Positions 1 through 64,000 of a stretch of DNA of 64,000 nucleotides are shown piece by piece. Positions within the stretch are counted from its first letter, which is position 1. Every line of letters starts with the position of its first letter. The translations under genes were made by a program, and so were the position numbers. Under the pieces are notes generated by a model. The model saw nothing but the letters and a program-made list of their open reading frames with translations, did no database searches and was not told the DNA's origin. This DNA is from an uncultured Hungatella sp. (lineage in GTDB: Bacteria; Bacillota; Clostridia; Lachnospirales; Lachnospiraceae), in assembly GCA_949879795.1 (NCBI GenBank), contig CATLBR010000012.1, positions 1 through 64,000 on the forward strand, given 5' to 3'.

Positions 1-3
1 ACC

Positions 4-639
4 ATGTCCCAGGACGAGATCAACGCCATGCTGGCGGGAGCAGCGTCAAGCGCTCCGGTGTCAGGCAGCCCGGCTCCGGTACCGGAACCTCAGCCCGCAG
101 CTCCTGCTATGGCGGGAATGCAGCCCGCGGCCAACATGGGACAGACAGGACAGCCCTACTATCCCTATCCGCCCATGGGTGCCGATCCCATGATGCTTCA
201 GCTGTTTACTCAGATGCAGCAGACCCAGATGCAGATGATGGAGATGATGAAATCCGTTTCCGGTTCCACGCCCGCGGCGGCGCCTGCGCAGCAGCCGTCA
301 CAGTCTATGGGCGGCACGACGATTATCCGTCCCATGGCTGCTCCATCCATCAGGGATGAGGCGGTGGAAGGAGAAGAGGACAAGACCAATCAGGAGATGC
401 TCATGAAAGTACCTCTTGAGATATCCGTGGAGATCGGCCGCACCAAGAGATTAGTACGGGATATTCTGGAATTTACTCAGGGCACTCTCGTAGTACTCGA
501 CAAGATGGCAGGAGAACAGGTGGATCTGTTCGTCAACGGACAGTGTATTGCCAGAGGCGATATCGTGGTTGTGGAAGACAATTTTGGTATTCGAATTACG
601 GAGATTGTCACACGGGAACTGCACCCGGAAAGCCTGTAA
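4..639 (+). CDS. fliN: Flagellar motor switch protein FliN/FliY-type (5' end may lie outside the window)
   Basis: C-ring switch protein on the cytoplasmic face of the flagellar motor. The N-terminus reads MSQDEINAML, the SQDEI-type peptide that in FliM and FliY binds phosphorylated CheY. A low-complexity Ala/Pro/Gln/Met linker follows (about residues 12-120), then a C-terminal SpoA/FliN domain (about 130-211) with VPLEISVEIGRTK and VDLFVNGQCIARGDIV. The CheC-like phosphatase domain of Bacillus FliY is absent, so this is a FliN with a FliY-like tail. The first three bases keep the frame open, and the motif usually follows a few more residues, so the true start may be upstream of base 1. The fliO ATG begins one base after the stop codon. 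Confidence 0.85.
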   Translation: MSQDEINAMLAGAASSAPVSGSPAPVPEPQPAAPAMAGMQPAANMGQTGQPYYPYPPMGADPMMLQLFTQMQQTQMQMMEMMKSVSGSTPAAAPAQQPSQSMGGTTIIRPMAAPSIRDEAVEGEEDKTNQEMLMKVPLEISVEIGRTKRLVRDILEFTQGTLVVLDKMAGEQVDLFVNGQCIARGDIVVVEDNFGIRITEIVTRELHPESL

Positions 640-640
640 G

Positions 641-1000
641 ATGGGAGATTTGACTTTGTTTCGCTCCGTACTCACCGTTCTGGTGGTACTGGTGCTTGCG
701 TATTGGTGCAGCCGTCTGCTGGCAAAGCAGTATATAAAAACTTCCGGTTCAGGCTGCCTGCAGGTCATCGAGCAGCTGCAGGTAGGACAGAACCAGAGGA
801 TTCTTCTCATAAAACTGGGAGAGTCCAATTATCTGATCGGCGTCAGCCAGGCGGGAATACAGTTTCTGGCAGAAGTAAAAGGTGATTTTGAGACGGAGGC
901 TCTGCGGCCGGTTCAGGAGAAACCGGTGCAGTTTCCCTTCCGGGATGTCATGGAGAAATACCTGGCAGGCCATCAGAAAAAGGAGGAAGAGGACAAATGA
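641..1000 (+). CDS. fliO: FliO-like flagellar export gate assembly protein
   Basis: Small bitopic membrane protein (119 aa) in the standard fliO position between fliN/Y and fliP. One transmembrane segment lies at about residues 8-25, followed by a cytoplasmic domain with CLQVIEQLQVGQNQRILLIKLG, the usual FliO pattern, and a charged tail (QKKEEEDK). In known systems FliO helps FliP assemble into the export gate. The start is set at the ATG right after the fliN stop; a longer reading frame exists upstream but overlaps fliN. The stop overlaps the fliP start by 4 bases (ATGA), suggesting translational coupling. Confidence 0.8.
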   Translation: MGDLTLFRSVLTVLVVLVLAYWCSRLLAKQYIKTSGSGCLQVIEQLQVGQNQRILLIKLGESNYLIGVSQAGIQFLAEVKGDFETEALRPVQEKPVQFPFRDVMEKYLAGHQKKEEEDK

Positions 1001-1653
1001 GCGACCTTCTGACACAGCTGAACGGCGGGAACGTCCCGGTGCTGGATCTTATGTTCCTGCTCACCTTGGCGGCGCTTCTGCCTTCCATTGTAATTATGAT
1101 GACCTCCTTTACCAGGACTGTCATCATCTTGTCTTTTACCAGGAATGCCATGGGTGTTCAGCAGGCGCCTCCCAGCATGGTGATTACAGGTATTTCCATA
1201 TTCCTCACTTTATATATTATGAGTCCGGTGATCAGCAGGATCAATGAAGAAGCATATCAGCCCTATCTGAGAGAGGAGATCACTCAGGAGGAGGCGGTGG
1301 AGCGGATGGTGGTTCCGCTGAAAGAATTTATGGTCCGCAACACCTACAAGAGCACTCTGGATAATTTCGTCAGAATGTCCAATACACCTGAGGAGGAACA
1401 GGCTATCGATTATCCTCTCACTGTTGTGGTACCTTCTTTCATGACCAGCGAGCTGAAAAGGGCGTTTACGGCAGGTTTCCTGATTTATCTTCCGTTCCTT
1501 CTGGTGGATATCATCGTCTCCACCACACTGATGTCCATGGGTATGGTGATGCTGCCTCCGGCTATGATTTCCCTGCCTTTCAAACTGTTGCTTTTCGTGA
1601 CGGTTGACGGGTGGGAACTTTTGTTTTCCAGTATTGTACAGAGTTTTCGCTGA
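997..1653 (+). CDS. fliP: Flagellar export gate protein FliP
   Basis: Integral membrane core subunit of the flagellar type III export gate. The sequence shows four hydrophobic segments and family motifs: LLPSIVIMMTSFTR and QQAPPSM near the N-terminus, VVPSFMTSELKRAF in the middle, and LPPAMISLPFKLLLFVTVDGW at the C-terminus. At 218 aa it matches forms lacking a long signal peptide. It is translationally coupled to fliO by a 4-base overlap and followed closely by fliQ. Assignment is secure from motifs and gene order. Confidence 0.97.
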   Translation: MSDLLTQLNGGNVPVLDLMFLLTLAALLPSIVIMMTSFTRTVIILSFTRNAMGVQQAPPSMVITGISIFLTLYIMSPVISRINEEAYQPYLREEITQEEAVERMVVPLKEFMVRNTYKSTLDNFVRMSNTPEEEQAIDYPLTVVVPSFMTSELKRAFTAGFLIYLPFLLVDIIVSTTLMSMGMVMLPPAMISLPFKLLLFVTVDGWELLFSSIVQSFR

Positions 1654-1667
1654 CAGGAGGGTGATTT

Positions 1668-1931
1668 ATGACAGAACCGGAGATACTCGATATCATGTAT
1701 CAGACGTTTCAGACGGCTGTACTGCTGGCCATGCCTTTTCTGCTGGTCAGCATGGTGGTGGGCGTTATCATCGCCATCTTTCAGGCAGCTACCCAGATCA
1801 ATGAACAGACCATGACGTTTGTTCCCAAATTTCTCTCCATACTTGTGGTTATGGGGTTCCTGGGAAGTTCCATTCTGTCCACCCTTCAGGAGTTTTTTCG
1901 GCATATGCTGACATTGATGATAGGGAGCTAG
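1668..1931 (+). CDS. fliQ: Flagellar export gate protein FliQ
   Basis: 87-residue protein with two transmembrane helices, the normal size for FliQ, a component of the FliPQR export gate. Characteristic stretches are LLAMPFLLVSMVVGVIIAIFQAATQINEQTMTFVPK (positions about 18-54) and a second hydrophobic helix near the C-terminus. It starts 14 bases after fliP behind an AGGAGG ribosome site and ends 4 bases before fliR. Confidence 0.96.
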   Translation: MTEPEILDIMYQTFQTAVLLAMPFLLVSMVVGVIIAIFQAATQINEQTMTFVPKFLSILVVMGFLGSSILSTLQEFFRHMLTLMIGS

Positions 1932-1935
1932 CCTT

Positions 1936-2688
1936 ATGTTTATCTTGTTTGCCCTGGTATTTATGCGGATGACAGGCGCGGTGGCATTCAACCCTGTGCT
2001 GGGCAGATCCAACATTCCCGCTACCTACAAGGGGGCCCTGGTCTTTATGTTGACCCTTATGCTGTATATGTCCGTGGGAGGTGCCCTGCAGCACGAACCG
2101 GCCACCATGGTGGAGTTCGGCGTCATGCTGGTGAAGGAGCTGTTTGTGGGATTTGTGCTGGGATTTTCCATGGAGCTTTTTTTTATGGTGGTCCGATATG
2201 CCTCATCCATCATCGACCACACCATGGGCCTGTCTATGGCTCAGGTGTACGACCCGGCCAACAGGACGCAGGTGACGGTTTCTTCCAGCCTGTTTTATGC
2301 CTTTTTGTTTCTTCTGTTTATGGCGGTGGACGGCCACGTGCATCTCATAGGGATGTTTTTTATATCCGCCAGACTGGTGCCTTTCGGAGAGGTGAGTATC
2401 CGCCCGGAATTGTACCAGCTGATGCTGGAGCTGTTTAAAAGCAATATCGTCATGGGACTGCAGTTCGCCTTTCCCATCATTGCTATGGAGATGGTGACGG
2501 AGGCTGCAGTGGGAATTCTCATGCGCATGATCCCCCAGATCAATGTGTTCGCGGTGAATTTTCAGCTGAAAATTCTGGTGGGGCTGATGATGCTTATATA
2601 TCTTTTCAGCCCGATGGCAGACAAGATGCACACGATTTTGAGAGATATGTTTGTCTATATGGAACGGCTTATCATGATGATGAGCTGA
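1936..2688 (+). CDS. fliR: Flagellar export gate protein FliR
   Basis: 250-residue polytopic membrane protein of the FliR/YscT family, third component of the export gate. About six hydrophobic segments are visible, with family residues RMTGAVAFNPVLGR near the N-terminus and FNPxxGRxNIP-like spacing. The C-terminal third carries VNFQLKILVGLMMLIYLFSPM, typical of FliR. The gene sits between fliQ and flhB as in Bacillus and Clostridia. Confidence 0.95.
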   Translation: MFILFALVFMRMTGAVAFNPVLGRSNIPATYKGALVFMLTLMLYMSVGGALQHEPATMVEFGVMLVKELFVGFVLGFSMELFFMVVRYASSIIDHTMGLSMAQVYDPANRTQVTVSSSLFYAFLFLLFMAVDGHVHLIGMFFISARLVPFGEVSIRPELYQLMLELFKSNIVMGLQFAFPIIAMEMVTEAAVGILMRMIPQINVFAVNFQLKILVGLMMLIYLFSPMADKMHTILRDMFVYMERLIMMMS

Positions 2689-2719
2689 GAAATCTTGGAG
2701 AAGAAGGGAGTGGTGAAGT

Positions 2720-3793
2720 TTGGCGGAGTCCAATGGACAGGAAAAGACCGAACAACCAACCAGTAAACGTCTCAAGGATGCCAGAAAGGAAGGTAATATC
2801 TTCCAGAGTAAGGATGCCGTCACGGTTGTCATGCTGTTCGGCGTGTTTTACATGGTCAAGCTCATGCTTCCGTTTATAGTAAAAACGGCCAGAGCCTGCA
2901 TCATTCACCTGTTTTCCATGGCAGTGGCCGACGACCCGCTGGCAGCTTCCACCCATATCTTTGCCTACATGATCGCAGCGGTGCTGAAATGTTCCATGCC
3001 GGTTCTGCTGATGTCCATCGCTCTCGGGATTCTGGGCCATGGGATACAGACCCGTTTTAACATAAGCTTTCAGATGCTGAAACCCAAGTTCAGCAAAATG
3101 AATCCCATCAATGGAATTAAGAGGATGTTCAGCATAAAAAAGCTGGTAGACCTTGCCAAAAACCTGATAAAGATTGCGTTGCTTCTTGCTTTGTTGTATA
3201 ATCTATTAAAGAGCGACCTGGATCAGGTGGCGCGGATGATCGATATGAACCTTTTCGTGTCCGCCGGCCATATGCTTGAACTTGTGTTTGACCTGGTGGT
3301 AAAGGTGTGTATTGCCTTTACCGTTGTTGCGTTTTTGGATTATCTTTATCAGAGATGGGATCACGCCCAGAACATGAAGATGACCAAACAGGAAGTGAAA
3401 GAGGAGTACAAGAATACAGAGGGTAATCCTGAAATCAAGGGAAGAATCCGAAGAATTCAGCGTCAGATGGCCCTGAGCAGGATGATGCAGAACGTTCCTC
3501 AGGCCGATGTGATCGTGAGGAACCCTACCCACTTTGCCGTGGCTTTAAAGTATGACCCGGAGAAGAACGGAGCCCCTGTGGTGCTGGCCAAGGGCCAGGA
3601 TTATCTGGCTCTGCGGATCATAAAGCTGGGAGAAGAGAGCGGGGTGTCCATTGTGGAGAACAGGCCCCTGGCCAGAGCTCTCTACGCCTCCTGTGAGATA
3701 GAGAGAGAGATTCCCGCGGAATTCTACGGGGCAGTGGCGGAGATTCTGGTATATATTTACCGGCAGAACCACCGGGACGACATGTTCCAATAG
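2720..3793 (+). CDS. flhB: Flagellar export switch protein FlhB (TTG start)
   Basis: Export-apparatus protein that switches substrate specificity from rod/hook to filament proteins after autocleavage. The N-terminus has the family signature EKTEQPTSKRLKDARKEG, followed by four transmembrane helices and a soluble C-domain with the autocleavage motif N268-P-T-H271. Translation appears to start at a TTG at 2720 because the conserved N-terminal peptide begins there and no in-frame ATG lies nearby. A second FlhB C-terminal-type protein is encoded at 25856-26194. Confidence 0.96.
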   Translation: MAESNGQEKTEQPTSKRLKDARKEGNIFQSKDAVTVVMLFGVFYMVKLMLPFIVKTARACIIHLFSMAVADDPLAASTHIFAYMIAAVLKCSMPVLLMSIALGILGHGIQTRFNISFQMLKPKFSKMNPINGIKRMFSIKKLVDLAKNLIKIALLLALLYNLLKSDLDQVARMIDMNLFVSAGHMLELVFDLVVKVCIAFTVVAFLDYLYQRWDHAQNMKMTKQEVKEEYKNTEGNPEIKGRIRRIQRQMALSRMMQNVPQADVIVRNPTHFAVALKYDPEKNGAPVVLAKGQDYLALRIIKLGEESGVSIVENRPLARALYASCEIEREIPAEFYGAVAEILVYIYRQNHRDDMFQ

Positions 3794-3821
3794 ATGAAAG
3801 ATTGAGGGATGGAGTTTTTGC

Positions 3822-5987
3822 ATGAAAAAGTTACTGAGCTATTCCATTGTACTGTTTGTATTGGCTATAATTCTGTTGTTGATCATACCTCTGCCGGAAG
3901 CGTTGGTGGATGTGGCCATTATCATCAATATGGCCCTTTCCCTGATGATCCTGGTGATCACCATGACGATCAAGGACGCGCTGGAATTTTCCATATTCCC
4001 GTCCCTTCTGCTGATCACCACCCTGTTCCGTCTGGGAATCAATGTTTCCACCACAAGAAACATTCTCTCAAATGCAGGATCCTCGGGACAGATCATCAAG
4101 TCTTTCGGTGACTTTATCCTCCAGGGCAACGTGGTGGTGGGTCTGGTTATCTACATGATTATCGTGCTCATGCAGTTCCTTGTCATCACAAAAGGAGCGG
4201 AGCGTGTGTCCGAGGTGGCGGCCAGATTTACCCTGGATGCCATGCCCGGCAAACAGATGGCCATCGATGCGGATTTGAACTCCGGGCTCATCGACGAGCA
4301 GGAGGCGAAACACCGCCGTGAAAAGATTCAGCGGGAGGCCGATTTTTACGGTTCCATGGATGGTGCCACCAAGATTGTAAAAGGCGACTCGGTTATGTCC
4401 CTGATCACCACGGCCATCAACCTGGTGGGCGGCAGCATCGTCGGTCTGGTCCAGGGCGGCGGAACGATCGGGGAGGTGCTGAACACCTACTCCATCGCCA
4501 CCGTGGGAGACGGTCTTGTGGGACAGATCCCTTCCCTTCTGATCTCTGTGGCTACAGGCATGATTGTGACGAGAGCCGTGTCCGAGGGAAGTTTAAACGA
4601 AGATATCTCGGGTCAGTTTAAGGCGCAGCCGGTGGCTATCATGATAAGCGGCATCGTTATCGCGGTGCTGGTGGTGATCCCGGGGATGCCGGTTATACAG
4701 CTTGTGATCATCTCTATGGGACTGATCGCGGGAGGTTATTTCCTGTACAGAAAGATGGGAGAAGAGCCGGGGCTGGCCGTGGCCGGCGGAGGCGTCATAG
4801 GCGCAGGCGGCCAGGGAGCTACCCTCCGAAGCTACAGCCCGGACGCGGAGCAGGGAGGGCAGGAGGAGCAGGAACCTCCGAAGCCCATGAGCGAGGAGGA
4901 ATTTTTCAAGGATGTAAACAATGTGTACAGCCTTCTGTCCGTGGAGGCCATCGAGATGGAGTTCGGCTACAGCCTGATTCCTCTGGTGGACGAGTCCGTG
5001 GGAGGGCGGCTGATCAACCGTATCATTATATTCCGGAGGCAGTATGCCCAAGATATGGGGTTTGTCATTCCCTCCATCCGTCTCAGGGACAGCTCGGTGC
5101 TGAATACCAACCAGTACTGTATCAAGATAAAGGGAGAGGAAGTGGCCAGAGGCGAGATCCTCATCGACTATTTCCTGGCCCTGGAGCCGGAGAACCCGGA
5201 AAAGGAAATCGACGGTATCGAAACCATCGAGCCTGCATATGGTATTCCTAGCAGATGGATCCGGCCGGAGGACAGAGAGATGGCGGAGATCTACGGCTAC
5301 ACGGTCATTGATCCCCTGTCCGTTCTGGTGACCCACCTGTCTGAGGTGGTGAAGCAGCACGCCTACGAGCTGATTACCAGGCAGGAGATCATCCATCTGG
5401 TGGAGAACATAAAGAAGACGTCACCGGAACTGATCGAGGAGGCATTTCCCAATTTTATCTCCTACAGTCTGTTCCAGAAACTTCTTACCAGCCTTCTGAA
5501 GGAAGGCGTACCTATCAAAGATTTGGAGACAATTATAGAGACGGCTTTGGAGACGATCTCTGATACAGGCCTTCCGGTCAGGGATGTGGACGGCCTCATC
5601 GAAAATATCAGAACAGCGCTTAAGAGGACTATCACCCGTATGTACTGCGAGGACGGCAGCATGAAAGTATTGACCCTGGATTCCGAGTTGGAGCGGACTA
5701 TGGTGGGCTGTTTGTCCAAGGGAGAGAGGGGATATTATCTGGCTTTAAGTCCTGATGTTCTCCAGAGTCTGATCAATCAGCTCACAGGACAGCTGAAGAA
5801 ATTCAGCGGACTCACACAGACTCCGGTGGTACTTACATCCCAGGTTATGAGGGTCCATTTCTACAGGCTGATTGAGCAGTTTTACCCCAATGTGAGAGTG
5901 CTGTCGTTCAATGAGATATCCAACAACGTACAGATACAATCCATCGGCAGTCTGACTCTTGAAAACAGGGGAAGAATGGGGGCCTGA
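3822..5987 (+). CDS. flhA: Flagellar export gate protein FlhA
   Basis: Large export-gate subunit (721 aa). The N-terminal half has about eight transmembrane helices with the FHIPEP-type cytoplasmic loop (ARFTLDAMPGKQMAIDADLN and RREADFYGSMDGATKFV-like residues). The C-terminal half is the soluble chaperone/substrate docking domain. The ATG follows a GAGGG ribosome site 28 bases after flhB. The next gene is the sigma factor, only 24 bases downstream; flhF and flhG, usually found here in Bacillus and Clostridia, are absent. Confidence 0.97.
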   Translation: MKKLLSYSIVLFVLAIILLLIIPLPEALVDVAIIINMALSLMILVITMTIKDALEFSIFPSLLLITTLFRLGINVSTTRNILSNAGSSGQIIKSFGDFILQGNVVVGLVIYMIIVLMQFLVITKGAERVSEVAARFTLDAMPGKQMAIDADLNSGLIDEQEAKHRREKIQREADFYGSMDGATKIVKGDSVMSLITTAINLVGGSIVGLVQGGGTIGEVLNTYSIATVGDGLVGQIPSLLISVATGMIVTRAVSEGSLNEDISGQFKAQPVAIMISGIVIAVLVVIPGMPVIQLVIISMGLIAGGYFLYRKMGEEPGLAVAGGGVIGAGGQGATLRSYSPDAEQGGQEEQEPPKPMSEEEFFKDVNNVYSLLSVEAIEMEFGYSLIPLVDESVGGRLINRIIIFRRQYAQDMGFVIPSIRLRDSSVLNTNQYCIKIKGEEVARGEILIDYFLALEPENPEKEIDGIETIEPAYGIPSRWIRPEDREMAEIYGYTVIDPLSVLVTHLSEVVKQHAYELITRQEIIHLVENIKKTSPELIEEAFPNFISYSLFQKLLTSLLKEGVPIKDLETIIETALETISDTGLPVRDVDGLIENIRTALKRTITRMYCEDGSMKVLTLDSELERTMVGCLSKGERGYYLALSPDVLQSLINQLTGQLKKFSGLTQTPVVLTSQVMRVHFYRLIEQFYPNVRVLSFNEISNNVQIQSIGSLTLENRGRMGA

Positions 5988-6011
5988 CCGGCCATAGGGA
6001 GATGACGGAAC

Positions 6012-6785
6012 ATGGTTCAGACAGATTACTTGGAAGAAAAGACCAATGAGGAACTTCTTGAGATGTACCGGGCGGAGGGCAGGATCGAGGTAAAGCAGGC
6101 CCTGGTACTCCGCTATCTCTATATTGTTAAAACTATTGCTAATCAGATGCGCAATGTCTATACCGGTTCTCTTCAGATGGAGGATATCATCAACGAGGGT
6201 GTCATCGCCATCATGAAAGGTATTGACAGATATGACCCGGAGCGAGATAATAAATTCGAGACGTTTATCTCAAGGCGCATCCGGGGGATGATCATCGATC
6301 TGGTGAGGAAAAACGACTGGATGCCCAGGGATTTCCGCAAGCAAGTGAAGGCCATGGAAGAACAGCAGATCGCTCTCGGCAGGAAACTGGGGCGCTCGCC
6401 TACGGACGAGGAGACAGCTCTTGCCATGGGGATGGATGTGCGGAAGTACCGGAAGCTGCAGCGCATGAGCACTATGATGAATGTGCTTTCACTGGACATG
6501 ATAACTGATGAGGAGGGGGAACACCAGTCTCTTCAGCTGTCAAGCGGGGATGTGGAGTCCCAGCCGGAGAAAGCCTTTTTAAAAGGCGAGTCCCGCCAGA
6601 TATTGGCGGAGGCCATCAACAGCCTGAAAGAAAAAGAGAAGATGGTAGTTTCTCTGTACTACGTGGAGGAGCTGAATATGGGGCAGATTGCCCGGATTCT
6701 GGGTGTCAGCGAGCCGCGGATATCTCAGATTCACAGTTCGGCCATCCGCAAACTGAAATCGTATATGAGCGGTTACCTGCACTGA
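6012..6785 (+). CDS. sigD: Flagellar sigma factor, SigD/FliA (sigma-28) family
   Basis: Alternative sigma factor of 257 aa for late flagellar genes. Region 2 is seen at about residues 25-100 (LVLRYLYIVKTIANQM, then INEGVIAIMKGIDRYDPERDNKFETFISRRIRGMIIDLVR). Region 3 follows at about 110-150 (LGRSPTDEETALAMGM), and region 4 with a helix-turn-helix (LNMGQIARILGVSEPRISQIHSSAIRKLK) ends the protein. Its likely targets, five sigma-28-type promoters, and its anti-sigma factor FlgM are in the same window. Confidence 0.95.
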   Translation: MVQTDYLEEKTNEELLEMYRAEGRIEVKQALVLRYLYIVKTIANQMRNVYTGSLQMEDIINEGVIAIMKGIDRYDPERDNKFETFISRRIRGMIIDLVRKNDWMPRDFRKQVKAMEEQQIALGRKLGRSPTDEETALAMGMDVRKYRKLQRMSTMMNVLSLDMITDEEGEHQSLQLSSGDVESQPEKAFLKGESRQILAEAINSLKEKEKMVVSLYYVEELNMGQIARILGVSEPRISQIHSSAIRKLKSYMSGYLH

Positions 6786-6820
6786 CGGGAGAGCCGCTTT
6801 GGAGAAAGGAGGAGACAGAC

Positions 6821-7612
6821 ATGTACCAGGGATTTTACAACCTGGCATCAGGTATGTTAACCCAGACCAGGAATCTGAATGTAATCAGTAACAATATGGT
6901 GAACATTCAGACTCCGGGCTATAAAAGAGACAAGATGGTGGGCACCACATTTCAGGAAGAGATGCTTTACCGCACAGGAAGGCACTACAAGGAGAACCCC
7001 CAGCCTCTGGCCACCACGTCCAAGATCCGGGCGGCGGAGCAGACATATGTGAGTTATGAGCAGGGAGGTTACGACGAGACAGAGGGAATCCTGGATTTCG
7101 CTCTCACGGACAAAGGTTTCTTCTGCATCGATACACCGGCGGGTGTCCGGTATACCAGGAACGGTTCTTTCTATGTGGACGACGAGGGTTATCTGGCCCT
7201 GAACAATTCAGGCAGGGTTCAGGGAATCGACGGTCCCATCGCCATCGACACAGAGGATTTTCAGGTGGACAGCCAGGGCGTTATCTATGTTCCTGCATCC
7301 ACGGTTTCAGGCGAAGACGGCGAGGTGGAGCAGATCGAGGAGCGGGTGCTGGGAGCCCTCAGGGTCGTGGACTTTGAGGATTACGGACAGCTGCACAAAG
7401 AGGATTACGGTCTGTTTTCCACGAATCAGGCTCCCCAGGAGGTGGAGAATCCCTCTCTGCTCTGGCAGGTTTTAGAGGAGTCCAATGTGGATATGATTGA
7501 GGAGATGACTTCTATGATGTCTTCTCAGAGGGCTCTGCAGAGTGCGGCCCAGGTACTCAAGATGTATGATCAGATCATGAGCAAGGCCGCCACGGAAGTG
7601 GGAAGACTGTAA
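6821..7612 (+). CDS. flgF: Flagellar distal-rod/hook basal-body protein, FlgF/FlgG family (first copy)
   Basis: Axial protein of the flagellar rod, 263 aa. The N-terminal rod motif (SGMLTQTRNLNVISNNMVNIQTPGYKR) and the C-terminal domain (SNVDMIEEMTSMMSSQRALQSAAQVLKMYDQIMSKAATEVG) are clear. Matches the FlhO-FlhP pair of Bacillus, where two adjacent FlgF/FlgG-like proteins form the distal rod; the exact F versus G assignment is uncertain. No signal peptide is expected because these proteins leave through the flagellar export apparatus. A ribosome site AAGGAGG precedes the ATG. Confidence 0.85.
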   Translation: MYQGFYNLASGMLTQTRNLNVISNNMVNIQTPGYKRDKMVGTTFQEEMLYRTGRHYKENPQPLATTSKIRAAEQTYVSYEQGGYDETEGILDFALTDKGFFCIDTPAGVRYTRNGSFYVDDEGYLALNNSGRVQGIDGPIAIDTEDFQVDSQGVIYVPASTVSGEDGEVEQIEERVLGALRVVDFEDYGQLHKEDYGLFSTNQAPQEVENPSLLWQVLEESNVDMIEEMTSMMSSQRALQSAAQVLKMYDQIMSKAATEVGRL

Positions 7613-7627
7613 GGAGGATAAAAAGAG

Positions 7628-8413
7628 ATGTACCAGTCATTTTATACAGGCGCTCTGGGCGCAGGAAGCGAGATGGCCAGGATGAGCGTCATCGCCAACA
7701 ACTTGGCCAATATCAACAATGACGGATTCAAGCCCAAGACAGCAGCATTTTCCGATCTTCTCAATTATAATCTCAATGATTCGGAGGACGCAGTGACAGA
7801 GCTGATGGCGGGCAATGGAATCCGCATGCAGCGCACATATTCTAATTTCAGCGTCGAGAGGCTTGGTCGCACCGGGGCGCCTTTGGATTTCGCCCTGCTG
7901 GACAACAACACCTTCTTCATGGTGGAGGATCCTGTTTCCGGAGATGTCACTTTTACCAGGTGTGGACATTTTCGCAGAGCTCAGCTGGGTGAGGACTACT
8001 TCTTGACCACAGACGGGGGAAAGATCGTGCTTGATCAGAACGGCGAGCGCCTGGAGGCTGACCTTCCCAATCTGGAGAGAATCGTGGCAGCCGTGTCGGG
8101 TGAAGACTATGAGGAGGAGGAAGACGAGTACGACGAGGAGGATGAGGAGGATAGACCCAGGATCGGAGTCTACACATTTTCCAACCCCAGCCGTCTTCTG
8201 AGTGTGGGGGACAATGAGTTCGCGCCTCCCGAGGGTATGGATCCTGTGCTGGTGGAGAACGCCAATGTAGAGAACGGCGCTCTGGAGCGCTCAAGCACGG
8301 ACCTGGCAAAAGAGATGGTAAAGATGATAGAGTGTCAGAGAGCCTACAGCTATGCTCTCAAGATGGTAACTACGTCAGACGAGATTGTGTCTACCATCAA
8401 CTCGCTGAGATAA
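7628..8413 (+). CDS. flgG: Flagellar distal-rod/hook basal-body protein, FlgF/FlgG family (second copy, acidic insert)
   Basis: Second member of the FlgF/FlgG pair, 261 aa, 15 bases after the first behind an AAGGAGG site. It has the N-terminal rod motif (EMARMSVIANNLANINNDGFKPK) and the C-terminal motif (LAKEMVKMIECQRAYSYALKMVTTSDEIVSTINSLR). Unusual is a run of almost only Glu/Asp/Tyr at about residues 158-177 (DNA 8099-8158) inserted in the central D1/D2 region. Paralogy to the upstream gene is evident; F versus G naming is provisional. Confidence 0.83.
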   Translation: MYQSFYTGALGAGSEMARMSVIANNLANINNDGFKPKTAAFSDLLNYNLNDSEDAVTELMAGNGIRMQRTYSNFSVERLGRTGAPLDFALLDNNTFFMVEDPVSGDVTFTRCGHFRRAQLGEDYFLTTDGGKIVLDQNGERLEADLPNLERIVAAVSGEDYEEEEDEYDEEDEEDRPRIGVYTFSNPSRLLSVGDNEFAPPEGMDPVLVENANVENGALERSSTDLAKEMVKMIECQRAYSYALKMVTTSDEIVSTINSLR

Positions 8414-8425
8414 TAAGAGGTGCAT

Positions 8426-9046
8426 ATGAGACTGAAAAGATATGAAGACATGAATCTTCAGGAACTGGACGTGATGAAAGAGATCAGCAGCATCGGTACC
8501 AGCCATGCCGCTACGGCCTTGTCCAAGCTCCTTCAAAAGGAGATCCGCATCACAATTCCTGAAGTCAGTATCCTGGGGTATGAGGAGACAGTGGATAAGA
8601 TCGGATACATGGAGGAGCTGGTGGCTGCCACCCTTGTTACTATGTCCAACGAAGTCAATGGTCTTATGCTGTTCATCTTTAAGAAGGATCTGGCTAACGC
8701 CGTTCTGGAAAAGCTGGTGGGCGTACATATCGAATCTTTCGAGGAGCTGGATGAGTTGGCTTATTCCGCTCTCGAGGAAGTGGGCAACATTATCATATGT
8801 TCTTACGTCAACGCTTTCACCCAGCTGGTGGGGGTGGAGATTGATTTGTCGGTTCCCGGCTCCACGGTGAACATGCTGGGAGGAATTCTCACGGTTCCCA
8901 TTGCGGAGTACGGTTATGAGACCGACAAGCTGATGTACATTAACGCGGAATTTATCATGGACGGAGAGAAACTTTCTGACGGGCTTCTGATGCTTCCTGA
9001 TATCAATTCCCTTAATGGTATTTTAGAGAGATTAGGGGTTTCGTAA
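8426..9046 (+). CDS. cheC: Chemotaxis phosphatase CheC (first active site altered)
   Basis: CheC/CheX/FliY-family phosphatase for CheY-P, 206 aa. The family has two D/S-xxx-E-xx-N active sites. The second is intact (S114, E118, N121, followed by IIICSYVNAFTQL). The first reads D15-VMK-E19-IS-S22: the catalytic Asn is Ser. The ATG at 8426 is preferred over an in-frame GTG at 8420 because a GAGG site lies 5 bases before it, whereas the GTG overlaps that site. It is followed by cheD after two bases; CheC and CheD interact in Bacillus and Thermotoga. Confidence 0.92.
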   Translation: MRLKRYEDMNLQELDVMKEISSIGTSHAATALSKLLQKEIRITIPEVSILGYEETVDKIGYMEELVAATLVTMSNEVNGLMLFIFKKDLANAVLEKLVGVHIESFEELDELAYSALEEVGNIIICSYVNAFTQLVGVEIDLSVPGSTVNMLGGILTVPIAEYGYETDKLMYINAEFIMDGEKLSDGLLMLPDINSLNGILERLGVS

Positions 9047-9048
9047 TA

Positions 9049-9534
9049 ATGGCGGAGAGGGAGTTAAAAGTAGGGATTGGTGATATGAAATTCGCCAGGG
9101 GCGACAGCAGGATCATCACATACGCTCTTGGTTCATGTATTGGGATAACTTTCTATGATCCCCTCATCAAACTGGGGGCGCTTCTGCACATCATGCTTCC
9201 GGCGAGGGTTGACCCTAATGATCCCAAGGTGTTCAAATACGCGGACAGCGGGATCAAAGAGACAGTCCGCAAACTCACGGCTTTCGGTATGATGAAGAAC
9301 CGGACTGTGGTGAAGATAGCCGGGGGGGCTAAGATGTTCGAGATGAAAGGAAGTTCCGACTTCGGCAATATCGGACAGAGAAACGCGGCAATGGTGAAGA
9401 AGATCCTGATGGAAGAAAGGCTCCGCATCGCGGCTGAGGATACGGGCGGCGCCTATGCAAGGACCATGTTGATCGATGTTTCCAACGGCGACGTGGTGAT
9501 ACGTACTGTAGGAAAACCAGAAAAGCATCTCTAG
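9049..9534 (+). CDS. cheD: Chemoreceptor glutamine deamidase CheD
   Basis: CheD deamidates glutamines on chemoreceptors and, in CheC-containing species, is held by CheC. The 161-aa protein carries the catalytic set known from Thermotoga CheD: T24, C30 in YALGSCIG, and H47 in GALLHIMLP. The conserved VKIAGGAKMF and DVSNGD segments are also present. It starts two bases after cheC, so the pair is almost certainly co-translated. Confidence 0.95.
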   Translation: MAERELKVGIGDMKFARGDSRIITYALGSCIGITFYDPLIKLGALLHIMLPARVDPNDPKVFKYADSGIKETVRKLTAFGMMKNRTVVKIAGGAKMFEMKGSSDFGNIGQRNAAMVKKILMEERLRIAAEDTGGAYARTMLIDVSNGDVVIRTVGKPEKHL

Positions 9535-9550
9535 AGAGGAGAGGAAGAAA

Positions 9551-10492
9551 GTGGAGAAAGAAAAAGAGGGAATCCTTCTGGAATCAGGTACCAACGAGAT
9601 TGAGATTATGAAGTTTACGATTCAGGGAGAGTTTTACGGCATCAATGTGGCCAAGGTAAAAGAGATCATGATGGCCGAGAAGGTGAAAGCCATGCCTCAC
9701 GCCCATCCGGCAGTGGAAGGGATCTTCAAGCCCAGAGATCTGCTGATCACGGTCATCGACTTAGGGTATTATCTGACCAACGATTATCTGGAGCATAAGA
9801 GCAGAGATCTGTTTATCGTCACAAATTTCAACAAGATGACCGTGGCTTTCAGGGTGCAGAGCATCGAAGGTATCAGCCGTATTTCCTGGAAGGATATCCA
9901 GAAGCCGGATAAGACTCTGACCCATGGGGAAGAGGGAGTGGCCACAGGTATCGCCCAGTGCGCAGGGGAACTGGTGACTATCCTGGATTTTGAGAAGATC
10001 GTGGCGGAGATCGCTCCGGAGACCAGCATCCAGATTTCTGAGGTGGAACAGATGGGAGACCGCCCGATCTGCAGTAATCCTCTTGTGATCGCTGAGGACT
10101 CTATTCTTCTCCAGAAGATGATCGACGATGCCCTTCAGCGGGCAGGATTTACCGACGTGACTAACTTCAGCAACGGTCAGGATGCGTGGAATTATCTTAA
10201 AGGCCTGGCTCATGACCCGAACCTGTATGACAAGGTCAATCTGATTATCACCGATATCGAGATGCCGGAGATGGACGGACACCGTCTCACCAAACTGGTG
10301 AAAGACGACCCCAGGCTGAAGCATCTTCCGGTGGTTATCTTCTCGTCTCTCATCGATGATCAGATGAGGATAAAAGGAGAGCAGCTGGGTGCGGACGAGC
10401 AGCTGACAAAGCCCGAGATCGGCAATCTGGTTCACGTTATCGACAGGCTGTTGGAGCGGTTTGAGAAAGGAAGAGAGGCGGGATTGTACTAA
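9551..10492 (+). CDS. cheV: Chemotaxis coupling protein CheV (CheW-REC; GTG start)
   Basis: 313-aa coupling protein with a CheW-like domain (about residues 17-155) and a response-regulator receiver domain (about 175-305). The receiver shows the acidic pair in VIAEDS, the phospho-acceptor Asp in NLIITDIEMPEMDG, and VIFSSLID and LTKPE for the switch Ser/Thr and Lys. The GTG start at 9551 sits behind a GAGAGGAG stretch. The last chemotaxis gene here; cheA, cheW, cheY and cheB are not in the window. Confidence 0.93.
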   Translation: MEKEKEGILLESGTNEIEIMKFTIQGEFYGINVAKVKEIMMAEKVKAMPHAHPAVEGIFKPRDLLITVIDLGYYLTNDYLEHKSRDLFIVTNFNKMTVAFRVQSIEGISRISWKDIQKPDKTLTHGEEGVATGIAQCAGELVTILDFEKIVAEIAPETSIQISEVEQMGDRPICSNPLVIAEDSILLQKMIDDALQRAGFTDVTNFSNGQDAWNYLKGLAHDPNLYDKVNLIITDIEMPEMDGHRLTKLVKDDPRLKHLPVVIFSSLIDDQMRIKGEQLGADEQLTKPEIGNLVHVIDRLLERFEKGREAGLY

Positions 10493-10517
10493 ATCCTCTC
10501 TATAAATCGGAGTAATT

Positions 10518-11471
10518 ATGTCAAAAAAACAGAAAGTGGGAGTCTGCCTGTCTTTGGCTCTGGCTGGGGCAGGCGCCATGACTGCGTGGGCAGCTCAGGC
10601 AGGAGAATGGCAGCTGACAGATGACGGAAAAAATTGGCAGTATCTGTATTCCTGGGATGACCCGGCAAAGGACGAGTGGATCGACGACCAGGGAAAGACT
10701 TACTATGTGGACTCCAAAGGTTACATGAAGACGGGCTGGGTCACCAACAAGGAAGACGGCAAAAAGTACTATATGGGGCAGGACGGCGCCATGTGTTTCA
10801 ACATGTTTTCGGAAGATGATCGATATGTAGGCGCCGACGGTTCCCGTGTGGAACGATATGACAAGTACCGCAAGGCCATAAGATCGGAGCTGAAAAAATC
10901 GGCACCAAAGAAAACCAGGACCACAACCTCAAGGCGGGCGCAGATGAATTCGACTGTCCAGGATGAACCCCAGCTCCAGCAGTTTTTTCTGTTGGCAGAT
11001 CTCAACGGGGATGATTATCGGGATCTGGTGGTGATGGAGGGTATGGAGGAGGCCGCAAATCTTGTGAAGGTTATGGTTTGGTCTCCCGATGACGAGAAGT
11101 TTCAGCTTTCCGCGGAGTTTGACAGGTCAGACAGTGGGCAGGCGGCCCTATACCTGGACCCGGATGGGGAGGAAGTCTGGCTGGAGATGACGCAGACAAG
11201 CGGAGAGATGAGCCTGTTCCATATGGAGTACAGCACCACCGTGTTTGAGAATGTGTGGAGTTTTACCCTGGAACCCGATGAGGACGGTGTCATCCGGTAT
11301 TGCGTCAACGGCAGTGACGAGGGCAGAGAGGACTGGGAGCTGACCATGTCCTGGGCGAGACAGGAGAGAGGAAATCAGCCCGTAACCGGGTATCTGCCTG
11401 CTACAGAGGAGAACATGGCCGCTCAGATCGACAGGGTTCTCAGCGCGGAGGAACTGATGATGTGGGAGTAA
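10518..11471 (+). CDS. Secreted protein with choline-binding-type cell-wall repeats
   Basis: 317-aa exported protein. The signal peptide runs to about residue 28 (KKQKVGVCLSLALAGAGAMTAWAAQA). Short wall-binding repeats with the WxYLY/TYYVDSKGYMKTGWV pattern lie at about 30-105, of the type in choline-binding and glucan-binding proteins. The C-terminal part has no recognised fold but includes a DLNGDDYRDLVVMEG stretch resembling a calcium-binding or VCBS-like repeat. It follows cheV by 25 bases and precedes a strong terminator, so it is probably the last gene of the operon. Function unknown; surface attachment near the flagellum is a guess. Confidence 0.7.
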   Translation: MSKKQKVGVCLSLALAGAGAMTAWAAQAGEWQLTDDGKNWQYLYSWDDPAKDEWIDDQGKTYYVDSKGYMKTGWVTNKEDGKKYYMGQDGAMCFNMFSEDDRYVGADGSRVERYDKYRKAIRSELKKSAPKKTRTTTSRRAQMNSTVQDEPQLQQFFLLADLNGDDYRDLVVMEGMEEAANLVKVMVWSPDDEKFQLSAEFDRSDSGQAALYLDPDGEEVWLEMTQTSGEMSLFHMEYSTTVFENVWSFTLEPDEDGVIRYCVNGSDEGREDWELTMSWARQERGNQPVTGYLPATEENMAAQIDRVLSAEELMMWE

Positions 11472-11520
11472 TAAACTCTGCGGGGAAAAATCCTGGAGAG
11501 AAAACGTTTTATAGATGAAG

Positions 11521-11564
11521 AGCTTCACGGACTTCGGCGGCGGCCGGGGTCTGTGGAGCTTTTT
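11521..11564 (+). terminator. Intrinsic terminator ending the flagellar-chemotaxis operon
   Basis: A 12-bp stem (AGCTTCACGGAC at 11521-11532 with GTCTGTGGAGCT at 11549-11560, including two G-T pairs) with a GC-rich loop, followed by a run of five T. Lies 50 bases after the wall-binding protein gene. Confidence 0.85.
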
Positions 11565-11622
11565 GCATGGCAGTTTATCTTAAGATGTATAAAAATGGCT
11601 GCGGTTTGGAATTTTCTGTAAT

Positions 11623-11712
11623 ATGATACATACGAAACTCACAGCAGACCAGGTTATGGAGGCCATGAGCATTCCCGCGGAGGAGCGTGGGAAGTACAAG
11701 GCCATGCTGTAA
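11623..11712 (+). pseudogene. Short remnant resembling the C-terminal tail of Rpn/PD-(D/E)XK transposase-like proteins
   Basis: A 29-aa open frame, MIHTKLTADQVMEAMSIP followed by AEERGKYKAML, lies alone between two terminators with no ribosome site. Tails of the form 'LTxEQAMEALxIPxEER' are common at the end of Rpn-family nuclease genes in Clostridia, so this looks like the last piece of a decayed copy. The resemblance is from memory of the family, not an alignment; it could be a chance frame. Confidence 0.35.
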
Positions 11713-11730
11713 ATACATAACCACAGTGAA

Positions 11731-11762
11731 AATTCCCCGGAACAGTCAGTCTCCGGGGAATT
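11731..11762. terminator. Symmetric hairpin between convergent operons
   Basis: Perfect 10-bp inverted repeat AATTCCCCGG (11731-11740) and CCGGGGAATT (11753-11762) with a 12-base loop, 38 bases past the stop codon of the ComFB gene on the minus strand. A short T-rich flank (AATTTT read on the minus strand) favours a terminator for the ParA-ComFB operon. Confidence 0.65.
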
Positions 11763-11800
11763 CTCGCTATAGCTTAAAGGCGCATCCGCCTCTGGAAATC

Positions 11801-12628
11801 CTAATTCATCTTCTTGTGCCGGGGACTCTCCCGGACCTTGTTGCAGGCTTTCATAAGTTCTGTCAGAATGGGTATTCTGTACTTGTTCTCGTAGTAGCTG
11901 AGAAGCGGGGAGATAGAGTCCTTGCTGGTAACCACATACTTGGGCGGAAGTCCTGTCAGGGTGAGGGCGCACACGTCCGTCATACAGCGGGGGCAGGTGC
12001 ACACATTGTGCTGCTTCAGCACGGCATCCAGATCCTGGCGCATGAGAAGCTGCTCCATAACATTGACAAAACGATATTCCCGGTTCTGAGTGTGGCTGGT
12101 GAAATGGCTCTCAGGGATAATGGGATGAGGCATCTTCTTGGAACCGGAGGCTTCAGTGGTACCTGATGCCGGGGCCTCCGCCGGAGCTGCCTCTGACACA
12201 TCCTGAGCGTCCTGTGAAGCCTCGGGGGCCGTATAGGCAGAATCCGCCTCAGCTGGTGTCTGAGAGACGATTTCCGGGGCTTTGGGTGCCGTGGCGCTGT
12301 CTGCCTCCGCCGGAGCGGCAGAATCCTGTGAGGGGGCCTCCGCCTGTACCGTCTCGGGAGCCGTCTGCTCAGGAGCAGGAGCCTGCTCTCTGGCTTCTGC
12401 CTCAAGCTCTTCCGTCAGCTTGCCTAAAATCTCCTGGGAAACCCGGTCGTTGATACTGCCCTCGTCAACTACAGTAACCTTAGCCGGGGTGACTGTATGA
12501 GACTGAACATCGCTTTTCTTCTCCTGCCCAGGCGAGGGGGCTTCGCTGACTGTCTCCGGAGCTTCCCCGGAAGCACCGTTGGTCAGAAGATCCATAACAT
12601 GTGATGTCCTGTTGGTTTTCTTAGCCAT
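11801..12628 (-). CDS. ComFB-domain protein with long Ala/Pro/Glu linker
   Basis: 275 aa. Residues 1-20 (AKKTNRTSHVMDLLTNGA) form a short head, residues about 25-165 are a low-complexity Ala/Pro/Glu/Ser region, and residues about 185-270 match the ComFB family: VNVMEQLLMRQDLDAVL, then C210-x-C212-xx-C215-xxxx-C220, then ALTLTGLPPKYVV. The cysteines suggest zinc binding. ComFB proteins in cyanobacteria and some Firmicutes have been reported to bind cyclic dinucleotides; that role here is inference. Its ATG overlaps the end of the upstream ParA gene by 8 bases behind an AGGAGG site, so the two are coupled. Confidence 0.8.
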   Translation of the reverse strand: MAKKTNRTSHVMDLLTNGASGEAPETVSEAPSPGQEKKSDVQSHTVTPAKVTVVDEGSINDRVSQEILGKLTEELEAEAREQAPAPEQTAPETVQAEAPSQDSAAPAEADSATAPKAPEIVSQTPAEADSAYTAPEASQDAQDVSEAAPAEAPASGTTEASGSKKMPHPIIPESHFTSHTQNREYRFVNVMEQLLMRQDLDAVLKQHNVCTCPRCMTDVCALTLTGLPPKYVVTSKDSISPLLSYYENKYRIPILTELMKACNKVRESPRHKKMN

Positions 12629-13406
12629 TCTCTAAATCCTCCTTTAAATGAATATCCGACGCGATCTCATCTAGGAACGCCTGATAATCTTTTACCGCCG
12701 CCGAGCGCGGATTGTATGAAAAAATGCTCTCACCGTGGGCAGGAGCTTCCGCAATAGCCACCCCGGAGCGGATTTTCGTGTCAAAAACCTTTGAGTGGAT
12801 CTGGCCGGCCAGCTGTTCGGCCATCTCAAGGACGTCCCTGGACAGAAGGGTCCGGGGGTTAAACCGGGTCAAAAGAATACCCAGGACGTTGAGGCCAGGG
12901 TTGAAGGATTCCTTGACCGACTCGATGGTTTCCTTCAGCTGAGCAAGGCCTACCAGGCTCAGTATATCCGAGGCCATGGGAATAATCAGATAATCCGAAA
13001 CAGAATATGCGTTGACCGTCAGCAGGTTCAGAGCTGGCGGCGTGTCGATGATAATATAATCATAAAAATCTATGACAGGCTTGATGGCGTCTCTCAAGAT
13101 ATACTCCCGGTTGTTGGTGATCTTGTCCAGACCGCTGCTGCTCAAGGTGATGTCGGAGACCAGCAGGTCGCCGTACTCGCACCGAACCAGGGCCTTGACC
13201 ACAGGGACCTGTCCTTTCATCACGTCGAGAATCGTGTGAGGGTTGGCCATGCCCGTACCCAGGCAGAAGCCCAGGTTTCCCTGAGGGTCCAGATCGATGC
13301 CCAGAACCCGCTTCCCCGCTATGGAGATCCCTGACATGAGAGCCGCTGATGTGGTGGTCTTACCCACACCGCCTTTCTGGTTGGAAACTGTAATTATGAT
13401 AGACAA
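12621..13406 (-). CDS. ParA/Soj-family ATPase (TTG start)
   Basis: 261-aa P-loop ATPase of the ParA/MinD superfamily. The deviant Walker A KGGVGKTT spans residues 11-18, followed by the GIDLDPQGNLG switch and the YDYIIIDTPPALNLL Walker B. The start is a TTG at 13406-13404 with a perfect GGAGGT six bases upstream; the open frame continues further upstream but that part is AT-rich and lies before the ribosome site. Such ATPases position chromosomes, plasmids, chemosensory arrays or flagella. No ParB partner or parS is visible. Its partner is the ComFB protein, and flhF/flhG are missing from their usual place in this flagellar cluster, so a positioning role for the flagellum or chemoreceptors is possible. 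Confidence 0.9.
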   Translation of the reverse strand: MSIIITVSNQKGGVGKTTTSAALMSGISIAGKRVLGIDLDPQGNLGFCLGTGMANPHTILDVMKGQVPVVKALVRCEYGDLLVSDITLSSSGLDKITNNREYILRDAIKPVIDFYDYIIIDTPPALNLLTVNAYSVSDYLIIPMASDILSLVGLAQLKETIESVKESFNPGLNVLGILLTRFNPRTLLSRDVLEMAEQLAGQIHSKVFDTKIRSGVAIAEAPAHGESIFSYNPRSAAVKDYQAFLDEIASDIHLKEDLENG

Positions 13407-13453
13407 AATGTTACCTCCAAATATAAAAATAGTAAAAATGAATTCCAAGATAT

Positions 13454-13480
13454 TAATTTTATTATATAACATGTCGATAA
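13454..13480 (+). promoter_or_regulatory. Sigma-28-type promoter for fliD
   Basis: TAAT (13454-13457), 15 bases, GTCGATAA (13473-13480), against the SigD/FliA consensus TAAA-N15-GCCGATAA/T. Located 59 bases before the fliD ATG in an AT-rich divergent region. Confidence 0.75.
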
Positions 13481-13538
13481 ATAAGTATAGATTAAAAATG
13501 AAATTTTTCAAGGTATTGAAGTGAAAGGAGATAGAGAG

Positions 13539-16262
13539 ATGGCGAGTATATCAAGCACCAACAGCAGCACCAGCCTGGGGAACACATCGCTGAGAGGTTT
13601 CGGCGGTATGGCTTCCGGTATCGACCGTGACTCCATCATTGAGCAGATGACCCTGAAGACCACTACCAAGATCAACAACCAGAAGAAGAAACTGACAGAG
13701 CTTGAGTGGAAACAGGAGGCCTATAGAGAAGTCAGCAACAAGATTTTGGATTGGTCGGATAAGTATACCAGTTATTCATCCAGTTCGAATCTGAAAGATC
13801 CATGGGCGTTTGCGAAGAATCAGATTACGGTTCACGGAAAAGATGAGTCTACCAGTTTTATTACGGCTACGGGGACTTCACAGATGTTGGATAATGTGTC
13901 TATATTGGGAGTGGGACAGCTGGCAACTTCTACCGTGCGGCGGTCTGAAAAGCATACTACAGATAGTATACAGACCAGTTTGAAGAATATGGAGCAAACT
14001 TATAAATTTTCTAATTTAAACGGAGCGAAAATTACGTTTGCGACATGGAATAATACTGACGGAAAGAAAGGGTTCGAGAATGCTGTAACTCTTGAGTTCC
14101 GTAGTACGTATACTCGAGAGGTTGATGATGGAAACGGCGGAAAAAAGACGGAAACAGTAACGATGGATTACCTTACTGATGATCCTACAAAGTTAGTAGA
14201 ACAGCTTAACGACTATCTGAAAAATTCAGAATTAAAATTAGGCGAGACTAAAATTGGCGATGCTCTTAAGTTTGAATATGATAGTGTTAATGATAAAATG
14301 ATGTTGGTGGATCGCTCAACACTGTCAGACTCTGAACATGGCGCAGGTATGGGAGGATATGTAATTAGAGACGGTTCAGCCTTGTCGGCTCTGGGGTATA
14401 AAGCTGGGGAGGGAGGCTATGCGGATGATGGAATTAGCATAGATGAGTTTAATAACCATTTGACTTCATTCAAAGAGTCGTATCGGAGGGAACCTACCGC
14501 TCTTAATTACTTAAAAGATCAAAAACTAACTTTTAACTATGATGGCAGCCAGAAGTCAGTTACACTGCTTACCAGTGACGAGGCAGCAGAAATTGAAGCA
14601 ATGAAAGTGGAAGTGGAACTGTCTACTGGGAAAAGCGAAATGACGATGAAGGAGTTGAATGAAAAACTTAAAGATACAACTCTTTCAGAAGCAGATAAAA
14701 ATAAATTAGAAGCAGCAAAAGAGAGTCTGATAAACAGTCAAAATGAAAAAGTGGCCAGTAACCTCCAGACACGTTTGAACCAGGCGTATGGTACAGACAT
14801 GGTAAAAGTTAGTTTCTATGATAAGGATAATAATTTTGTAGGGCTGAATTTTGTTACACAAAACAGTGAATCAACACTGTCCATTACATCCAATGATACT
14901 GATTTATTAACAAACCTGGGTCTCGAATATGGATCTTCTAACAAGGTAAACCTTAACGGCAAATTAACCCAGGATGCTTTGTTAGGCGAGAATTATAGGG
15001 GCCTTACTGTAACAAAACCAGACAGTGATGTCCTTGATCTTAAGATTAATGGCGTGGAGATTACCGGGCTTACTGCAAAAAGTTCTATAAGTGATATTCT
15101 CTCGAAAATTAATTCTACTTCAGAGGCAGGAGTTAAGGCGACTTATGTGAGTGCTACCGGCGAATTTATGCTGGTATCTTCAGAGACAGGTACAGGCCGT
15201 GAGATTAATTTGGACAGCGATTTGGCCAAGGCTCTTTTTGGACAATATGAGAAAGAGGCTGATGGGCAATTTACAATAACTGACGGAAAAATGGTGAGTC
15301 AGACAGAGATAAAAGACGGAAAGACTGTGGAAAAGGGTTTAACCAGCGGTCAAAACGCCAAGATTTATGTGAGCTATGGTGACGGAGAGCCGGTATTGTT
15401 AGATCGCGCTTCTAATACATTTAACTTAGAGGGATTGAATGTCACAGTATCAGGTACATTCGGCTTAAAGGAGAATGCAGATTTAAATAACATTAGCGCA
15501 GGCAGTTTCGATACATCCCGTTCAGTCACCTTCACCGCCAAAGCTGACGTAGACGGCGCGGTAGAGAAAGTAAAAACATTCTTCGAAGAATTCAACGAAA
15601 TAGCTACCATGGTCGGCAGTCAAGTGAGAACCCGTCCCGACAGCAAGTACGGCGCCCTCACCGACGAGCAGAAGGAAGAGATGGATGAGACTTCCATCGA
15701 GAACTGGGAGAAGAAGGCGAAGCAGGGCATTCTTTACGGCGATTCCACCATGCAGGATCTCAGCGGCGCCATCGAAGGTATTTTCTCCAGACTGATGGAG
15801 TCCGGAGCCAGCTATGATGATCTGAAGGAGATCGGTATCACCTACTCTGAGGACTACCTGGACGGCGGTACTCTCGTGTTCGACGAGGCCAAGTTCCGTG
15901 ACGCTATGGAGAGCAATCCGGAGAAGGTGTCAAACATCTTCACAGGCGGCGGCAATGTGCGCAAGGGTCTGGTGGATGTGATTGACGAGACCTTCACCCC
16001 ATACGCGACCAAGTACGCCTCCAAGAACGGCGGCGACTCTTACGGACGCCTTATCGATATCGCAGGCTCCGAGAAGAAGCCTATTACCTTGAACACTAAC
16101 CAGATTTACAAACAGCTGAAAGAGATGCAGGAGACCATTGATAAGCTCCAGGAACAGCTTCAGGTAGAGCAGGACCGATATATCTCCCAGTTCACTACCA
16201 TGGAGACTCTTCTCAATCAGATGAATACACAGCAGAGCTATCTGTCCCAGCTTACGGGCTGA
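13539..16262 (+). CDS. fliD: Flagellar filament cap protein FliD (unusually long)
   Basis: Hook-associated protein 2, which caps the filament and guides flagellin polymerisation. The N-terminal domain has GFGGMASGIDRDSIIEQM and the C-terminal domain carries the family's ending (LDKLQEQLQVEQDRYISQFTTMETLLNQMNTQQSYLSQL-like residues). At 907 aa it is nearly twice the roughly 470-500 aa of E. coli or Bacillus FliD. The extra length is in the middle (DNA about 13750-15500), which is visibly more AT-rich with different codon use from both ends. The ATG at 13539 is chosen over an in-frame GTG at 13521 because AAAGGAG lies 8 bases before it. Confidence 0.93.
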   Translation: MASISSTNSSTSLGNTSLRGFGGMASGIDRDSIIEQMTLKTTTKINNQKKKLTELEWKQEAYREVSNKILDWSDKYTSYSSSSNLKDPWAFAKNQITVHGKDESTSFITATGTSQMLDNVSILGVGQLATSTVRRSEKHTTDSIQTSLKNMEQTYKFSNLNGAKITFATWNNTDGKKGFENAVTLEFRSTYTREVDDGNGGKKTETVTMDYLTDDPTKLVEQLNDYLKNSELKLGETKIGDALKFEYDSVNDKMMLVDRSTLSDSEHGAGMGGYVIRDGSALSALGYKAGEGGYADDGISIDEFNNHLTSFKESYRREPTALNYLKDQKLTFNYDGSQKSVTLLTSDEAAEIEAMKVEVELSTGKSEMTMKELNEKLKDTTLSEADKNKLEAAKESLINSQNEKVASNLQTRLNQAYGTDMVKVSFYDKDNNFVGLNFVTQNSESTLSITSNDTDLLTNLGLEYGSSNKVNLNGKLTQDALLGENYRGLTVTKPDSDVLDLKINGVEITGLTAKSSISDILSKINSTSEAGVKATYVSATGEFMLVSSETGTGREINLDSDLAKALFGQYEKEADGQFTITDGKMVSQTEIKDGKTVEKGLTSGQNAKIYVSYGDGEPVLLDRASNTFNLEGLNVTVSGTFGLKENADLNNISAGSFDTSRSVTFTAKADVDGAVEKVKTFFEEFNEIATMVGSQVRTRPDSKYGALTDEQKEEMDETSIENWEKKAKQGILYGDSTMQDLSGAIEGIFSRLMESGASYDDLKEIGITYSEDYLDGGTLVFDEAKFRDAMESNPEKVSNIFTGGGNVRKGLVDVIDETFTPYATKYASKNGGDSYGRLIDIAGSEKKPITLNTNQIYKQLKEMQETIDKLQEQLQVEQDRYISQFTTMETLLNQMNTQQSYLSQLTG

Positions 16263-16328
16263 TAGGGAGAATCGCAGTCAGCGGTGATTCTGCTGTCGGC
16301 GGTATCCCCTATCTTGGCAAGACAATCA

Positions 16329-16357
16329 GCTGCCGCCCGGTTTGGAAGGGCGGCAGC
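16329..16357 (+). other. GC-rich stem-loop between fliD and fliS
   Basis: Perfect 10-bp stem GCTGCCGCCC (16329-16338) / GGGCGGCAGC (16348-16357) with a 9-base loop, 66 bases past the fliD stop. It is followed by GGAATATTATAAAA rather than a T-run, so it may be a weak or factor-dependent terminator or an mRNA-stabilising structure rather than a strong intrinsic terminator. Confidence 0.6.
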
Positions 16358-16450
16358 GGAATATTATAAAACATTCGGCAGAGCGTGTCCCATCGAAGGC
16401 ATAGGTTGTATGGCAGCAGGTTTTGCCGGATTTTTGAAGGAAGGAATCAG

Positions 16451-16855
16451 ATGAACGGATATAATCGTTATAAAGAAAAAAGCATATACTCCATGTCCGG
16501 TGCAGAACAGCTGCTTCTTTTGTTTGACGAGACTATCAAGCGTCTTACCAGGGCAGAGATTTCATTAGAAGAAAAAAATTATTCGGATTTTGAGGACTGC
16601 ATAAACCGGGTGGTCAGAATTGTCCGCTATTTGATCGATATACTGGATTTTGACCAGCCGATCAGCTGGGATTTGAAGAGAATCTATGATTATCTGATTT
16701 TTGACTTGAGCAGGGTGAAAGCTGGCCGTGAGAGAAGGAAAGATGAGATAGGCCGTATCCGCCATATCCTTTCCGAACTGAGGGAAGGATTTGAGGGAGC
16801 CAGCAAGAAAGTTAACGACATGCACGTAGCCAAGGTTAAGGAAGTAAGGGGATAA
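16451..16855 (+). CDS. fliS: Flagellin export chaperone FliS
   Basis: 134-aa helical chaperone that binds the C-terminus of flagellin before export. Begins MNGYNRYKEKSIYSMSGAEQLLLLFDETIKRL, the FliS pattern (Tyr-rich N-terminus, then LLLLFDG-type helix). ATG chosen at 16451 behind GAAGGAAGG; a longer open frame upstream lacks the family pattern. It follows fliD, the standard fliD-fliS order, and precedes a FliT-like gene. It also lies close to CsrA/FliW, whose loop responds to free flagellin. Confidence 0.92.
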   Translation: MNGYNRYKEKSIYSMSGAEQLLLLFDETIKRLTRAEISLEEKNYSDFEDCINRVVRIVRYLIDILDFDQPISWDLKRIYDYLIFDLSRVKAGRERRKDEIGRIRHILSELREGFEGASKKVNDMHVAKVKEVRG

Positions 16856-16869
16856 GGGGTACCGGGCGG

Positions 16870-17280
16870 ATGGAAGTGAACACAGAGAAGGTTATGGTTC
16901 TTCTTCAGAGGAAATACAACGCGGTGCGGGAACTGGACAGACTGACCAAAGAGCTGGAACAGTGCATCGGCCGCAATGACAGTATCTCTGCTGCCATGAT
17001 TCTCCAGCTTCGGGGGGACGAGATGGGGAAGATAGAGACCTGCATGGAAGAGATTTGGCAGATGGGGGAGAACAGCAGGGAAGATTATGAGTATCTTCAC
17101 GGCCTTGTGGCCTCTGAACTTGGTCAGGCAGAGGGAAAGACCCCACAGGAGAAAAAGATTTTTGAGATCAGGCGGAAGACAGAAGAAGTGCTGGAAGGCC
17201 TCCGGAAAATGGACGAGAGGCTGAACCGGAAACTGGCGGTGGGAAGAGCTCACTATAAGAGCCAGACGGCGGCCAGGTAG
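16870..17280 (+). CDS. Putative flagellar chaperone, FliT/FlgN-like
   Basis: 136-aa, highly charged, all-helical protein with two predicted long helices (about residues 5-33 and 85-120). It starts 14 bases after fliS, the position of fliT in many fliD-fliS-fliT operons. No catalytic motif. Assignment as the FliD chaperone FliT rests mainly on size, helical character and position, since FliT sequences are poorly conserved. Confidence 0.6.
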   Translation: MEVNTEKVMVLLQRKYNAVRELDRLTKELEQCIGRNDSISAAMILQLRGDEMGKIETCMEEIWQMGENSREDYEYLHGLVASELGQAEGKTPQEKKIFEIRRKTEEVLEGLRKMDERLNRKLAVGRAHYKSQTAAR

Positions 17281-17311
17281 TGCCTACATTAATCATGAAA
17301 AAGAGAGAGAT

Positions 17312-18484
17312 ATGAATCGTTTATTGTTTGAGGGACGTTCTCTTGTGGGAATTGTATCGTCGGTTATCCGTCAAGATGATCGAAAAGTCTCGTTTAACCG
17401 TCTTGACTGGGAGAGAATGTATCGCCTGTCAGATTACCACAAGGTGGCAAATATTGTATATCTTGGACTTCTGGGTTACAGAGAAACGGTGCCGGATAAA
17501 TGGCGGGACCGTTTCTTTAAGCGCTATCAGGAGTCTTTGCAGTTTGGGGAGCACTGTGAGGAGTCATTTCAGGAGGTGCTCACATGGCTGGATATGAGAA
17601 AGATTTCCTGTACGATTCTCACTTCCGAGTCGGTTCGAAGCCTGTACAAACTTTCCGAGACGGCAGATATGGGACCTGTTCAGATATTTATGGACGAAGA
17701 AAAATATTATCTGGCAAAAGGATATCTGGTGGATCTGGGCTATGAGACAGATGAGACTTACAGCGGGTTTGGGGAGAGGATGAAAAAAGTTTCCAGCATC
17801 CCCATCACCCTGTATCACAAACTTCCTTTCAGAACTTCCAAATACACCAAAAATATGGTAAAGATACTGGAGTCGGCGCAGATCAAGGAGCCCTACGAGA
17901 ACATATGGATGCTTTCTCCTGACAGCGAGTTTCTATACCGCATGGCAGGAGCCGCATATCGGTATGTCACTGACGAGCTGACCGTCCGGGAGGTATTGGA
18001 GCTTGTTCTGTGCCATAGAGCCTGGAAAGAGGAAATCGACGAAGATTTTCTGTGGAAGAGACTGGCGGAATTCAAGGTTGACGGCCTGGCGGAGAAGATA
18101 CTGGAATTGGCCTATATGTGGTTTGGGGAGAAGGGAGATACCTTTCTCATAAGCAGGGCTGACGACACCATTGTCTATGATATATTGGAAGAGAGACTTC
18201 TGAGCAGGGGAATCGCCAACCGCGAAAATGACGAACAGGCCTTGAAACTGCAGAGCCTTGTGGACAAGGAGATCGAGAAGGAGAAGAAGGCAGAAGGGAA
18301 GGATATCAAGCGGGAGAAAAGAGATCAGCGTTATGCCGAGATGAAACGGAAAATGAGTTGGATCTTTCCTGACTATCATTATATGTCTTCTATATATCCG
18401 GTGCTGGAGAAAGTTCCGGTGCTGCTGCCGCTGTACTGGGTGATCAGAGGACTCAGGCTGCTGTGGAGAAGTATAAGAGGCTGA
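17312..18484 (+). CDS. Nucleotidyltransferase-fold protein, PF14907-like, probably degenerate
   Basis: 390 aa with the layout of the 'uncharacterised nucleotidyltransferase' family (NTP_transf_5): an N-terminal helical part, then a segment where members have DIDLLV-type residues and 'A..YLVDLGY'. Here it reads ADMGPVQIFMDEEKYYLAKGY (DNA about 17662-17724), so the usual catalytic Asp pair is not evident. The C-terminus (about 310-390) is basic and ends in a hydrophobic stretch (PVLEKVPVLLPLYWVIRGLRLLW). It is the last gene of the fliD-fliS operon. Related proteins occur in polysaccharide and glycosylation loci; a role in flagellin modification is inference. Confidence 0.6.
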   Translation: MNRLLFEGRSLVGIVSSVIRQDDRKVSFNRLDWERMYRLSDYHKVANIVYLGLLGYRETVPDKWRDRFFKRYQESLQFGEHCEESFQEVLTWLDMRKISCTILTSESVRSLYKLSETADMGPVQIFMDEEKYYLAKGYLVDLGYETDETYSGFGERMKKVSSIPITLYHKLPFRTSKYTKNMVKILESAQIKEPYENIWMLSPDSEFLYRMAGAAYRYVTDELTVREVLELVLCHRAWKEEIDEDFLWKRLAEFKVDGLAEKILELAYMWFGEKGDTFLISRADDTIVYDILEERLLSRGIANRENDEQALKLQSLVDKEIEKEKKAEGKDIKREKRDQRYAEMKRKMSWIFPDYHYMSSIYPVLEKVPVLLPLYWVIRGLRLLWRSIRG

Positions 18485-18501
18485 TAATTGAAAAGAGAAC
18501 G

Positions 18502-18531
18502 ATAATAGGGGAGTCGGAACTCCCCTATTAT
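18502..18531. terminator. Bidirectional terminator between the fliD and flgM operons
   Basis: Perfect 13-bp inverted repeat ATAATAGGGGAGT / ACTCCCCTATTAT with a 4-base CGGA loop, between the convergent nucleotidyltransferase-fold gene and csrA. The AT-rich stem base and flanks allow function in both directions. Confidence 0.85.
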
Positions 18532-18541
18532 AATTTCAATT

Positions 18542-18796
18542 CTATACTGAATCACCGTCTGTCTTAGGTTTGTTAGTGTGAAGCAGAGACTGAAGTTTCC
18601 ACACAGAACTGATATCAAGTGTAAGCGCCATCTTATTGGTCTGCTCTGCCTCGGATAGTTCCTCCCTGAGAATGGAAATCTGCTTCGGGGCGTCGATAGC
18701 CAGACGGACACCGTCTGACGCGCAGTCGATGATCGTGATGCGGATATTTTCTCCGATCAGAAGACTTTCATTTTTTTTGCGTCGAAGAATCAACAT
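18542..18796 (-). CDS. csrA: Carbon storage/flagellin translation regulator CsrA
   Basis: 84-aa RNA-binding regulator. N-terminus MLILRRKKNESLLIGENIRITII matches CsrA. The canonical C-terminal RNA-binding motif is approximated by VRLAIDAPKQISILREEL. In Bacillus CsrA represses flagellin translation by binding GGA motifs in the hag leader and is antagonised by FliW. It overlaps fliW by 7 bases. The C-terminal extension (about 20 residues) is longer than in E. coli CsrA, as in other Gram-positive members. Confidence 0.95.
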   Translation of the reverse strand: MLILRRKKNESLLIGENIRITIIDCASDGVRLAIDAPKQISILREELSEAEQTNKMALTLDISSVWKLQSLLHTNKPKTDGDSV

Positions 18797-19275
18797 ATCT
18801 CATCACTCCCGTCAGAATCACTGGTTGAACCGGTTACAGATGGAAAAGAACCCAGCTTATGAACATATTCATAAGGAGTATTTTCCAGAATTATCTGAAT
18901 ACCATGCCGTGTCTGAGGATTGATTGCCAGAGGACATTTCAGATTCACTGTATTTTCCAGATAATCGTTCCGTACAACACAAATCGTATAATAAGAAAGT
19001 TCTCCGCTGTCCGTGACCTGCAGGCAGGCAAGCTCCTCCGGAGTCAGCACAGGGGAATAGTCGGGGCAGAGGAAGAATGGGTTGATCAGGACAAACACGA
19101 CATTGGGATCTTCCACTGACAGCATCAAAAGTATGGAATCGTCGTCACCTTCCCCTTCGTTGAGACGCAGAAGAAGGTAACGGGTTAACTTTGGAAAACC
19201 GAAGAGTCCGTCGGCAAAAATAATGAGATCCTCCGGTGAATACTCCACTGTACCATAATCTGTCTGTATCGTCAT
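18790..19275 (-). CDS. fliW: Flagellar assembly factor FliW
   Basis: 161-aa protein that binds flagellin and CsrA, linking filament assembly to flagellin translation. The family pattern is visible in LIIFADGLFGFPKLTRYLLL, then LSVEDPNVVFVLINPFFLCPDY and the C-terminal VNLKCPLAINPQTRHGIQIIL. The start is placed at the ATG at 19275; an in-frame GTG twelve bases upstream overlaps the AGGAG site and is unlikely. The C-terminal tail is Ser/Asp-rich. Confidence 0.95.
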   Translation of the reverse strand: MTIQTDYGTVEYSPEDLIIFADGLFGFPKLTRYLLLRLNEGEGDDDSILLMLSVEDPNVVFVLINPFFLCPDYSPVLTPEELACLQVTDSGELSYYTICVVRNDYLENTVNLKCPLAINPQTRHGIQIILENTPYEYVHKLGSFPSVTGSTSDSDGSDEIC

Positions 19276-19289
19276 ATAAATAAACACTC

Positions 19290-19895
19290 CTATGTGGCCA
19301 GATTGACATTTCCTCCTGAATCACCGTCTCTGGGAGGAACGTAATTAAAATCACCTAGATACTCTACATGCACCGAAGGCCGCTGAGTGATGATAGTCAT
19401 GACCATGGGCGGGAGATAGGTCAACTCTCCCTTGGCTACTCTCATCTCAAAAGCACCTTTCTGAGCTGTGTAGGAAGTACTCGTCTCTACAGAAACATCC
19501 TGAACCGGAGCGGGGGCAGGACTGCTGACAGGTACTGCAGGAGCAGAAGCTGAGGAAGCTGCCGACACGCCGTCCGAAACTACAGATTCGGAAGAAGGCA
19601 CAGACGATTTGATCTGTGGCTGAGCCTGCGGCTGTGGCTGGCGCGCCACAACTTTCTGGGCAGCAGATCCTTCCGGAACCTGAGAGGAAACACTCTTCTT
19701 GGAAAAAGTATGGTTGATTCTCTTGATATCCTCGACAGAGATGCCTCCCTGCCCTGCAGAGTTGCGCATCGACATCTGACGGGCAACGGCTTTTCTTCTC
19801 TCCATATCCACATTCTGAGAACTTACCAACCGGGCATTCTGTGAAAAGCGTACCATACGCAAAGGTTCGGATGTAATTTTGATAAGCTGTTCCAT
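19290..19895 (-). CDS. YviE/DUF6470-like flagellar-locus protein
   Basis: 201 aa. The N-terminus (MEQLIKITSEPLRMVRFSQNA) and C-terminus (GELTYLPPMVMTIITQRP, then HVEYLGDFNYVPP) match what is remembered of DUF6470/YviE proteins. The middle is Ser/Pro/Ala/Val-rich and low in complexity. The position between flgL and fliW is exactly that of yviE in Bacillus. ATG at 19895 has an AAAGGAGGT site six bases upstream. Function of the family is not established. Confidence 0.65.
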   Translation of the reverse strand: MEQLIKITSEPLRMVRFSQNARLVSSQNVDMERRKAVARQMSMRNSAGQGGISVEDIKRINHTFSKKSVSSQVPEGSAAQKVVARQPQPQAQPQIKSSVPSSESVVSDGVSAASSASAPAVPVSSPAPAPVQDVSVETSTSYTAQKGAFEMRVAKGELTYLPPMVMTIITQRPSVHVEYLGDFNYVPPRDGDSGGNVNLAT

Positions 19896-19930
19896 ACTCA
19901 AACCTCCTTTCTATAACATTATAGCATATA

Positions 19931-21133
19931 TCAACCCATAAAATCAAACAGAGAAGAACTCATAAGTCTCGAACCTACCTGAAGTGCGGCATTGTAAGCG
20001 TAATTGTTGTTGTACATTTCCATGATGGACTCGTAGGGGTCGGCTCCCAGCTTTTCTTTGTACTGTATCTTGAGGGAGTCCATCAATTGGCCAAGTCGTT
20101 CATCCATGTTGTCGATGAGGCGGTACTTGTTGCCCAGGTCTGCGTAGAAGCTGCTGAGGGAGTGCTCGGTGACAGTCATGTCGGTGATGGTGTCGCCGAG
20201 AACCTTGCTCATCTCGCCTCTGTCGGTTTTGCCGCTGTCCAAATACTCACTGATAGCCAGAACAGAGCGGCCGATGAGGGCTAAGGGACCGTTGTTGAGG
20301 TGATCCATGACGTCGCCGTCGGAATCCGCCGCGTTGGCAGTGCCGTCACCGGCCGTCTCTTTCCAGTTCCGGATCGCGTCGGATGTAACGCCGGTCAAAA
20401 CATTCATACCGCCGGTATAGGTATCCAGTAAAGTCGATTTGTCTTGTATAGAACCATATCCGATATCGACACGTCCCTGTTCCTTCATGGCTTTTACCAA
20501 CTGTTCTGTGGTGCCCAGAGGATTGCCGGAGGAATCGTTACCACCCAGTAATGTAAATCCATAAGAACCGTCCGCCTGTTTACTTAACTGCATCTGAAAT
20601 TCTGTGGGTGTTTCTTCGTCAGAGAATTTATGCCGATAGGTTAATGTCAGGCCTATTAACCGATTCTGATCCTGTGGGTCGTAATCTTCACTGAGTGAAA
20701 ACGGGGGTGTTGAGACATCATTGCCGCCGTAGACGTAAAAGTTCTCATACTGTGTGTTCAGAGAGTTGACAACCTCGTGTGCCTTCTGAAGCAGGGCGGA
20801 TTTTGTAGTGTCAAGAGCTGTGTCGGTCGTGGTGGCCGTGTTGGCATACTGGACATGATTCTTCGCCTCGGAGAGGAGTGTCTGGATATTTCTTACACCT
20901 AACTCCTGCTGGTAGATGCGGTTCTGAACATCTTTTAAAAGAGTCTTTTTAGTCTCCGCGTCCTGGAACCGATTATCGATCCGCTTGCCCTCATAGTAGG
21001 CGAGCGGGCTTTCAGCAGCATTCTCATACTGCTCGCCGCTGGAGACCTTGTTCATGCTTCTGTTCAGGGACAGATGAACGGAGTTCACGGAAGCGGTGAA
21101 ATTTCTATAGGTTGACGCATTGGTTACACGCAT
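19931..21133 (-). CDS. flgL: Hook-filament junction protein FlgL
   Basis: Hook-associated protein 3 (400 aa), joining hook and filament. It has the flagellin-like N-terminal coiled coil with MNKVSSGEQYENAAESPLAYYEGKRIDNR and a C-terminal helix ending LQVGSRLMSSSLFDFMG. The central domain is variable. It lies 40 bases after flgK, the usual flgK-flgL order. Confidence 0.93.
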   Translation of the reverse strand: MRVTNASTYRNFTASVNSVHLSLNRSMNKVSSGEQYENAAESPLAYYEGKRIDNRFQDAETKKTLLKDVQNRIYQQELGVRNIQTLLSEAKNHVQYANTATTTDTALDTTKSALLQKAHEVVNSLNTQYENFYVYGGNDVSTPPFSLSEDYDPQDQNRLIGLTLTYRHKFSDEETPTEFQMQLSKQADGSYGFTLLGGNDSSGNPLGTTEQLVKAMKEQGRVDIGYGSIQDKSTLLDTYTGGMNVLTGVTSDAIRNWKETAGDGTANAADSDGDVMDHLNNGPLALIGRSVLAISEYLDSGKTDRGEMSKVLGDTITDMTVTEHSLSSFYADLGNKYRLIDNMDERLGQLMDSLKIQYKEKLGADPYESIMEMYNNNYAYNAALQVGSRLMSSSLFDFMG

Positions 21134-21173
21134 GTAAAAATACCTCCATGTATAAGTATATGTTAACCGGCCG

Positions 21174-23015
21174 TTATCTTCCTACAAGACCGGTGCCGTT
21201 GATCAAAGTGTTCAGCGCCTCATCCAGTGTGGTCATAAGACGGGAGGCTGCGCTGTAGGCCGACATGTACATCATCATGTTGGATGCCTCTTCATCCAGA
21301 CTGACACCGGATACGGAATCACGGGAATTCTGAATACCGTTGAGTACCGTCACATTGTTCTTCAGAACAACCTTATTGCTGTAGGAGTCGTTGGCAAGGA
21401 CGGTGGAAACATGGGTCATAAAGTTGGCAAATGAGTTGTTATCCAGATCTACATCGGTTGAGGTCGGTTTCCAGACCACAACACCGTTGCTGTCCGTAAA
21501 GCCGGAGAGATATGGATAAGTGGCCTCCATAGCTTCTTTCATAAGCAAAACAGTGTCTCCAGCGTTAGGACCTTTGGAACTTATATGGACGTCTCCGCTG
21601 ATCCATTCCCTGCTGATGCCGATGTTGGCAGCTGTAATATTATCTGTATTGGCAGGATACTTATCAGCCAGATCTTTGTTAATAAGCAAATTCTGAGGCT
21701 TACCGTTGTTGACAGCATCCTGTTCATAAACGTTGTTCAGCGTGTTCATAACCTTGGCAAAAGCGTTCGCCAGACAGTCCAGCTCATCCATATAATAATC
21801 ATAACCCTTGACATCGTTAAGGTTGGCGGTCGTTCCGTCTTTCCACAGCATGTCAAGTCCTGCCTGGATAGAACCGTCTGTAAAATAGTTGGATATGCTG
21901 CCGGCGGCTCCGGGCTGCAGAGGTCTGGCAGGTTTAGTAACTTCAAAAAGAACTTCATCTGCCGTTCTGCCTGCATCTTTTGTGCCATCGGAATTGAGGT
22001 AATAAAAATTCAGGCTGACCTGGCCGGGATCAAGCTCGCCGCTCAAGATCTTGGCGCCGTCGGGAATCTCTATCTTCATATGATTCTCTTCCCCGATGCC
22101 TTCCGTGCCGTTGATAAGATCAAGAGTCTGCCGCTTGCCGTCTTTATCAATATATTCTGCTTTCACATACAGATCATCCGGCCAGTCCTTCTTCGCGATA
22201 GGCCGCCCGGCGCTGTCCAGATGGTAAATCTCGGATAAATCTTCATCGCGCGTAGTATCTTCCGTGCCGTTTTTAATCCCGTCATGTTCCGCGTCTTTCT
22301 TGTAGGTAACCTGAATGGGAATATAACTTGACAGCTCATCCAGCAGCACGTTCCGCTCATCCATCAACTCCAGGCTGGGCTGTCCGTGGATCTGGTTCTG
22401 CTTGATCTGACGGTTCAGAGAGCCGATCTGCTGGAGCATATCGTTCACCCTCTGAATGGCACCCTGCTCGCTGGTGCCGGTTCCGTCCAGACGGTTGTAC
22501 TCCTCCATCTTGGCCTGCTCGATATCCCTGGCACTCTGATTCAGCAGGTTGGTCAGGGACTGCATCCTGGTGCGCAGCTCCGCCTCGTAGATGGGGTCGT
22601 TGACCTTGCCCAGATCATGCATGTTAGTCAGGGTGGACTGGATGTCGTCAAAAGCCTTGCTGATGCCGGTTATGTGGGATTCATCCAAAAACGTGGCAAG
22701 CCGGTCCAAGGAGACCTGCATGGCATCGGAATATCCCGACTTCTGCATCTGGTTCCTGTACTGAGCATCCAGAAACGGGTCACGGATCTGAGTTACAGTG
22801 TCCATAGACACGCCGAATCCCACGGAGATCTCCGAACCGTTCATGTAGTGGGAGATGGGATGAGTGTAGTTCAGGCTGGATACCTGAAGCTGCTGTCTGG
22901 TATAGCCGGTGGTATTCATGTTGGCCAGGTTCTGCCCTGTGATGTCAAGCCGCTTCTGGTTGGCCTGCATGGCAGAGAGAGCGGTACTGAAACCGGCAAA
23001 GGTTGCTCTAACCAT
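21174..23015 (-). CDS. flgK: Hook-filament junction protein FlgK
   Basis: Hook-associated protein 1 (613 aa). N-terminal motif TFAGFSTALSAMQANQKRLDITGQNLANMNTTGYTR and C-terminal SGVSLDEEASNMMMYMSAYSAASRLMTTLDEALNTLIN are diagnostic. The start is placed at the ATG at 23015 with GGAGG eight bases upstream; an in-frame TTG further upstream precedes the ribosome site. It follows flgN, whose product is its export chaperone in other species. Confidence 0.95.
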   Translation of the reverse strand: MVRATFAGFSTALSAMQANQKRLDITGQNLANMNTTGYTRQQLQVSSLNYTHPISHYMNGSEISVGFGVSMDTVTQIRDPFLDAQYRNQMQKSGYSDAMQVSLDRLATFLDESHITGISKAFDDIQSTLTNMHDLGKVNDPIYEAELRTRMQSLTNLLNQSARDIEQAKMEEYNRLDGTGTSEQGAIQRVNDMLQQIGSLNRQIKQNQIHGQPSLELMDERNVLLDELSSYIPIQVTYKKDAEHDGIKNGTEDTTRDEDLSEIYHLDSAGRPIAKKDWPDDLYVKAEYIDKDGKRQTLDLINGTEGIGEENHMKIEIPDGAKILSGELDPGQVSLNFYYLNSDGTKDAGRTADEVLFEVTKPARPLQPGAAGSISNYFTDGSIQAGLDMLWKDGTTANLNDVKGYDYYMDELDCLANAFAKVMNTLNNVYEQDAVNNGKPQNLLINKDLADKYPANTDNITAANIGISREWISGDVHISSKGPNAGDTVLLMKEAMEATYPYLSGFTDSNGVVVWKPTSTDVDLDNNSFANFMTHVSTVLANDSYSNKVVLKNNVTVLNGIQNSRDSVSGVSLDEEASNMMMYMSAYSAASRLMTTLDEALNTLINGTGLVGR

Positions 23016-23117
23016 ATGTGTATCCTCCAAAGTAATTCTTCAAAATTTGAGAAAATGTGTCTCTGTATCACAAATCATCAGCCCCGGGGGCTGACGACAG
23101 ATGTATCATGATGTATG

Positions 23118-23600
23118 TCAGACATAAGTGTCCCGCATCTTGAGATGAGGCGGGGTCTTGGTACCGACGCTGCCGGTGCTGTCGTAGGAACCTCCCTGCT
23201 GCCGTGCAATGGCAGTCTCGATCTCGTGGATCCGCACCTTGATGATCTGCTCCGACGATTTGCGGCAATCGCCCAGCCGTTTCAGCTGCCGTTCCAGATC
23301 GGTGAACAGGGGAGCCAGAACCTTCTTCTCGGAGGGATCCGCTTTCTCCAGTATCTGGCGGAACGTGAGGGAATCCCAGCCCAGCTCTCTGGCCTGACGG
23401 ATCCTGTGCTGTTCCAGGCCCCTGAGCTTCAGGATCTGAGCCTGTTCCTTTTGAATAATGCCGTCAAGAAGCTCGTGACGCTTCTGAGAGGCAGCCTGGG
23501 CTTTGTGATCCTCCACCTGGGCGATGCTGCCGGTCAGAACAGTCAGGTCTTTGATGACGGCAATAAAATTGTCCAATAGTTCTTGTCTGTTGTGATTCAT
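23118..23600 (-). CDS. flgN: Flagellar chaperone FlgN
   Basis: 160-aa helical, coiled-coil-rich protein of the FlgN family, export chaperone for FlgK and FlgL. The pattern LLDNFIAVIKDLTVLTGSIAQVEDHKAQA plus EKEQAQILKLRGLEQHRIR fits, and it lies between flgM and flgK as in Bacillus (YvyG). AAAGGAGC is seen upstream of the ATG. Confidence 0.85.
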   Translation of the reverse strand: MNHNRQELLDNFIAVIKDLTVLTGSIAQVEDHKAQAASQKRHELLDGIIQKEQAQILKLRGLEQHRIRQARELGWDSLTFRQILEKADPSEKKVLAPLFTDLERQLKRLGDCRKSSEQIIKVRIHEIETAIARQQGGSYDSTGSVGTKTPPHLKMRDTYV

Positions 23601-23646
23601 AAATCAACAGGCTCCTTTCTTACATCCATCCGGGGACAGCTATGTG

Positions 23647-23940
23647 TCAGCCCAGACCCAGCATCCGTCCGGCGATGCGCTGTGAATCCGGAACGTAGGA
23701 ACCCTCCGCGATTCTGTTCCCCAGTTCCTGGACCCGCTCCTGGCTGACATTCTTCAGCTGAGCAGATGTTCTGCGGGCCAGCATGCGGGCGAAGGTTTCA
23801 TCATCGTCTGCCGCAGATGTTCTGCGGATATTCACGGTATCATAATCGCCTCTGGCCTTTTGAAGCTGGGGGGCGCGTCTCGACTGTACTGGAACCGATG
23901 GACGATAAGAGGTGTTCATTGCCTGAAATGTAATGTTCAT
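23647..23940 (-). CDS. flgM: Anti-sigma-28 factor FlgM
   Basis: 97-aa anti-sigma factor that binds SigD until the hook is complete. C-terminal helices include SAQLKNVSQERVQELGNRIAEGSYVPDSQRIAGRML, where the YVPDSxxIAxRML ending is typical of FlgM. The start at 23940 has GGGAGGT five bases upstream; the longer reading frame upstream is not supported. First gene of the flgM-csrA operon, driven by a sigma-28-type promoter at 24004-24030. Confidence 0.92.
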   Translation of the reverse strand: MNITFQAMNTSYRPSVPVQSRRAPQLQKARGDYDTVNIRRTSAADDDETFARMLARRTSAQLKNVSQERVQELGNRIAEGSYVPDSQRIAGRMLGLG

Positions 23941-24003
23941 AGGTGACCTCCCTTCTGAAAAACTAGTGCACCTAAACATTGGCACACACTTCTATATAGT
24001 TAC

Positions 24004-24030
24004 CTATCGACACTTTTTAAACAAAGATAA
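24004..24030 (-). promoter_or_regulatory. Sigma-28-type promoter for the flgM-flgN-flgK-flgL-fliW-csrA operon
   Basis: Read on the minus strand: TTAT, 15 bases, GTCGATAG. It differs from GCCGATAA at two positions and lies about 64 bases before the flgM start. Confidence 0.7.
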
Positions 24031-24112
24031 GCGCAAGGGTCCGTGATTTTTTCAGAAAGCCGTAAAAATAAAGTAAATTTATTTCCCTTGTACAAAAAGG
24101 GAATTAATTGTA

Positions 24113-24139
24113 TAATAAAAACAGCAAACCCGCCGATAT
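24113..24139 (+). promoter_or_regulatory. Sigma-28-type promoter for the fliK-like operon, with a structured leader
   Basis: TAAT (24113-24116), 15 bases, GCCGATAT (24132-24139), a perfect Bacillus-type -10. It is divergent from the flgM promoter. The roughly 105-base leader that follows contains an ATGCCC/GGGCAT hairpin (about 24208-24223) and a TTGCCG/CGGCAA pairing (about 24157-24202). These may shape translation of the first gene; no known riboswitch pattern is recognised. Confidence 0.75.
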
Positions 24140-24252
24140 ATAAACAATATGTTGTTTTGCCGTCGGGCAACGGTCGGACGGCCACCCGGCAAGGGTATGA
24201 ATCACGGATGCCCGGATGGGCATATCTAAAGAAGTTGGGGGCTATATGATAT

Positions 24253-25869
24253 ATGGCTAATATATTGCAGGTGACCACACCGAATCTTAACGTAGATAAC
24301 AGAAACATGGTGAATCCCCAGGACCCGAAGCACGGCGTGGGGAACCCGGCGATTCACAATCCTGCGGATCCCACCCGAGTGGTGAGAAGCGACGGGCGGG
24401 ACGGAGAGCAGACCGGGAATACGGCCCAGGACGCGTTGTTTAATGTTATCAATTACGAGAGCAACTACGGTGCGTTTATCAAGGGCCTGGGTGAAGAAGG
24501 AGAACTGGCAGCGGTGTTGGAACGCCTGCTGTTTTCGGACATGGCGGCCATCAAAGACGCCGGGCAGACCGAGGTGGCGGCTCTGGTGGATAAGCTCATG
24601 ATGACCATGAAGGTGGATTCACCGGAAGATCTTCTGGCGTTTGTGGAGGGGCAGGGAGATCTGCAGGCCAAGTTTACAGGGGATTTTTTCGACAAATTGA
24701 GATCTATCCTGACCCAGAGTTCTTCTCAGGGACTCTGGGAGTCGGCGCTGCCTTTTCTGAAGGCTTACAACAACTATTCTTCAGGAGCCCACCTTTTACA
24801 GCAGATGGGTTCCCTTACGATGGATATTGAACAACTTTTACTGCGGTCTTACCAGGAAGAGTTCAGGGAGCTGTCCCAGTCTATGGACTGGCAGGCAGCC
24901 AACGGGAACACGGCCCAGAACGCCCAGGTCCTCAACAAGGTCCTGATTCCCTACCTGTCCAGATATATTTCCAGGACCCACGACTACGGCCCCATAAGGG
25001 AGGCCACCATGCACCTTGTCTTTCACGCTGCCAGATATCAGAACGGCGGTAAGGACAGGCTGATACAGCTTTTCGAGAATCTGGCAGGCAACAGAGATTT
25101 TATCAGGCTCTTTAAAGGGGAGGCCAGAGAGGAACTGGAGCGTCTGGCCGAGCAGTGGGAAGGGCAGGAAAGCATGGAAGAAAGCCGGAAGGCCGATGCG
25201 CCGGAAGGCGGGAGAGAAGGCCTGGAGGAGATTTTAAGAGGGGCGGGAGAAGGAAGAACGCCTCTGAAGGATGTTGGAGGGCCTCTGGGGCAGATGCTCA
25301 GAGAGGAACTGGAAGGACTTTTGAAGGCAGGGTCCGAGGAGGGAGCCAGACAGAAACCTCTGTCCGGGTTCGCGGAAGGGCTGTCCCAGCTGGTTTTAAA
25401 GGGAGCCAACGGCCAGGCCGGTCTGGAGAACGTTCAGCAGTTTTACACGATCATGAACGGCATGCTTCTCAACGAGAGTGTGTATATGCCGCTGCTTCAT
25501 TTTATTATTCCTTTCCAGTATGAAGACAAGAATGTGATGTCAGAGATGTGGATCGATCCGGATTCCAAGAGAGAGGACGACGGCAGAGGGCGGAAGGTCA
25601 AGATGTTTTTGAAGTTTGACATCCACAATGTGGGTAAGTTTGAACTGGTTATGACTCTGCAGGACCGTCAGGCGTCGGTACAGCTCTTTGTCCCGCCTCA
25701 CCTGGCAAAGGAGGATAAGAAGATTCAGACAGATGTGGCGGATATATTAAAAGGAAACGGTATCCGCTTCGGCCAGCTGATGGTGCGTCAGCGCCGCAGG
25801 GACAGGAGAGTGGACGAGATCTTCCCTGAGATACGGGAGAAGGAGAGAACGATCAATGTCAGAATTTGA
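24253..25869 (+). CDS. FliK-like protein (flagellar hook-length-control C-terminal domain)
   Basis: 538 aa without signal peptide or membrane segment. The N-terminal 30-60 residues are polar and low in complexity; the middle is helical with a Glu/Arg-rich stretch (about 300-345). The C-terminal region (about 430-530), MFLKFDIHNVGKFELVMTLQDRQASVQLFVPPHL, resembles the FliK C-terminal domain. It precedes an FlhB C-terminal paralogue by a 14-base overlap, matching the ylqG-ylqH pair of Bacillus. FliK talks to FlhB in hook-length control, so a FliK-like plus FlhB-like pair makes biochemical sense, but whether this is the main FliK is unknown. Confidence 0.7.
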   Translation: MANILQVTTPNLNVDNRNMVNPQDPKHGVGNPAIHNPADPTRVVRSDGRDGEQTGNTAQDALFNVINYESNYGAFIKGLGEEGELAAVLERLLFSDMAAIKDAGQTEVAALVDKLMMTMKVDSPEDLLAFVEGQGDLQAKFTGDFFDKLRSILTQSSSQGLWESALPFLKAYNNYSSGAHLLQQMGSLTMDIEQLLLRSYQEEFRELSQSMDWQAANGNTAQNAQVLNKVLIPYLSRYISRTHDYGPIREATMHLVFHAARYQNGGKDRLIQLFENLAGNRDFIRLFKGEAREELERLAEQWEGQESMEESRKADAPEGGREGLEEILRGAGEGRTPLKDVGGPLGQMLREELEGLLKAGSEEGARQKPLSGFAEGLSQLVLKGANGQAGLENVQQFYTIMNGMLLNESVYMPLLHFIIPFQYEDKNVMSEMWIDPDSKREDDGRGRKVKMFLKFDIHNVGKFELVMTLQDRQASVQLFVPPHLAKEDKKIQTDVADILKGNGIRFGQLMVRQRRRDRRVDEIFPEIREKERTINVRI

Positions 25870-26194
25870 TGAACTGATGCGGCAGAAAGCCGTGGCTTTA
25901 AAGTACAGTCCTGAGAGGAACGGCGCTCCGGTGATCGTGGCCTCAGGCATGGGATATATGGCGGAGAAGATCACGGAGACAGCCATGGAAGCAGGTGTGC
26001 CGGTCTATGAGGATGATTCCCTGGCGACACTTCTGACCCAGCTTCAGCTGGGGGCGGAGATCCCGAAAGAACTGTATCAGGCGATTGTTGATATCTATAT
26101 CTATTTTCTTGGGTACGTTCCTGGGGAGGGAGATACGCTGGAGAAAGGCTCGGAGGAGCAGGGAACAGAAGAATCGGCGGCGGGGAAGTCCTGA
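25856..26194 (+). CDS. FlhB C-terminal-domain paralogue (YlqH/FlhX type)
   Basis: 112-aa soluble protein similar to the part of FlhB after its autocleavage site: KAVALKYSPERNGAPVIVASGMGYMAEKI parallels VALKYDPEKNGAPVVLAKGQDYLALRI of the full-length FlhB in this window. The NPTH motif and all membrane helices are missing. In other bacteria such FlhX proteins can replace the cleaved FlhB C-domain. It overlaps the upstream gene by 14 bases, so translation is probably coupled. Confidence 0.9.
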   Translation: MSEFDELMRQKAVALKYSPERNGAPVIVASGMGYMAEKITETAMEAGVPVYEDDSLATLLTQLQLGAEIPKELYQAIVDIYIYFLGYVPGEGDTLEKGSEEQGTEESAAGKS

Positions 26195-26224
26195 GGCAGA
26201 TGATTTGACATAAGGAGATATGAC

Positions 26225-27604
26225 ATGAATAGAGTGATAAAGCGATGGGCAGCGTTTGTTTTGGCATGCTTTTGTCTCGCGGCGGCAGTGCCGACGGATT
26301 GCCTGGCAGCTACGAAGCCTATAAATTCCGTGAGCATAAAAGTCTCGTCGAAGCTGAAAGCAGGAGGGACTCTGCCGGGCATCGATATCGGAGGCGGCAG
26401 CGAGTCTGACGGCGGGATTGCGGTATCGGGAGGCGGCTCCCAGTACACGGTGGTCAGCGCTCAGTGGGTGAACAGCGGGTCCAAGGAGCTGGCGGCCGGC
26501 GATGACCCCAAGATGAAGGTGATCCTGGAGCCCGCGGATGTGAGCCAGTACTATTTCCTGGCCAGCTACAAGGCCTCCAATGTGAAGATCAGCGGGGGCA
26601 CATTCGTCACGGCGAAGAGGAACGGGGACAATCTGGAGGTTACCTTGAGGATCACCCCGGTAAAGGGCGACTATGATCCGCCAAAGGACGCCTACTGGAA
26701 TGAGAAGAACCTGGGAGAGGCCAGGTGGGAGAGGCCGGAGAACGACTCGGGGCACTATGAGGTGCAGCTTCTCCGGGATGAGAAGAATGTTTTTAAAGTG
26801 GAGAGTACCTCCGCCACCAGCTATAATTTTTATCCCTATATGACAAAGACAGGGGATTACAGCTTCAAGATCCGCACGATTCCCGACACGGATTTTCAAA
26901 AAAAATACGGAAAGAAAAGCGACTGGCTCGAGTCGGGCGAACTGAGGATCACCGACAGATACGTGTCGGACGGCAAAGGACAGCAGTCGTCCAGCCCCAG
27001 CACGGTGAAAGGCACGGATCAGAAGACGGGATGGTTTGAAGAAGGAAATGTGTGGAAGTATCGATATCCTTCCGGGGATCTGTGTACCGACGCCTGGGAG
27101 AACATCGACGGGTACTGGTACTATTTTGACGGCAGCAGCAATATGGTGACGGGGTGGCAGACCATCGGGGCAGAGCGGTACTATTTTCACGGCAACGGTC
27201 AGATGGCCACAGGCTGGACGAAGGTGGACGATATATGGTATTATTTTCTGCCTGAAAAAGAAGGCGGGCGTTCTCTGGGAACCATGGCCCCGTCAGGCTG
27301 GCGGGTCATCACCGGATATTACTACTATTTCAATCAGGACGGAAGTCTCTGTACGGGATGGCTGGAGCTGGACGGCAAACGGTACTACCTGAACACCCTG
27401 GAGAACAGTCTTCAGGGAGCCATGTTCACAGGCTGGATACGGCGGGACGAGAATACATATTTCGCGGATACCAACGGTGAGATCATCACAGGCTGGTATG
27501 ATATAGACGGGTCCTGGTATTACTTTTATCCTGATTCCGGGGAGATGGCCAGGGACACGTGGATCGACGGATTGTATATTGATTCTGACGGGATTTGGCA
27601 GTAG
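26225..27604 (+). CDS. Secreted protein with fibronectin-like domain and choline-binding-type repeats
   Basis: 459 aa. Signal peptide at about residues 1-28 (KRWAAFVLACFCLAAAVPTDCLA). Residues about 35-150 form a beta-rich domain, about 160-240 a fibronectin type III-like segment (YEVQLLRDEKNVFKVESTSATSYNF, then GDYSFKIRTIPD), and about 265-459 at least seven wall-binding repeats with the GYWYYFDGSSNMVTGWQ pattern. A tandem paralogue follows 17 bases later. Such repeats bind choline or wall polysaccharide in known proteins. Role in this motility locus unknown. Confidence 0.75.
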   Translation: MNRVIKRWAAFVLACFCLAAAVPTDCLAATKPINSVSIKVSSKLKAGGTLPGIDIGGGSESDGGIAVSGGGSQYTVVSAQWVNSGSKELAAGDDPKMKVILEPADVSQYYFLASYKASNVKISGGTFVTAKRNGDNLEVTLRITPVKGDYDPPKDAYWNEKNLGEARWERPENDSGHYEVQLLRDEKNVFKVESTSATSYNFYPYMTKTGDYSFKIRTIPDTDFQKKYGKKSDWLESGELRITDRYVSDGKGQQSSSPSTVKGTDQKTGWFEEGNVWKYRYPSGDLCTDAWENIDGYWYYFDGSSNMVTGWQTIGAERYYFHGNGQMATGWTKVDDIWYYFLPEKEGGRSLGTMAPSGWRVITGYYYYFNQDGSLCTGWLELDGKRYYLNTLENSLQGAMFTGWIRRDENTYFADTNGEIITGWYDIDGSWYYFYPDSGEMARDTWIDGLYIDSDGIWQ

Positions 27605-27621
27605 AATGTGAGGTGAAGTGA

Positions 27622-28914
27622 TTGAACAGAGTTGTTTGGAAGAATGTGAAAAGGATGACGGCGGGCGCCGCGGCGTGTCTGGTTGTCCTGGCGATGCAGG
27701 AGGCGTCGTCGCGGTTTGCCTGGGAGCAGGAAGAATATATCAGCGAAACATTTGACCTGGCGGGAACTCTGGGGGCAGGCACGGTCATCACGGCTTACGG
27801 CGCCGAGTCCAGCGTGATCGAGGATGTGAGCATCACGTTGAAGACTACATTCGGAGAGCAGGAGGAGATCCCTGAACCGGAGATTACCGTGGGCGGCAAC
27901 AATTATTATATTGTGGATTATCAGTACAGAACGGATTACGAGAAGTGGAAACCAGGGAAAAAAGTCCGGATAGAGATTAATCTGGCGCCTGAGGACGGAA
28001 AGGTGTTTCCCACATCCCTCAACCGTTCCAAGTGCAAGGTGTCGGGGGCCGATTATGTGTCGGCCAAGGCGCTGGACGATGAGAAGTTCCAGGTGAAGGT
28101 GGATTACAAGCCTGTGACTGTTTTGGGAAACACCACCCAGGCGGGCTGGAGCAGTACTTACAAAAACAGGGCGGTGTGGAAGGCGGTGGATTATGCGCCG
28201 GGATATTCCGTGATCCTATATGGAGACAACAAGGTAGTAAAACGTCTGAACGTTGAGACTACCACTGTGGATCTGTCGGAGTTCATGAAGGATGAAGATA
28301 AGACATATTACTATGAAGTGAAAGCGGTTCCCATCACTTCTGACCAGAAGAAATACCTGAAAGAGGGGGAGGTGGTGACCTCCACAGAACAGGAGTACGA
28401 CTGGGAGGAGATGGGCAGCGCCACTGCCGACGGGGGAGACATTAAGGGAAACAATTATATCCTCCCTGACGGAAGCAAAGAGAAGAATACCTGGAAGAAG
28501 ATTTCCAACCAGTGGTACTATTTTGACGGCAGCGGCAATATGACCAAGGGCTGGACAGTTATAGACGGATTCTGGTATTATATGGATGAGCGGGGAATCA
28601 TGAAAACCGGCTGGGTGAATCCGTCGGGGGATTCCTGGTACTATCTGTCGGAAAGCGGTCCTATGCTCACGGGCTGGGTTCAGCCGGCGCCGGGCTCCTG
28701 GTATTATACGGACGGCTCGGGGCTTATGCAGAGAGGCTGGGTATCGGTGAACGGGATCTGGTATTATCTGGGGACGGACGGAAAGATGTGCACGGGATGG
28801 AACATGATTTCCGGCGCTTGGTATTATCTCAACAACGACGGCAGCATGGCTGTCAACACCACAGTGGACGGGTGGACCATCGGGGCAGACGGGATAGCTT
28901 CGGAGAGACGGTAG
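27622..28914 (+). CDS. Paralogue of the upstream wall-binding protein (TTG start)
   Basis: 430 aa with the same layout as the gene before it: hydrophobic N-terminal segment ([19 protein letters not shown]), a beta-rich domain (about 60-175), a fibronectin-like part (about 180-260), and six wall-binding repeats with [16 protein letters not shown] at about 290-430. The start is a TTG at 27622 behind GAGGTGAAG; no nearby in-frame ATG. The pair probably arose by tandem duplication. Confidence 0.75.
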
Positions 28915-28940
28915 TAATTTTAGGAAGAGGAGCATATATT

Positions 28941-29765
28941 ATGGAATTAGCGGTATCATCAGTCAACGGGGAGGCGGTCAACGCTCAGAATCACCGGACT
29001 GTGCAGACAGAGAAGACCAGCGAGTCATTTCAGACAGCATTTAAGGAGGCCACCAGCAAGACCGAGAGCATGGACGCCATCTTCGCCGAGGCGGCGGCCC
29101 GCTACGGGGTGTCGGAAAAACTTTTAAAGTCGGTTGCCAAGGCGGAATCTAATTTCAATCCCAAGGCGGTCTCCAAGGCAGGAGCCATCGGTGTGATGCA
29201 GCTCATGCCCGCCACTGCCAGATCTCTGGGAGTTACGGATCCCTATGACGCCAGGCAGAATATTATGGGCGGGGCAAAGTATTTGAAAGAGAATCTGGAT
29301 CGCTTCGGGGGCAATGTAAGCCTGGCGCTTGCCGCTTACAACGCAGGGCCCAATGCCGTCCAAAAGTATGGCGGGATTCCCCCCTACAAAGAGACTCAGA
29401 ATTATGTAAAGACAGTCACATCCTACATGAACGGCTCTCCGATTTCCACGGGAAAGACCCTTGAGAAGAGCAGCACCGCGGCCCAGACTCTGGCAGGCCT
29501 GTATGGTTCTTCCTCTCTTTTGTCGTCAGGCTCGAGCGGATCTTACGGGCAGTCAACAGGGCTTTACGGCCTTCTGAACGGCGGAGTGGGAAGCTATTAT
29601 GGTTCCGGTTCCGGCGCCCTCAGCGCCCTCCTGGGATCGGCGTCCGTGGGCGGTGACGGAGATACCATCACTCTGGATAAAGAGAGTTTTATCAGTCTTA
29701 TAGAGATCATGCGTCTGCAGATGATGATGAATGCCAGCAGAGAGGTGGGTTCCATAACCATATAA
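28941..29765 (+). CDS. Lytic transglycosylase, SLT family, without signal peptide
   Basis: 274 aa. The catalytic domain (about residues 45-165) has the SLT pattern: E69 in [28 protein letters not shown] and the [17 protein letters not shown] motif. No signal peptide or membrane anchor is visible; the N-terminus is polar ([17 protein letters not shown]). The C-terminal third is Gly/Ser-rich. Given its place in the flagellar cluster, export through the flagellar apparatus, as for rod-associated muramidases, is a reasonable inference. A longer upstream frame overlaps the previous gene and is rejected because GGAGC lies just before ATG 28941. Confidence 0.9.
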
Positions 29766-29861
29766 GCAGGAAACCGCAAGAGGGAAGAAACCGTGCCGTG
29801 ACAGGGCGGCCTGTCTGCCCGGCACAGGGAATACGGGCGTGAAGGAGGAAGGATTTACGTT

Positions 29862-30491
29862 ATGAAATTAAGGGATTGCGAGACCTGTCTGGTATATGGA
29901 ACGGACAATAAACCTCTCTCCAGGGCAAGGGTGGAGACTGACCAGAATGAGAATATCCGGTTGTATTTCAGCAATTACAAGCTTCGCAGCGTCAGATTTC
30001 AGACGTATGTGGATTTCTATGACACACAGCAGGGACTGATTCGCTGCTTCTGCGAGTTGGTGCTCCGAAAGAATGTTCAGGAAAACAGGATGATGGAGCC
30101 CTGGACGGGGGACTGTGAAGTTCTGGAGATCACCAATATATATCAGAGACAGCAGGATCTGAGAGTGAGAGTACATATCTCTACAGAATTTACCTTGGAC
30201 AGCGGAATGTTCTTTGTAGGTACCATAAAGAATATCAGCGCCGGAGGCATCTACCTGGTGACCTCCCAGGCCATCAAGACGGGGGAGCGCCTGTCCTTCA
30301 GTCATCGGTTTGACAAAGAACTGTGTCAGATGAAAGTGGAGATCCTTCGGGCCAGAGGTGCGGCCACAGGCGGTTTCGGCTATGGCTGCAAGTTTATCAA
30401 TCTGCCGCCGGAGACAGAGGCTACCATACGAAAATTTGTCTTCGCCAAACAGATGGAGAAACAGAAGCAGCAGGGAAGGAAAAAGCTGTGA
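29862..30491 (+). CDS. PilZ-domain protein, likely cyclic di-GMP effector
   Basis: 209 aa. An N-terminal beta-rich domain (about residues 5-90) precedes a PilZ domain (about 94-200) with the second motif intact, N124-I-S126-AGG129. The first motif normally RxxxR reads R96-Q97-Q98-D99-L100-R101, so the Arg spacing is shifted by one. The C-terminus is very basic (KQMEKQKQQGRKKL). This layout is like YcgR/YpfA proteins that act on the flagellar motor. Its stop overlaps the next start by 4 bases. Confidence 0.82.
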   Translation: MKLRDCETCLVYGTDNKPLSRARVETDQNENIRLYFSNYKLRSVRFQTYVDFYDTQQGLIRCFCELVLRKNVQENRMMEPWTGDCEVLEITNIYQRQQDLRVRVHISTEFTLDSGMFFVGTIKNISAGGIYLVTSQAIKTGERLSFSHRFDKELCQMKVEILRARGAATGGFGYGCKFINLPPETEATIRKFVFAKQMEKQKQQGRKKL

Positions 30492-31561
30492 AAATCAACC
30501 TGGTGATGATTGTTAAGAATGAGGAGCGGTGTCTGAGAAAGTGCCTCAAGGCGGCGAAGCCTCTGGTGGATGAGATGATCATAGCGGACACCGGCTCCAC
30601 GGACAAAACCAGAGAGATCGCGGAGCATATGGGAGCAAAAGTCGTGGACTTTCAATGGGTCGGCGACTTTTCGGCTGCCCGGAATTATGCCTTGGATCAT
30701 TCCGACGCGGACTGGAACCTGATTCTGGATGCGGACGAGTGCCTTCGGCCCTGCAGCCGGAGGGGACTGGAGAAGCTCCTGACCGGCCGTAAAGGTCTGT
30801 GGTTTGGGGGCATCACCAGATATGATTCATTTCGGGATCAGGAGGGAATCAGCCAGAGCACCTCGGTTCTTCCAAGGGTCCTTCCAAAGGGTGTAAGGTA
30901 TACAGGGCTGATTCACGAGCAGCCGGAGGGAGACTGCCCCTGCTATCCGCTGCCTTTGGAGGCGGACCATGACGGCTATCTGTATGAGGATAAGGGGGAG
31001 AGAAATCTTCCCTACCTCCGCAGGGCGGTGGAGGAGTACCCGGAGGACGGATATTACCAGTTCCAGCTTGCAGGCACCTTGCGGAATCTGAAAAGGCAGG
31101 TGGAAAGTCTGGAGTATTTTCGGAATTTTTACAGGCTGGCAGGGAAGGAGGAAGCCTACAGAGGAGAGGGGATCGTTCTCTATCTGTACACGCTCCTGGA
31201 CGTGGGGACGAAAGCATGTCTGGATGAGGCGGCAGAGGTGATCGGGCAGGAGGAAAAAAAACTGGGTAACTGGCCGGATTTCTGCTTCGTGTGCGGTCTC
31301 TTTTATATGAAGAGGGTGCTGTCGGATGTGGAGGGCTATATATCCCTGCTTCCCAACATCGAAAAGTGCTATCTGCGCTGTCTCAAGCTGGGGGAGAAGC
31401 CTCAGCTGGGCGGAGTGGTGGGAACCGGCTCATTTAAGGCCGCCTACAATCTGGGGGCCTGGTATGAGGTGTCCGGACAGAGAGAACTGGCGGTTAAGTA
31501 TTACCGGATGGCAGCTAAGGACGGATATGGGCCCGCCAGGGAGAGACTTAGGAAGATGTGA
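30488..31561 (+). CDS. GT2-family glycosyltransferase with TPR-like C-terminus (GTG start)
   Basis: 357 aa. Family 2 glycosyltransferase fold: INLVMIVKNEERCLRKCL, IIADTGSTDKTREIA, and the metal-binding DAD at 81-83 in LILDADE. The C-terminal half (about 190-357) is helical and resembles TPR/Sel1 repeats (AAYNLGAWYEVSGQRELAVKYYRMAAKDGYGPA). The GTG start overlaps the PilZ stop (GTGA), preferred over an upstream in-frame start that runs through PilZ. Two related proteins lie at 56703 and 63094 near the flagellins, so flagellin glycosylation is likely. Confidence 0.82.
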   Translation: MKINLVMIVKNEERCLRKCLKAAKPLVDEMIIADTGSTDKTREIAEHMGAKVVDFQWVGDFSAARNYALDHSDADWNLILDADECLRPCSRRGLEKLLTGRKGLWFGGITRYDSFRDQEGISQSTSVLPRVLPKGVRYTGLIHEQPEGDCPCYPLPLEADHDGYLYEDKGERNLPYLRRAVEEYPEDGYYQFQLAGTLRNLKRQVESLEYFRNFYRLAGKEEAYRGEGIVLYLYTLLDVGTKACLDEAAEVIGQEEKKLGNWPDFCFVCGLFYMKRVLSDVEGYISLLPNIEKCYLRCLKLGEKPQLGGVVGTGSFKAAYNLGAWYEVSGQRELAVKYYRMAAKDGYGPARERLRKM

Positions 31562-31673
31562 GGGCGGCAGTTGATGGTTTTATGAAGATTCAAAGATATA
31601 TGATAATCGCCAAGAGGAAAACGCTGTCGAAACATATGGTGAATTTATTCCCGGCTTCAGCCACAAATAATGG

Positions 31674-31701
31674 TTGACATTTAAACAAAATATGCTAAAA
31701 T
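31674..31701 (+). promoter_or_regulatory. Vegetative promoter for the pheS T-box transcript
   Basis: TTGACA (31674-31679), 16 bases, TAAAAT (31696-31701). It lies just before the T-box leader. Confidence 0.75.
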
Positions 31702-31707
31702 GTACCG

Positions 31708-31993
31708 TAAGGTTTCATAAAGAAAAGCGATGAAGGCGTCAGTAGATGTCTGTTTTCTGCCAGAGAGAGGGAATCACCGGCTGCGAGTTCCCTTCAGTTC
31801 AGACAGACGGTCGAAGTTCCCGCCGGAGCCGCGCGGCTGAACAGTGGGAGGATCAGCAGAAGGATCCTTTGACATTTTAGTAAGCTGCGACGTGTTGCGC
31901 GCGTTATGCGCAGAGAGTGCCTGTGTCTGTGACACAGGAATCAGGGTGGTACCGCGGTGATTTCGTCCCTTCGTTTATCGAAGGGATTTTTTT
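31708..31993 (+). promoter_or_regulatory. T-box riboswitch (phenylalanine) upstream of pheS
   Basis: Leader with the T-box sequence AGGGTGGTACCGCG (31943-31956), an AGTA motif at 31741-31744, and a terminator TCCCTTCG/CGAAGGGA (31966-31986) plus seven T. A candidate specifier codon TTC (Phe) sits at 31817-31819, one base after a GAA. That spacing is the same in the thrS leader, where it gives a threonine codon. Uncharged tRNA-Phe should favour the antiterminator. Confidence 0.92.
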
Positions 31994-32145
31994 GTGCTAT
32001 AAGAAAGTGTGTCCTACAGGACAAAAACCTCCGGTGGATGAACATTTTTATATGTCATGAATGCCGGAAAGCCGGTATCGGCAAGTTCCGGGCCATGGCG
32101 AAAAGCCGGCTGCCGCCTATCAAAAGCAAGGAAAAGGAGAATACC

Positions 32146-33165
32146 ATGAAAGAGCAGTTAGAGAAGATCAAAGAGGAGGCTCTCAGACAGATCGAGTCCT
32201 CGGAAGCCCTGGAGCGGTTAAATGAGATCAGGGTGGCTTATCTGGGGAAAAAGGGAGAGCTGACCAGTGTGCTGAAAGGCATGAAAAACGTGGCTCCAGA
32301 GGACAGGCCCAAAGTGGGGCAGATGGTCAACGAGGCCAGGGAACTGATCGAGACCAGGCTGGAGGAGACCAGACAGGCCCTGGCAAAGAAAGCCAGGGAG
32401 GCACAGATGAAGGCGGAGGTCATCGATGTGACCCTCCCAGCCAGGAAAGCCAATGTAGGCCACCGTCACCCCAACACCATCGCGCTGGAAGAACTGGAGC
32501 GAATTTTTGTGGGGATGGGGTACGAGGTTGTAGAAGGACCCGAGATCGAGTACGACGAATATAATTTTACCAAGCTGAACATTCCTGAGGGACATCCCGC
32601 CAAGGACGAGCAGGACACTTTTTATATCAACAAGGACATCGTATTGCGCACCCAGACGTCTCCCGTCCAGGCCCGCACCATGGAGAAAGGCAAGCTGCCC
32701 ATCCGAATGATCTCTCCGGGACGGGTGTTCCGTTCCGACGAGGTGGATGCCACCCACTCCCCGTCCTTCCATCAGGTGGAAGGATTGGTTATCGACAAAA
32801 ACATTACCTTCGCCGACTTAAAAGGCACCCTGGCCGAGTTTGCGCGGGAACTGTTCGGGGAGGACACGAAAGTAAAATTCCGTCCTCATCACTTCCCGTT
32901 TACAGAGCCCAGCGCGGAGATGGATGTCAGTTGCTTTAAATGCGGCGGAAAGGGCTGCCGTTTCTGCAAAGGAACCGGCTGGATCGAGATCCTGGGCTGC
33001 GGAATGGTTCACCCCCACGTATTCGAAATGTGCGGCATTGACCCTGAGATTTACACAGGATTCGCTTTCGGCGTAGGATTAGAGCGCATTGCCCTCCTGA
33101 AATACGAGATCGACGACATGAGGCTCCTCTACGAAAACGACATCAGATTTTTGAAACAGTTTTGA
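32146..33165 (+). CDS. pheS: Phenylalanyl-tRNA synthetase alpha subunit
   Basis: 339-aa catalytic subunit of the alpha2-beta2 enzyme. N-terminal coiled coil (about 1-90), then class II motifs: motif 2 RMISPGRVFRSDEVDATHSPSFHQVEG, and motif 3 GFAFGVGLERIALLKYEIDDMRLLYENDIRFLKQF. A CFKCGGKGCRFCKGTGW insert with paired cysteines lies before motif 3, common in this family. The ATG at 32146 is preferred over the longer frame, which runs into the T-box terminator; AAAGGAGA precedes it. Confidence 0.97.
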   Translation: MKEQLEKIKEEALRQIESSEALERLNEIRVAYLGKKGELTSVLKGMKNVAPEDRPKVGQMVNEARELIETRLEETRQALAKKAREAQMKAEVIDVTLPARKANVGHRHPNTIALEELERIFVGMGYEVVEGPEIEYDEYNFTKLNIPEGHPAKDEQDTFYINKDIVLRTQTSPVQARTMEKGKLPIRMISPGRVFRSDEVDATHSPSFHQVEGLVIDKNITFADLKGTLAEFARELFGEDTKVKFRPHHFPFTEPSAEMDVSCFKCGGKGCRFCKGTGWIEILGCGMVHPHVFEMCGIDPEIYTGFAFGVGLERIALLKYEIDDMRLLYENDIRFLKQF

Positions 33166-33175
33166 TTAGCATTGA

Positions 33176-33305
33176 GGCGGGCACCTGGGTATCTGAACCA
33201 CCACCCAGGAGAGAGCTCGCTCGCACCTGGGCGGTGGTTCAGATACCCAGGTATGGGGCGAAAGCCCCCAAGCGAAAAAGGCGAAGCCTTTAGAGCGTGC
33301 CCGCC
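33176..33305 (+). other. Compact four-hairpin structured element between pheS and pheT
   Basis: An outer 9-bp pairing GGCGGGCAC (33176-33184) / GTGCCCGCC (33297-33305) encloses three hairpins: a perfect 20-bp stem (33183-33202 with 33233-33252, continuing after one mismatch with six more pairs), a GGGGC-GAAA-GCCCC tetraloop hairpin (33255-33268), and AAAGGC/GCCTTT (33277-33291). It fills most of the 217-base gap. Outer stem and first hairpin share two bases. No T-run; not a terminator. Confidence 0.75.
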
Positions 33306-33382
33306 GGGGCCGCGGGGAGAGAACTCATCCCGCCGAATTCATCCTCACATAATAAACAAACCCAAAGAAGGAGATTCCAATC

Positions 33383-35803
33383 ATGAACACAGCATTATCA
33401 TGGATTAAAGCATATGTTCCGGATCTGGATGTGACTCCCCAGGAGTACACAGACGCCATGACATTATCCGGAACCAAGGTGGAGGGTTACCAATGCCTTG
33501 ACAAAAACCTTGAAAAAATCGTAGTAGGGCAGATCGACAAGATAGAGCGTCACCCGGACGCAGACAAACTGATCATCTGCCAGGTAAACATCGGTTCCCA
33601 GTCCATCCAGATCGTCACAGGAGCCCCCAATGTAAAAGAGGGCGACAAAGTTCCCGTAGTTCTGGACGGCGGCAAGGTGGCAGGCGGCCATGACGGCGGC
33701 CCGCTCCCCGAGGACGGCATCAAGATCAAAAAAGGCAGGCTGAGAGGAGTGGAGTCCAACGGTATGATGTGCTCCATCGAAGAGCTGGGTTCTTCCAGAG
33801 ACATGTACCCGCTGGCCCCGGAAAGCGGAATCTATATTCTTCCAGAAGACACGCCTGTGGGGGCAGACGCCATCGAAGTTCTGGGACTTCACGACACGGT
33901 GTTTGAGTATGAGATCACCTCCAACCGTGTAGACTGCTACAGCGTGGTGGGAATTGCCAGGGAGGCGGCGGCTACCTTCAACAAGCCTTTCTACCCGCCG
34001 GTTGTGGCTCCCACAGGCAACGGCGAGGATATCAGGGACTATTTAAAAGTTTCTGTGGAGGACACCCAGCTGTGTCCACGTTACTGTGCCCGCATGGTGA
34101 AAAACATAAAGCTGGCCCCGTCGCCGGAATGGATGCAGAGGCGTCTGGCTGCCAGCGGAATCCGCCCAATCAACAATCTGGTGGATATCACCAACTACGT
34201 GATGGAAGAGTACGGTCAGCCTATGCACGCTTTCGACTACGACCAGCTTGCGGGACACGAGATCGTCGTGAAACGCGCCAAAGACGGGGATGTTTTTCAG
34301 ACACTGGACGGGCAGGAGCGGAAGCTGGACCACAATGTGCTGATGATCAACGACGGGGAAAAAGAAGTGGGAATCGCAGGCATCATGGGAGGTGAGAACT
34401 CCAAGATCACCGACGACGTGAAAACCATGGTGTTTGAGGCGGCCTGCTTCGACGGAGTGAATATCCGACTGTCGGCCAAGAAGATCGGTCTGAGAACCGA
34501 TGCCTCCGGCAAGTTCGAGAAAGGACTGGATCCCAACAATGCCCAGGCGGCCATAGACCGGGCCTGTCAGCTGGTGGAGGAACTGGGCGCAGGGGAAGTG
34601 GTAGGCGGAATCATCGACATTTACCCGGAAAAGCGCACGGAGAAGAGAATTCCCTTTGACGCGGACAAGGTCAACAGCCTTCTGGGCACCCACATCAGCA
34701 GGGAGGACATGGTAGAGTATTTTGGGAGACTGGAGCTGAAGGTGGACGAACAGACAGGAGAGGTTATCGCCCCCACGTTCCGCCAGGATCTGGAGCGCCC
34801 GGCCGACATCGCCGAGGAGGTAGCTCGTTTCTTTGGATACGACAATATTCCAACCACCCTTCCGTCAGGGGAGGCCACCACCGGAGGACTGCCCTACAAG
34901 CTGAGGGTGGAGGAGACTGCCAGGAACATCGCGGAGTTCTGCGGCTTCAGCGAGAGCATGACGTACTCCTTCGAGAGCCCCAGAGTGTTTGACAGGCTTC
35001 AGATGCAGGAGGATTGCCGTCTGCGCAGGGCCATCGAGATTTTCAATCCGTTAGGTGAGGATTTCAGCATCATGAGAACTACGCCCCTTCACGGGATGCT
35101 GGGCTCTCTGTCCACCAACTATAACAGGAGAAATAAAAATGTCCGCCTCTATGAGCTGGCCAACATCTATCTGCCGGAGACCCTGCCTCTTGAGAAACTT
35201 CCCGACGAGAGGATGCAGTTCGTGCTGGGGGCCTACGGGGAAGTGGATTTCTTCGATATGAAAGGTGTGATCGAGGAGTTTTTCGACAAGACAGGTATGT
35301 CTAAAAAGCCCCATTATGATCCCCGGTCCGGCAAACCGTGGCTTCACCCCGGCCGTCAGGCCAATGTGGTCTATGAGGGAACGGTTATCGGCTATCTGGG
35401 GGAGGTTCACCCGGATGTGGCGGACAGCTACAAGATCGGCGAGAAGACATATGTCGCCGTCCTGGATATGCCTGCTCTGATTCCGTACACTACCTATGAC
35501 CGGAGATACGAGGGCCTTGCCAGATATCCGGCAGTGACAAGGGATATCAGCATGGTGGTTCCCAAGACTGTCATGGTAGGCCAGATCGAAGATATGATTG
35601 TCCAGCGGGGTGGAAAGATCCTGGAGAGCTGCCAGCTGTTTGATATCTACGAGGGGGCTCAGATTGTGGCAGGATACAAATCGGTGGCTTACTCCATCAC
35701 CTTCCGCGCCAAGGACAGAACGCTGGAGGACAAGGAGGTAAACGCGGTGATGGAGAAGATTCTTCACGGCCTCAGGGGAATGGGAATCGAACTGAGGGCC
35801 TGA
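33383..35803 (+). CDS. pheT: Phenylalanyl-tRNA synthetase beta subunit
   Basis: 806 aa, full length. Order of domains: tRNA-binding OB fold (about 40-150; VVGQIDKIERHPDADKLIICQVN), B3/B4 editing domain (about 210-385), B5 (about 405-475), a catalytic-like core (about 485-690) and the C-terminal ferredoxin-fold anticodon-binding domain (about 710-806; YPAVTRDISMVVPKTVMVGQIE). AAGGAGAT precedes the ATG. Transcribed together with pheS through the structured spacer. Confidence 0.97.
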   Translation: MNTALSWIKAYVPDLDVTPQEYTDAMTLSGTKVEGYQCLDKNLEKIVVGQIDKIERHPDADKLIICQVNIGSQSIQIVTGAPNVKEGDKVPVVLDGGKVAGGHDGGPLPEDGIKIKKGRLRGVESNGMMCSIEELGSSRDMYPLAPESGIYILPEDTPVGADAIEVLGLHDTVFEYEITSNRVDCYSVVGIAREAAATFNKPFYPPVVAPTGNGEDIRDYLKVSVEDTQLCPRYCARMVKNIKLAPSPEWMQRRLAASGIRPINNLVDITNYVMEEYGQPMHAFDYDQLAGHEIVVKRAKDGDVFQTLDGQERKLDHNVLMINDGEKEVGIAGIMGGENSKITDDVKTMVFEAACFDGVNIRLSAKKIGLRTDASGKFEKGLDPNNAQAAIDRACQLVEELGAGEVVGGIIDIYPEKRTEKRIPFDADKVNSLLGTHISREDMVEYFGRLELKVDEQTGEVIAPTFRQDLERPADIAEEVARFFGYDNIPTTLPSGEATTGGLPYKLRVEETARNIAEFCGFSESMTYSFESPRVFDRLQMQEDCRLRRAIEIFNPLGEDFSIMRTTPLHGMLGSLSTNYNRRNKNVRLYELANIYLPETLPLEKLPDERMQFVLGAYGEVDFFDMKGVIEEFFDKTGMSKKPHYDPRSGKPWLHPGRQANVVYEGTVIGYLGEVHPDVADSYKIGEKTYVAVLDMPALIPYTTYDRRYEGLARYPAVTRDISMVVPKTVMVGQIEDMIVQRGGKILESCQLFDIYEGAQIVAGYKSVAYSITFRAKDRTLEDKEVNAVMEKILHGLRGMGIELRA

Positions 35804-35810
35804 GGAAGGG

Positions 35811-37142
35811 ATGCTGATCAAACAGTTTTTTCGCTATATCATTCCGTCAATCCTGTCCATGCTGACATTTTCCGTTTACACCATGGTTGACGGAATTTTT
35901 GTGGCCAGGGGAGTGGGAGAAAAGGCCCTGGCCGCGGTGAACCTGTCCGCCCCGTACAATTCCTGCATGTTCGCCTGCGGGCTGCTGATCGCGGTGGGAA
36001 TGGCCACGGTGATCGCCGTGGAGCTGGGAAAAGGAGAGAAGGACAGGGCCAGCCGGCTGTTCACCCAGAATCTCCTGGTAACGGCGGCCGTTTCCATGGT
36101 CATAACGGCGGCAACCCTTTTAAATCTGGAGACCATCGCCCTGTTTCTGGGAGCGACGCAGGACACACTGTCCTCTGTGAAGGAGTATGTGGGCACGGTG
36201 TGTCCCTTTGCCCTGTTTTTCCTCTGCGCCTACAACATGGAAGTCCTCATAAAGACAGACGGTACGCCGGTGCTCTCCATGGCGGGGGTGATTCTGGCGG
36301 GTCTGACCAATATCGTTCTGGACTGGCTGTTTGTGATGATACTGGGATGGGGAGTCTGGGGGGCGGCTCTGGCCACAGGGCTGGCCCAGGCAGTGTCGGT
36401 GATGCTGTATATTGTCTATTTTACAAGATATTCCAAGGTCCTCCATTTCACCCGGTTCCGTTGGGACTTGAGGATTTACAGGCAGACCATTCCTCTGGGG
36501 GTGGGAGACGGGATCACGGAGTTCTCCAACGGGATCGTCATATTTCTTTTTAACCAGGCGATTTTGAGGCTTTTGGGGGAGGACGGGGTGGTGAGCTACA
36601 CGGTCATCGGGTACGTGAACACGCTGGTTTTGATGATGATGTCGGGAACCGCCCAGGGGATGCAGCCTGTGTGCAGCTTTTACTATGGCCGAGGGGAGTG
36701 GGATAACTGCAGGAAACTGAAAAATATGGGGCTTGCCACGGCTGTGGGATTTGGGGTTCTCAGCTGGCTTGCCTGTGTGTTGAGCGGGGGGGCGGTGGTG
36801 TCCCTGTTTCTTGAGAGGACGAGTCCTCTCTTTGAGGCCAGCGTCAAAGCCCTTGGAAAATATGGAAGCGCCTTTTTGATAATGGGTGTCAATGTGGTGA
36901 CAGGGGCATTTTTCACGTCTGTCTGCAAGGTTTCCATGGCGTTCCCTATCTCCCTGGGGAGAGGGCTGGTGTTCCCGGCGCTGTCTGTGGCCCTGGTGTT
37001 TCTTGCTGGAGACAGAGACATGATCTGGTACGCAGGGCTTATATCAGAGGGCATGTGCCTGATTATCACTCTGTGTTTCCTGCGGCTGTACGGAGGCCAC
37101 CGGGGCGGGGGCGAACGGAATAGAAAGCAGCAAAACCGCTAG
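35811..37142 (+). CDS. MATE-family multidrug/Na+ exporter
   Basis: 443-aa membrane protein with about twelve transmembrane helices in two repeats. Family features: YIIPSILSMLTFSVYTMVDGIFVARGVGEKALAAVNLS at the N-terminus and the second-repeat LGVGDGITEFSNGIVIFLFNQAI. It starts seven bases after pheT with GAGGAAGGG before it, so it is likely in the pheS-pheT transcript. Substrate cannot be told from the sequence. Confidence 0.93.
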   Translation: MLIKQFFRYIIPSILSMLTFSVYTMVDGIFVARGVGEKALAAVNLSAPYNSCMFACGLLIAVGMATVIAVELGKGEKDRASRLFTQNLLVTAAVSMVITAATLLNLETIALFLGATQDTLSSVKEYVGTVCPFALFFLCAYNMEVLIKTDGTPVLSMAGVILAGLTNIVLDWLFVMILGWGVWGAALATGLAQAVSVMLYIVYFTRYSKVLHFTRFRWDLRIYRQTIPLGVGDGITEFSNGIVIFLFNQAILRLLGEDGVVSYTVIGYVNTLVLMMMSGTAQGMQPVCSFYYGRGEWDNCRKLKNMGLATAVGFGVLSWLACVLSGGAVVSLFLERTSPLFEASVKALGKYGSAFLIMGVNVVTGAFFTSVCKVSMAFPISLGRGLVFPALSVALVFLAGDRDMIWYAGLISEGMCLIITLCFLRLYGGHRGGGERNRKQQNR

Positions 37143-37187
37143 GCGATGCTATTTGCCGTCCAAATGAAGCGGACCGAATAAAATATG

Positions 37188-38506
<1,319 letters not shown>

Positions 38507-38604
38507 GTGCTGTATCCTGGGACCGATTATGTCTCGACTCGGGGACCGAAGAACCAGGTGCCGAAAAAAACAGGGCAAAAACAGGACAAAAGTCAAACTT
38601 TCGG

Positions 38605-38633
38605 TTGTTTTTCAGGAAAAAGTGTGTTATGAT
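38605..38633 (+). promoter_or_regulatory. Probable vegetative promoter for secG
   Basis: TTGTTT (38605-38610), 17 bases, TATGAT (38628-38633), 32 bases before the secG ATG. Confidence 0.6.
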
Positions 38634-38665
38634 TACGATGTTTGACTATAGGAGGTGTGAAAAGT

Positions 38666-38896
38666 ATGCTGAAAACTATCTTGACCATCGTGTTCGTTGT
38701 TATATGTATAGCCCTTACCATTATCGTGCTGCTTCAGGAGGGCAAGTCTTCCGGTCTTGGTTCCATCAGCGGTATGGCCGACAGTTACTGGGGCAAGAAC
38801 AAGGCCCGTTCCATGGAAGGCAACCTGGAAAAGTTCACGAAGTTTGCGGCTGCGGCGGTACTGCTGCTGGCGTTGATTTTAAACGTAATCTGGTAA
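38666..38896 (+). CDS. secG: Preprotein translocase subunit SecG
   Basis: 76-aa SecG with two transmembrane helices: the first at about 2-22 and the second at about 54-75, with the conserved VLLQEGKSSGLGSISG loop in between. ATG at 38666 has GGAGGT nine bases upstream; a longer frame upstream includes the ribosome site and is rejected. secG before rnr-smpB-ssrA is a common Firmicutes order. Confidence 0.94.
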   Translation: MLKTILTIVFVVICIALTIIVLLQEGKSSGLGSISGMADSYWGKNKARSMEGNLEKFTKFAAAAVLLLALILNVIW

Positions 38897-39006
38897 GCCT
38901 GCATGCGCCCGGAGACGGACGCGCCGCCGCATACGAAAATCCTGCGGGCGCACTTGGCATCCCTGAATTGATGCCGCCTAATCGGCGGCGGACTTTCGAA
39001 GTAAGG
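38895..39006 (+). repeat. Dispersed structured repeat, copy A (between secG and rnr)
   Basis: One of four related copies in this window. Stem 1: TGCGCCCG (38904-38911) / CGGGCGCA (38945-38952). Hairpin 2: GCCGCC-TAATC-GGCGGC (38973-38989). GAAAATCC (38935-38942) in the loop of stem 1 is nearly complementary to GGACTTTC (38990-38997), allowing a pseudoknot or alternative fold. It begins at the secG stop codon. Confidence 0.8.
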
Positions 39007-39015
39007 AACAACACG

Positions 39016-39041
39016 ACACTCTTGGCAACAAGAGTGTTTTT
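39016..39041 (+). terminator. Intrinsic terminator between secG and rnr
   Basis: Stem ACACTCTTG / CAAGAGTGT (9 bp) with a GCAA loop and a T5 tail, ending only 24 bases before the rnr ATG. It either ends the secG transcript or attenuates rnr; no promoter is apparent between it and rnr. Confidence 0.85.
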
Positions 39042-39064
39042 CGTATCATGGAAAAGAGGAAGAC

Positions 39065-41209
39065 ATGACAGAAGAATTATTAAAACAGAGAAAGGCCATG
39101 CTGGAGGAACTGTTTCACGACAAAGGGTATACTCCCATGAAACTGAAGGAACTGGCTGTGCTGCTGGACATCCCCAAGTCCCAGAGGGAGGAATTGAAGG
39201 AGGTTCTGGATCTTCTCCTGTCAGAGGGGAAGGCCAGCGTGTCCAGGAAGGGCAAATACGGTCTTCCCCAGGAATTTGCCCAGTCAGGGATTTTCTCGGG
39301 CCACCCCAGAGGGTTTGGCTTTGTGACCGTGGAGGGTATGGAGCAGGATATCTTTATTCCCGCGGAGAAAACTGCAGGGGCCATGCATGGGGATAAGGTT
39401 CAGCTGGTGGTGGAAGAGGCCCAGGCAAAGGGGAAGCGGCAGGAGGGAGCCGTGGTAAAGATTCTGCAGCGGGCCAATGAGAACATCATCGGCTACTATC
39501 AGAAGAACAAAAATTTCGGTTTTGTGTTGCCGGACAACCAGAAGCTGACCCAGGACGTTTTTATTCCTCAGGGAAAGGATATGGGGGCTGTCACCGGCCA
39601 CAAGGTGGTGGCAAAGATCACGGATTTCGGAGGACCAAAGAAGAAGCCGGAGGGGGTCGTCACCGAGATCATCGGCCATGTCAACGACCCGGGCACAGAT
39701 ATCCTCTCCATCATCAAGGCCTACGGCCTGCCGGAGGAGTTTCCGCCCCAGGTGATGAGGCAGGCATCCCTGATGCCGGAACAGGTAGATGAGAGGGAGA
39801 CGGCGGGCAGGCTGGATCTGCGCCATCTTCCCACGGTGACCATCGACGGGGAGGATGCCAAAGATCTGGACGACGCCATCACCATCTCCAGGGAAAATGA
39901 GGATCATTACACCCTGGGAGTCCATATCGCGGACGTGACTCACTATGTCCGGGAGGGGAGTCCTCTGGACGAAGAGGCACTGAAAAGAGGGACCAGCGTG
40001 TACCTGGTGGACAGGGTGATTCCCATGCTTCCCCACAGGCTGTCCAACGGCATCTGCTCTCTCAACGCAGGGACGGACCGCCTGGCCCTCAGCTGTATCA
40101 TGGAGATTGACGGCAGGGGAACGGTTCTGGGCCATCAGATCGCGGAGACGGTCATCCGCGTGGACCGGCGCATGACCTACACGGCTGTCAACGCCATTGT
40201 CACGGACAGGGATCATGACACCATGAAAGAGTATGAGGAATTTGTCCCCATGTTCGATCTGATGAAAGAGCTGGCGGATATTCTCAGGGCCAGACGGAGG
40301 CAGCGGGGGTCTATAGATTTTGATTTCCCGGAGAGCAAGATCGTTCTGGACGACAGAGGGAAACCTCTGGAGATCAAGCCCTATGAGCGGAACGCGGCCA
40401 CCAGGATCATCGAGGACTTTATGCTCATGGCCAATGAGACCATCGCCGAGAATTATTTCTGGCAGGAGATGCCTTTCGTTTACCGGACTCACGATTACCC
40501 GGATCCGGAAAAGATGAAAAAGCTGGGCACATTTATCAACAATTTCGGATATACTATCAGAACCCAGAACGGTGAGGTCCACCCCAAGGAGATTCAGAAA
40601 CTTCTGGACAGGATCGAAGGAACGCCTGAGGAGGCTCTCATCAGCCGCCTGACTCTGCGGTCCATGAGGCAGGCCAAGTACGGGACCATCTGCACCGGCC
40701 ACTACGGCCTGGCGGCCAACTACTATACGCATTTTACGTCACCCATCCGCAGATATCCGGATCTGCAGATCCACAGGATCATCAAGGAGAACCTGCGGGA
40801 CGGACTGGGCGAAAAACGGATCGCCCACTACGACAAGATTCTTCCGCAGGTGGCCATCCAGTGTTCTACCATGGAGCGGCGGGCCGACGAGGCGGAGAGG
40901 GAGACCGACAAGCTGAAAAAATGCGAATATATGTCCCGCCGCATAGGAGAGATCTATGAAGGAGCCATCTCCGGTGTTACAACCTGGGGACTTTACGTGG
41001 AACTGCCCAACACGGTGGAAGGGCTTGTGCGGGTCAGCGAGCTGAAGGGCGACTATTTTATTTTTGATGAGGAACACATGGAGATGGTGGGGGAGACTAC
41101 CAACATCAGATACAAGTTGGGTCAGAAGGTCCGAATTATGGTGGCGGGCACCGACAAAATGACCAGAACTATCGATTTTGTGCTGTGTGAGGACCCGCAG
41201 GAAGATTAA
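39065..41209 (+). CDS. rnr: Ribonuclease R
   Basis: 714-aa 3'-5' exoribonuclease. Domains: N-terminal winged helix (about 1-75), two cold-shock OB folds (about 75-230), RNB catalytic domain (about 255-580) with [16 protein letters not shown] (metal-binding Asp), and S1 domain (about 625-705; [33 protein letters not shown]). In bacteria RNase R works with SmpB-tmRNA in removing faulty mRNAs, and the next genes are smpB and ssrA. GAGGAAGA precedes the ATG. Confidence 0.97.
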
Positions 41210-41226
41210 AAAGGGGAAACGAGATT

Positions 41227-41691
41227 ATGGGGAAACAGACAACAAAGCTCATCGCCAACAACAAGAAGGCGTATCATGACTACTTTATTGAGGATAAGTA
41301 CGAGACAGGGATCGAGCTGTTCGGCACAGAGGTTAAGTCCATCCGCATGGGAAAGTGCAGCATCAAGGAATCATTTATCCGCATCGAGAAGGGGGAGGTG
41401 TACGTCTACGGGATGCACATCAACCCCTATGAGAAGGGGAATATTTTCAACAAGGATCCCCTCAGGCCCAGGAAACTTCTGCTTCACAAGTCGGAGATCA
41501 CAAAGCTGGGAGCCAAGATCGCGGAGAAGGGGTATACCCTGGTGCCTCTGCAGGTGTATTTTAAGGGCAGCCTGGTGAAGGTGGAGATCGGGCTGGCCAA
41601 GGGCAAGAAGCTGTATGACAAGAGAGACGACATTGCCAGGAAGGACCAGAAGAGAGAGATCGAGAGGGAGATGAAGCAGTCGCTGCGGTGA
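41227..41691 (+). CDS. smpB: SsrA-binding protein SmpB
   Basis: 154-aa tmRNA partner for ribosome rescue. Motifs [41 protein letters not shown] and a C-terminal tail ([20 protein letters not shown]) that enters the mRNA channel. It starts 17 bases after rnr. The tmRNA gene follows after about 100 bases. Confidence 0.98.
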
Positions 41692-41740
41692 CGGATATAT
41701 GCTTTGACTGTAAAGTAAAAAAATTGTAAAAATTTTGTAT

Positions 41741-41769
41741 TTGACATTCGGTGATAAGTGTAGTAGTAT
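41741..41769 (+). promoter_or_regulatory. Promoter of ssrA
   Basis: TTGACA (41741-41746), 17 bases, TAGTAT (41764-41769), 21 bases before the mature tmRNA 5' end. Confidence 0.8.
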
Positions 41770-41790
41770 ATCCTTACCATATCCAGTAAG

Positions 41791-42127
41791 GGGCCTGTAC
41801 TGGTTTCGACAGGGGTCATGCAGCTGGTGAAGCTATCCGCATGCGATGCGTCAAATGGCAAAATTAAATATAAACGCTGAAGATAATTTAGCATACGCTG
41901 CTTAATTGCAGCCGTCAGCCTTAATGCACTCACACATTAAGAACCTGGCGTCGACTATGTGAGAAACGACATGTGCAAAGCTTTGAGCATGTGGGCGTAT
42001 GATGAAGCTACTGAAACCGCCAGAGCGTCAGTCCCCGGGCGGCGGAGGGAATGTCAATCGGCTGACTATGATAGTAGAAGAACAGGGAATTGATTTTTGG
42101 ACACGGGTTCAAATCCCGTCAGGTCCA
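41791..42127 (+). ncRNA. ssrA: Transfer-messenger RNA
   Basis: The 5' end GGGCCTG (41791-41797) pairs with CAGGTCC (42120-42126), followed by discriminator A; CCA is not encoded. The T-arm is seen in GACACGGGTTCAAATCCCGTC. The tag reading frame at 41858-41905 starts at GCA and encodes AKLNINAEDNLAYAA then TAA, a tag ending AYAA instead of the common ALAA. Standard one-piece form. Confidence 0.95.
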
Positions 42128-42133
42128 CTCGTT

Positions 42134-42191
42134 AAAAACCCTTGGAGACAGAGGATTCTTTGATGAATGCCGTGTTTTCGAGGGTTTTTTT
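42134..42191 (+). terminator. Terminator of ssrA
   Basis: AAAAACCCTTG (from 42134) pairs with CGAGGGTTTTT (ending 42189), followed by more T. The loop is long (about 34 bases) but the stem-T tail geometry fits. Confidence 0.7.
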
Positions 42192-42271
42192 GTGTATAAA
42201 GCAGTCCCCCAAGGGAATATGTTTACCGCAAAAAAGCACAAATATATTGCAAATTAGATGGAGAAGTGATT

Positions 42272-43570
42272 ATGGAAAATAAAATCGCTATACAAGATTT
42301 TGGACCAGTAAAAAAGGCGCAGATAAATTTAAATAAAAATTTTCAGATATTTATAGGTGCTCAGGCTTCTGGCAAAAGTACAATTTGTAAGGTGGTATAT
42401 TTTGTTCAAAAGATAAGAGATTATACTTTAGATTATCTGATGGATGCAGCACAGTTTACACAGAATCATAAAAATGAGTATTTCAATAATTATTTGAAAT
42501 ATTTGACAAAGCAATTTATGGGGTGCTTTGGGAAAACTAAACATATGCAGAAATTTAACATTTCCTATATGTTTGCGGGAAAACATATTAATATTTTCTT
42601 GAACCCTGATGGCTATGTACGATTTTCTATTGATGCTAAATTAAAAGAAGAACTTCTAGGGTTGATAAATGAGGCTTCTGAAATGTTTTTAAATAATTTC
42701 AATACAAAGAGTCTGTTGGATAATATAACTGCTGTGGCGGTAATGAAACGCCATTTAAATGAACGGTTGTTTTTAGTATTTCAAAACAATAATGAAATTA
42801 TTTACATCCCAGCCGGAAGAAGTTTGTTAGCAACCATGTCTGAGCAGTTACAAGATGTTTCTACTGATGAGATGGATTTGACTATGCAGGAATTTATTAA
42901 ACTGATAAAAATAACAAAAAATAAATTTGGAACTAAAATTCCGGAAATGATTAAAGATTATGTAAAAACGATTAAAGGTCAGATAAATAATGCGGCGGTA
43001 GACCAGGCATATGAATTGATTAAGAAAATTCTGAAAGCAGACTATATAAGCGGCAATGATGGTGAAAAAATTTATTTTGATGAGCATCATTGGGTTAAAC
43101 TGATGTATGGTTCGTCGGGTCAGCAGGAAGTATTGTGGATATTGATGCTTGCCTTTGCAACAATTTTGGAAAAGAATAAATCATTTATTATAATTGAAGA
43201 ACCAGAAGCACACTTATTTCCGATTGCACAAAAGGATGTTATGAGTCTTATTTCGTTAATGATAAATTCAACGAATAGTAAGGTTATTATAACAACACAT
43301 AGTCCATATATACTTACTTCTACGAATATATTATTGTATTCGCAAAAAGTCGAAAATCAGCATACAAAGTTGAATAAGGTTGTTATTCCTTCAAATTTAA
43401 GAGTGTCTTATGAAAACTTCGCTGCCTATAAAGTGGACAATTCTGAAAGGGTGTTGGAACCTTTGTTAGATGAGGAAAGTCATATGATTAATACAAATTA
43501 TATTGATGAAGTATCGTCTATTACAAATAGTGAACTTGATGAGCTTATTACCATGGAGATAGATGAATGA
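42272..43570 (+). CDS. AAA/ABC-type ATPase of the OLD/RecF-like superfamily, candidate defence gene
   Basis: 432 aa, AT-rich and unlike neighbouring genes. Walker A at G29-AQASGKST37, ABC-like signature YGSSGQQEVLWIL (about residue 275), Walker B FIIIEEPEAHLF at 305-316 (E309/E310), and the H-switch VIITTHSPYIL. This set marks the AAA_15/AAA_21 ATPases found in anti-phage pairs. The ATG at 42272 (GGAGAAG before it) is preferred over GTG 42266. Coupled by a 4-base overlap to a nuclease-like gene. It lies just 3' of ssrA, a common integration site, but no integrase is present. Confidence 0.8.
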   Translation: MENKIAIQDFGPVKKAQINLNKNFQIFIGAQASGKSTICKVVYFVQKIRDYTLDYLMDAAQFTQNHKNEYFNNYLKYLTKQFMGCFGKTKHMQKFNISYMFAGKHINIFLNPDGYVRFSIDAKLKEELLGLINEASEMFLNNFNTKSLLDNITAVAVMKRHLNERLFLVFQNNNEIIYIPAGRSLLATMSEQLQDVSTDEMDLTMQEFIKLIKITKNKFGTKIPEMIKDYVKTIKGQINNAAVDQAYELIKKILKADYISGNDGEKIYFDEHHWVKLMYGSSGQQEVLWILMLAFATILEKNKSFIIIEEPEAHLFPIAQKDVMSLISLMINSTNSKVIITTHSPYILTSTNILLYSQKVENQHTKLNKVVIPSNLRVSYENFAAYKVDNSERVLEPLLDEESHMINTNYIDEVSSITNSELDELITMEIDE

Positions 43571-44100
43571 TTTGTAGAAAATTAGAAGAATGTATTAATG
43601 GAGAACTGCAAAGGAATTCTTTGCGGAAATGTGATAATAAAAATAGGATGAACTGTATTGAGTCATCGGATAGACGCTCGGCAGTAAAGTGTGAAGAGAA
43701 TAAAAAGAGATATGTATTCGAAAATACGAAAAAAAACCATGTGATTTTATATAAAATGGATGGTGGGATAATAGTGGAAGATAAGTCTGTTCCATTAAAT
43801 ACGAGTAAATGTGATTATGTGTTTATCATTGGTGATGCAACTGCAAGTGTTGTTTTAACAGAACTTAAAGGTGTTAATGTGTCCAAAGCGTTGATTCAGC
43901 TTAAGGGAACTTTATTATTATATAAAAGTGTTTTTTGTAAATTTGGACATGTATTTGCAAGAGCAATAGTGACATCTTCAACACCAAATCTAAAAGCGAG
44001 TCCGGAATATGTTAATTTGGAACGGATGATTCGCAGAGATTATAAAGGAAATATAAAAATTGTTGAGAAACAATTTATTGAAAAGGATATAGAACTATAG
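43567..44100 (+). CDS. Small protein with PD-(D/E)XK nuclease-like pattern, partner of the ATPase
   Basis: 177 aa, no recognised family. Residues D83 (CDYVFII), E99-L-K101 (VLTELKG) and Q111 (ALIQLKGT) fit the D...ExK...Q pattern of PD-(D/E)XK nucleases, on strands of the right spacing. The N-terminal 45 residues are polar and Cys/Arg-rich. It overlaps the ATPase stop (ATGA), implying a two-gene system. Nuclease activity is inference; the fold should be tested by structure prediction. Confidence 0.55.
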   Translation: MICRKLEECINGELQRNSLRKCDNKNRMNCIESSDRRSAVKCEENKKRYVFENTKKNHVILYKMDGGIIVEDKSVPLNTSKCDYVFIIGDATASVVLTELKGVNVSKALIQLKGTLLLYKSVFCKFGHVFARAIVTSSTPNLKASPEYVNLERMIRRDYKGNIKIVEKQFIEKDIEL

Positions 44101-44336
44101 GCCGTTACATACAAATGGACGACTGTTCCAGATCTTTTTTGAGAGAATTGGAGTGATAAAGAACGATGGTTTTGTCGGTCAGTTGATTTATTTTTTAGTT
44201 TTATATGAGAGTCATTCTGGCTGACTTCTATGAAACCATGTTGATTGAGATATTTTCATGAATAAATCCTCTCTATCTGTCATATAATGGCAGTAAACGG
44301 ACAACCGTAATATGATATGATATCAGGAGGGCGAAC

Positions 44337-44591
44337 ATGGAGAGAAGACACAGAAGAACCAAGAGAGAGAAGCTGGAAGACGAACTGACCAGCACAGAGG
44401 CGGCGATCGAGCAGTACCGGGCGGCGATCGCCGCTATGGAAGAGAAACGCCAGTCTCTTCTCGAGGAGATCGAGTCAGAACATATCAAGGAAGTGACAAA
44501 ACTTTTAAAGGAAAAGAATATGTCTGTGAACCAGCTGAAAGATTTGCTGGGGGACATGACAAGCGAAGAGCTGGAGAGGCAGGGCGCATAA
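44337..44591 (+). CDS. Small coiled-coil protein, DUF4315-like
   Basis: 84 aa: a long charged helix (about 5-50; EKLEDELTSTEAAIEQYRAAIAAMEEKRQSLLEEIE) then EHIKEVTKLLKEKNMSVNQLKDLL. The form resembles DUF4315 proteins often found on mobile elements. GGAGG lies seven bases before the ATG. GC content returns to chromosomal level. No function known. Confidence 0.65.
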   Translation: MERRHRRTKREKLEDELTSTEAAIEQYRAAIAAMEEKRQSLLEEIESEHIKEVTKLLKEKNMSVNQLKDLLGDMTSEELERQGA

Positions 44592-44718
44592 GTCCTGCTT
44601 TTTTGACGCAGAATCCAAGACAGCAGGATTTCACAGATATTTCACAAATTCGACAACAAATGAACGCAATTTCTATTTATGCTGATGTAAATACAGATAC
44701 AAGGAGACAGCAGACCAT

Positions 44719-44946
44719 ATGGAACAAGAAGTATTGACATCTGAAGAGACAAGGAGCGAGGAAGAGATCGATTTTGTAAAAGAATTCGAGACAGATATAT
44801 TTCTGAGAACCCAGATCAGTGTTCCAGGAGAAGATTCACCGAACCGCATCCCAAGTTTTGCCCACGGCCACACCGCCTACCAGACCATAGCCGAGGCAGA
44901 CACCCTTTCAAAAAACAAAAGGCCCCAAACCTCCAAAAAAGCCTGA
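44719..44946 (+). CDS. Hypothetical acidic protein
   Basis: 75 aa, strongly acidic at the N-terminus (EVLTSEETRSEEEIDFVKEFE), polar elsewhere, no motif recognised. An AGGAG lies 12 bases before the ATG, rather far. Could be a chance frame. Confidence 0.35.
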   Translation: MEQEVLTSEETRSEEEIDFVKEFETDIFLRTQISVPGEDSPNRIPSFAHGHTAYQTIAEADTLSKNKRPQTSKKA

Positions 44947-44992
44947 CCCCACCAATCCCCTGTACATTCCCTCCCCATAGAATAAAAAATAC

Positions 44993-45021
44993 TAGACTAA
45001 GTCCTTGAGGGAGGGTATAAT
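44993..45021 (+). promoter_or_regulatory. Possible promoter leading into a 24-bp hairpin
   Basis: TAGACT (44993-44998), 17 bases, TATAAT (45016-45021). Transcription from here would give a short hairpin RNA ending at about 45110. Confidence 0.4.
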
Positions 45022-45045
45022 CTTCACGTAAGCAACAAGCAGTGC

Positions 45046-45110
45046 GAAAAAAGGCAGGCAAGAAGTTTCGTCGTGCTCGCACGCAAGAAACTTCTTGCCT
45101 GCCTTTTTTC
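45046..45110. terminator. Perfect 24-bp inverted repeat with A/T tracts at the base
   Basis: Left arm 45046-45069 and right arm 45087-45110 are exact complements, including six A and six T at the base, and the loop has a second CGTGC/GCACG stem. It would act as a strong terminator on either strand. Confidence 0.85.
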
Positions 45111-45114
45111 ATAG

Positions 45115-45491
45115 GGCGCGAGCCCGTGAGCGAGGAGCCGCGAAGCGGATTCGAGCGTAGCACTGCGCCGCCGCGGGAGGCCCAAAAGCCAAGATATTGC
45201 CAGGCCACAAGCCCATGGGCCAAGAAGCCGCCAAGCAGATTGGAGCGTAGCACTGCGCCGCCGCGGGAGGCCCAAAAGCCAAGATATTCCCAGGGCTGCG
45301 ACCCCATGGGCCAAGAAGCCGCCAAGCAGATTGGAGCGTAACACTGTGCCGCCGCGGGTGCGCAAAGTCAATCTATTGCCAGGCCACAAGCCCATGGGCC
45401 AAGAAGCCGCGAAGCAGATTGGAGCGTAGCACTACGCCCCTGCGGGCCCCCAAGTCAATCTATTCCCAAGGCCGCGAGCCCCCGCCGCACT
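45115..45491. repeat. Tandem repeat, four copies of about 90 bp
   Basis: The marker GAGCGTAG (or GAGCGTAA) recurs at 45153, 45243, 45334 and 45422, giving periods of 90, 91 and 88 bases. Units also share CCCATGGGCCAAGAAGCCGC, GCAGATTGGAGCG and CCGCCGCGGG. A partial fifth unit starts near 45480. The period is close to a multiple of three, which opens long meaningless frames on both strands. It sits between the 24-bp hairpin and the next gene. Confidence 0.9.
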
Positions 45492-45528
45492 GTCACACAA
45501 AGAGAGGGAGAAAAAGGAGGATCGAGTA

Positions 45529-46185
45529 ATGGAGGGTAAGAAAAAAGATTTGGTGATGAGAATCGTGCTGGTGGTTGCCGCCAACCTGATACTGGGAGGC
45601 GGAATATCCCTGTTGAGGCTGTCCGGTTTCGGCACAGATCCCTACACCTGTATGAATCTAGGGGTGAGCAGTCATCTGGGTATCGGCCTGGGCCTATACC
45701 AGGTGATATTCAACACCATCCTGTTTATTCCGGTATTCATTCTGGACCGGAAAAGTTTCGGCATAGGGGCGCTGGTCAATATGTTCGGTCTGGGATATTT
45801 CATAGAATTCTATATGTTTCTGCTGGCAGCTGCAGGAATTACCATCGAGGGTCTGGCAGGAAACACAGTGATCCGAATCGCCCTTCTGGTGGCGGGGGTT
45901 CTAGTGGTATGCTTCGGCATAGCCTTGTACATGTTCTGCAACCTGGGGGCTGCTCCCTATGATCGTCTGGGCGTGATCATAGAAACATATTCTCACAAGA
46001 AAATTAAATTTAAGTGGGCCAGAATCGCCATGGATCTCACAAGTATCGCCGTGGGCATTCTGACAGGGAGTGTGATAGGTGTGGGCACGGTGGTGGTGGC
46101 CTTTTTCACCGGACCGATTGTCAGCTTTTTCAGGGAGAAAGCCGTCATTCCCCTGGTGAAAAAACTGGGAATTCAAGAGAAGTAA
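45529..46185 (+). CDS. YczE/YitT-like integral membrane protein
   Basis: 218 aa, about five or six transmembrane helices. LILGGGISLLRLSGFGTDPYTCMNLGVSSHLGIGLGLYQ and the repeat-like ALYMFCNLGAAPYDRLGVIIE match the YczE/YyaS family of unknown function. AGGAGG lies shortly before the ATG. It follows the tandem repeat. Confidence 0.8.
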   Translation: MEGKKKDLVMRIVLVVAANLILGGGISLLRLSGFGTDPYTCMNLGVSSHLGIGLGLYQVIFNTILFIPVFILDRKSFGIGALVNMFGLGYFIEFYMFLLAAAGITIEGLAGNTVIRIALLVAGVLVVCFGIALYMFCNLGAAPYDRLGVIIETYSHKKIKFKWARIAMDLTSIAVGILTGSVIGVGTVVVAFFTGPIVSFFREKAVIPLVKKLGIQEK

Positions 46186-46268
46186 TAATACACAACGCCT
46201 CATACAGGAATTGAGGCCGAAGAAAAACAGATCGGACAAAAACAGGGACAGAAACAGTAAAAAACCGG

Positions 46269-46297
46269 TTGACAGACAGGCTTTTTTGTCTGATAAT
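46269..46297 (+). promoter_or_regulatory. Promoter for ilvE
   Basis: TTGACA (46269-46274), 17 bases, GATAAT (46292-46297). The resulting leader (about 145 bases) contains repeat copy B. Confidence 0.7.
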
Positions 46298-46307
46298 TGT
46301 TCACAGT

Positions 46308-46373
46308 AAACCTGCATGCGCCCGGCTGAGGGCACGCCAGCACCTATGAAACTCTGGCGGGCGCATTGGGCAT
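46308..46373 (+). repeat. Dispersed structured repeat, copy B (truncated, in the ilvE leader)
   Basis: Contains stem 1 only: ATGCGCCCG (46316-46324) / CGGGCGCAT (46358-46366), preceded by AAACCT and followed by TGGGCAT. The second half (GCCGCC hairpin and GGACTTTC) is missing. Confidence 0.75.
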
Positions 46374-46449
46374 AAAAAAGTTACTGACCTGGGGGCTGAC
46401 AGAAGATGCCGGCGCGATAAGGCCGATAGGAAAGGAAGGGCAAAGAGTC

Positions 46450-47517
46450 ATGAAAATCAGAATTGAGAGAACTGCTTGTCCCAAGGAAAAGCCGGGACAG
46501 GACAATCCTCTGGTGTTTGGTACGATTTTTACGGATCACATGTTTGAGATGGACTATGAGGAAGGGAAGGGCTGGTATGACCCCAGAGTCGTGCCGTACC
46601 ACAAGCTGGAGCTGGAGCCGTCATGCATGGTATTCCACTATGGGCAGGAGATGTTTGAGGGTCTGAAGGCCTACAAGTCGGAGGACGGAAGAATCCTTCT
46701 GTTCCGCCCGGACAAGAACTTTCAGCGGGCCAACAGAAGCAACCGGAGACTGTGCATTCCACAGCTTCCTGAAGATCTTTTTATAGAAGGGCTGAAGACG
46801 GTGGTCAGCGTGGACAGAGACTGGATTCCCACAAAGCCGGGAACCTCCCTGTACATCCGCCCCTTTGTCATCGCCACGGATCCGTTCCTGGGGGTGAGAC
46901 CGTCCCACACATACAAGTTTATGATCATCTTGTCTCCGGTGGGAGCTTACTATGCAAGCGGGCTCGATCCGGTGAAGATCTGGATTGAGGACGAGTACGT
47001 GCGTGCAGTCAAGGGCGGTATCGGCGAGGCCAAGACAGGCGGCAACTATGTGGCGTCCCTGGCATCCCAGGTGAAGGCCCACGACGAGGGGTATTCCCAG
47101 GTCCTGTGGCTGGACGGCGTGCATCGGAAGTACATCGAAGAAGTAGGAGCCATGAACATATTCTTCAAGATCAACGGTACTGTGGTGACTCCGGAGCTGA
47201 ACGGAAGCATCCTTCCCGGCGTCACGAGAGATTCTGTCATCGCCCTGTGCAAACAATGGGGAATTCCTGTGGAGGAGAAGAGGATCTCCGTGGACGAGGT
47301 GGTTGCCGCGGCGGAGTCAGGGGCCATGGAAGAGTGCTTTGGAACCGGAACGGCAGCGGTTATCTCTCCTGTGGGAGAGCTTCGCTATGAGGAGGCCCGG
47401 ATGGCGATCGGCGGCGGAAAGATCGGGGAACTGACCCAGAAACTGTATGACACCATCACCGGAATTCAGCTGGGCAAGATAGAAGGTCCAAAAGGCTGGA
47501 GCGTAGAGGTTCAGTAG
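46450..47517 (+). CDS. ilvE: Branched-chain amino acid aminotransferase
   Basis: 355-aa PLP enzyme of fold type IV, transferring amino groups between branched-chain 2-oxoacids and glutamate. Features: MVFHYGQEMFEGLKAYKSEDGRILLFRPDKNFQRANRS, the PLP lysine in GIGEAKTGGNYVAS, EVGAMNIFF, and a C-terminal CFGTGTAAVISPVG. ATG at 46450 preferred because the protein family starts close to MKIRIERT and AGGAAGGG lies before it; the longer frame starts inside the leader repeat. Confidence 0.95.
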   Translation: MKIRIERTACPKEKPGQDNPLVFGTIFTDHMFEMDYEEGKGWYDPRVVPYHKLELEPSCMVFHYGQEMFEGLKAYKSEDGRILLFRPDKNFQRANRSNRRLCIPQLPEDLFIEGLKTVVSVDRDWIPTKPGTSLYIRPFVIATDPFLGVRPSHTYKFMIILSPVGAYYASGLDPVKIWIEDEYVRAVKGGIGEAKTGGNYVASLASQVKAHDEGYSQVLWLDGVHRKYIEEVGAMNIFFKINGTVVTPELNGSILPGVTRDSVIALCKQWGIPVEEKRISVDEVVAAAESGAMEECFGTGTAAVISPVGELRYEEARMAIGGGKIGELTQKLYDTITGIQLGKIEGPKGWSVEVQ

Positions 47518-47518
47518 C

Positions 47519-48439
47519 ATGGCAGGAATAGAAATTGTGCTGATGAAAGCCTTTGCCTTTGTTTTTATCATCGCGCTGGGGTATGGGCTTAAGAGAATAG
47601 GATTTTTCCACGCTCAGGATTTTTACCTGCTATCGAAAATCAATATCAGGATCACCCTTCCTGCAGCGATTATCGCCAATTTCAGCAAGATCAGCATGGA
47701 TATGTCCATGCTGATTATTTGCGTTGTCGGCATTGCCTGCAACGCGGTCACCATGGCGGTGGGGTACCTGATCAGCATCGGGAAGGACCGGGGCGAGAAG
47801 GCCTTTGATATGCTGAACCTGTCAGGATATAATATCGGGAGTTTTACCACACCCTTTGTACAAAATTTTCTGGGACCTGTGGGAGTGGCGGCCACAAGCC
47901 TGTTCGACACCGGGAACGCGGTGATGTGTACAGGGATGAACTTTACGGTGGCCAGCATGGTGAGCGGAGAGGATGAAAAACCGTCCCCCGCGGGGATTCT
48001 GCGCTCCCTGCTGTCATCCCTGCCCTTTGACGTGTATCTGGTGATGACCACCCTCACCATGCTGAGGCTGAGACTTCCCCAGGCGGCAGTGACGGTGGCG
48101 GAGACGATCGGAGGAGCCAACGCCTTTGTGGCCATGCTGATGATCGGGATTGGGTTTGAGATACGGGCGGATAAGGAGAAACTGAAGCTGATGATCAGGA
48201 TCCTGGCGGTCCGGTTCGGTATGGCCGTGTGTCTGGCTCTGGGATTTTATTTCCTGGCGCCCTTTGAGCTGGAGGTGCGTCAGGCCATTGCTATCTGTGT
48301 CATCGGTCCCATCACGTCGGTGTGCCCTGCCTATGTGGGGCGGCTTAAAGGGGATGTGGAGCTGTCCAGTGCCATCAATTCTCTGGCTATCCTCATAGGA
48401 GTGGTGACTACCACGGTGGCGCTGGTGATCATGCTGTGA
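47519..48439 (+). CDS. AEC-family (auxin efflux carrier) transporter
   Basis: 306-aa membrane protein with ten helices in two halves. Family segments: AFVFIIALGYGLKRIGFF, INIRITLPAAIIANFSK and the C-terminal AIAICVIGPITSVCPAYVGRLKGDVELSSAINSLAILIGV. Starts one base after the ilvE stop codon, so probably co-translated; a role in exporting or importing related organic acids is inference. Confidence 0.9.
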   Translation: MAGIEIVLMKAFAFVFIIALGYGLKRIGFFHAQDFYLLSKINIRITLPAAIIANFSKISMDMSMLIICVVGIACNAVTMAVGYLISIGKDRGEKAFDMLNLSGYNIGSFTTPFVQNFLGPVGVAATSLFDTGNAVMCTGMNFTVASMVSGEDEKPSPAGILRSLLSSLPFDVYLVMTTLTMLRLRLPQAAVTVAETIGGANAFVAMLMIGIGFEIRADKEKLKLMIRILAVRFGMAVCLALGFYFLAPFELEVRQAIAICVIGPITSVCPAYVGRLKGDVELSSAINSLAILIGVVTTTVALVIML

Positions 48440-48539
48440 GACAGGCGGAAAATTTTTTTGTCCTGCTCAGGCCGGACAGGAGGCATGGAGCGTTCATCCG
48501 GTTTTCGCCGCCCCCTGAACTGCAATGGGGAATTGAGGC

Positions 48540-48567
48540 TTGACAAAACAGGAAGCAATGATATAAT
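48540..48567 (+). promoter_or_regulatory. Promoter for the thrS T-box transcript
   Basis: TTGACA (48540-48545), 16 bases, TATAAT (48562-48567). Confidence 0.85.
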
Positions 48568-48573
48568 CAAAAA

Positions 48574-48817
48574 AGAAATGCAAAGCGTTGACGGGGAAAG
48601 TAGGTTACCAGGGGCCGTTCAGAGAGAGATGGGAAGGTGTGAGCATCTTACGGAGCAGGTATCGGAAAACCACCCCTAAGCGGTCCTTAATCGGACACGG
48701 TGATTCCGTTATCGTCACAAAAAGAGGTCGGAGTATCCATAGGAGCTCCGGCAAAAAGGGTGGAACCGCGATAATTGATCGTCCCTTCTCACAGGAAACT
48801 GTGGGGAGGGGTTTTTT
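48574..48817 (+). promoter_or_regulatory. T-box riboswitch (threonine) upstream of thrS
   Basis: T-box AGGGTGGAACCGCG (48757-48770), AGTA at 48599-48602, and a 12-bp terminator (48783-48794 with 48799-48810, GAAA loop) followed by six T. A candidate specifier ACC (Thr) at 48669-48671 sits one base after GAA, as in the pheS leader. It matches the downstream gene. Confidence 0.9.
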
Positions 48818-48840
48818 CTTTCCCCACAGCGGATTTTCCT

Positions 48841-48948
48841 AAACCTTTATGCGCCCGGCTGCGGACGCACCACCACACATGAAAGTCCGGCGGGCGCATT
48901 TGGCATCCCTGAATGCATGCCGCCTATTCGGCGGCGGACTTTCAAAGT
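48841..48948 (+). repeat. Dispersed structured repeat, copy C (in the thrS leader)
   Basis: Best-formed copy. Stem 1: ATGCGCCCG (48849-48857) / CGGGCGCAT (48891-48899). Hairpin 2: GCCGCC-TATTC-GGCGGC (48919-48935). GAAAGTCC (48881-48888) is a perfect complement of GGACTTTC (48936-48943). Lies between the T-box terminator and the thrS start. Confidence 0.85.
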
Positions 48949-48972
48949 AAATACATGTAAAGGAGAGTTGTC

Positions 48973-50901
48973 ATGAAAATAACATTGAAAGACGGAAGCG
49001 CAAAAGAGTACGCCGCTCCCATGTCGGTGATCGACATTGCGGCGGACATCAGCTCCGGGCTGGCCAGGATGGCCTGCGGCGGAGAGATCGACGGGGAGAG
49101 CGTGGACTTGAGAACCATGGTGGACAGAGACTGCCAGCTGAATATTCTGACAGCGAAGGATGAAAAGGGGCTGGCTGCCCTGCGCCACACGGCCAGCCAC
49201 GTCATGGCCCAGGCGGTAAAGAGACTGTATCCGGACGCCAAGCTGGCCATCGGTCCGTCCATCGCCGACGGTTTTTACTACGATATCGATTTTTCATCCC
49301 CTATCACCGCGGAAGATACAGAGAAGATCGAGGCGGAGATGAAGAAGATCATCAAGGAGGCTCTGCCTCTGGAGCGCTTTACTCTGCCCAGAGAAGAGGC
49401 TCTGACTCTCATGAGAGAGAAGGAGGAGCCATACAAAGTGGAATTGATCCAGGATCTGCCGGAAGGGGAGGAGATCAGTTTCTACAGACAGGGAGAATTT
49501 ACAGACCTGTGCGCCGGCCCGCACCTGATGAACACCAAGGATGTGGGGAAGGCCTATAAGCTCACCAGCATTGCGGGAGCCTACTGGAGAGGAAACGAGC
49601 ACAATAAGATGCTGACCCGTATCTACGCCACGGCATTTGCCAAGAAGGAGGAGCTGGAGGCTTACATCACCATGATGGAGGAGGCTAAAAAGCGGGACCA
49701 CCGGAAACTGGGACGGGAGCTGGGCCTGTTCATGATGCACGACGCCGGGCCGGGATTCCCCTTCTTCCTGCCCAAGGGCATGGTGCTGAAAAATACCCTT
49801 CTGGACTACTGGCGGGAGATTCACAAGAAGGCGGGCTATGTGGAGATATCCACTCCTGTGATCTTGAACAGAAGCCTGTGGGAGACCTCCGGACATTGGG
49901 ACCATTACAAAAATAACATGTACACCACTGTGATTGACGAGCAGGATTATGCCATCAAACCTATGAACTGCCCCGGCGGCGTGCTGGTGTATGCCTCCGA
50001 GCCCCGCTCTTACAGAGATCTTCCTCTGCGCATGGGAGAGATCGGACTGGTTCACCGCCACGAGAAATCCGGCCAGCTTCACGGCCTCATGAGAGTCAGG
50101 TGTTTTAACCAGGACGACGCGCATATTTTCATGACTCCGGAGCAGATCAAGGAAGAGATCATGGGGGTTGCCAGACTGATCAATGAGGTCTACACTCTGT
50201 TTGGATTTAAATACCATGTAGAACTGTCCACAAGGCCCGAGGACAGCATGGGAAGCGACGAGGACTGGGAGATGGCCACAGACGGACTGAGAAGCGCTCT
50301 GGACGAGCTGGGGCTGGACTATGTGGTCAACGAGGGAGACGGCGCGTTCTACGGTCCCAAGATCGACTTCCATCTGGTGGACGCCATCGGGAGAACGTGG
50401 CAGTGCGGCACCATCCAGCTTGATTTCCAGCTTCCCCAGCGGTTTGAACTGGAATATCAGGGCGCGGACGGGGAGAAGCATCGCCCCATCATGATCCACA
50501 GAGTGGCTTTCGGCTCCATCGAGAGGTTTATCGGCATCCTCATCGAGCATTTTGCAGGCGCGTTCCCCACATGGCTGGCCCCGGTTCAGGTGAAGATCCT
50601 GCCCATCTCCGACAAGTTTATCGATTACGCGGACAGCGTGAGGAGACAGCTGGACGACGCGGGGATCCGGGTGGAACTGGATACTCGCTCCGAGAAGATC
50701 GGCTACAAGATCCGCGAGGCTCAGATGCAGAAGATCCCCTACATGCTCATCGTGGGACAGAAAGAGCAGGATGAAGGCGTGGTGGCCGTGCGAAGCAGAT
50801 TCGCTGGGGATGAGGGCCAGAGATCTCTGGACGAGTTTATAAAGTCAGTAAAAGAGGAGATCGATTCCAGAGCTGCACGCGAGGTAAATAAAGACTTATG
50901 A
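48973..50901 (+). CDS. thrS: Threonyl-tRNA synthetase
   Basis: 642-aa class II synthetase. Domains: TGS (about 1-62), editing domain (about 65-215; HTASHVMAQAVKRLYPDAKLAIGPSIADGFYYDID), catalytic core (about 240-535; motif 2 RMGEIGLVHRHEKSGQLHGLMRVRCFNQDDAHIF and the zinc-binding Cys in MNCPGG) and anticodon-binding domain (about 540-640; APVQVKILPISDKFIDYADSVRRQL). Translation initiates behind AAAGGAG. Confidence 0.98.
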   Translation: MKITLKDGSAKEYAAPMSVIDIAADISSGLARMACGGEIDGESVDLRTMVDRDCQLNILTAKDEKGLAALRHTASHVMAQAVKRLYPDAKLAIGPSIADGFYYDIDFSSPITAEDTEKIEAEMKKIIKEALPLERFTLPREEALTLMREKEEPYKVELIQDLPEGEEISFYRQGEFTDLCAGPHLMNTKDVGKAYKLTSIAGAYWRGNEHNKMLTRIYATAFAKKEELEAYITMMEEAKKRDHRKLGRELGLFMMHDAGPGFPFFLPKGMVLKNTLLDYWREIHKKAGYVEISTPVILNRSLWETSGHWDHYKNNMYTTVIDEQDYAIKPMNCPGGVLVYASEPRSYRDLPLRMGEIGLVHRHEKSGQLHGLMRVRCFNQDDAHIFMTPEQIKEEIMGVARLINEVYTLFGFKYHVELSTRPEDSMGSDEDWEMATDGLRSALDELGLDYVVNEGDGAFYGPKIDFHLVDAIGRTWQCGTIQLDFQLPQRFELEYQGADGEKHRPIMIHRVAFGSIERFIGILIEHFAGAFPTWLAPVQVKILPISDKFIDYADSVRRQLDDAGIRVELDTRSEKIGYKIREAQMQKIPYMLIVGQKEQDEGVVAVRSRFAGDEGQRSLDEFIKSVKEEIDSRAAREVNKDL

Positions 50902-51746
50902 AAAAAAGATATTTGATTATGGCGGCGGCGGTGCTGGCCTCAGCCCTGCTGCAGGCATTTACCATGAACATGTTTCTGGAACCTGTGGGATTGCTGCCCA
51001 GCGGCTTTACGGGCATCGCCAGCCTGCTGTCCAGAATCACCGGACTGGTGGGGATCCATTTCTCCACCTCCGTGGGCATGGTGGTCTTAAATATTCCCGT
51101 GGCCTTGTTCTGTTACCGGCAGATCGGGAAAAAATTTGTCATGTTTTCCATGGTTCAGGTGCTGCTGTCCAGTATCTTTCTCGAGGTGATCAAGGCGGAA
51201 CCGCTGTTTGACGATGTGCTGCTGAATATCTGTTTCGGCGGTTTCCTCTACGGTCTGGCCATCGCCATCGCCCTGAAGGGCAACGCTTCCACGGCGGGGA
51301 TGGATTTTATCGCCCTGTATGTGTCCAACCGTCTGGGGAAATCTATCTGGCAGTATGTGTTTATCTTCAACTGCGGCCTGCTGTGTGTGTTCGGGGCCAT
51401 GTTCGGATGGGAAAACGCGGGATATTCTATCTTGTTCCAGTTTATCGCCACCAGGACCATTGACACCTTCTATCACCGGTTTAAGCGGGTGACTCTGCAG
51501 ATCACTACGGTGAAACCGGAGGAAGTGGTGAAAGAGTATATCAGTTTCTGCAAGCACGGCATGTCGGTGGTGGAAGGGTACGGAGGGTACAGTAAAAAAG
51601 CCGTCAGTCTTCTGCACACGGTGGTATCTACTTACGAGGTACAGGACATCATCTTCCACCTGCGGCAGGTGGATCCGGGGATTATCATCAATGTGATGCC
51701 CACGGAGACATTTATCGGTTCGTTTTACCAGAAGCCTCTGGAGTAA
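50898..51746 (+). CDS. YitT-family membrane protein
   Basis: 282 aa. Five or six transmembrane helices (about residues 5-180, DUF161) with FLEPVGLLPSGFTGIASLLSRITG and ALKGNASTAGMDFIALYVSNRLGKS, then a soluble C-terminal DUF2179 domain (about 200-280; KPEEVVKEYISFCKHGMSVVEGYGGYSKKAV). Its ATG overlaps the thrS stop by 4 bases (ATGA), so it is translationally coupled to thrS. Function of the family is not established. Confidence 0.88.
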   Translation: MKKRYLIMAAAVLASALLQAFTMNMFLEPVGLLPSGFTGIASLLSRITGLVGIHFSTSVGMVVLNIPVALFCYRQIGKKFVMFSMVQVLLSSIFLEVIKAEPLFDDVLLNICFGGFLYGLAIAIALKGNASTAGMDFIALYVSNRLGKSIWQYVFIFNCGLLCVFGAMFGWENAGYSILFQFIATRTIDTFYHRFKRVTLQITTVKPEEVVKEYISFCKHGMSVVEGYGGYSKKAVSLLHTVVSTYEVQDIIFHLRQVDPGIIINVMPTETFIGSFYQKPLE

Positions 51747-51819
51747 GCCCAGAAGCGGGCTGCTTTGGATCGGGATACAGGGGGGTGAAGGTGTCTTTTT
51801 GGAAGGAACGGAGGAAGTG

Positions 51820-52254
51820 ATGGAGTATATATTGGTCAGCGCCTGTCTCCTGGGGCTGAGCTGCCGGTATGACGGCAAGAAGAAAGCAGACGAGAGAGTG
51901 AAGAAACTGCTGGAGAGGGAGGATATCGCCCTGATCCCCATGTGTCCGGAACAGCTGGGCGGCATGACAACTCCCAGGGAGCCGTCGGAGAGGACAGCAG
52001 GAGGCGTGAGAAACAGAGAGGGAGAGGATGTGACATCCTGTTACAGGAGAGGCGCCGAGGAGGCGCTTAAGCTGGCCCGGCTGTACCACTGCAGCAGGGC
52101 CGTGCTGAAAGAGCGTAGTCCCTCCTGTGGCTGCGGGCAGATCTATGACGGCAGCTTTACAAAAACCCTTACGGAGGGGGACGGAGTGACTGCGGAGCTT
52201 TTAAAAAGAAGCGGGATTCAGGTTCTGGGAGAGAGCAGGGCAGAGGAGATATAG
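51820..52254 (+). CDS. DUF523-family protein
   Basis: 144 aa with family signature YILVSACLLGLSCRYDGK and C-terminal KERSPSCGCGQIYDGSF, with three conserved cysteines (SPSCGCGxIYDG). The ATG at 51820 has GGAGGAAG shortly upstream; an in-frame TTG at 51799 precedes this site and is unlikely. The last 54 bases overlap, on the opposite strand, a truncated AAA-ATPase-like gene. Confidence 0.87.
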   Translation: MEYILVSACLLGLSCRYDGKKKADERVKKLLEREDIALIPMCPEQLGGMTTPREPSERTAGGVRNREGEDVTSCYRRGAEEALKLARLYHCSRAVLKERSPSCGCGQIYDGSFTKTLTEGDGVTAELLKRSGIQVLGESRAEEI

Positions 52255-53043
52255 GGGCAGGCCGTCCAGGATATAGCCGTCGTACCACTTCTGAATTTGT
52301 ATAAAATCAATCTGTTCTCTTGCACAGAGCGAGAGCACCTCGCCTTCTGTAAAGCCGAAGAATTGAGAAAGTCCCGCCGGGGCAAGCATGGAGTACTCAT
52401 CAAATATATTGATGGCAGAGTGCTCCCCATATTTCTTGATGGGCAGGATGCCTGTCATGTAGGCCAGTTCCACATACTCGGCCCCCTTAAAAAGCCCTCT
52501 GAGGAAATCCAGATACTCTTTCTGAATATCTCTGCGTTCCTTTGCCACCCGGAATACACAGTCCCATTCGTCTATGATAAAGATAAAGCTCTGTTCGGTT
52601 CGGGCATAGATCTGCCTCAAGACTCCGGGAAGACCATATTGATCCACATGAAAACAATCTCCAAAGTCCGGCGTCAATTCATCAATTACCATCTCCTGAA
52701 GTTTATGGATAAAAATATCAAGATGTGATTCATTAAACAAAAACTGCTGCATATCCAGCCGGATCACATGGTGCCGGTTAAGGTGGCTTTGAAAGGATGG
52801 ATCCTTCTCAATCACCAGCCCGTCAAACAGCTGCCCGGACTGACATCCTCTGCTGTAGTAGGCTGTCAGCATGTCCGCCGCCATGGATTTACCGAAACGG
52901 CGGGGGCGGCTGACACACAGGTTCTTCTGTAGGGTGTCCAGCACCTGGTTGGTGTAGGAGATAAGCCCGCTTTTGTCTACATATATTTTTGAATTTCTCG
53001 CCTGTCTGAAGGAGGTGTTTCCTGGATTCACATAAATGCCCAT
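52201..53043 (-). pseudogene. Truncated AAA-ATPase-like protein (missing C-terminal nuclease-like half)
   Basis: 280-aa frame whose N-terminal 265 residues match the AAA-ATPase-like family (PF09820): FRQARNSKIYVDKSGLISYTNQ, Walker A VSRPRRFGKSM (about 45-55), Walker B FIFIIDEWDCVFR. Family members run to about 500-570 aa with a C-terminal PD-(D/E)XK (DUF1703) domain. Here the frame reaches IQKWYDGY and then passes into sequence antisense to the DUF523 gene and stops. The 3' half has evidently been lost. AAGGAG precedes the ATG. Confidence 0.8.
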
Positions 53044-53233
53044 AGATTCTCCTTAATTTAAAGTCGGATTCCCGTTGCTTGATGAATGCCTGCCGTGTCT
53101 TCTTCTGCTTTTATAGTTGATCGGTTGGATGTAAAAGCAGGATTTTGGTATAGAAAAAATAAGAATCTTCACAGACGCAGCATGAGCTGTCGGATCAGCC
53201 TCGGAGTTTTTTAAACCCAGGCCTCAGAAATCG

Positions 53234-53342
53234 TTGCTATGGAAGTCCGCCGCCGAATAGGCAGCATAAATTCAGATATGCCCTATGCACCCGCCAACTT
53301 TCGTACGTGGTGATATGTTCGTAGCCGGGCGCATGAAGGTTT
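53234..53342 (-). repeat. Dispersed structured repeat, copy D (reverse orientation)
   Basis: Read on the minus strand it carries AAACCTTCATGCGCCCGGCT, stem 1 ATGCGCCCG/CGGGTGCAT, hairpin 2 GCTGCC-TATTC-GGCGGC, then GGACTTCC. Changes from copies A and C keep G-T pairs in both stems. It lies between the truncated AAA-ATPase-like gene and the first flagellin. Confidence 0.8.
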
Positions 53343-53510
53343 GCTTTGGAAGTATTATATCGCAAGTCAGAGAGAAGCACAAGGATAATTTACAGACTCA
53401 CAGGAATATGCTTTGGCCCCATAACTTTCAATCACGAAAGCCATGAGACAGAGGGAGTATTTACGGCGGGCCAAGGCAGAATTTTGGATACAAAAAAATT
53501 ATTGCTGCTC

Positions 53511-53537
53511 TTATGTACACTAAAAAAACGCCGATAT
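53511..53537 (+). promoter_or_regulatory. Sigma-28-type promoter for the first flagellin
   Basis: TTAT (53511-53514), 15 bases, GCCGATAT (53530-53537), a perfect -10 for SigD; 67 bases before the ATG. Confidence 0.75.
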
Positions 53538-53604
53538 AGTAAACAGTGACAGATAGAAACAAATTGCAGATATTGCGACGTGACAATGGAAGGTGGTTGC
53601 GGAT

Positions 53605-54459
53605 ATGATTATACAGCACAATATACCAGGTATCAATGCCTCGAGGAATAAGGGGATCACAGAGGGCAAGATGAAGAAGTCCCTGGAAAAGCTCTCTTCC
53701 GGCTACCGTATCAACCGTGCGGGGGACGACGCGGCGGGGCTGGCCATCTCGGAGCTGATGAGAAACCAGATCCGTGGATTGGATCAGGCTATGAGGAATA
53801 CAAACGACGGTATAGGACTGACTCAGACAGGAGACGGGGCTCTGGCTGAGGTTCATGCCATGCTGGAGAGGATGAAGACGCTGGCGATTCAGTCTGCCAA
53901 CGGAACATATGACACAGTAGCCCGGGCGAATCTGGATGCCGAGCGGGCTCAGCTTTTGGAGGAGATCGACAGGATCGGTGTGACCACAAATTTTGACGAG
54001 ATCACTCTTTTCGACGGCGGTGACCCGCCGTTAGGCTTTACTCCCCCGGAACTTTCGGGAGAGGATCCGGACATTACTCTTCAGATCGGCCATACCAAGG
54101 AGGAGATTCTTGATGTGCCCCGCTACTATATGAGCACAAAGGGATTGGCCCTGCAGGATGTGAATATTACAACATTGCCACAGGCCAATGATTCGGTGAA
54201 GATGATTGACGATGCCATCGAGGCGGTCGCCGATATTCGGGCAGGCTTCGGAGCGTCTCAGAACCATCTGGAACACACTTACCAGAACCTGAGTGTTACC
54301 TCCGAGAATATGACCAGTGCGGAGAGTCGTATCAGGGATACGGATATGGCAGATGAGATCACATCATTCACCAAGGACAACATCATGTATCAGGCAGGAA
54401 ACTCCATGTGTGCTCAGGCCAATTCTATTCCGGAGCAGATTCTCAGCCTTCTCCAATAG
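53605..54459 (+). CDS. Flagellin, divergent first copy
   Basis: 284-aa filament subunit. The conserved N-terminal D0/D1 (about 1-135; LEKLSSGYRINRAGDDAAGLAISE) and C-terminal (about 200-284; SAESRIRDTDMADEITSFTKDNIMYQAG) regions flank a short central segment with FDGGDPPLGFTPPELSGEDPD. Unusual points: a Cys near the C-terminus (SMCAQANSIP) and Pro/Asp-rich centre. ATG at 53605 (MIIQHN) chosen over an upstream in-frame GTG. It may be a minor filament component. Confidence 0.93.
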   Translation: MIIQHNIPGINASRNKGITEGKMKKSLEKLSSGYRINRAGDDAAGLAISELMRNQIRGLDQAMRNTNDGIGLTQTGDGALAEVHAMLERMKTLAIQSANGTYDTVARANLDAERAQLLEEIDRIGVTTNFDEITLFDGGDPPLGFTPPELSGEDPDITLQIGHTKEEILDVPRYYMSTKGLALQDVNITTLPQANDSVKMIDDAIEAVADIRAGFGASQNHLEHTYQNLSVTSENMTSAESRIRDTDMADEITSFTKDNIMYQAGNSMCAQANSIPEQILSLLQ

Positions 54460-54505
54460 GCTGAAGCACAGAGAAATATAAGCAGAAAAAATTGAAAAAT
54501 TTTCC

Positions 54506-54532
54506 TTAAGTTTTACAAGATATCGACGATAG
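54506..54532 (+). promoter_or_regulatory. Sigma-28-type promoter for the second flagellin
   Basis: TTAAGTTT (54506-54513), 11 bases, GACGATAG (54525-54532), closely matching TAAAGTTT-N11-GCCGATAA. Confidence 0.75.
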
Positions 54533-54540
54533 ATAAGAAT

Positions 54541-54655
54541 GTAAAGCAAGTGAATATAAACTTTACAGACTTTTCCGGAGTAGGGCCCTCTTCGGAGAAG
54601 AACCTGGGGACAGGGAGGTTCCTGGGGTAAGAAATTTAAATCAGGAGGATATGTT
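54541..54655 (+). promoter_or_regulatory. GGA-rich leader of the second flagellin, candidate CsrA target
   Basis: About 115 bases with six GGA motifs, two of them in the ribosome site (AGGAGGAT). A GAACCT/AGGTTC hairpin (54599-54620) displays GGGGA and GGGA in its loop. A TGTAAAG/CTTTACA hairpin lies at the 5' end. Similar to the hag leader bound by CsrA in Bacillus. Confidence 0.55.
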
Positions 54656-55531
54656 ATGATTATTCAACACAACATAGCGGCAATTAACTCTTATAGAAAC
54701 TTAGGCGTTAACCAGAGTGGATTGAACAAGAACCTTGAGAAACTGTCTTCCGGTTACAGAATCAACCGTGCCGGCGATGACGCTGCTGGTCTTGCTATTT
54801 CCGAGTCCATGAGATCTCAGATCAACGGTCTGAATCAGGCTGCCAAGAACGCACAGGACGCTGTAGGTCTTATCCAGACAGCAGAAGGTGCTCTGACAGA
54901 GGTTCACTCCATGCTTCAGCGTCTTACCACACTGGCTTCCCAGTCAGCTAACGGTACTTACAACACTGTAGCTAGAGGCAACCTGCAGCAGGAGGTTGAT
55001 CAGCTGCTTGCTGAGATCGACCGTATCGCTAAGAACACCGACTTCAACGGTATCAAACCTCTGGCTTATACTGCTAACGCAGGAGCTATGACTTTCCAGA
55101 TTGGTCCCAGCCAGGCAGAGACTTTGGTAGTACCTGGTCAGCCTATGGTTGCCAGCAACATGGGTATTGGTACTCCGGTTACCGGAAAAACAACAATTAG
55201 TGGCTTTACTTCTGCCCTTTCTGAGATTAAAGTTACTGGTATTGCAACAACTAATGGTAACAAGGCAATCAGTGTTATCAACAAGGCAATCAACCAGGTA
55301 TCTGAGTACCGTGCTACCCTCGGTGCTGCTCAGAACCGTTTGGAGCACACCATCAACAACCTGAAGGTTACTTCCGAGAATATCACGGCAGCTGAGAGCC
55401 GTATCCGTGATACAGATATGGCAGATGAGATCACTGCATTCACGAAGAACAACATTCTTCTGCAGGCTTCTCAGTCCATGTTGGCACAGTCCAACTCCGT
55501 ACCTCAGAGTATCCTGAGCCTGCTTTCCTAA
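54656..55531 (+). CDS. hag: Flagellin, probable major filament protein
   Basis: 291 aa with both conserved ends (MIIQHNIAAINSYRNLG, LEKLSSGYRINRAGDDAAGLAISESMRSQ; C-terminus ENITAAESRIRDTDMADEITAFTKNNILLQASQSMLAQSNSVPQSILSLLS) and a short variable centre (about 140-200) rich in Thr and Ser. Codon usage is biased toward likely optimal codons, and it has a strong AGGAGGAT ribosome site, its own sigma-28-type promoter and a CsrA-like leader. All suggest high expression. Ser/Thr in the surface centre are candidate glycosylation sites. Confidence 0.95.
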   Translation: MIIQHNIAAINSYRNLGVNQSGLNKNLEKLSSGYRINRAGDDAAGLAISESMRSQINGLNQAAKNAQDAVGLIQTAEGALTEVHSMLQRLTTLASQSANGTYNTVARGNLQQEVDQLLAEIDRIAKNTDFNGIKPLAYTANAGAMTFQIGPSQAETLVVPGQPMVASNMGIGTPVTGKTTISGFTSALSEIKVTGIATTNGNKAISVINKAINQVSEYRATLGAAQNRLEHTINNLKVTSENITAAESRIRDTDMADEITAFTKNNILLQASQSMLAQSNSVPQSILSLLS

Positions 55532-55596
55532 TCTGTTTAGGTAAGTCAGTTTACAGCCCGGCGCAAGCCGGGCACTATACAACAGGGCCTGTTAAT

Positions 55597-55639
55597 AAAA
55601 GCCACCGTACAGTGTATAAAAGTCTGGACGGTGGTTTTT
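55597..55639. terminator. Terminator between flagellin and the fucosyltransferase gene
   Basis: CCACCGT (from 55602) / ACGGTGG (55628-55634) with an additional CAG/CTG inner pairing, A4 before and T5 after. A second hairpin GCCCGGC-GCAA-GCCGGGC at 55556-55573 precedes it. Serves both convergent genes. Confidence 0.8.
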
Positions 55640-55646
55640 ATATCTG

Positions 55647-56537
55647 TTAAAAAACTTCCCGAAAAGTGGGATTAAGGCAATATTCTTTTTTCGTATTGAG
55701 CAGTGCTGCCAGATAACAGAAAGCGCTGTTTGTCACAATCATAGCTTTACACATACTCATAAGCTGCATGTCCCGATAATTCTCGCCGTCAGTGTTGCCC
55801 TCGACATAAGTAATTTCTTCGAAATATTGAAACCCCATTTCCTCTGCATGTTCTTTACACCAGGGTATGTCATCGGAGAAGACAAAAAGATGCCACTGAT
55901 TCGGCAGTTCCTTCCGAAATTTTTCGGTAAATGAAAAATATTCATCCGTACTTAAGGCCCAGTTAACATTGACGTAGTCTCCGCGGCGGATATGTACGGA
56001 CAGGGAGTCGGAAGAGAGAATCTGATTTAAATATGTCAGGTTCTTTTTGTCTGTGATTTCCGAAAATTGCAGTTCCTGCAAGAACGTTTCTTTGTATTTC
56101 TTAAACCAATTGGAGTTGATCCAATAACCGTGATAGTAGACATTCCCCGACAGATCGAGAATAGAAGGGGCATATTGGTTGGTGGGTCTCACGTACATCT
56201 TTCCGGAAAAGGGATTGAACTTCTGCAAACTGTTTTCTTCTTCTGTAAGCACTGATATCTGGAGCCCGTTGTCAAGGAGAATCTGGGGAATGCTCTTTCC
56301 GTTCACTCTCTCTTGAAGGATAAAGTCCCACACTTCAGGGGTAAAGCATTCGCTGAGCATGTGAGGTCTGATCCCAAACACTTTCTCCAGTTCGTATCCG
56401 TTGTGAACGGTGTTCAGTGCAAAGTAACTGTCATCCATGTACATGACATCGCCGGGGTGGGAAAGCTCATAATACCTGGCAAAGATATACTGGAAAGTTT
56501 GATTGGCGAGTCCGCCGTTTAAAAACTGTATCTTCAA
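55647..56537 (-). CDS. Alpha-1,2-fucosyltransferase-like GT11 protein (TTG start)
   Basis: 296 aa. GT11 signature N7-GGLANQTFQY (family: GGLGNQMFQY) and the GDP-sugar motif H182-IRRGDYV. Gly to Ala and Met to Thr changes in the first motif are minor. The start is a TTG at 56537-56535 with AGGAGG nine bases upstream; the frame continues upstream through the ribosome site but is not supported. Lies next to the flagellins, so it likely adds a deoxyhexose (fucose or related) to flagellin or surface glycan. Confidence 0.85.
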   Translation of the reverse strand: MKIQFLNGGLANQTFQYIFARYYELSHPGDVMYMDDSYFALNTVHNGYELEKVFGIRPHMLSECFTPEVWDFILQERVNGKSIPQILLDNGLQISVLTEEENSLQKFNPFSGKMYVRPTNQYAPSILDLSGNVYYHGYWINSNWFKKYKETFLQELQFSEITDKKNLTYLNQILSSDSLSVHIRRGDYVNVNWALSTDEYFSFTEKFRKELPNQWHLFVFSDDIPWCKEHAEEMGFQYFEEITYVEGNTDGENYRDMQLMSMCKAMIVTNSAFCYLAALLNTKKEYCLNPTFREVF

Positions 56538-56636
56538 GGCAGTTATCCTCCTGGATCCTGAGATGGATGTACTTGTATTATCTGTATGTAATACTATCAC
56601 AGCAAAATAGTATTTTCAAGGGAATAAAGCAGGGGA

Positions 56637-56665
56637 TTGTAAACAAAAAATGATTATGATATCAT
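56637..56665 (+). promoter_or_regulatory. Promoter with palindromic -10 region, shared with 59470-59498
   Basis: TTGTAA (56637-56642), 17 bases, TATCAT (56660-56665), inside the 12-bp palindrome TATGATATCATA (56655-56666). The upstream GATTGTAAAC, the 10-base gap and TATGATATCATAGA are identical to the site before the cassette at 59550. Confidence 0.65.
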
Positions 56666-56702
56666 AGAGAAAAGGTTTACAGAGAGAGGAGAATGTCAAG
56701 AT

Positions 56703-58052
56703 ATGAAGGGGAGTACGGCCAGACCCAGGATATCACAGTGTATGATTGTAAAAAATGAAGAAGATACCATTGAGAGAGCCCTCTCCTGGGGTAAGGGGAT
56801 TATGTCTGAGCAGATCGTGGTAGATACTGGCTCTACAGACAGGACGGTGGAACTGGCAGAGAAGATGGGAGCTCAGGTGTACCATTTTCAGTGGATTGAC
56901 GATTTTGCCGCAGCTAAAAACTTTGCTATAGAAAAAGCCAAATATGAGTGGATTGCGTTTCTGGATGCGGACGAATATTTGACAAAGGAGGGGGCGGAGT
57001 TTTTGCTTCACGCTATCCGTCAGCTGCATCCTCTGGGCACGGAAAGTCTTATCACTGCGTGGGTAAACCTGAAGGATGACGGGACTGTTCTGACGGTGGG
57101 TTCTCAGAGAAGGATCTTCAGAAATCTTCCCACCCTCAAATATGATGGGAGGATTCATGAATCGATTATCGCCACAGACGATCATCCCATACCCACGGTG
57201 GATATGACGAAGGAACTGTCCATCTTCCATACTGGTTACGGGGATACAGGAGCCGCAAAAAAGAAAGGGCGCAATCTGAAGATGATTCAAAGGGAGCTGG
57301 AAGAACATCCGGACGACTTCTCGATGTGGGCATATCTGGGACAAGAGTACATGGACAGGGAGAATCTGGACGATGCGGAGGAAGCCCTGCGCAAAGCTCT
57401 GTCTCTGATGCCGGAAGATTGGAGAGAAAGATATGATGTGATTATGTCCCTGTCAGCCGAGCGGCTTTTGCAGATTCTGATCTCCAAACCGGAACCCAAT
57501 GAGTCAGATATCATGGATTGCTACAGGAAAGCAACGGAAATGTGGTCGGAGGAGGCGGACTTTGATTTTCTCCTGGTGCAGTATTTCCTGGAAAAGGAAG
57601 ACTGGGAGGCTGCGGAATTCCATATGCGCAGGTCTCTGGAGATAGTGGAAGAGCATGGAACCATGAACAAATCCATGCTGGTGGCTGCCAACATGCAGAG
57701 AGCCTATGAACTTCTGGCAGTGTGCTGTTTCAATAACGGGAAATTGGACGAGTGTGTCCGCTATACCACCATACTGTTGAAACAGGATCCGCATTTGATG
57801 AGCACTCTTGTGGTAATGCTGAAGGCATTCCGCAGGGATCCCAACATCGGAGGGCTGGGAGAGGCAGGAGCCGGCGAGGTGGCGGGGTTCCTGGGGAACA
57901 CGTTTTACAACTTCAGCACTCTGAAAGACCGTCTGTTCGTGCTGCGTGCCGCTATGGGTGCGGAATATGGAGAGATGGTGAAGGTCATGAGAGAAATCTA
58001 TTTCAGCCCGGAGGAACTTGCGGTGGTGGATTCGGCTCTGTCTAAACAATAA
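56703..58052 (+). CDS. GT2-family glycosyltransferase with TPR repeats
   Basis: 449 aa. Catalytic domain (about 1-200): ISQCMIVKNEEDTIERALSWGKG, IVVDTGSTDRTVELA, and DAD at 88-90. TPR-like helices occupy about 200-440 (LGQEYMDRENLDDAEEALRKALSLMPEDW). Strongly similar over the N-terminal 90 residues to the partial gene at 63094 (shared QWIDDFAAAKNFAI). Multi-copy TPR glycosyltransferases beside flagellins suggest flagellin O-glycosylation. Confidence 0.85.
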   Translation: MKGSTARPRISQCMIVKNEEDTIERALSWGKGIMSEQIVVDTGSTDRTVELAEKMGAQVYHFQWIDDFAAAKNFAIEKAKYEWIAFLDADEYLTKEGAEFLLHAIRQLHPLGTESLITAWVNLKDDGTVLTVGSQRRIFRNLPTLKYDGRIHESIIATDDHPIPTVDMTKELSIFHTGYGDTGAAKKKGRNLKMIQRELEEHPDDFSMWAYLGQEYMDRENLDDAEEALRKALSLMPEDWRERYDVIMSLSAERLLQILISKPEPNESDIMDCYRKATEMWSEEADFDFLLVQYFLEKEDWEAAEFHMRRSLEIVEEHGTMNKSMLVAANMQRAYELLAVCCFNNGKLDECVRYTTILLKQDPHLMSTLVVMLKAFRRDPNIGGLGEAGAGEVAGFLGNTFYNFSTLKDRLFVLRAAMGAEYGEMVKVMREIYFSPEELAVVDSALSKQ

Positions 58053-58116
58053 AAGAAAGTTGTAATAATTAATTGCTTTACGGAATATGTCAGGTGTGTT
58101 ATGATATTGTCATTAC

Positions 58117-58287
58117 ATGGCAGATAAGATATGGAAACATCTGCTGTCAAGTTTTGGACACAGCGTCATAATCGGTTCGGCGGGAGTTTCTTCTCCCGCC
58201 CCGCCTGGCAAAGCAGATCATGAATGTTCGGAAGATCAGCCTGATATCAGGTTCAGCCCCATTGAGTTGATTGAGAAATATTTCTAA
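58117..58287 (+). CDS. Possible 56-aa small protein
   Basis: Open frame MADKIWKHLLSSFGHSVIIG, continuing with a Ser/Pro stretch and ending SPIELIEKYF. A TTTACG-N17-TATGAT promoter-like pair (58077-58105) would place the transcript start only a few bases before the ATG, and no ribosome site is seen. A GGCGGGAG/CTCCCGCC hairpin (58179-58200) lies inside. No relatives known to me; could be chance. Confidence 0.25.
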   Translation: MADKIWKHLLSSFGHSVIIGSAGVSSPAPPGKADHECSEDQPDIRFSPIELIEKYF

Positions 58288-58447
58288 ACTACATATTTCT
58301 GTGTCAAAATTCTTTTTTGACAGGATCTAGGTTAATCGTTTTATCACACTGTATGTTCACAGAGGAATCACGGAAACATCACCAAAACAGAAGAAAATTT
58401 TTTGTTGCACAGATACCGGGAAATAAGATATAATGAAAGGAGAATGT

Positions 58448-59464
58448 ATGGGAAAAGGGAAGTCTGATATCGTGTATCAGAACAAGGATGTGGCCTCCAA
58501 GATGACAGGCGAGGCGCTGAAGGGGAAGAGCCTGGCGGTCTTGGGTCTGCCGGGTGTGAGGATTAAACAAGTGCTGCCCACGAATTTGCCGGCGGTTGAG
58601 AGCAACGAGCTGCGGCTGGACCATTTGTTCCTGCTGGAAGACGGTGTGATAGCCATCATGGATTACGAGTCGGACTATTCGCTGGAGAATTTTGTGAAGT
58701 ACCTAAATTACGCGGCCAGGGTGTTGAGAAGGTATGAGAGGCAAAAGGGCCTCCACAAGCTGAAACGTCTAAAGATCATAGTGGTTTACACGGCGGATGT
58801 GGAGTCGGCGAGGGAGGAGTATGATCTGGACGGAGTAGCGGTGAGGGTGGAGGCGGGGTATCTGGTGGGGCAGGATACGGAAAGGATATACAGGGAGCTG
58901 GAAGAGAAGATCAGGCTGGAGAAAGAGATAAGCGGGGAGGATCAGATTCAGCTGATGATCCTGCCGCTGACGGTGAAGGGGAAGGAGAACAAGCAGAGAC
59001 TTATTGTAAGGACATTGGAACTTGTGAAGCAGATAAAGGACCGCCGGAAGAAGGTGGAAACGCTGGCAGGTCTTCTGACATTTACGGATAAGGTGATTGA
59101 AGAAGACTGCCGTGACAGGATAAAGGAGGAGATTGAGATGACACAGGTGGGAAAGATGATATTTGACGACGGATTGAAGGCTGGGACGGAGATTGGAATT
59201 AGGCGGGGTATTGAACAGGGAATTGAGCAGGGGATTGCCAGTAAGCTGGTGGAACAGGTATGTAAAAAGCTGAGAAAAGGAAAGACACAGGAAGAGATAG
59301 CGGAGGAATTAGATGAGGATCTGGAAGTGGTTCAGGAGATATGCTTGGCGGCTGCCTCGTATGGTCCTGCATATGATTGGGAGAGTGTGTATAAAGACTG
59401 GAAAGAAGATTGTAAAACAGGAACTTGTAGAGGAGATAAGAACTTGCAGATTCAGAACATATAA
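58448..59464 (+). CDS. Rpn-family recombination-promoting nuclease / putative transposase
   Basis: 338 aa. N-terminal PD-(D/E)XK-type domain: LRLDHLFLLEDGVIAIMDYES (catalytic D and E pattern), then YLNYAARVLRRYE. C-terminal region with repeated EQGIEQGIASKLVEQVCKKLRKGKTQEEIAEELDEDLEVVQE, a typical ending in this family. ATG at 58448 has AAAGGAG five bases upstream, preferred over the ATG at 58433. Not obviously part of the glycosylation locus; these genes spread widely in Clostridia. A related decayed tail may be at 11623. Confidence 0.8.
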   Translation: MGKGKSDIVYQNKDVASKMTGEALKGKSLAVLGLPGVRIKQVLPTNLPAVESNELRLDHLFLLEDGVIAIMDYESDYSLENFVKYLNYAARVLRRYERQKGLHKLKRLKIIVVYTADVESAREEYDLDGVAVRVEAGYLVGQDTERIYRELEEKIRLEKEISGEDQIQLMILPLTVKGKENKQRLIVRTLELVKQIKDRRKKVETLAGLLTFTDKVIEEDCRDRIKEEIEMTQVGKMIFDDGLKAGTEIGIRRGIEQGIEQGIASKLVEQVCKKLRKGKTQEEIAEELDEDLEVVQEICLAAASYGPAYDWESVYKDWKEDCKTGTCRGDKNLQIQNI

Positions 59465-59469
59465 AATGA

Positions 59470-59498
59470 TTGTAAACCTGGACCAAGTATGATATCAT
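59470..59498 (+). promoter_or_regulatory. Promoter with palindromic -10 region, shared with 56637-56665
   Basis: TTGTAA (59470-59475), 17 bases, TATCAT (59493-59498), within TATGATATCATA (59488-59499). It starts the three-gene cassette. Confidence 0.65.
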
Positions 59499-59549
59499 AG
59501 ACACAATAGAGTGTGTGAAGCGATAAATGTGCGAGAGGAAACATGCGGA

Positions 59550-60371
59550 ATGTGTGTAAAAGAGTGGATTATAAAGAAAATGATCAGGTATCCGTTTAGA
59601 TTTACCCTTGCCATAGCAGTATCACTATATGTATTTGCCTATTTATTTTTAGGTTTTTTGCGTTTGGCTGATTATCTGTCTCAGGGTAAAGAAGTTGGAT
59701 GGCTGGGAAGATTTACTCAGCTGTCTCAGGGAGTCGAATCCTGGTATACATTTTTTGGAAGTTATTTTGGGGTTATTGCCACGGTGATTCTGGGTATTGT
59801 TGCGTTGCGTTTGGATATAAAGATACAGCGAATCAGCCGTGAATCAGAGATTAATGGTTTGACTGTTTCACAGATAAAACTGTATGATCTGTGGAGAGAT
59901 TATGTCCCATCTGTCTTGAGGGGAGGAGACATATCCGGACGATTTATCTTGAAGTTGAGTTTTGATAAATTTGATCCTTATTATGATATTGCTATTGAAA
60001 AAGCAGAATGGGGATTGCTAAAATCTGATTACCTTCCAGACGAATGTTATGAATTAGATACTGTCAGCGTACAGATAAAAGCGAGAAAACAGTTGGAGAT
60101 ATATCTGAACTTTGATGATTTAAAGGTTCCTAATTCCAAGGAGACAATGAATTACTTTTACAGAATTCAGTGTTTCGAACCAATAATGATGAAACCTTAT
60201 GAGAGACAACGCTGTCTAAAGCTGGAGCTGAGGCTTAAGAAAATGCTGTACGGTTCCCAAACAGAAGATATTCGTGCCAATTTGGAAATTACAGTGGAGA
60301 ATGGCAATTATCAGGATGGATGTGTCATGCTGGAAGAGAAGAATAGCATGTTAACAGTTTTAGAAACATAA
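59550..60371 (+). CDS. Membrane protein of unknown function, first gene of a three-gene cassette
   Basis: 273 aa. Two transmembrane helices at about residues 15-37 and 60-85 (SYFGVIATVILGIVAL), then a soluble domain (about 95-273) with no recognised motif. The ATG at 59550 follows GAGAGGAA by nine bases; an in-frame GTG at 59511 is possible. Base composition is more AT-rich than the flanking glycosyltransferases. Followed after 15 bases by the phosphoribosyltransferase-like gene. Confidence 0.6.
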   Translation: MCVKEWIIKKMIRYPFRFTLAIAVSLYVFAYLFLGFLRLADYLSQGKEVGWLGRFTQLSQGVESWYTFFGSYFGVIATVILGIVALRLDIKIQRISRESEINGLTVSQIKLYDLWRDYVPSVLRGGDISGRFILKLSFDKFDPYYDIAIEKAEWGLLKSDYLPDECYELDTVSVQIKARKQLEIYLNFDDLKVPNSKETMNYFYRIQCFEPIMMKPYERQRCLKLELRLKKMLYGSQTEDIRANLEITVENGNYQDGCVMLEEKNSMLTVLET

Positions 60372-60386
60372 GATGGAGAGAAGATA

Positions 60387-62063
60387 ATGTCAGCGACGGT
60401 GATTATGGGTGGGTGGAAGGTGTCTTTGCAGACGTGTGTGAAGGACAGAGAACGGATTTTAAAAAGGGAAGAGAAGGCCAGAAGCATACTCTTGGATAAC
60501 TACGAAGATGTATATGACTTTTTTTGTGATGTTCTCGAAGAGAAAAAGGAATATAAGATTTTGAGAGCGCGTAGAAGTCAGGTATTATTCCGGATTTTTT
60601 ATCCGATTATACTTCTTAACGAGGGCGAAAACATCAACGTATATGGCACCTTTTTGTCTGATCATGCCGTATATAAATATAGAGAACAGATTAAAAAAAA
60701 TTCGGTGTTGATCGTTGATGATATCGTAATACACGGAAGAGGACTTCGGCGGCTATATGAGTCCATTGACCCTGGATATGAGAGAGCTGACGTGAATATA
60801 CATGTATGTTGTAAAAGCCGCAATGCAAAACTGGATGACAGATTGCTGCAAAGATTAAAAAGTAAGCCGGAGGATGCCTTTAACTGGGAATGGAGAAGGC
60901 TTTCTTGTCAGTTTGTCAATCTGATTTATGCCTGTGCTACACCGTATATTTCGTTTGTAGGGAGTTATTATACGCGTGGGGCATATGTTTGTGTGAAAAA
61001 TTTTGATACGGATTTTATAGTTATGGATAATTCCACCTCGTATCAAAGAATTCAAGGTGAAGAGTCTTGGGTTTTGTTCGAGAGGAAGAGAGATGTTGCG
61101 CTGTTTGACAGACTGGGATATGACAGCTGTCTGCGTGTATCTGGAAGCACATACATTGATGAGATAACTTATATACCGTATGTATTTGTTAAAAAAATGG
61201 ATACTTCTACAGCGGGGGAAATTATTACCTGGACATGTCAGAGAATCAGCAGTGAAAAAACGTCGGGTATTGTAAGAGAATTGTGTATGAAAGAGCAGAG
61301 TCAGGATGCGCTTTTATACCAAATGAAGTTATTTAGTACTCTGATCAATCATGCATATGGCCTGTATCTAAGAGACAGGTATAAAGATATTTTCACAGAT
61401 ATGTCCCTTGACAGAGAAATGCTGGCACTCTGCTATGGAGCAGATATCGCGCAGGAATTTGCTGAATTAAATTATGCTGATATCAGAGGATTGTTTCAGG
61501 AGGAACTGCCGGATTTCGTGGAACCTCTGGTAGAAGAAGACAAAGAGTTGGAGATGATCCTGGAACAGATTAAGAGTGATAGCTGCATCCATAAGGAGTT
61601 GGCAGAACGTTATTTTTTTGAAAATGGAAAAGTTGATGAAAACAGGGCTCAAAGAAGGAAAGAAAGAAAGAAAGGATTGACTGTCGGCAGATTTTATGAG
61701 GGCATCAAGGGAGATGAAGTGCATGAGGTAAGCGCAAGTCAGCTGCAGGTATGGGATTCTGGAATCGCTTCTTGTAATATAGGGATCCATAAAGGGGTGG
61801 TCGGTTCTTATGTGGCAGCTGGAGAGCAGAGTTTTCGTTATGTTCTGGAAAAATACAAAGATTTGGTAAGAGATATGCTCTATCAGTCCAACAGCCCTCT
61901 TTGGGAAAAAGGTCATAAGACAGGGGCAGAGCAGGCTATGGAATGCTACAGTGAGTACATGAAAGTCCATGGTAATGACACAGGAATAGAAGTGCTTAAA
62001 GAATTTGTCTATGAACATAAGGATAATTTAGAGGAATGGGGGATACCGGAGATATTCGCCTGA
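60387..62063 (+). CDS. Large protein with phosphoribosyltransferase-like PRPP motif
   Basis: 558 aa. Residues 107-120 read VLIVDDIVIHGRGL, the hhhhDDhhTTG-type PRPP-binding loop of phosphoribosyltransferases (D111, D112), preceded by strands and an LRARRSQVLFR stretch. The rest (about 150-558) is not recognised; it includes helical segments and a charged linker (RAQRRKERKKG, about 425-435). PRTase-like domains with large unknown partners occur in bacterial conflict and tellurium-type systems, but no specific assignment is justified. Confidence 0.6.
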   Translation: MSATVIMGGWKVSLQTCVKDRERILKREEKARSILLDNYEDVYDFFCDVLEEKKEYKILRARRSQVLFRIFYPIILLNEGENINVYGTFLSDHAVYKYREQIKKNSVLIVDDIVIHGRGLRRLYESIDPGYERADVNIHVCCKSRNAKLDDRLLQRLKSKPEDAFNWEWRRLSCQFVNLIYACATPYISFVGSYYTRGAYVCVKNFDTDFIVMDNSTSYQRIQGEESWVLFERKRDVALFDRLGYDSCLRVSGSTYIDEITYIPYVFVKKMDTSTAGEIITWTCQRISSEKTSGIVRELCMKEQSQDALLYQMKLFSTLINHAYGLYLRDRYKDIFTDMSLDREMLALCYGADIAQEFAELNYADIRGLFQEELPDFVEPLVEEDKELEMILEQIKSDSCIHKELAERYFFENGKVDENRAQRRKERKKGLTVGRFYEGIKGDEVHEVSASQLQVWDSGIASCNIGIHKGVVGSYVAAGEQSFRYVLEKYKDLVRDMLYQSNSPLWEKGHKTGAEQAMECYSEYMKVHGNDTGIEVLKEFVYEHKDNLEEWGIPEIFA

Positions 62064-62091
62064 GAAATAGGTTGGATGGCGGTAAGAGTAC

Positions 62092-63036
62092 ATGATGGAA
62101 AAAGCAATAGAATATGTACGTTTGAGATTTGAAGAGATGTATTACAGCCAAGATACAGGTATCAGGACAGACAGCCGTGACTGTATGAGATCTGAAGGTT
62201 TGGAATGTAATTGTATTTCAGGGATGATCATGAACTATGCGGGATATATACTGTCAATCTGTCTGCCCCTTCCTCTTTGCAGGCCGCGTTTTTTAATAGA
62301 TGAAGGGATAGGATATATAAAAGTTGAGTATGGCGGAAAGGAACTGATAACTCTCAATATCTCTGACCAGAATGTTTTCAGCTGTCATTTGTCCCACATG
62401 GTTTGCCAGCATCAGGACAGAGAAAAAGGACAAGTGTATATTCCTTTTCGCAAATACAGGGATCTGGAGGAAATTAAAAATAAAATCCGTGACTCGATGG
62501 TTATGAAAGAGGTGTTTCGGCATCAGGGGATCTATGCTTGTTACCGTCTGGAACTTTGGATTTATTTCTTGAAAGCCATGCGTTTAATTCCAATCAGCAT
62601 AAGCAGCCGTGCGTTTTTATCAATGGCTGTTTTTATGTTTCCGGGAAAAACATTGGGATATATAAATGAGGGCATTATGTCGGGAACTATTTCTGAAAAA
62701 GAAGATTTGGAAAGACTTGCCGATTTTTTTATTGAGTATCTAGTGTTTATAAAAAAACTGCAAAGGACTACAGTCAATGGTTATTTTTTTGAATTTGTCG
62801 CAGCTTTTGAATGTCTGACACAAGTCCATATGGCTTCTTTTTTCGAAATGATCATTCATGAAAAGCGTGTAGATAATTCTGAAGAAAATCTTTATAGCGT
62901 GTTGGTGATGGCATACAATCGCAATAAAGATGAGCAGATTCGTAGAAGGGGAGGATTCAAAACACTTGTAAATAGATTGAAGGAAATACAGGTATCTAGG
63001 GAGAAAGTATTAGCACTTGAAAGCCTTCTTGGTTAG
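62092..63036 (+). CDS. Hypothetical protein, third gene of the cassette
   Basis: 314 aa, no recognised domain. Helical segments predominate; a hydrophobic stretch (AGYILSICLPLPL, about 50-62) could be buried rather than membrane-spanning. It starts 28 bases after the PRTase-like gene, so is likely in the same operon. The AT-rich composition matches the two genes before it. Confidence 0.55.
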   Translation: MMEKAIEYVRLRFEEMYYSQDTGIRTDSRDCMRSEGLECNCISGMIMNYAGYILSICLPLPLCRPRFLIDEGIGYIKVEYGGKELITLNISDQNVFSCHLSHMVCQHQDREKGQVYIPFRKYRDLEEIKNKIRDSMVMKEVFRHQGIYACYRLELWIYFLKAMRLIPISISSRAFLSMAVFMFPGKTLGYINEGIMSGTISEKEDLERLADFFIEYLVFIKKLQRTTVNGYFFEFVAAFECLTQVHMASFFEMIIHEKRVDNSEENLYSVLVMAYNRNKDEQIRRRGGFKTLVNRLKEIQVSREKVLALESLLG

Positions 63037-63093
63037 ACAAGTTGTATTCGCAGGAACTCAGAAAAATTACAGTGATATGAAGGAGAGAACTAT

Positions 63094-64000
63094 ATGAAAG
63101 GGACAGCTTGCCCAGGGATATCCCAGTGTATGATCGTGAAGAACGAGGAAAAAAACATAGAGAAAGCCTTGACATGGGGGAAGGGGATCGTGTCGGAACA
63201 GATCGTGGTGGACACAGGCTCCACCGACAGGACTGTGGAGATAGCCAGACAGATGGGAGCGCAGGTCTATGAATTTCAGTGGATCGACGATTTCGCTGCC
63301 GCCAAGAATTTTGCCATCAGCAAGGCAGGGTGTGAGTGGATCGCGTTTCTGGACGCGGACGAGTACTTTGCTCCGGAGGACGCTGGGAAACTTCCTGCTC
63401 TCATAGAGAGTCTGAAGGACGACCCATGTGAGGGCATCATGACCGGCTGGGTTCATCTGGACAACCACGGGAATATCATGGCAGTTCAGTCCCAGATCCG
63501 CCTTTTTAGAAATCTGCCGGGGCTGGGATACAGGAGGCGGATCCACGAGTATCTCAGGACCAGGGATGGCAGGCCTCCCAGGCTCCTGGACGCCGTGAAG
63601 GATCTGTCTATCTACCACACCGGTTACGGTAAGGCGGAGTCCGGAAAGAAGGCAGGGTCGGGAAGGAATTTCCGGTTGATTCAGGCGGAGCTTCGGGAGC
63701 ATCCTGATGACTACGAGATGCTGTGGGCCCTGGGAAATGAGTATGAGCTTCTGGAGGACTTGAAGAGCGCGGAGGAGTGTTACCGGAGATCCACGGCTCT
63801 GATGCCGGAGAGCATGAACGGCGTCTATGACATGAGTACCTCCGGCTGCTGGTTCCGGCTTTTGGAGCTTCTCGCGTATTTTCCGGAGACAGACGAGGCG
63901 GAACTTTTGAAGGTATATGAGAGAGCGGTGAGAGGATGGCCCCTGGAGGGGGACTTTGACTACATCATGGGGAAATACTATGTGGCCCACACCAACTACC
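63094..64000 (+). CDS. GT2-family glycosyltransferase with TPR repeats (continues beyond window)
   Basis: At least 302 codons are inside the window and the frame is open at the right edge. N-terminus GISQCMIVKNEEKNIEKALTWGKG, IVVDTGSTDRTVEIA, DAD at 87-89, then TPR-like helices from about residue 190 (LGNEYELLEDLKSAEECYRRSTALMPE). Close paralogue of the protein at 56703. AAGGAGAG precedes the ATG. Its composition is again GC-rich, unlike the cassette immediately before it. Confidence 0.85.
   Translation, partial: MKGTACPGISQCMIVKNEEKNIEKALTWGKGIVSEQIVVDTGSTDRTVEIARQMGAQVYEFQWIDDFAAAKNFAISKAGCEWIAFLDADEYFAPEDAGKLPALIESLKDDPCEGIMTGWVHLDNHGNIMAVQSQIRLFRNLPGLGYRRRIHEYLRTRDGRPPRLLDAVKDLSIYHTGYGKAESGKKAGSGRNFRLIQAELREHPDDYEMLWALGNEYELLEDLKSAEECYRRSTALMPESMNGVYDMSTSGCWFRLLELLAYFPETDEAELLKVYERAVRGWPLEGDFDYIMGKYYVAHTNY

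Follow-up and report, generated by a model that had tools for sequence, protein, structure and literature searches.

The intergenic regions of the 64,000-nucleotide stretch of DNA analysed here (the window) contain a short structured repeat, and the question that this locus raises is whether the repeat is a small mobile element or an RNA element, and by what means such a sequence could be spread.

Copies in the window and spread of the family

Four copies of the repeat are present in the window at the positions given in an earlier note, three of them full (107-108 bp) and one truncated on its 3' side, and a covariance model searched against the 64 kb at E values up to 1 gives exactly four matches (copy C, 2.7e-30; copy A, 5e-27; copy D, 8.3e-25; half copy B, 5e-12). 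The alignment behind the model includes copies A and D (L018 and L028), which therefore match by construction, but not copies B and C. The borders of the element have been set by empty sites and by copy-to-copy comparison. Copy A (38897..39004, plus strand, 108 bp) lies between secG and rnr, as identified by the Pfam SecG and RNB domains, and is preceded directly by a GTAA (38893-38896) that overlaps the secG stop codon. Copy B (46310..46373, plus strand) follows GTAA 46306-46309, is the neighbour of a class IV aminotransferase gene and has lost its 3' third, with the right hairpin and the right tip. The aminotransferase promoter, a promoter-like TTGACA-N17-GATAAT (46269..46297, plus strand) recognised by eye upstream of the copy, has its -10 box (46292-46297) 12 bases away from the element; of 12 relatives read by eye, 11 retain this promoter. 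Copy C (48843..48950, plus strand, 108 bp) follows CTAA 48839-48842 between a T-box leader, as matched by Rfam, and thrS, as identified by its domains. Copy D (53234..53340, minus strand, 107 bp) follows GCAA 53344-53341 and is located upstream of, and antisense to, a flagellin gene (flagellin domains at 53593-54456). The sense orientation pointed out earlier for three of these copies is, across the family, no more than a tendency, the downstream gene being co-oriented in 100 of 169 copies.

Further copies exist outside the window: BLASTN of copy C against its own genome, which is 65% complete, gives 45 matches, and the covariance model gives 42. The same query has no match in 35 relatives from other genera. 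Across the family, 250 genomes were sampled and 12 of them have hits, the carriers being few and scattered, with more than 100 copies per genome in some gut Lachnospiraceae. In one model search 24 of 26 genomes are carriers, which is not a frequency, as 16 of the 26 had been picked for holding a match to the pattern. No known Rfam family is found, either for the element copies when the whole window is searched at the gathering threshold or for the copy B and copy C regions at a permissive threshold, and the element is absent from the phages, plasmids and viral contigs searched. None of the titles and abstract openings covered by a literature search describes this element. The copies sit at promoters, in 5' UTRs and within operons, and they may mislead searches for RNA motifs.

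The family considered below comprises 234 deduplicated copies collected by a single-pass profile search (an iterated search had drifted). A rule-based placement of both ends succeeded for 124 of these, of which 81 have no preceding copy or remnant and 67 are clean on both sides; stricter rules for clean flanks leave 62 and 52 copies. The alignment has 78 rows out of 109 selected copies.

Mobility, target and ends

The repeat is a mobile element that carries no gene. Among 24 relatives in which rnr is matched, 17 have an empty site between secG and rnr, the remaining seven being unread or giving no information; the copy in the window begins exactly after ...CTGGTAA. At the aminotransferase promoter the repeat is absent from all 12 relatives read by eye. 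One other genome has three copies that are 96.6-98.3% similar to each other; their left flanks have nothing but GTAA in common, and all three end in CTTTCAGAGTAA. The consensus of the left flank, taken from the 81 copies without a preceding copy, is YTTYAaAGTAA, in which the upstream preference for TTTCANA is weaker than that for GTAA, the total preference spanning 11 nt. Among the 67 copies that are clean on both sides, GTAA is found on the right only in 25 and on the left only in three, and the right GTAA is therefore considered to be part of the element. The empty sites and the three young copies indicate that the element inserts 3' of GTAA, has its own GTAA as the right tip and generates no consistent duplication. 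This is also in agreement with the flanks of the clean copies, where a constant target duplication was sought and not found, although some agreement between left flank and right tip remains. The element has no terminal inverted repeats, and there are hairpins near both tips. Between the two alternatives of the earlier note, the small mobile element (MITE/REP-like) is the one borne out, by the empty sites, the dispersed and tandem copies, the fixed ends, the target motif and the patchy distribution, and the RNA element is not.

The target resembles the element's own right end, TTTCANAGTAA, which explains the occurrence of head-to-tail arrays. Of the 23 pairs from tandem arrays that can be compared, at least four show a lower similarity than dispersed pairs do on average. 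Arrays are on the G-rich strand in 117 of 177 cases; non-coding AGTAA is itself likewise skewed (102 of 169), and a preference for a replication strand has been rejected on this ground.

Folded structure and possible modes of movement

The AA-CCT start, the TGCGCCCG/CGGGCGCA stem, the GAAAGTCC loop and the GGACTTTC end described in the earlier note are all present, as is the GCCGCC-TANTC-GGCGGC hairpin. In copy C (all parts on the plus strand), stem 1 (48849..48899) is formed by ATGCGCCCG (48849-48857) and CGGGCGCAT (48891-48899). Its loop carries ATGAAAGTCC (48879..48888), which, judging from its sequence and from pair counts, is a putative left guide and is complementary both to GGACTTTC(A) in the right tip and to the TTTCA of typical targets. 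The near-invariant CTGAAT (48909..48914) is a putative right guide when folds and counts are considered; its TGAA pairs with TTCA 48941-48944 on the far side of the right hairpin GCCGCC-TATTC-GGCGGC (48919..48935; sequence and pair counts). The right tip, GGACTTTCAAAGTAA with its terminal GTAA (48936..48950), is defined by end logos and by the young copies of the other genome. A short variant in L105 retains CTGAAT and has a different right tip.

Pairing is found in 92.3% of the cells of stem 1 and in 97.6% of those of the right hairpin, with eight double changes in the stems versus 1.9 in shuffles; the inner two pairs of stem 1 hold in 75% of the cells only. RNAalifold gives a single 5-bp helix for the alignment, the named structures having been counted separately afterwards, and the RNA fold z values are -2.63, -1.34 and -1.75 for copies C, A and D, respectively. 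The complementarity between GAAAGTCC and GGACTTTC, noticed earlier as loop/tail pairing, is seen in 87% of the cells, with modest covariation, and its interpretation as a pseudoknot is no better than one in terms of guide-like roles. The strand signals conflict: opposite the invariant G of CTGAAT there is a C in 87, a T in 36 and an A in one of 124 copies, which favours the sense strand, whereas across all ten listed pairs of stem 1 A-C cells (51) are more numerous than G-T cells (13). Restricting the count to the six core pairs gives 11 G-T versus 14 A-C cells for stem 1, and the 3' hairpin has three and seven (78 copies in each case). The G-T pairs of copy D had been taken as a sign of selection on structure, and this does not hold, there being no G-T excess in the stems of these 78 copies.

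With moderate confidence, the repeat is considered here to be a mobile DNA element of about 108 bp that is non-autonomous and would move as a single strand, in the manner of IS200/IS605, by the action of an HUH-type nuclease in trans. Such a nuclease (IS200/IS605-like) would fold one strand of the element and would cut after the GTAA of the left flank and after the GTAA of the right tip, and the single-stranded element would then be pasted behind GTAA on the target strand. The TGAAAGT of the stem-1 loop may act as the left guide and the CTGAAT before the right hairpin as the right guide, both being complementary to TTTCA. The right tip would itself be a good target, so that new copies could be placed beside old ones, generating head-to-tail arrays, and inserted copies would decay in place. 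Several observations are counted against this proposal: the 11-nt target preference exceeds the tetranucleotide of the IS608 type; the agreement between left flank and right tip at -3 (36 of 52 within genomes, 29.1 expected), and weakly at -6, is not predicted by a plain model without duplication; and the variant tip of L105, the inner pairs of stem 1, the conflicting strand signals and the lack of a cognate enzyme also have to be considered. Only tentatively is it suggested that this is a new system, in which a 108-nt gene-less DNA element is served by an enzyme outside Y1, RAYT, Y2 and IS110, its motifs pair with its own right tip as well as with the target, and its arrays arise by self-targeting.

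It is conceivable, though rather doubtful, that a site-specific recombinase or other enzyme acts on double-stranded DNA, with TTTCANAGTAA as the half-site that it recognises, and joins a circle to the target, the hairpins being binding sites or having another use. The resemblance of the 11-nt preference to the right end would fit with this, as would the agreement at -3 and the weak agreement at -6 (33 versus 28.9 expected), such as a heteroduplex overlap might leave, and none of the four tested enzyme families is found in all carriers. However, the stems are kept with double changes across lineages, and double-stranded recognition needs none.

Y1, RAYT, Y2 and IS110 are each absent from many carriers, and no cognate enzyme has been found among these. 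This bears on a further possibility, that the repeat is REP-like and is carried along as a passenger by a RAYT (TnpA-REP) or by resident IS200/IS605 elements, the known enzyme having since been lost from many lineages. The high copy number, the extragenic location, the hairpin with a short motif and the similarity of GTAA to GTAG speak for it, as do the Y1_Tnp matches in 14 of 24 carriers and one RAYT-like gene (259 aa, 73.4 bits) in the carrier G067. It is nevertheless unlikely: the RAYT model has no match above its cut-off of 80 bits in 42 genomes, matches other than that of G067 being at 23-39 bits; the Y1_Tnp profile is unmatched in 10 of the 24 carriers, among them G061, where all 143 scored element candidates are copies; within the genus, Y1 is found in four of eight carriers versus six of 18 non-carriers; and the IS200 elements examined end in TTTAGTT, unlike the element. 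Among 71 transposase loci, element copies are found in L197 (two), L296 and L276 (weak), and the ends of the IS200 of L197 differ from those of the element. Passengers of IS110 (PF02371 in nine of 16 carriers, with broken or partial matches among them, versus four of nine non-carriers) and of the IS91 type, Y2 (PF04986 in three of 16 carriers, one below the cut-off and one partial, versus three of nine), have also been rejected.

When the genes neighbouring the copies are clustered (1063 ORFs, 186 loci), the two largest clusters (19 and eight loci) are at median distances of 1669 and 3816 bp from the copies and are not transposase-like by eye. A cluster of five loci has a median distance of 0. 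For an autonomous version, in which the left and right halves of the element would enclose a gene, the sole candidate pair (L121, 930 bp apart) has been rejected, its left half being degenerate; the ORF in this pair presumably encodes a housekeeping protein. In 17 stretches around dense copies the genes are housekeeping-like by eye, and no common transposase is seen.

A cis-acting RNA, serving in 5' UTRs as a regulator or switch, multiplied by duplication and retained because of its fold, would explain the strong folds, the sense orientation of copies A-C and the loop/tail complementarity, but it is very improbable in view of the lack of G-T over A-C in the stems, the copies in either orientation and in arrays, the orthologous genes of relatives without the element and the scattered carriers. 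Equally improbable is a short retroelement, whose RNA would be copied by a reverse transcriptase with target priming: its short, structured, high-copy nature and target-like 3' end are set against partial copies without a clear majority of 5' truncations (five left-only, eight right-only and one internal among the 45 BLAST matches) and a left flank that is unequal to the right tip in 28 of the 51 clean copies with GTAA on at least one side. The clean ends, the known target and the young copies in some genomes make the mobiliser of this high-copy, gene-less element a testable question.

Comparison with known systems

Clostridiales-1 RNA (RF01699), which is repetitive in nature, likewise represents a family of structured sequences from related bacteria, but the copy C region is not matched by it at E values up to 10. 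RUP is a small intergenic repeat of like size and high copy number. The same features are shared by MITEs and by the RU/ERIC repeat, reported as 127 bp in length (PMC2759123). Unlike MITEs, RU/ERIC and RUP, the element has neither terminal inverted repeats nor a constant target duplication, and a classical MITE is thereby ruled out.

REPs are described as sequences of 20-50 nt in which GTAG precedes a single hairpin, and as high-copy extragenic hairpins whose mobilisation is believed to depend on an HUH protein, RAYT, acting in trans (PMC8266576). The element is likewise a high-copy extragenic hairpin element, but it is about 108 nt long, has two hairpins and has GTAA at the right tip and in the left target, with no GTAG or GTGG directly 5' of a single hairpin; a RAYT-like gene, below the cut-off, is found in one of 24 carriers only.

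The IS200/IS605 member IS608 is described as inserting 3' of TTAC, with CR TCAA and the guides AAAG and GAAT (PMC5934647). The element differs from this family in being 108 bp long without a gene, in having GTAA as both putative cleavage motifs, in a target preference that reaches upstream and in its carriers, where the IS200 ends compared do not match those of the element and where Y1 is unmatched in the proportion given above. The geometry of insertion and of the ends is nevertheless similar to that described for IS608 (PMC5934647): insertion is 3' of a fixed tetranucleotide that is kept in the left flank, without target duplication (the agreement at -3 remains), a tetranucleotide forms the right tip, subterminal hairpins are present at both ends without inverted repeats, and a GAAT-like motif precedes the right hairpin.

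Occurrence of the repeat

The earlier note described four copies of an intergenic repeat, and inspection of the sequence finds all of them where it had placed them: copy A (38897–39004, plus strand) between secG and rnr, the 3'-truncated copy B (46310–46373, plus strand) at an aminotransferase promoter, copy C (48843–48950, plus strand) between a T-box leader and thrS, and copy D (53234–53340, minus strand) upstream of a flagellin gene. Seventy-eight copies, A and D included but not B and C, went into a covariance model, which gives exactly these four matches in the 64-kb window. In the BLASTN searches that the note proposed, copy C has 45 matches in its own genome (2.63 Mb, 65% complete), where the model gives 42 at E values up to 0.01, and 8 of 61 relatives matched, every one of the same genus. 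The model matches 24 of the 26 genomes given to it (16 of which were chosen for containing a pattern match), with more than 40 matches in 13 of them, at least 143 in G061 (every scored candidate matched) and 122, 116, 103 and 102 in genomes G065, G011, G064 and G010, respectively. At E values up to 1e-4, 12 of 250 sampled genomes of the family, own included, have matches. A pattern scan of genome contigs gives at least 115 stretches, in records titled Lachnospiraceae, Hungatella, Hespellia, Robinsoniella and similar, and no match was found in the viral contigs, phages and plasmids searched. The element is real, widespread, small and mobile. It is not described in the literature searched at the title and abstract level, and the Rfam search returned nothing on it.

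The Rfam search of the window gives two T-box leaders (31721–31973 and 48579–48789) and a tmRNA gene (41791–42130). At 45040–45446, four tandem repeats of about 90 bp follow a long perfect hairpin; within this stretch, 45040–45165 matches Clostridiales-1 RNA (RF01699) at 35.5 bits against a gathering score of 48 (E 1.1e-5). Positions 33183–33252 form a 34 bp inverted repeat, 91% complementary, with two bases separating the arms.

By a crude ORF call, 18 of the 176 copies with enough flank overlap a long ORF. The flanking gene pairs of 169 copies are, relative to the element, (+,+) in 76, (-,-) in 42, (+,-) in 27 and (-,+) in 24, and copies also lie within operons, for example at locus L361 amid genes that look like purine genes.

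Boundaries, target and tandem arrays

In the window, copy A begins immediately after the secG end CTGGTAA and terminates with GTAA ahead of the CACTCTTGG hairpin. In 17 of 24 relatives with an rnr match, the site is empty and the secG end (CTGGTAA or CTGGTAG) runs directly into this common hairpin; for six of the other seven there is no reading in the right orientation, and the seventh has no visible secG end. Copy B starts 12 bases past the -10 box, after TTCACAGTAA; the repeat is seen in none of the 12 relatives read at the aminotransferase gene, and the TTGACA/-10 pair is kept in 11 of them. The empty-site comparison rests on these two loci, as the thrS flanks aligned too poorly. In Candidatus Limivivens intestinipullorum, three copies are 96.6–98.3% alike, their left flanks have only GTAA in common, and all end CTTTCAGAGTAA, one being followed by a tandem copy and another by a contig end. 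From these site comparisons and copies, the element is ACC...CANAGTAA, about 108 bp long and inserted 3' of GTAA.

The left-flank consensus of the 81 copies without another copy before them, YTTYAaAGTAA, resembles the right end of the element, CTTTCANAGTAA, but is weaker. In the 67 copies with two clean sides, GTAA is found on both in 23, on the right only in 25, on the left only in 3 and on neither in 16; the excess of right-only over left-only cases indicates that the right GTAA is part of the element. Left and right nevertheless agree at -3 in 36 of 52 copies (29.1 expected from permutation within genomes) and, in slight excess, at -6 in 33 of 52 (28.9 expected). Without genome grouping the -6 excess is larger (37 of 62 versus 19.9), and part of the agreement is therefore lineage-specific target choice, which accounts for it only in part.

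The element also forms tandem arrays with a period near 109, which right tips serving as targets would explain. Of 25 tandem pairs, 23 are comparable. Four of these show less similarity than the average dispersed pair from the same genome and are therefore separate insertions; others are nearly identical and therefore local duplications. Locus L105 (1–215) carries a short variant in tandem (period about 74, 3-nt stem-1 loop), with a right tip, GTAAGTCTATAGTAA, unlike the usual one. Internal deletion derivatives, with the left end joined to the right hairpin at CTGCA(T), occur at L062 and L068 of the own genome and at L134.

Folding and the folded strand

The seven outer pairs of stem 1 are paired in 92.3% of cells, its two inner pairs in 75%, the right hairpin in 97.6%, and the stem-1 loop motif with the right tip in 87.1%. 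Double changes in stem 1 and the right hairpin occur in 8 cells versus 1.9 in shuffles. The fold of copy C is more stable than shuffles (z -2.63 as RNA, -3.77 as DNA); for copies A and D this is less clear. In the predicted fold, CTGAAT can pair with the right-tip TTCA across the right hairpin. The base facing its invariant G is C in 87, T in 36 and A in 1 of 124 copies, which favours a folded sense strand, whereas the excess of A-C over G-T across all ten stem-1 pairs (51 versus 13 cells) counts against it. In the six core stem-1 pairs these numbers are 14 and 11, and in the right hairpin 7 and 3. The earlier suggestion that G-T pairs reflect selection on structure is not borne out, there being no G-T excess marking an RNA kept in place.

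Candidate mobilisers and likeness to known elements

Among the families tried, Y2 matches occur in 3 and IS110 matches in 9 of 16 carriers, and the RAYT cut-off is reached in none of 42 genomes. Locus L266 has a RAYT-like gene (REP-associated tyrosine transposase; 1093–1869, minus strand) at 73.4 bits against a cut-off of 80; its genome has 66 model matches, and no copy lies inside the 3.3 kb locus. Y1_Tnp has no match in 10 of 24 carriers, which counts against an HUH-type enzyme; within the genus it matches 4 of 8 carriers and 6 of 18 non-carriers, the latter defined by BLASTN, with only G007 and G022 being so by the model as well. Any one absence is weak evidence, since most genomes tested are drafts.

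The most likely mechanism, at about an even chance, is that an HUH-type enzyme acting in trans moves the element by single-strand transposition; the ends of the element match the IS608 layout. As given in PMC5934647, IS608 has the target TTAC, CR TCAA and guides AAAG and GAAT. As in that layout, a target tetranucleotide precedes the left end of the element and recurs at its right tip, each tip has a hairpin nearby, inverted repeats are lacking, and a GAAT motif lies 5' of the right hairpin. Its behaviour is that of an IS200/IS605- or REP-type passenger, yet a defining feature of each is missing, and it is therefore placed in neither.
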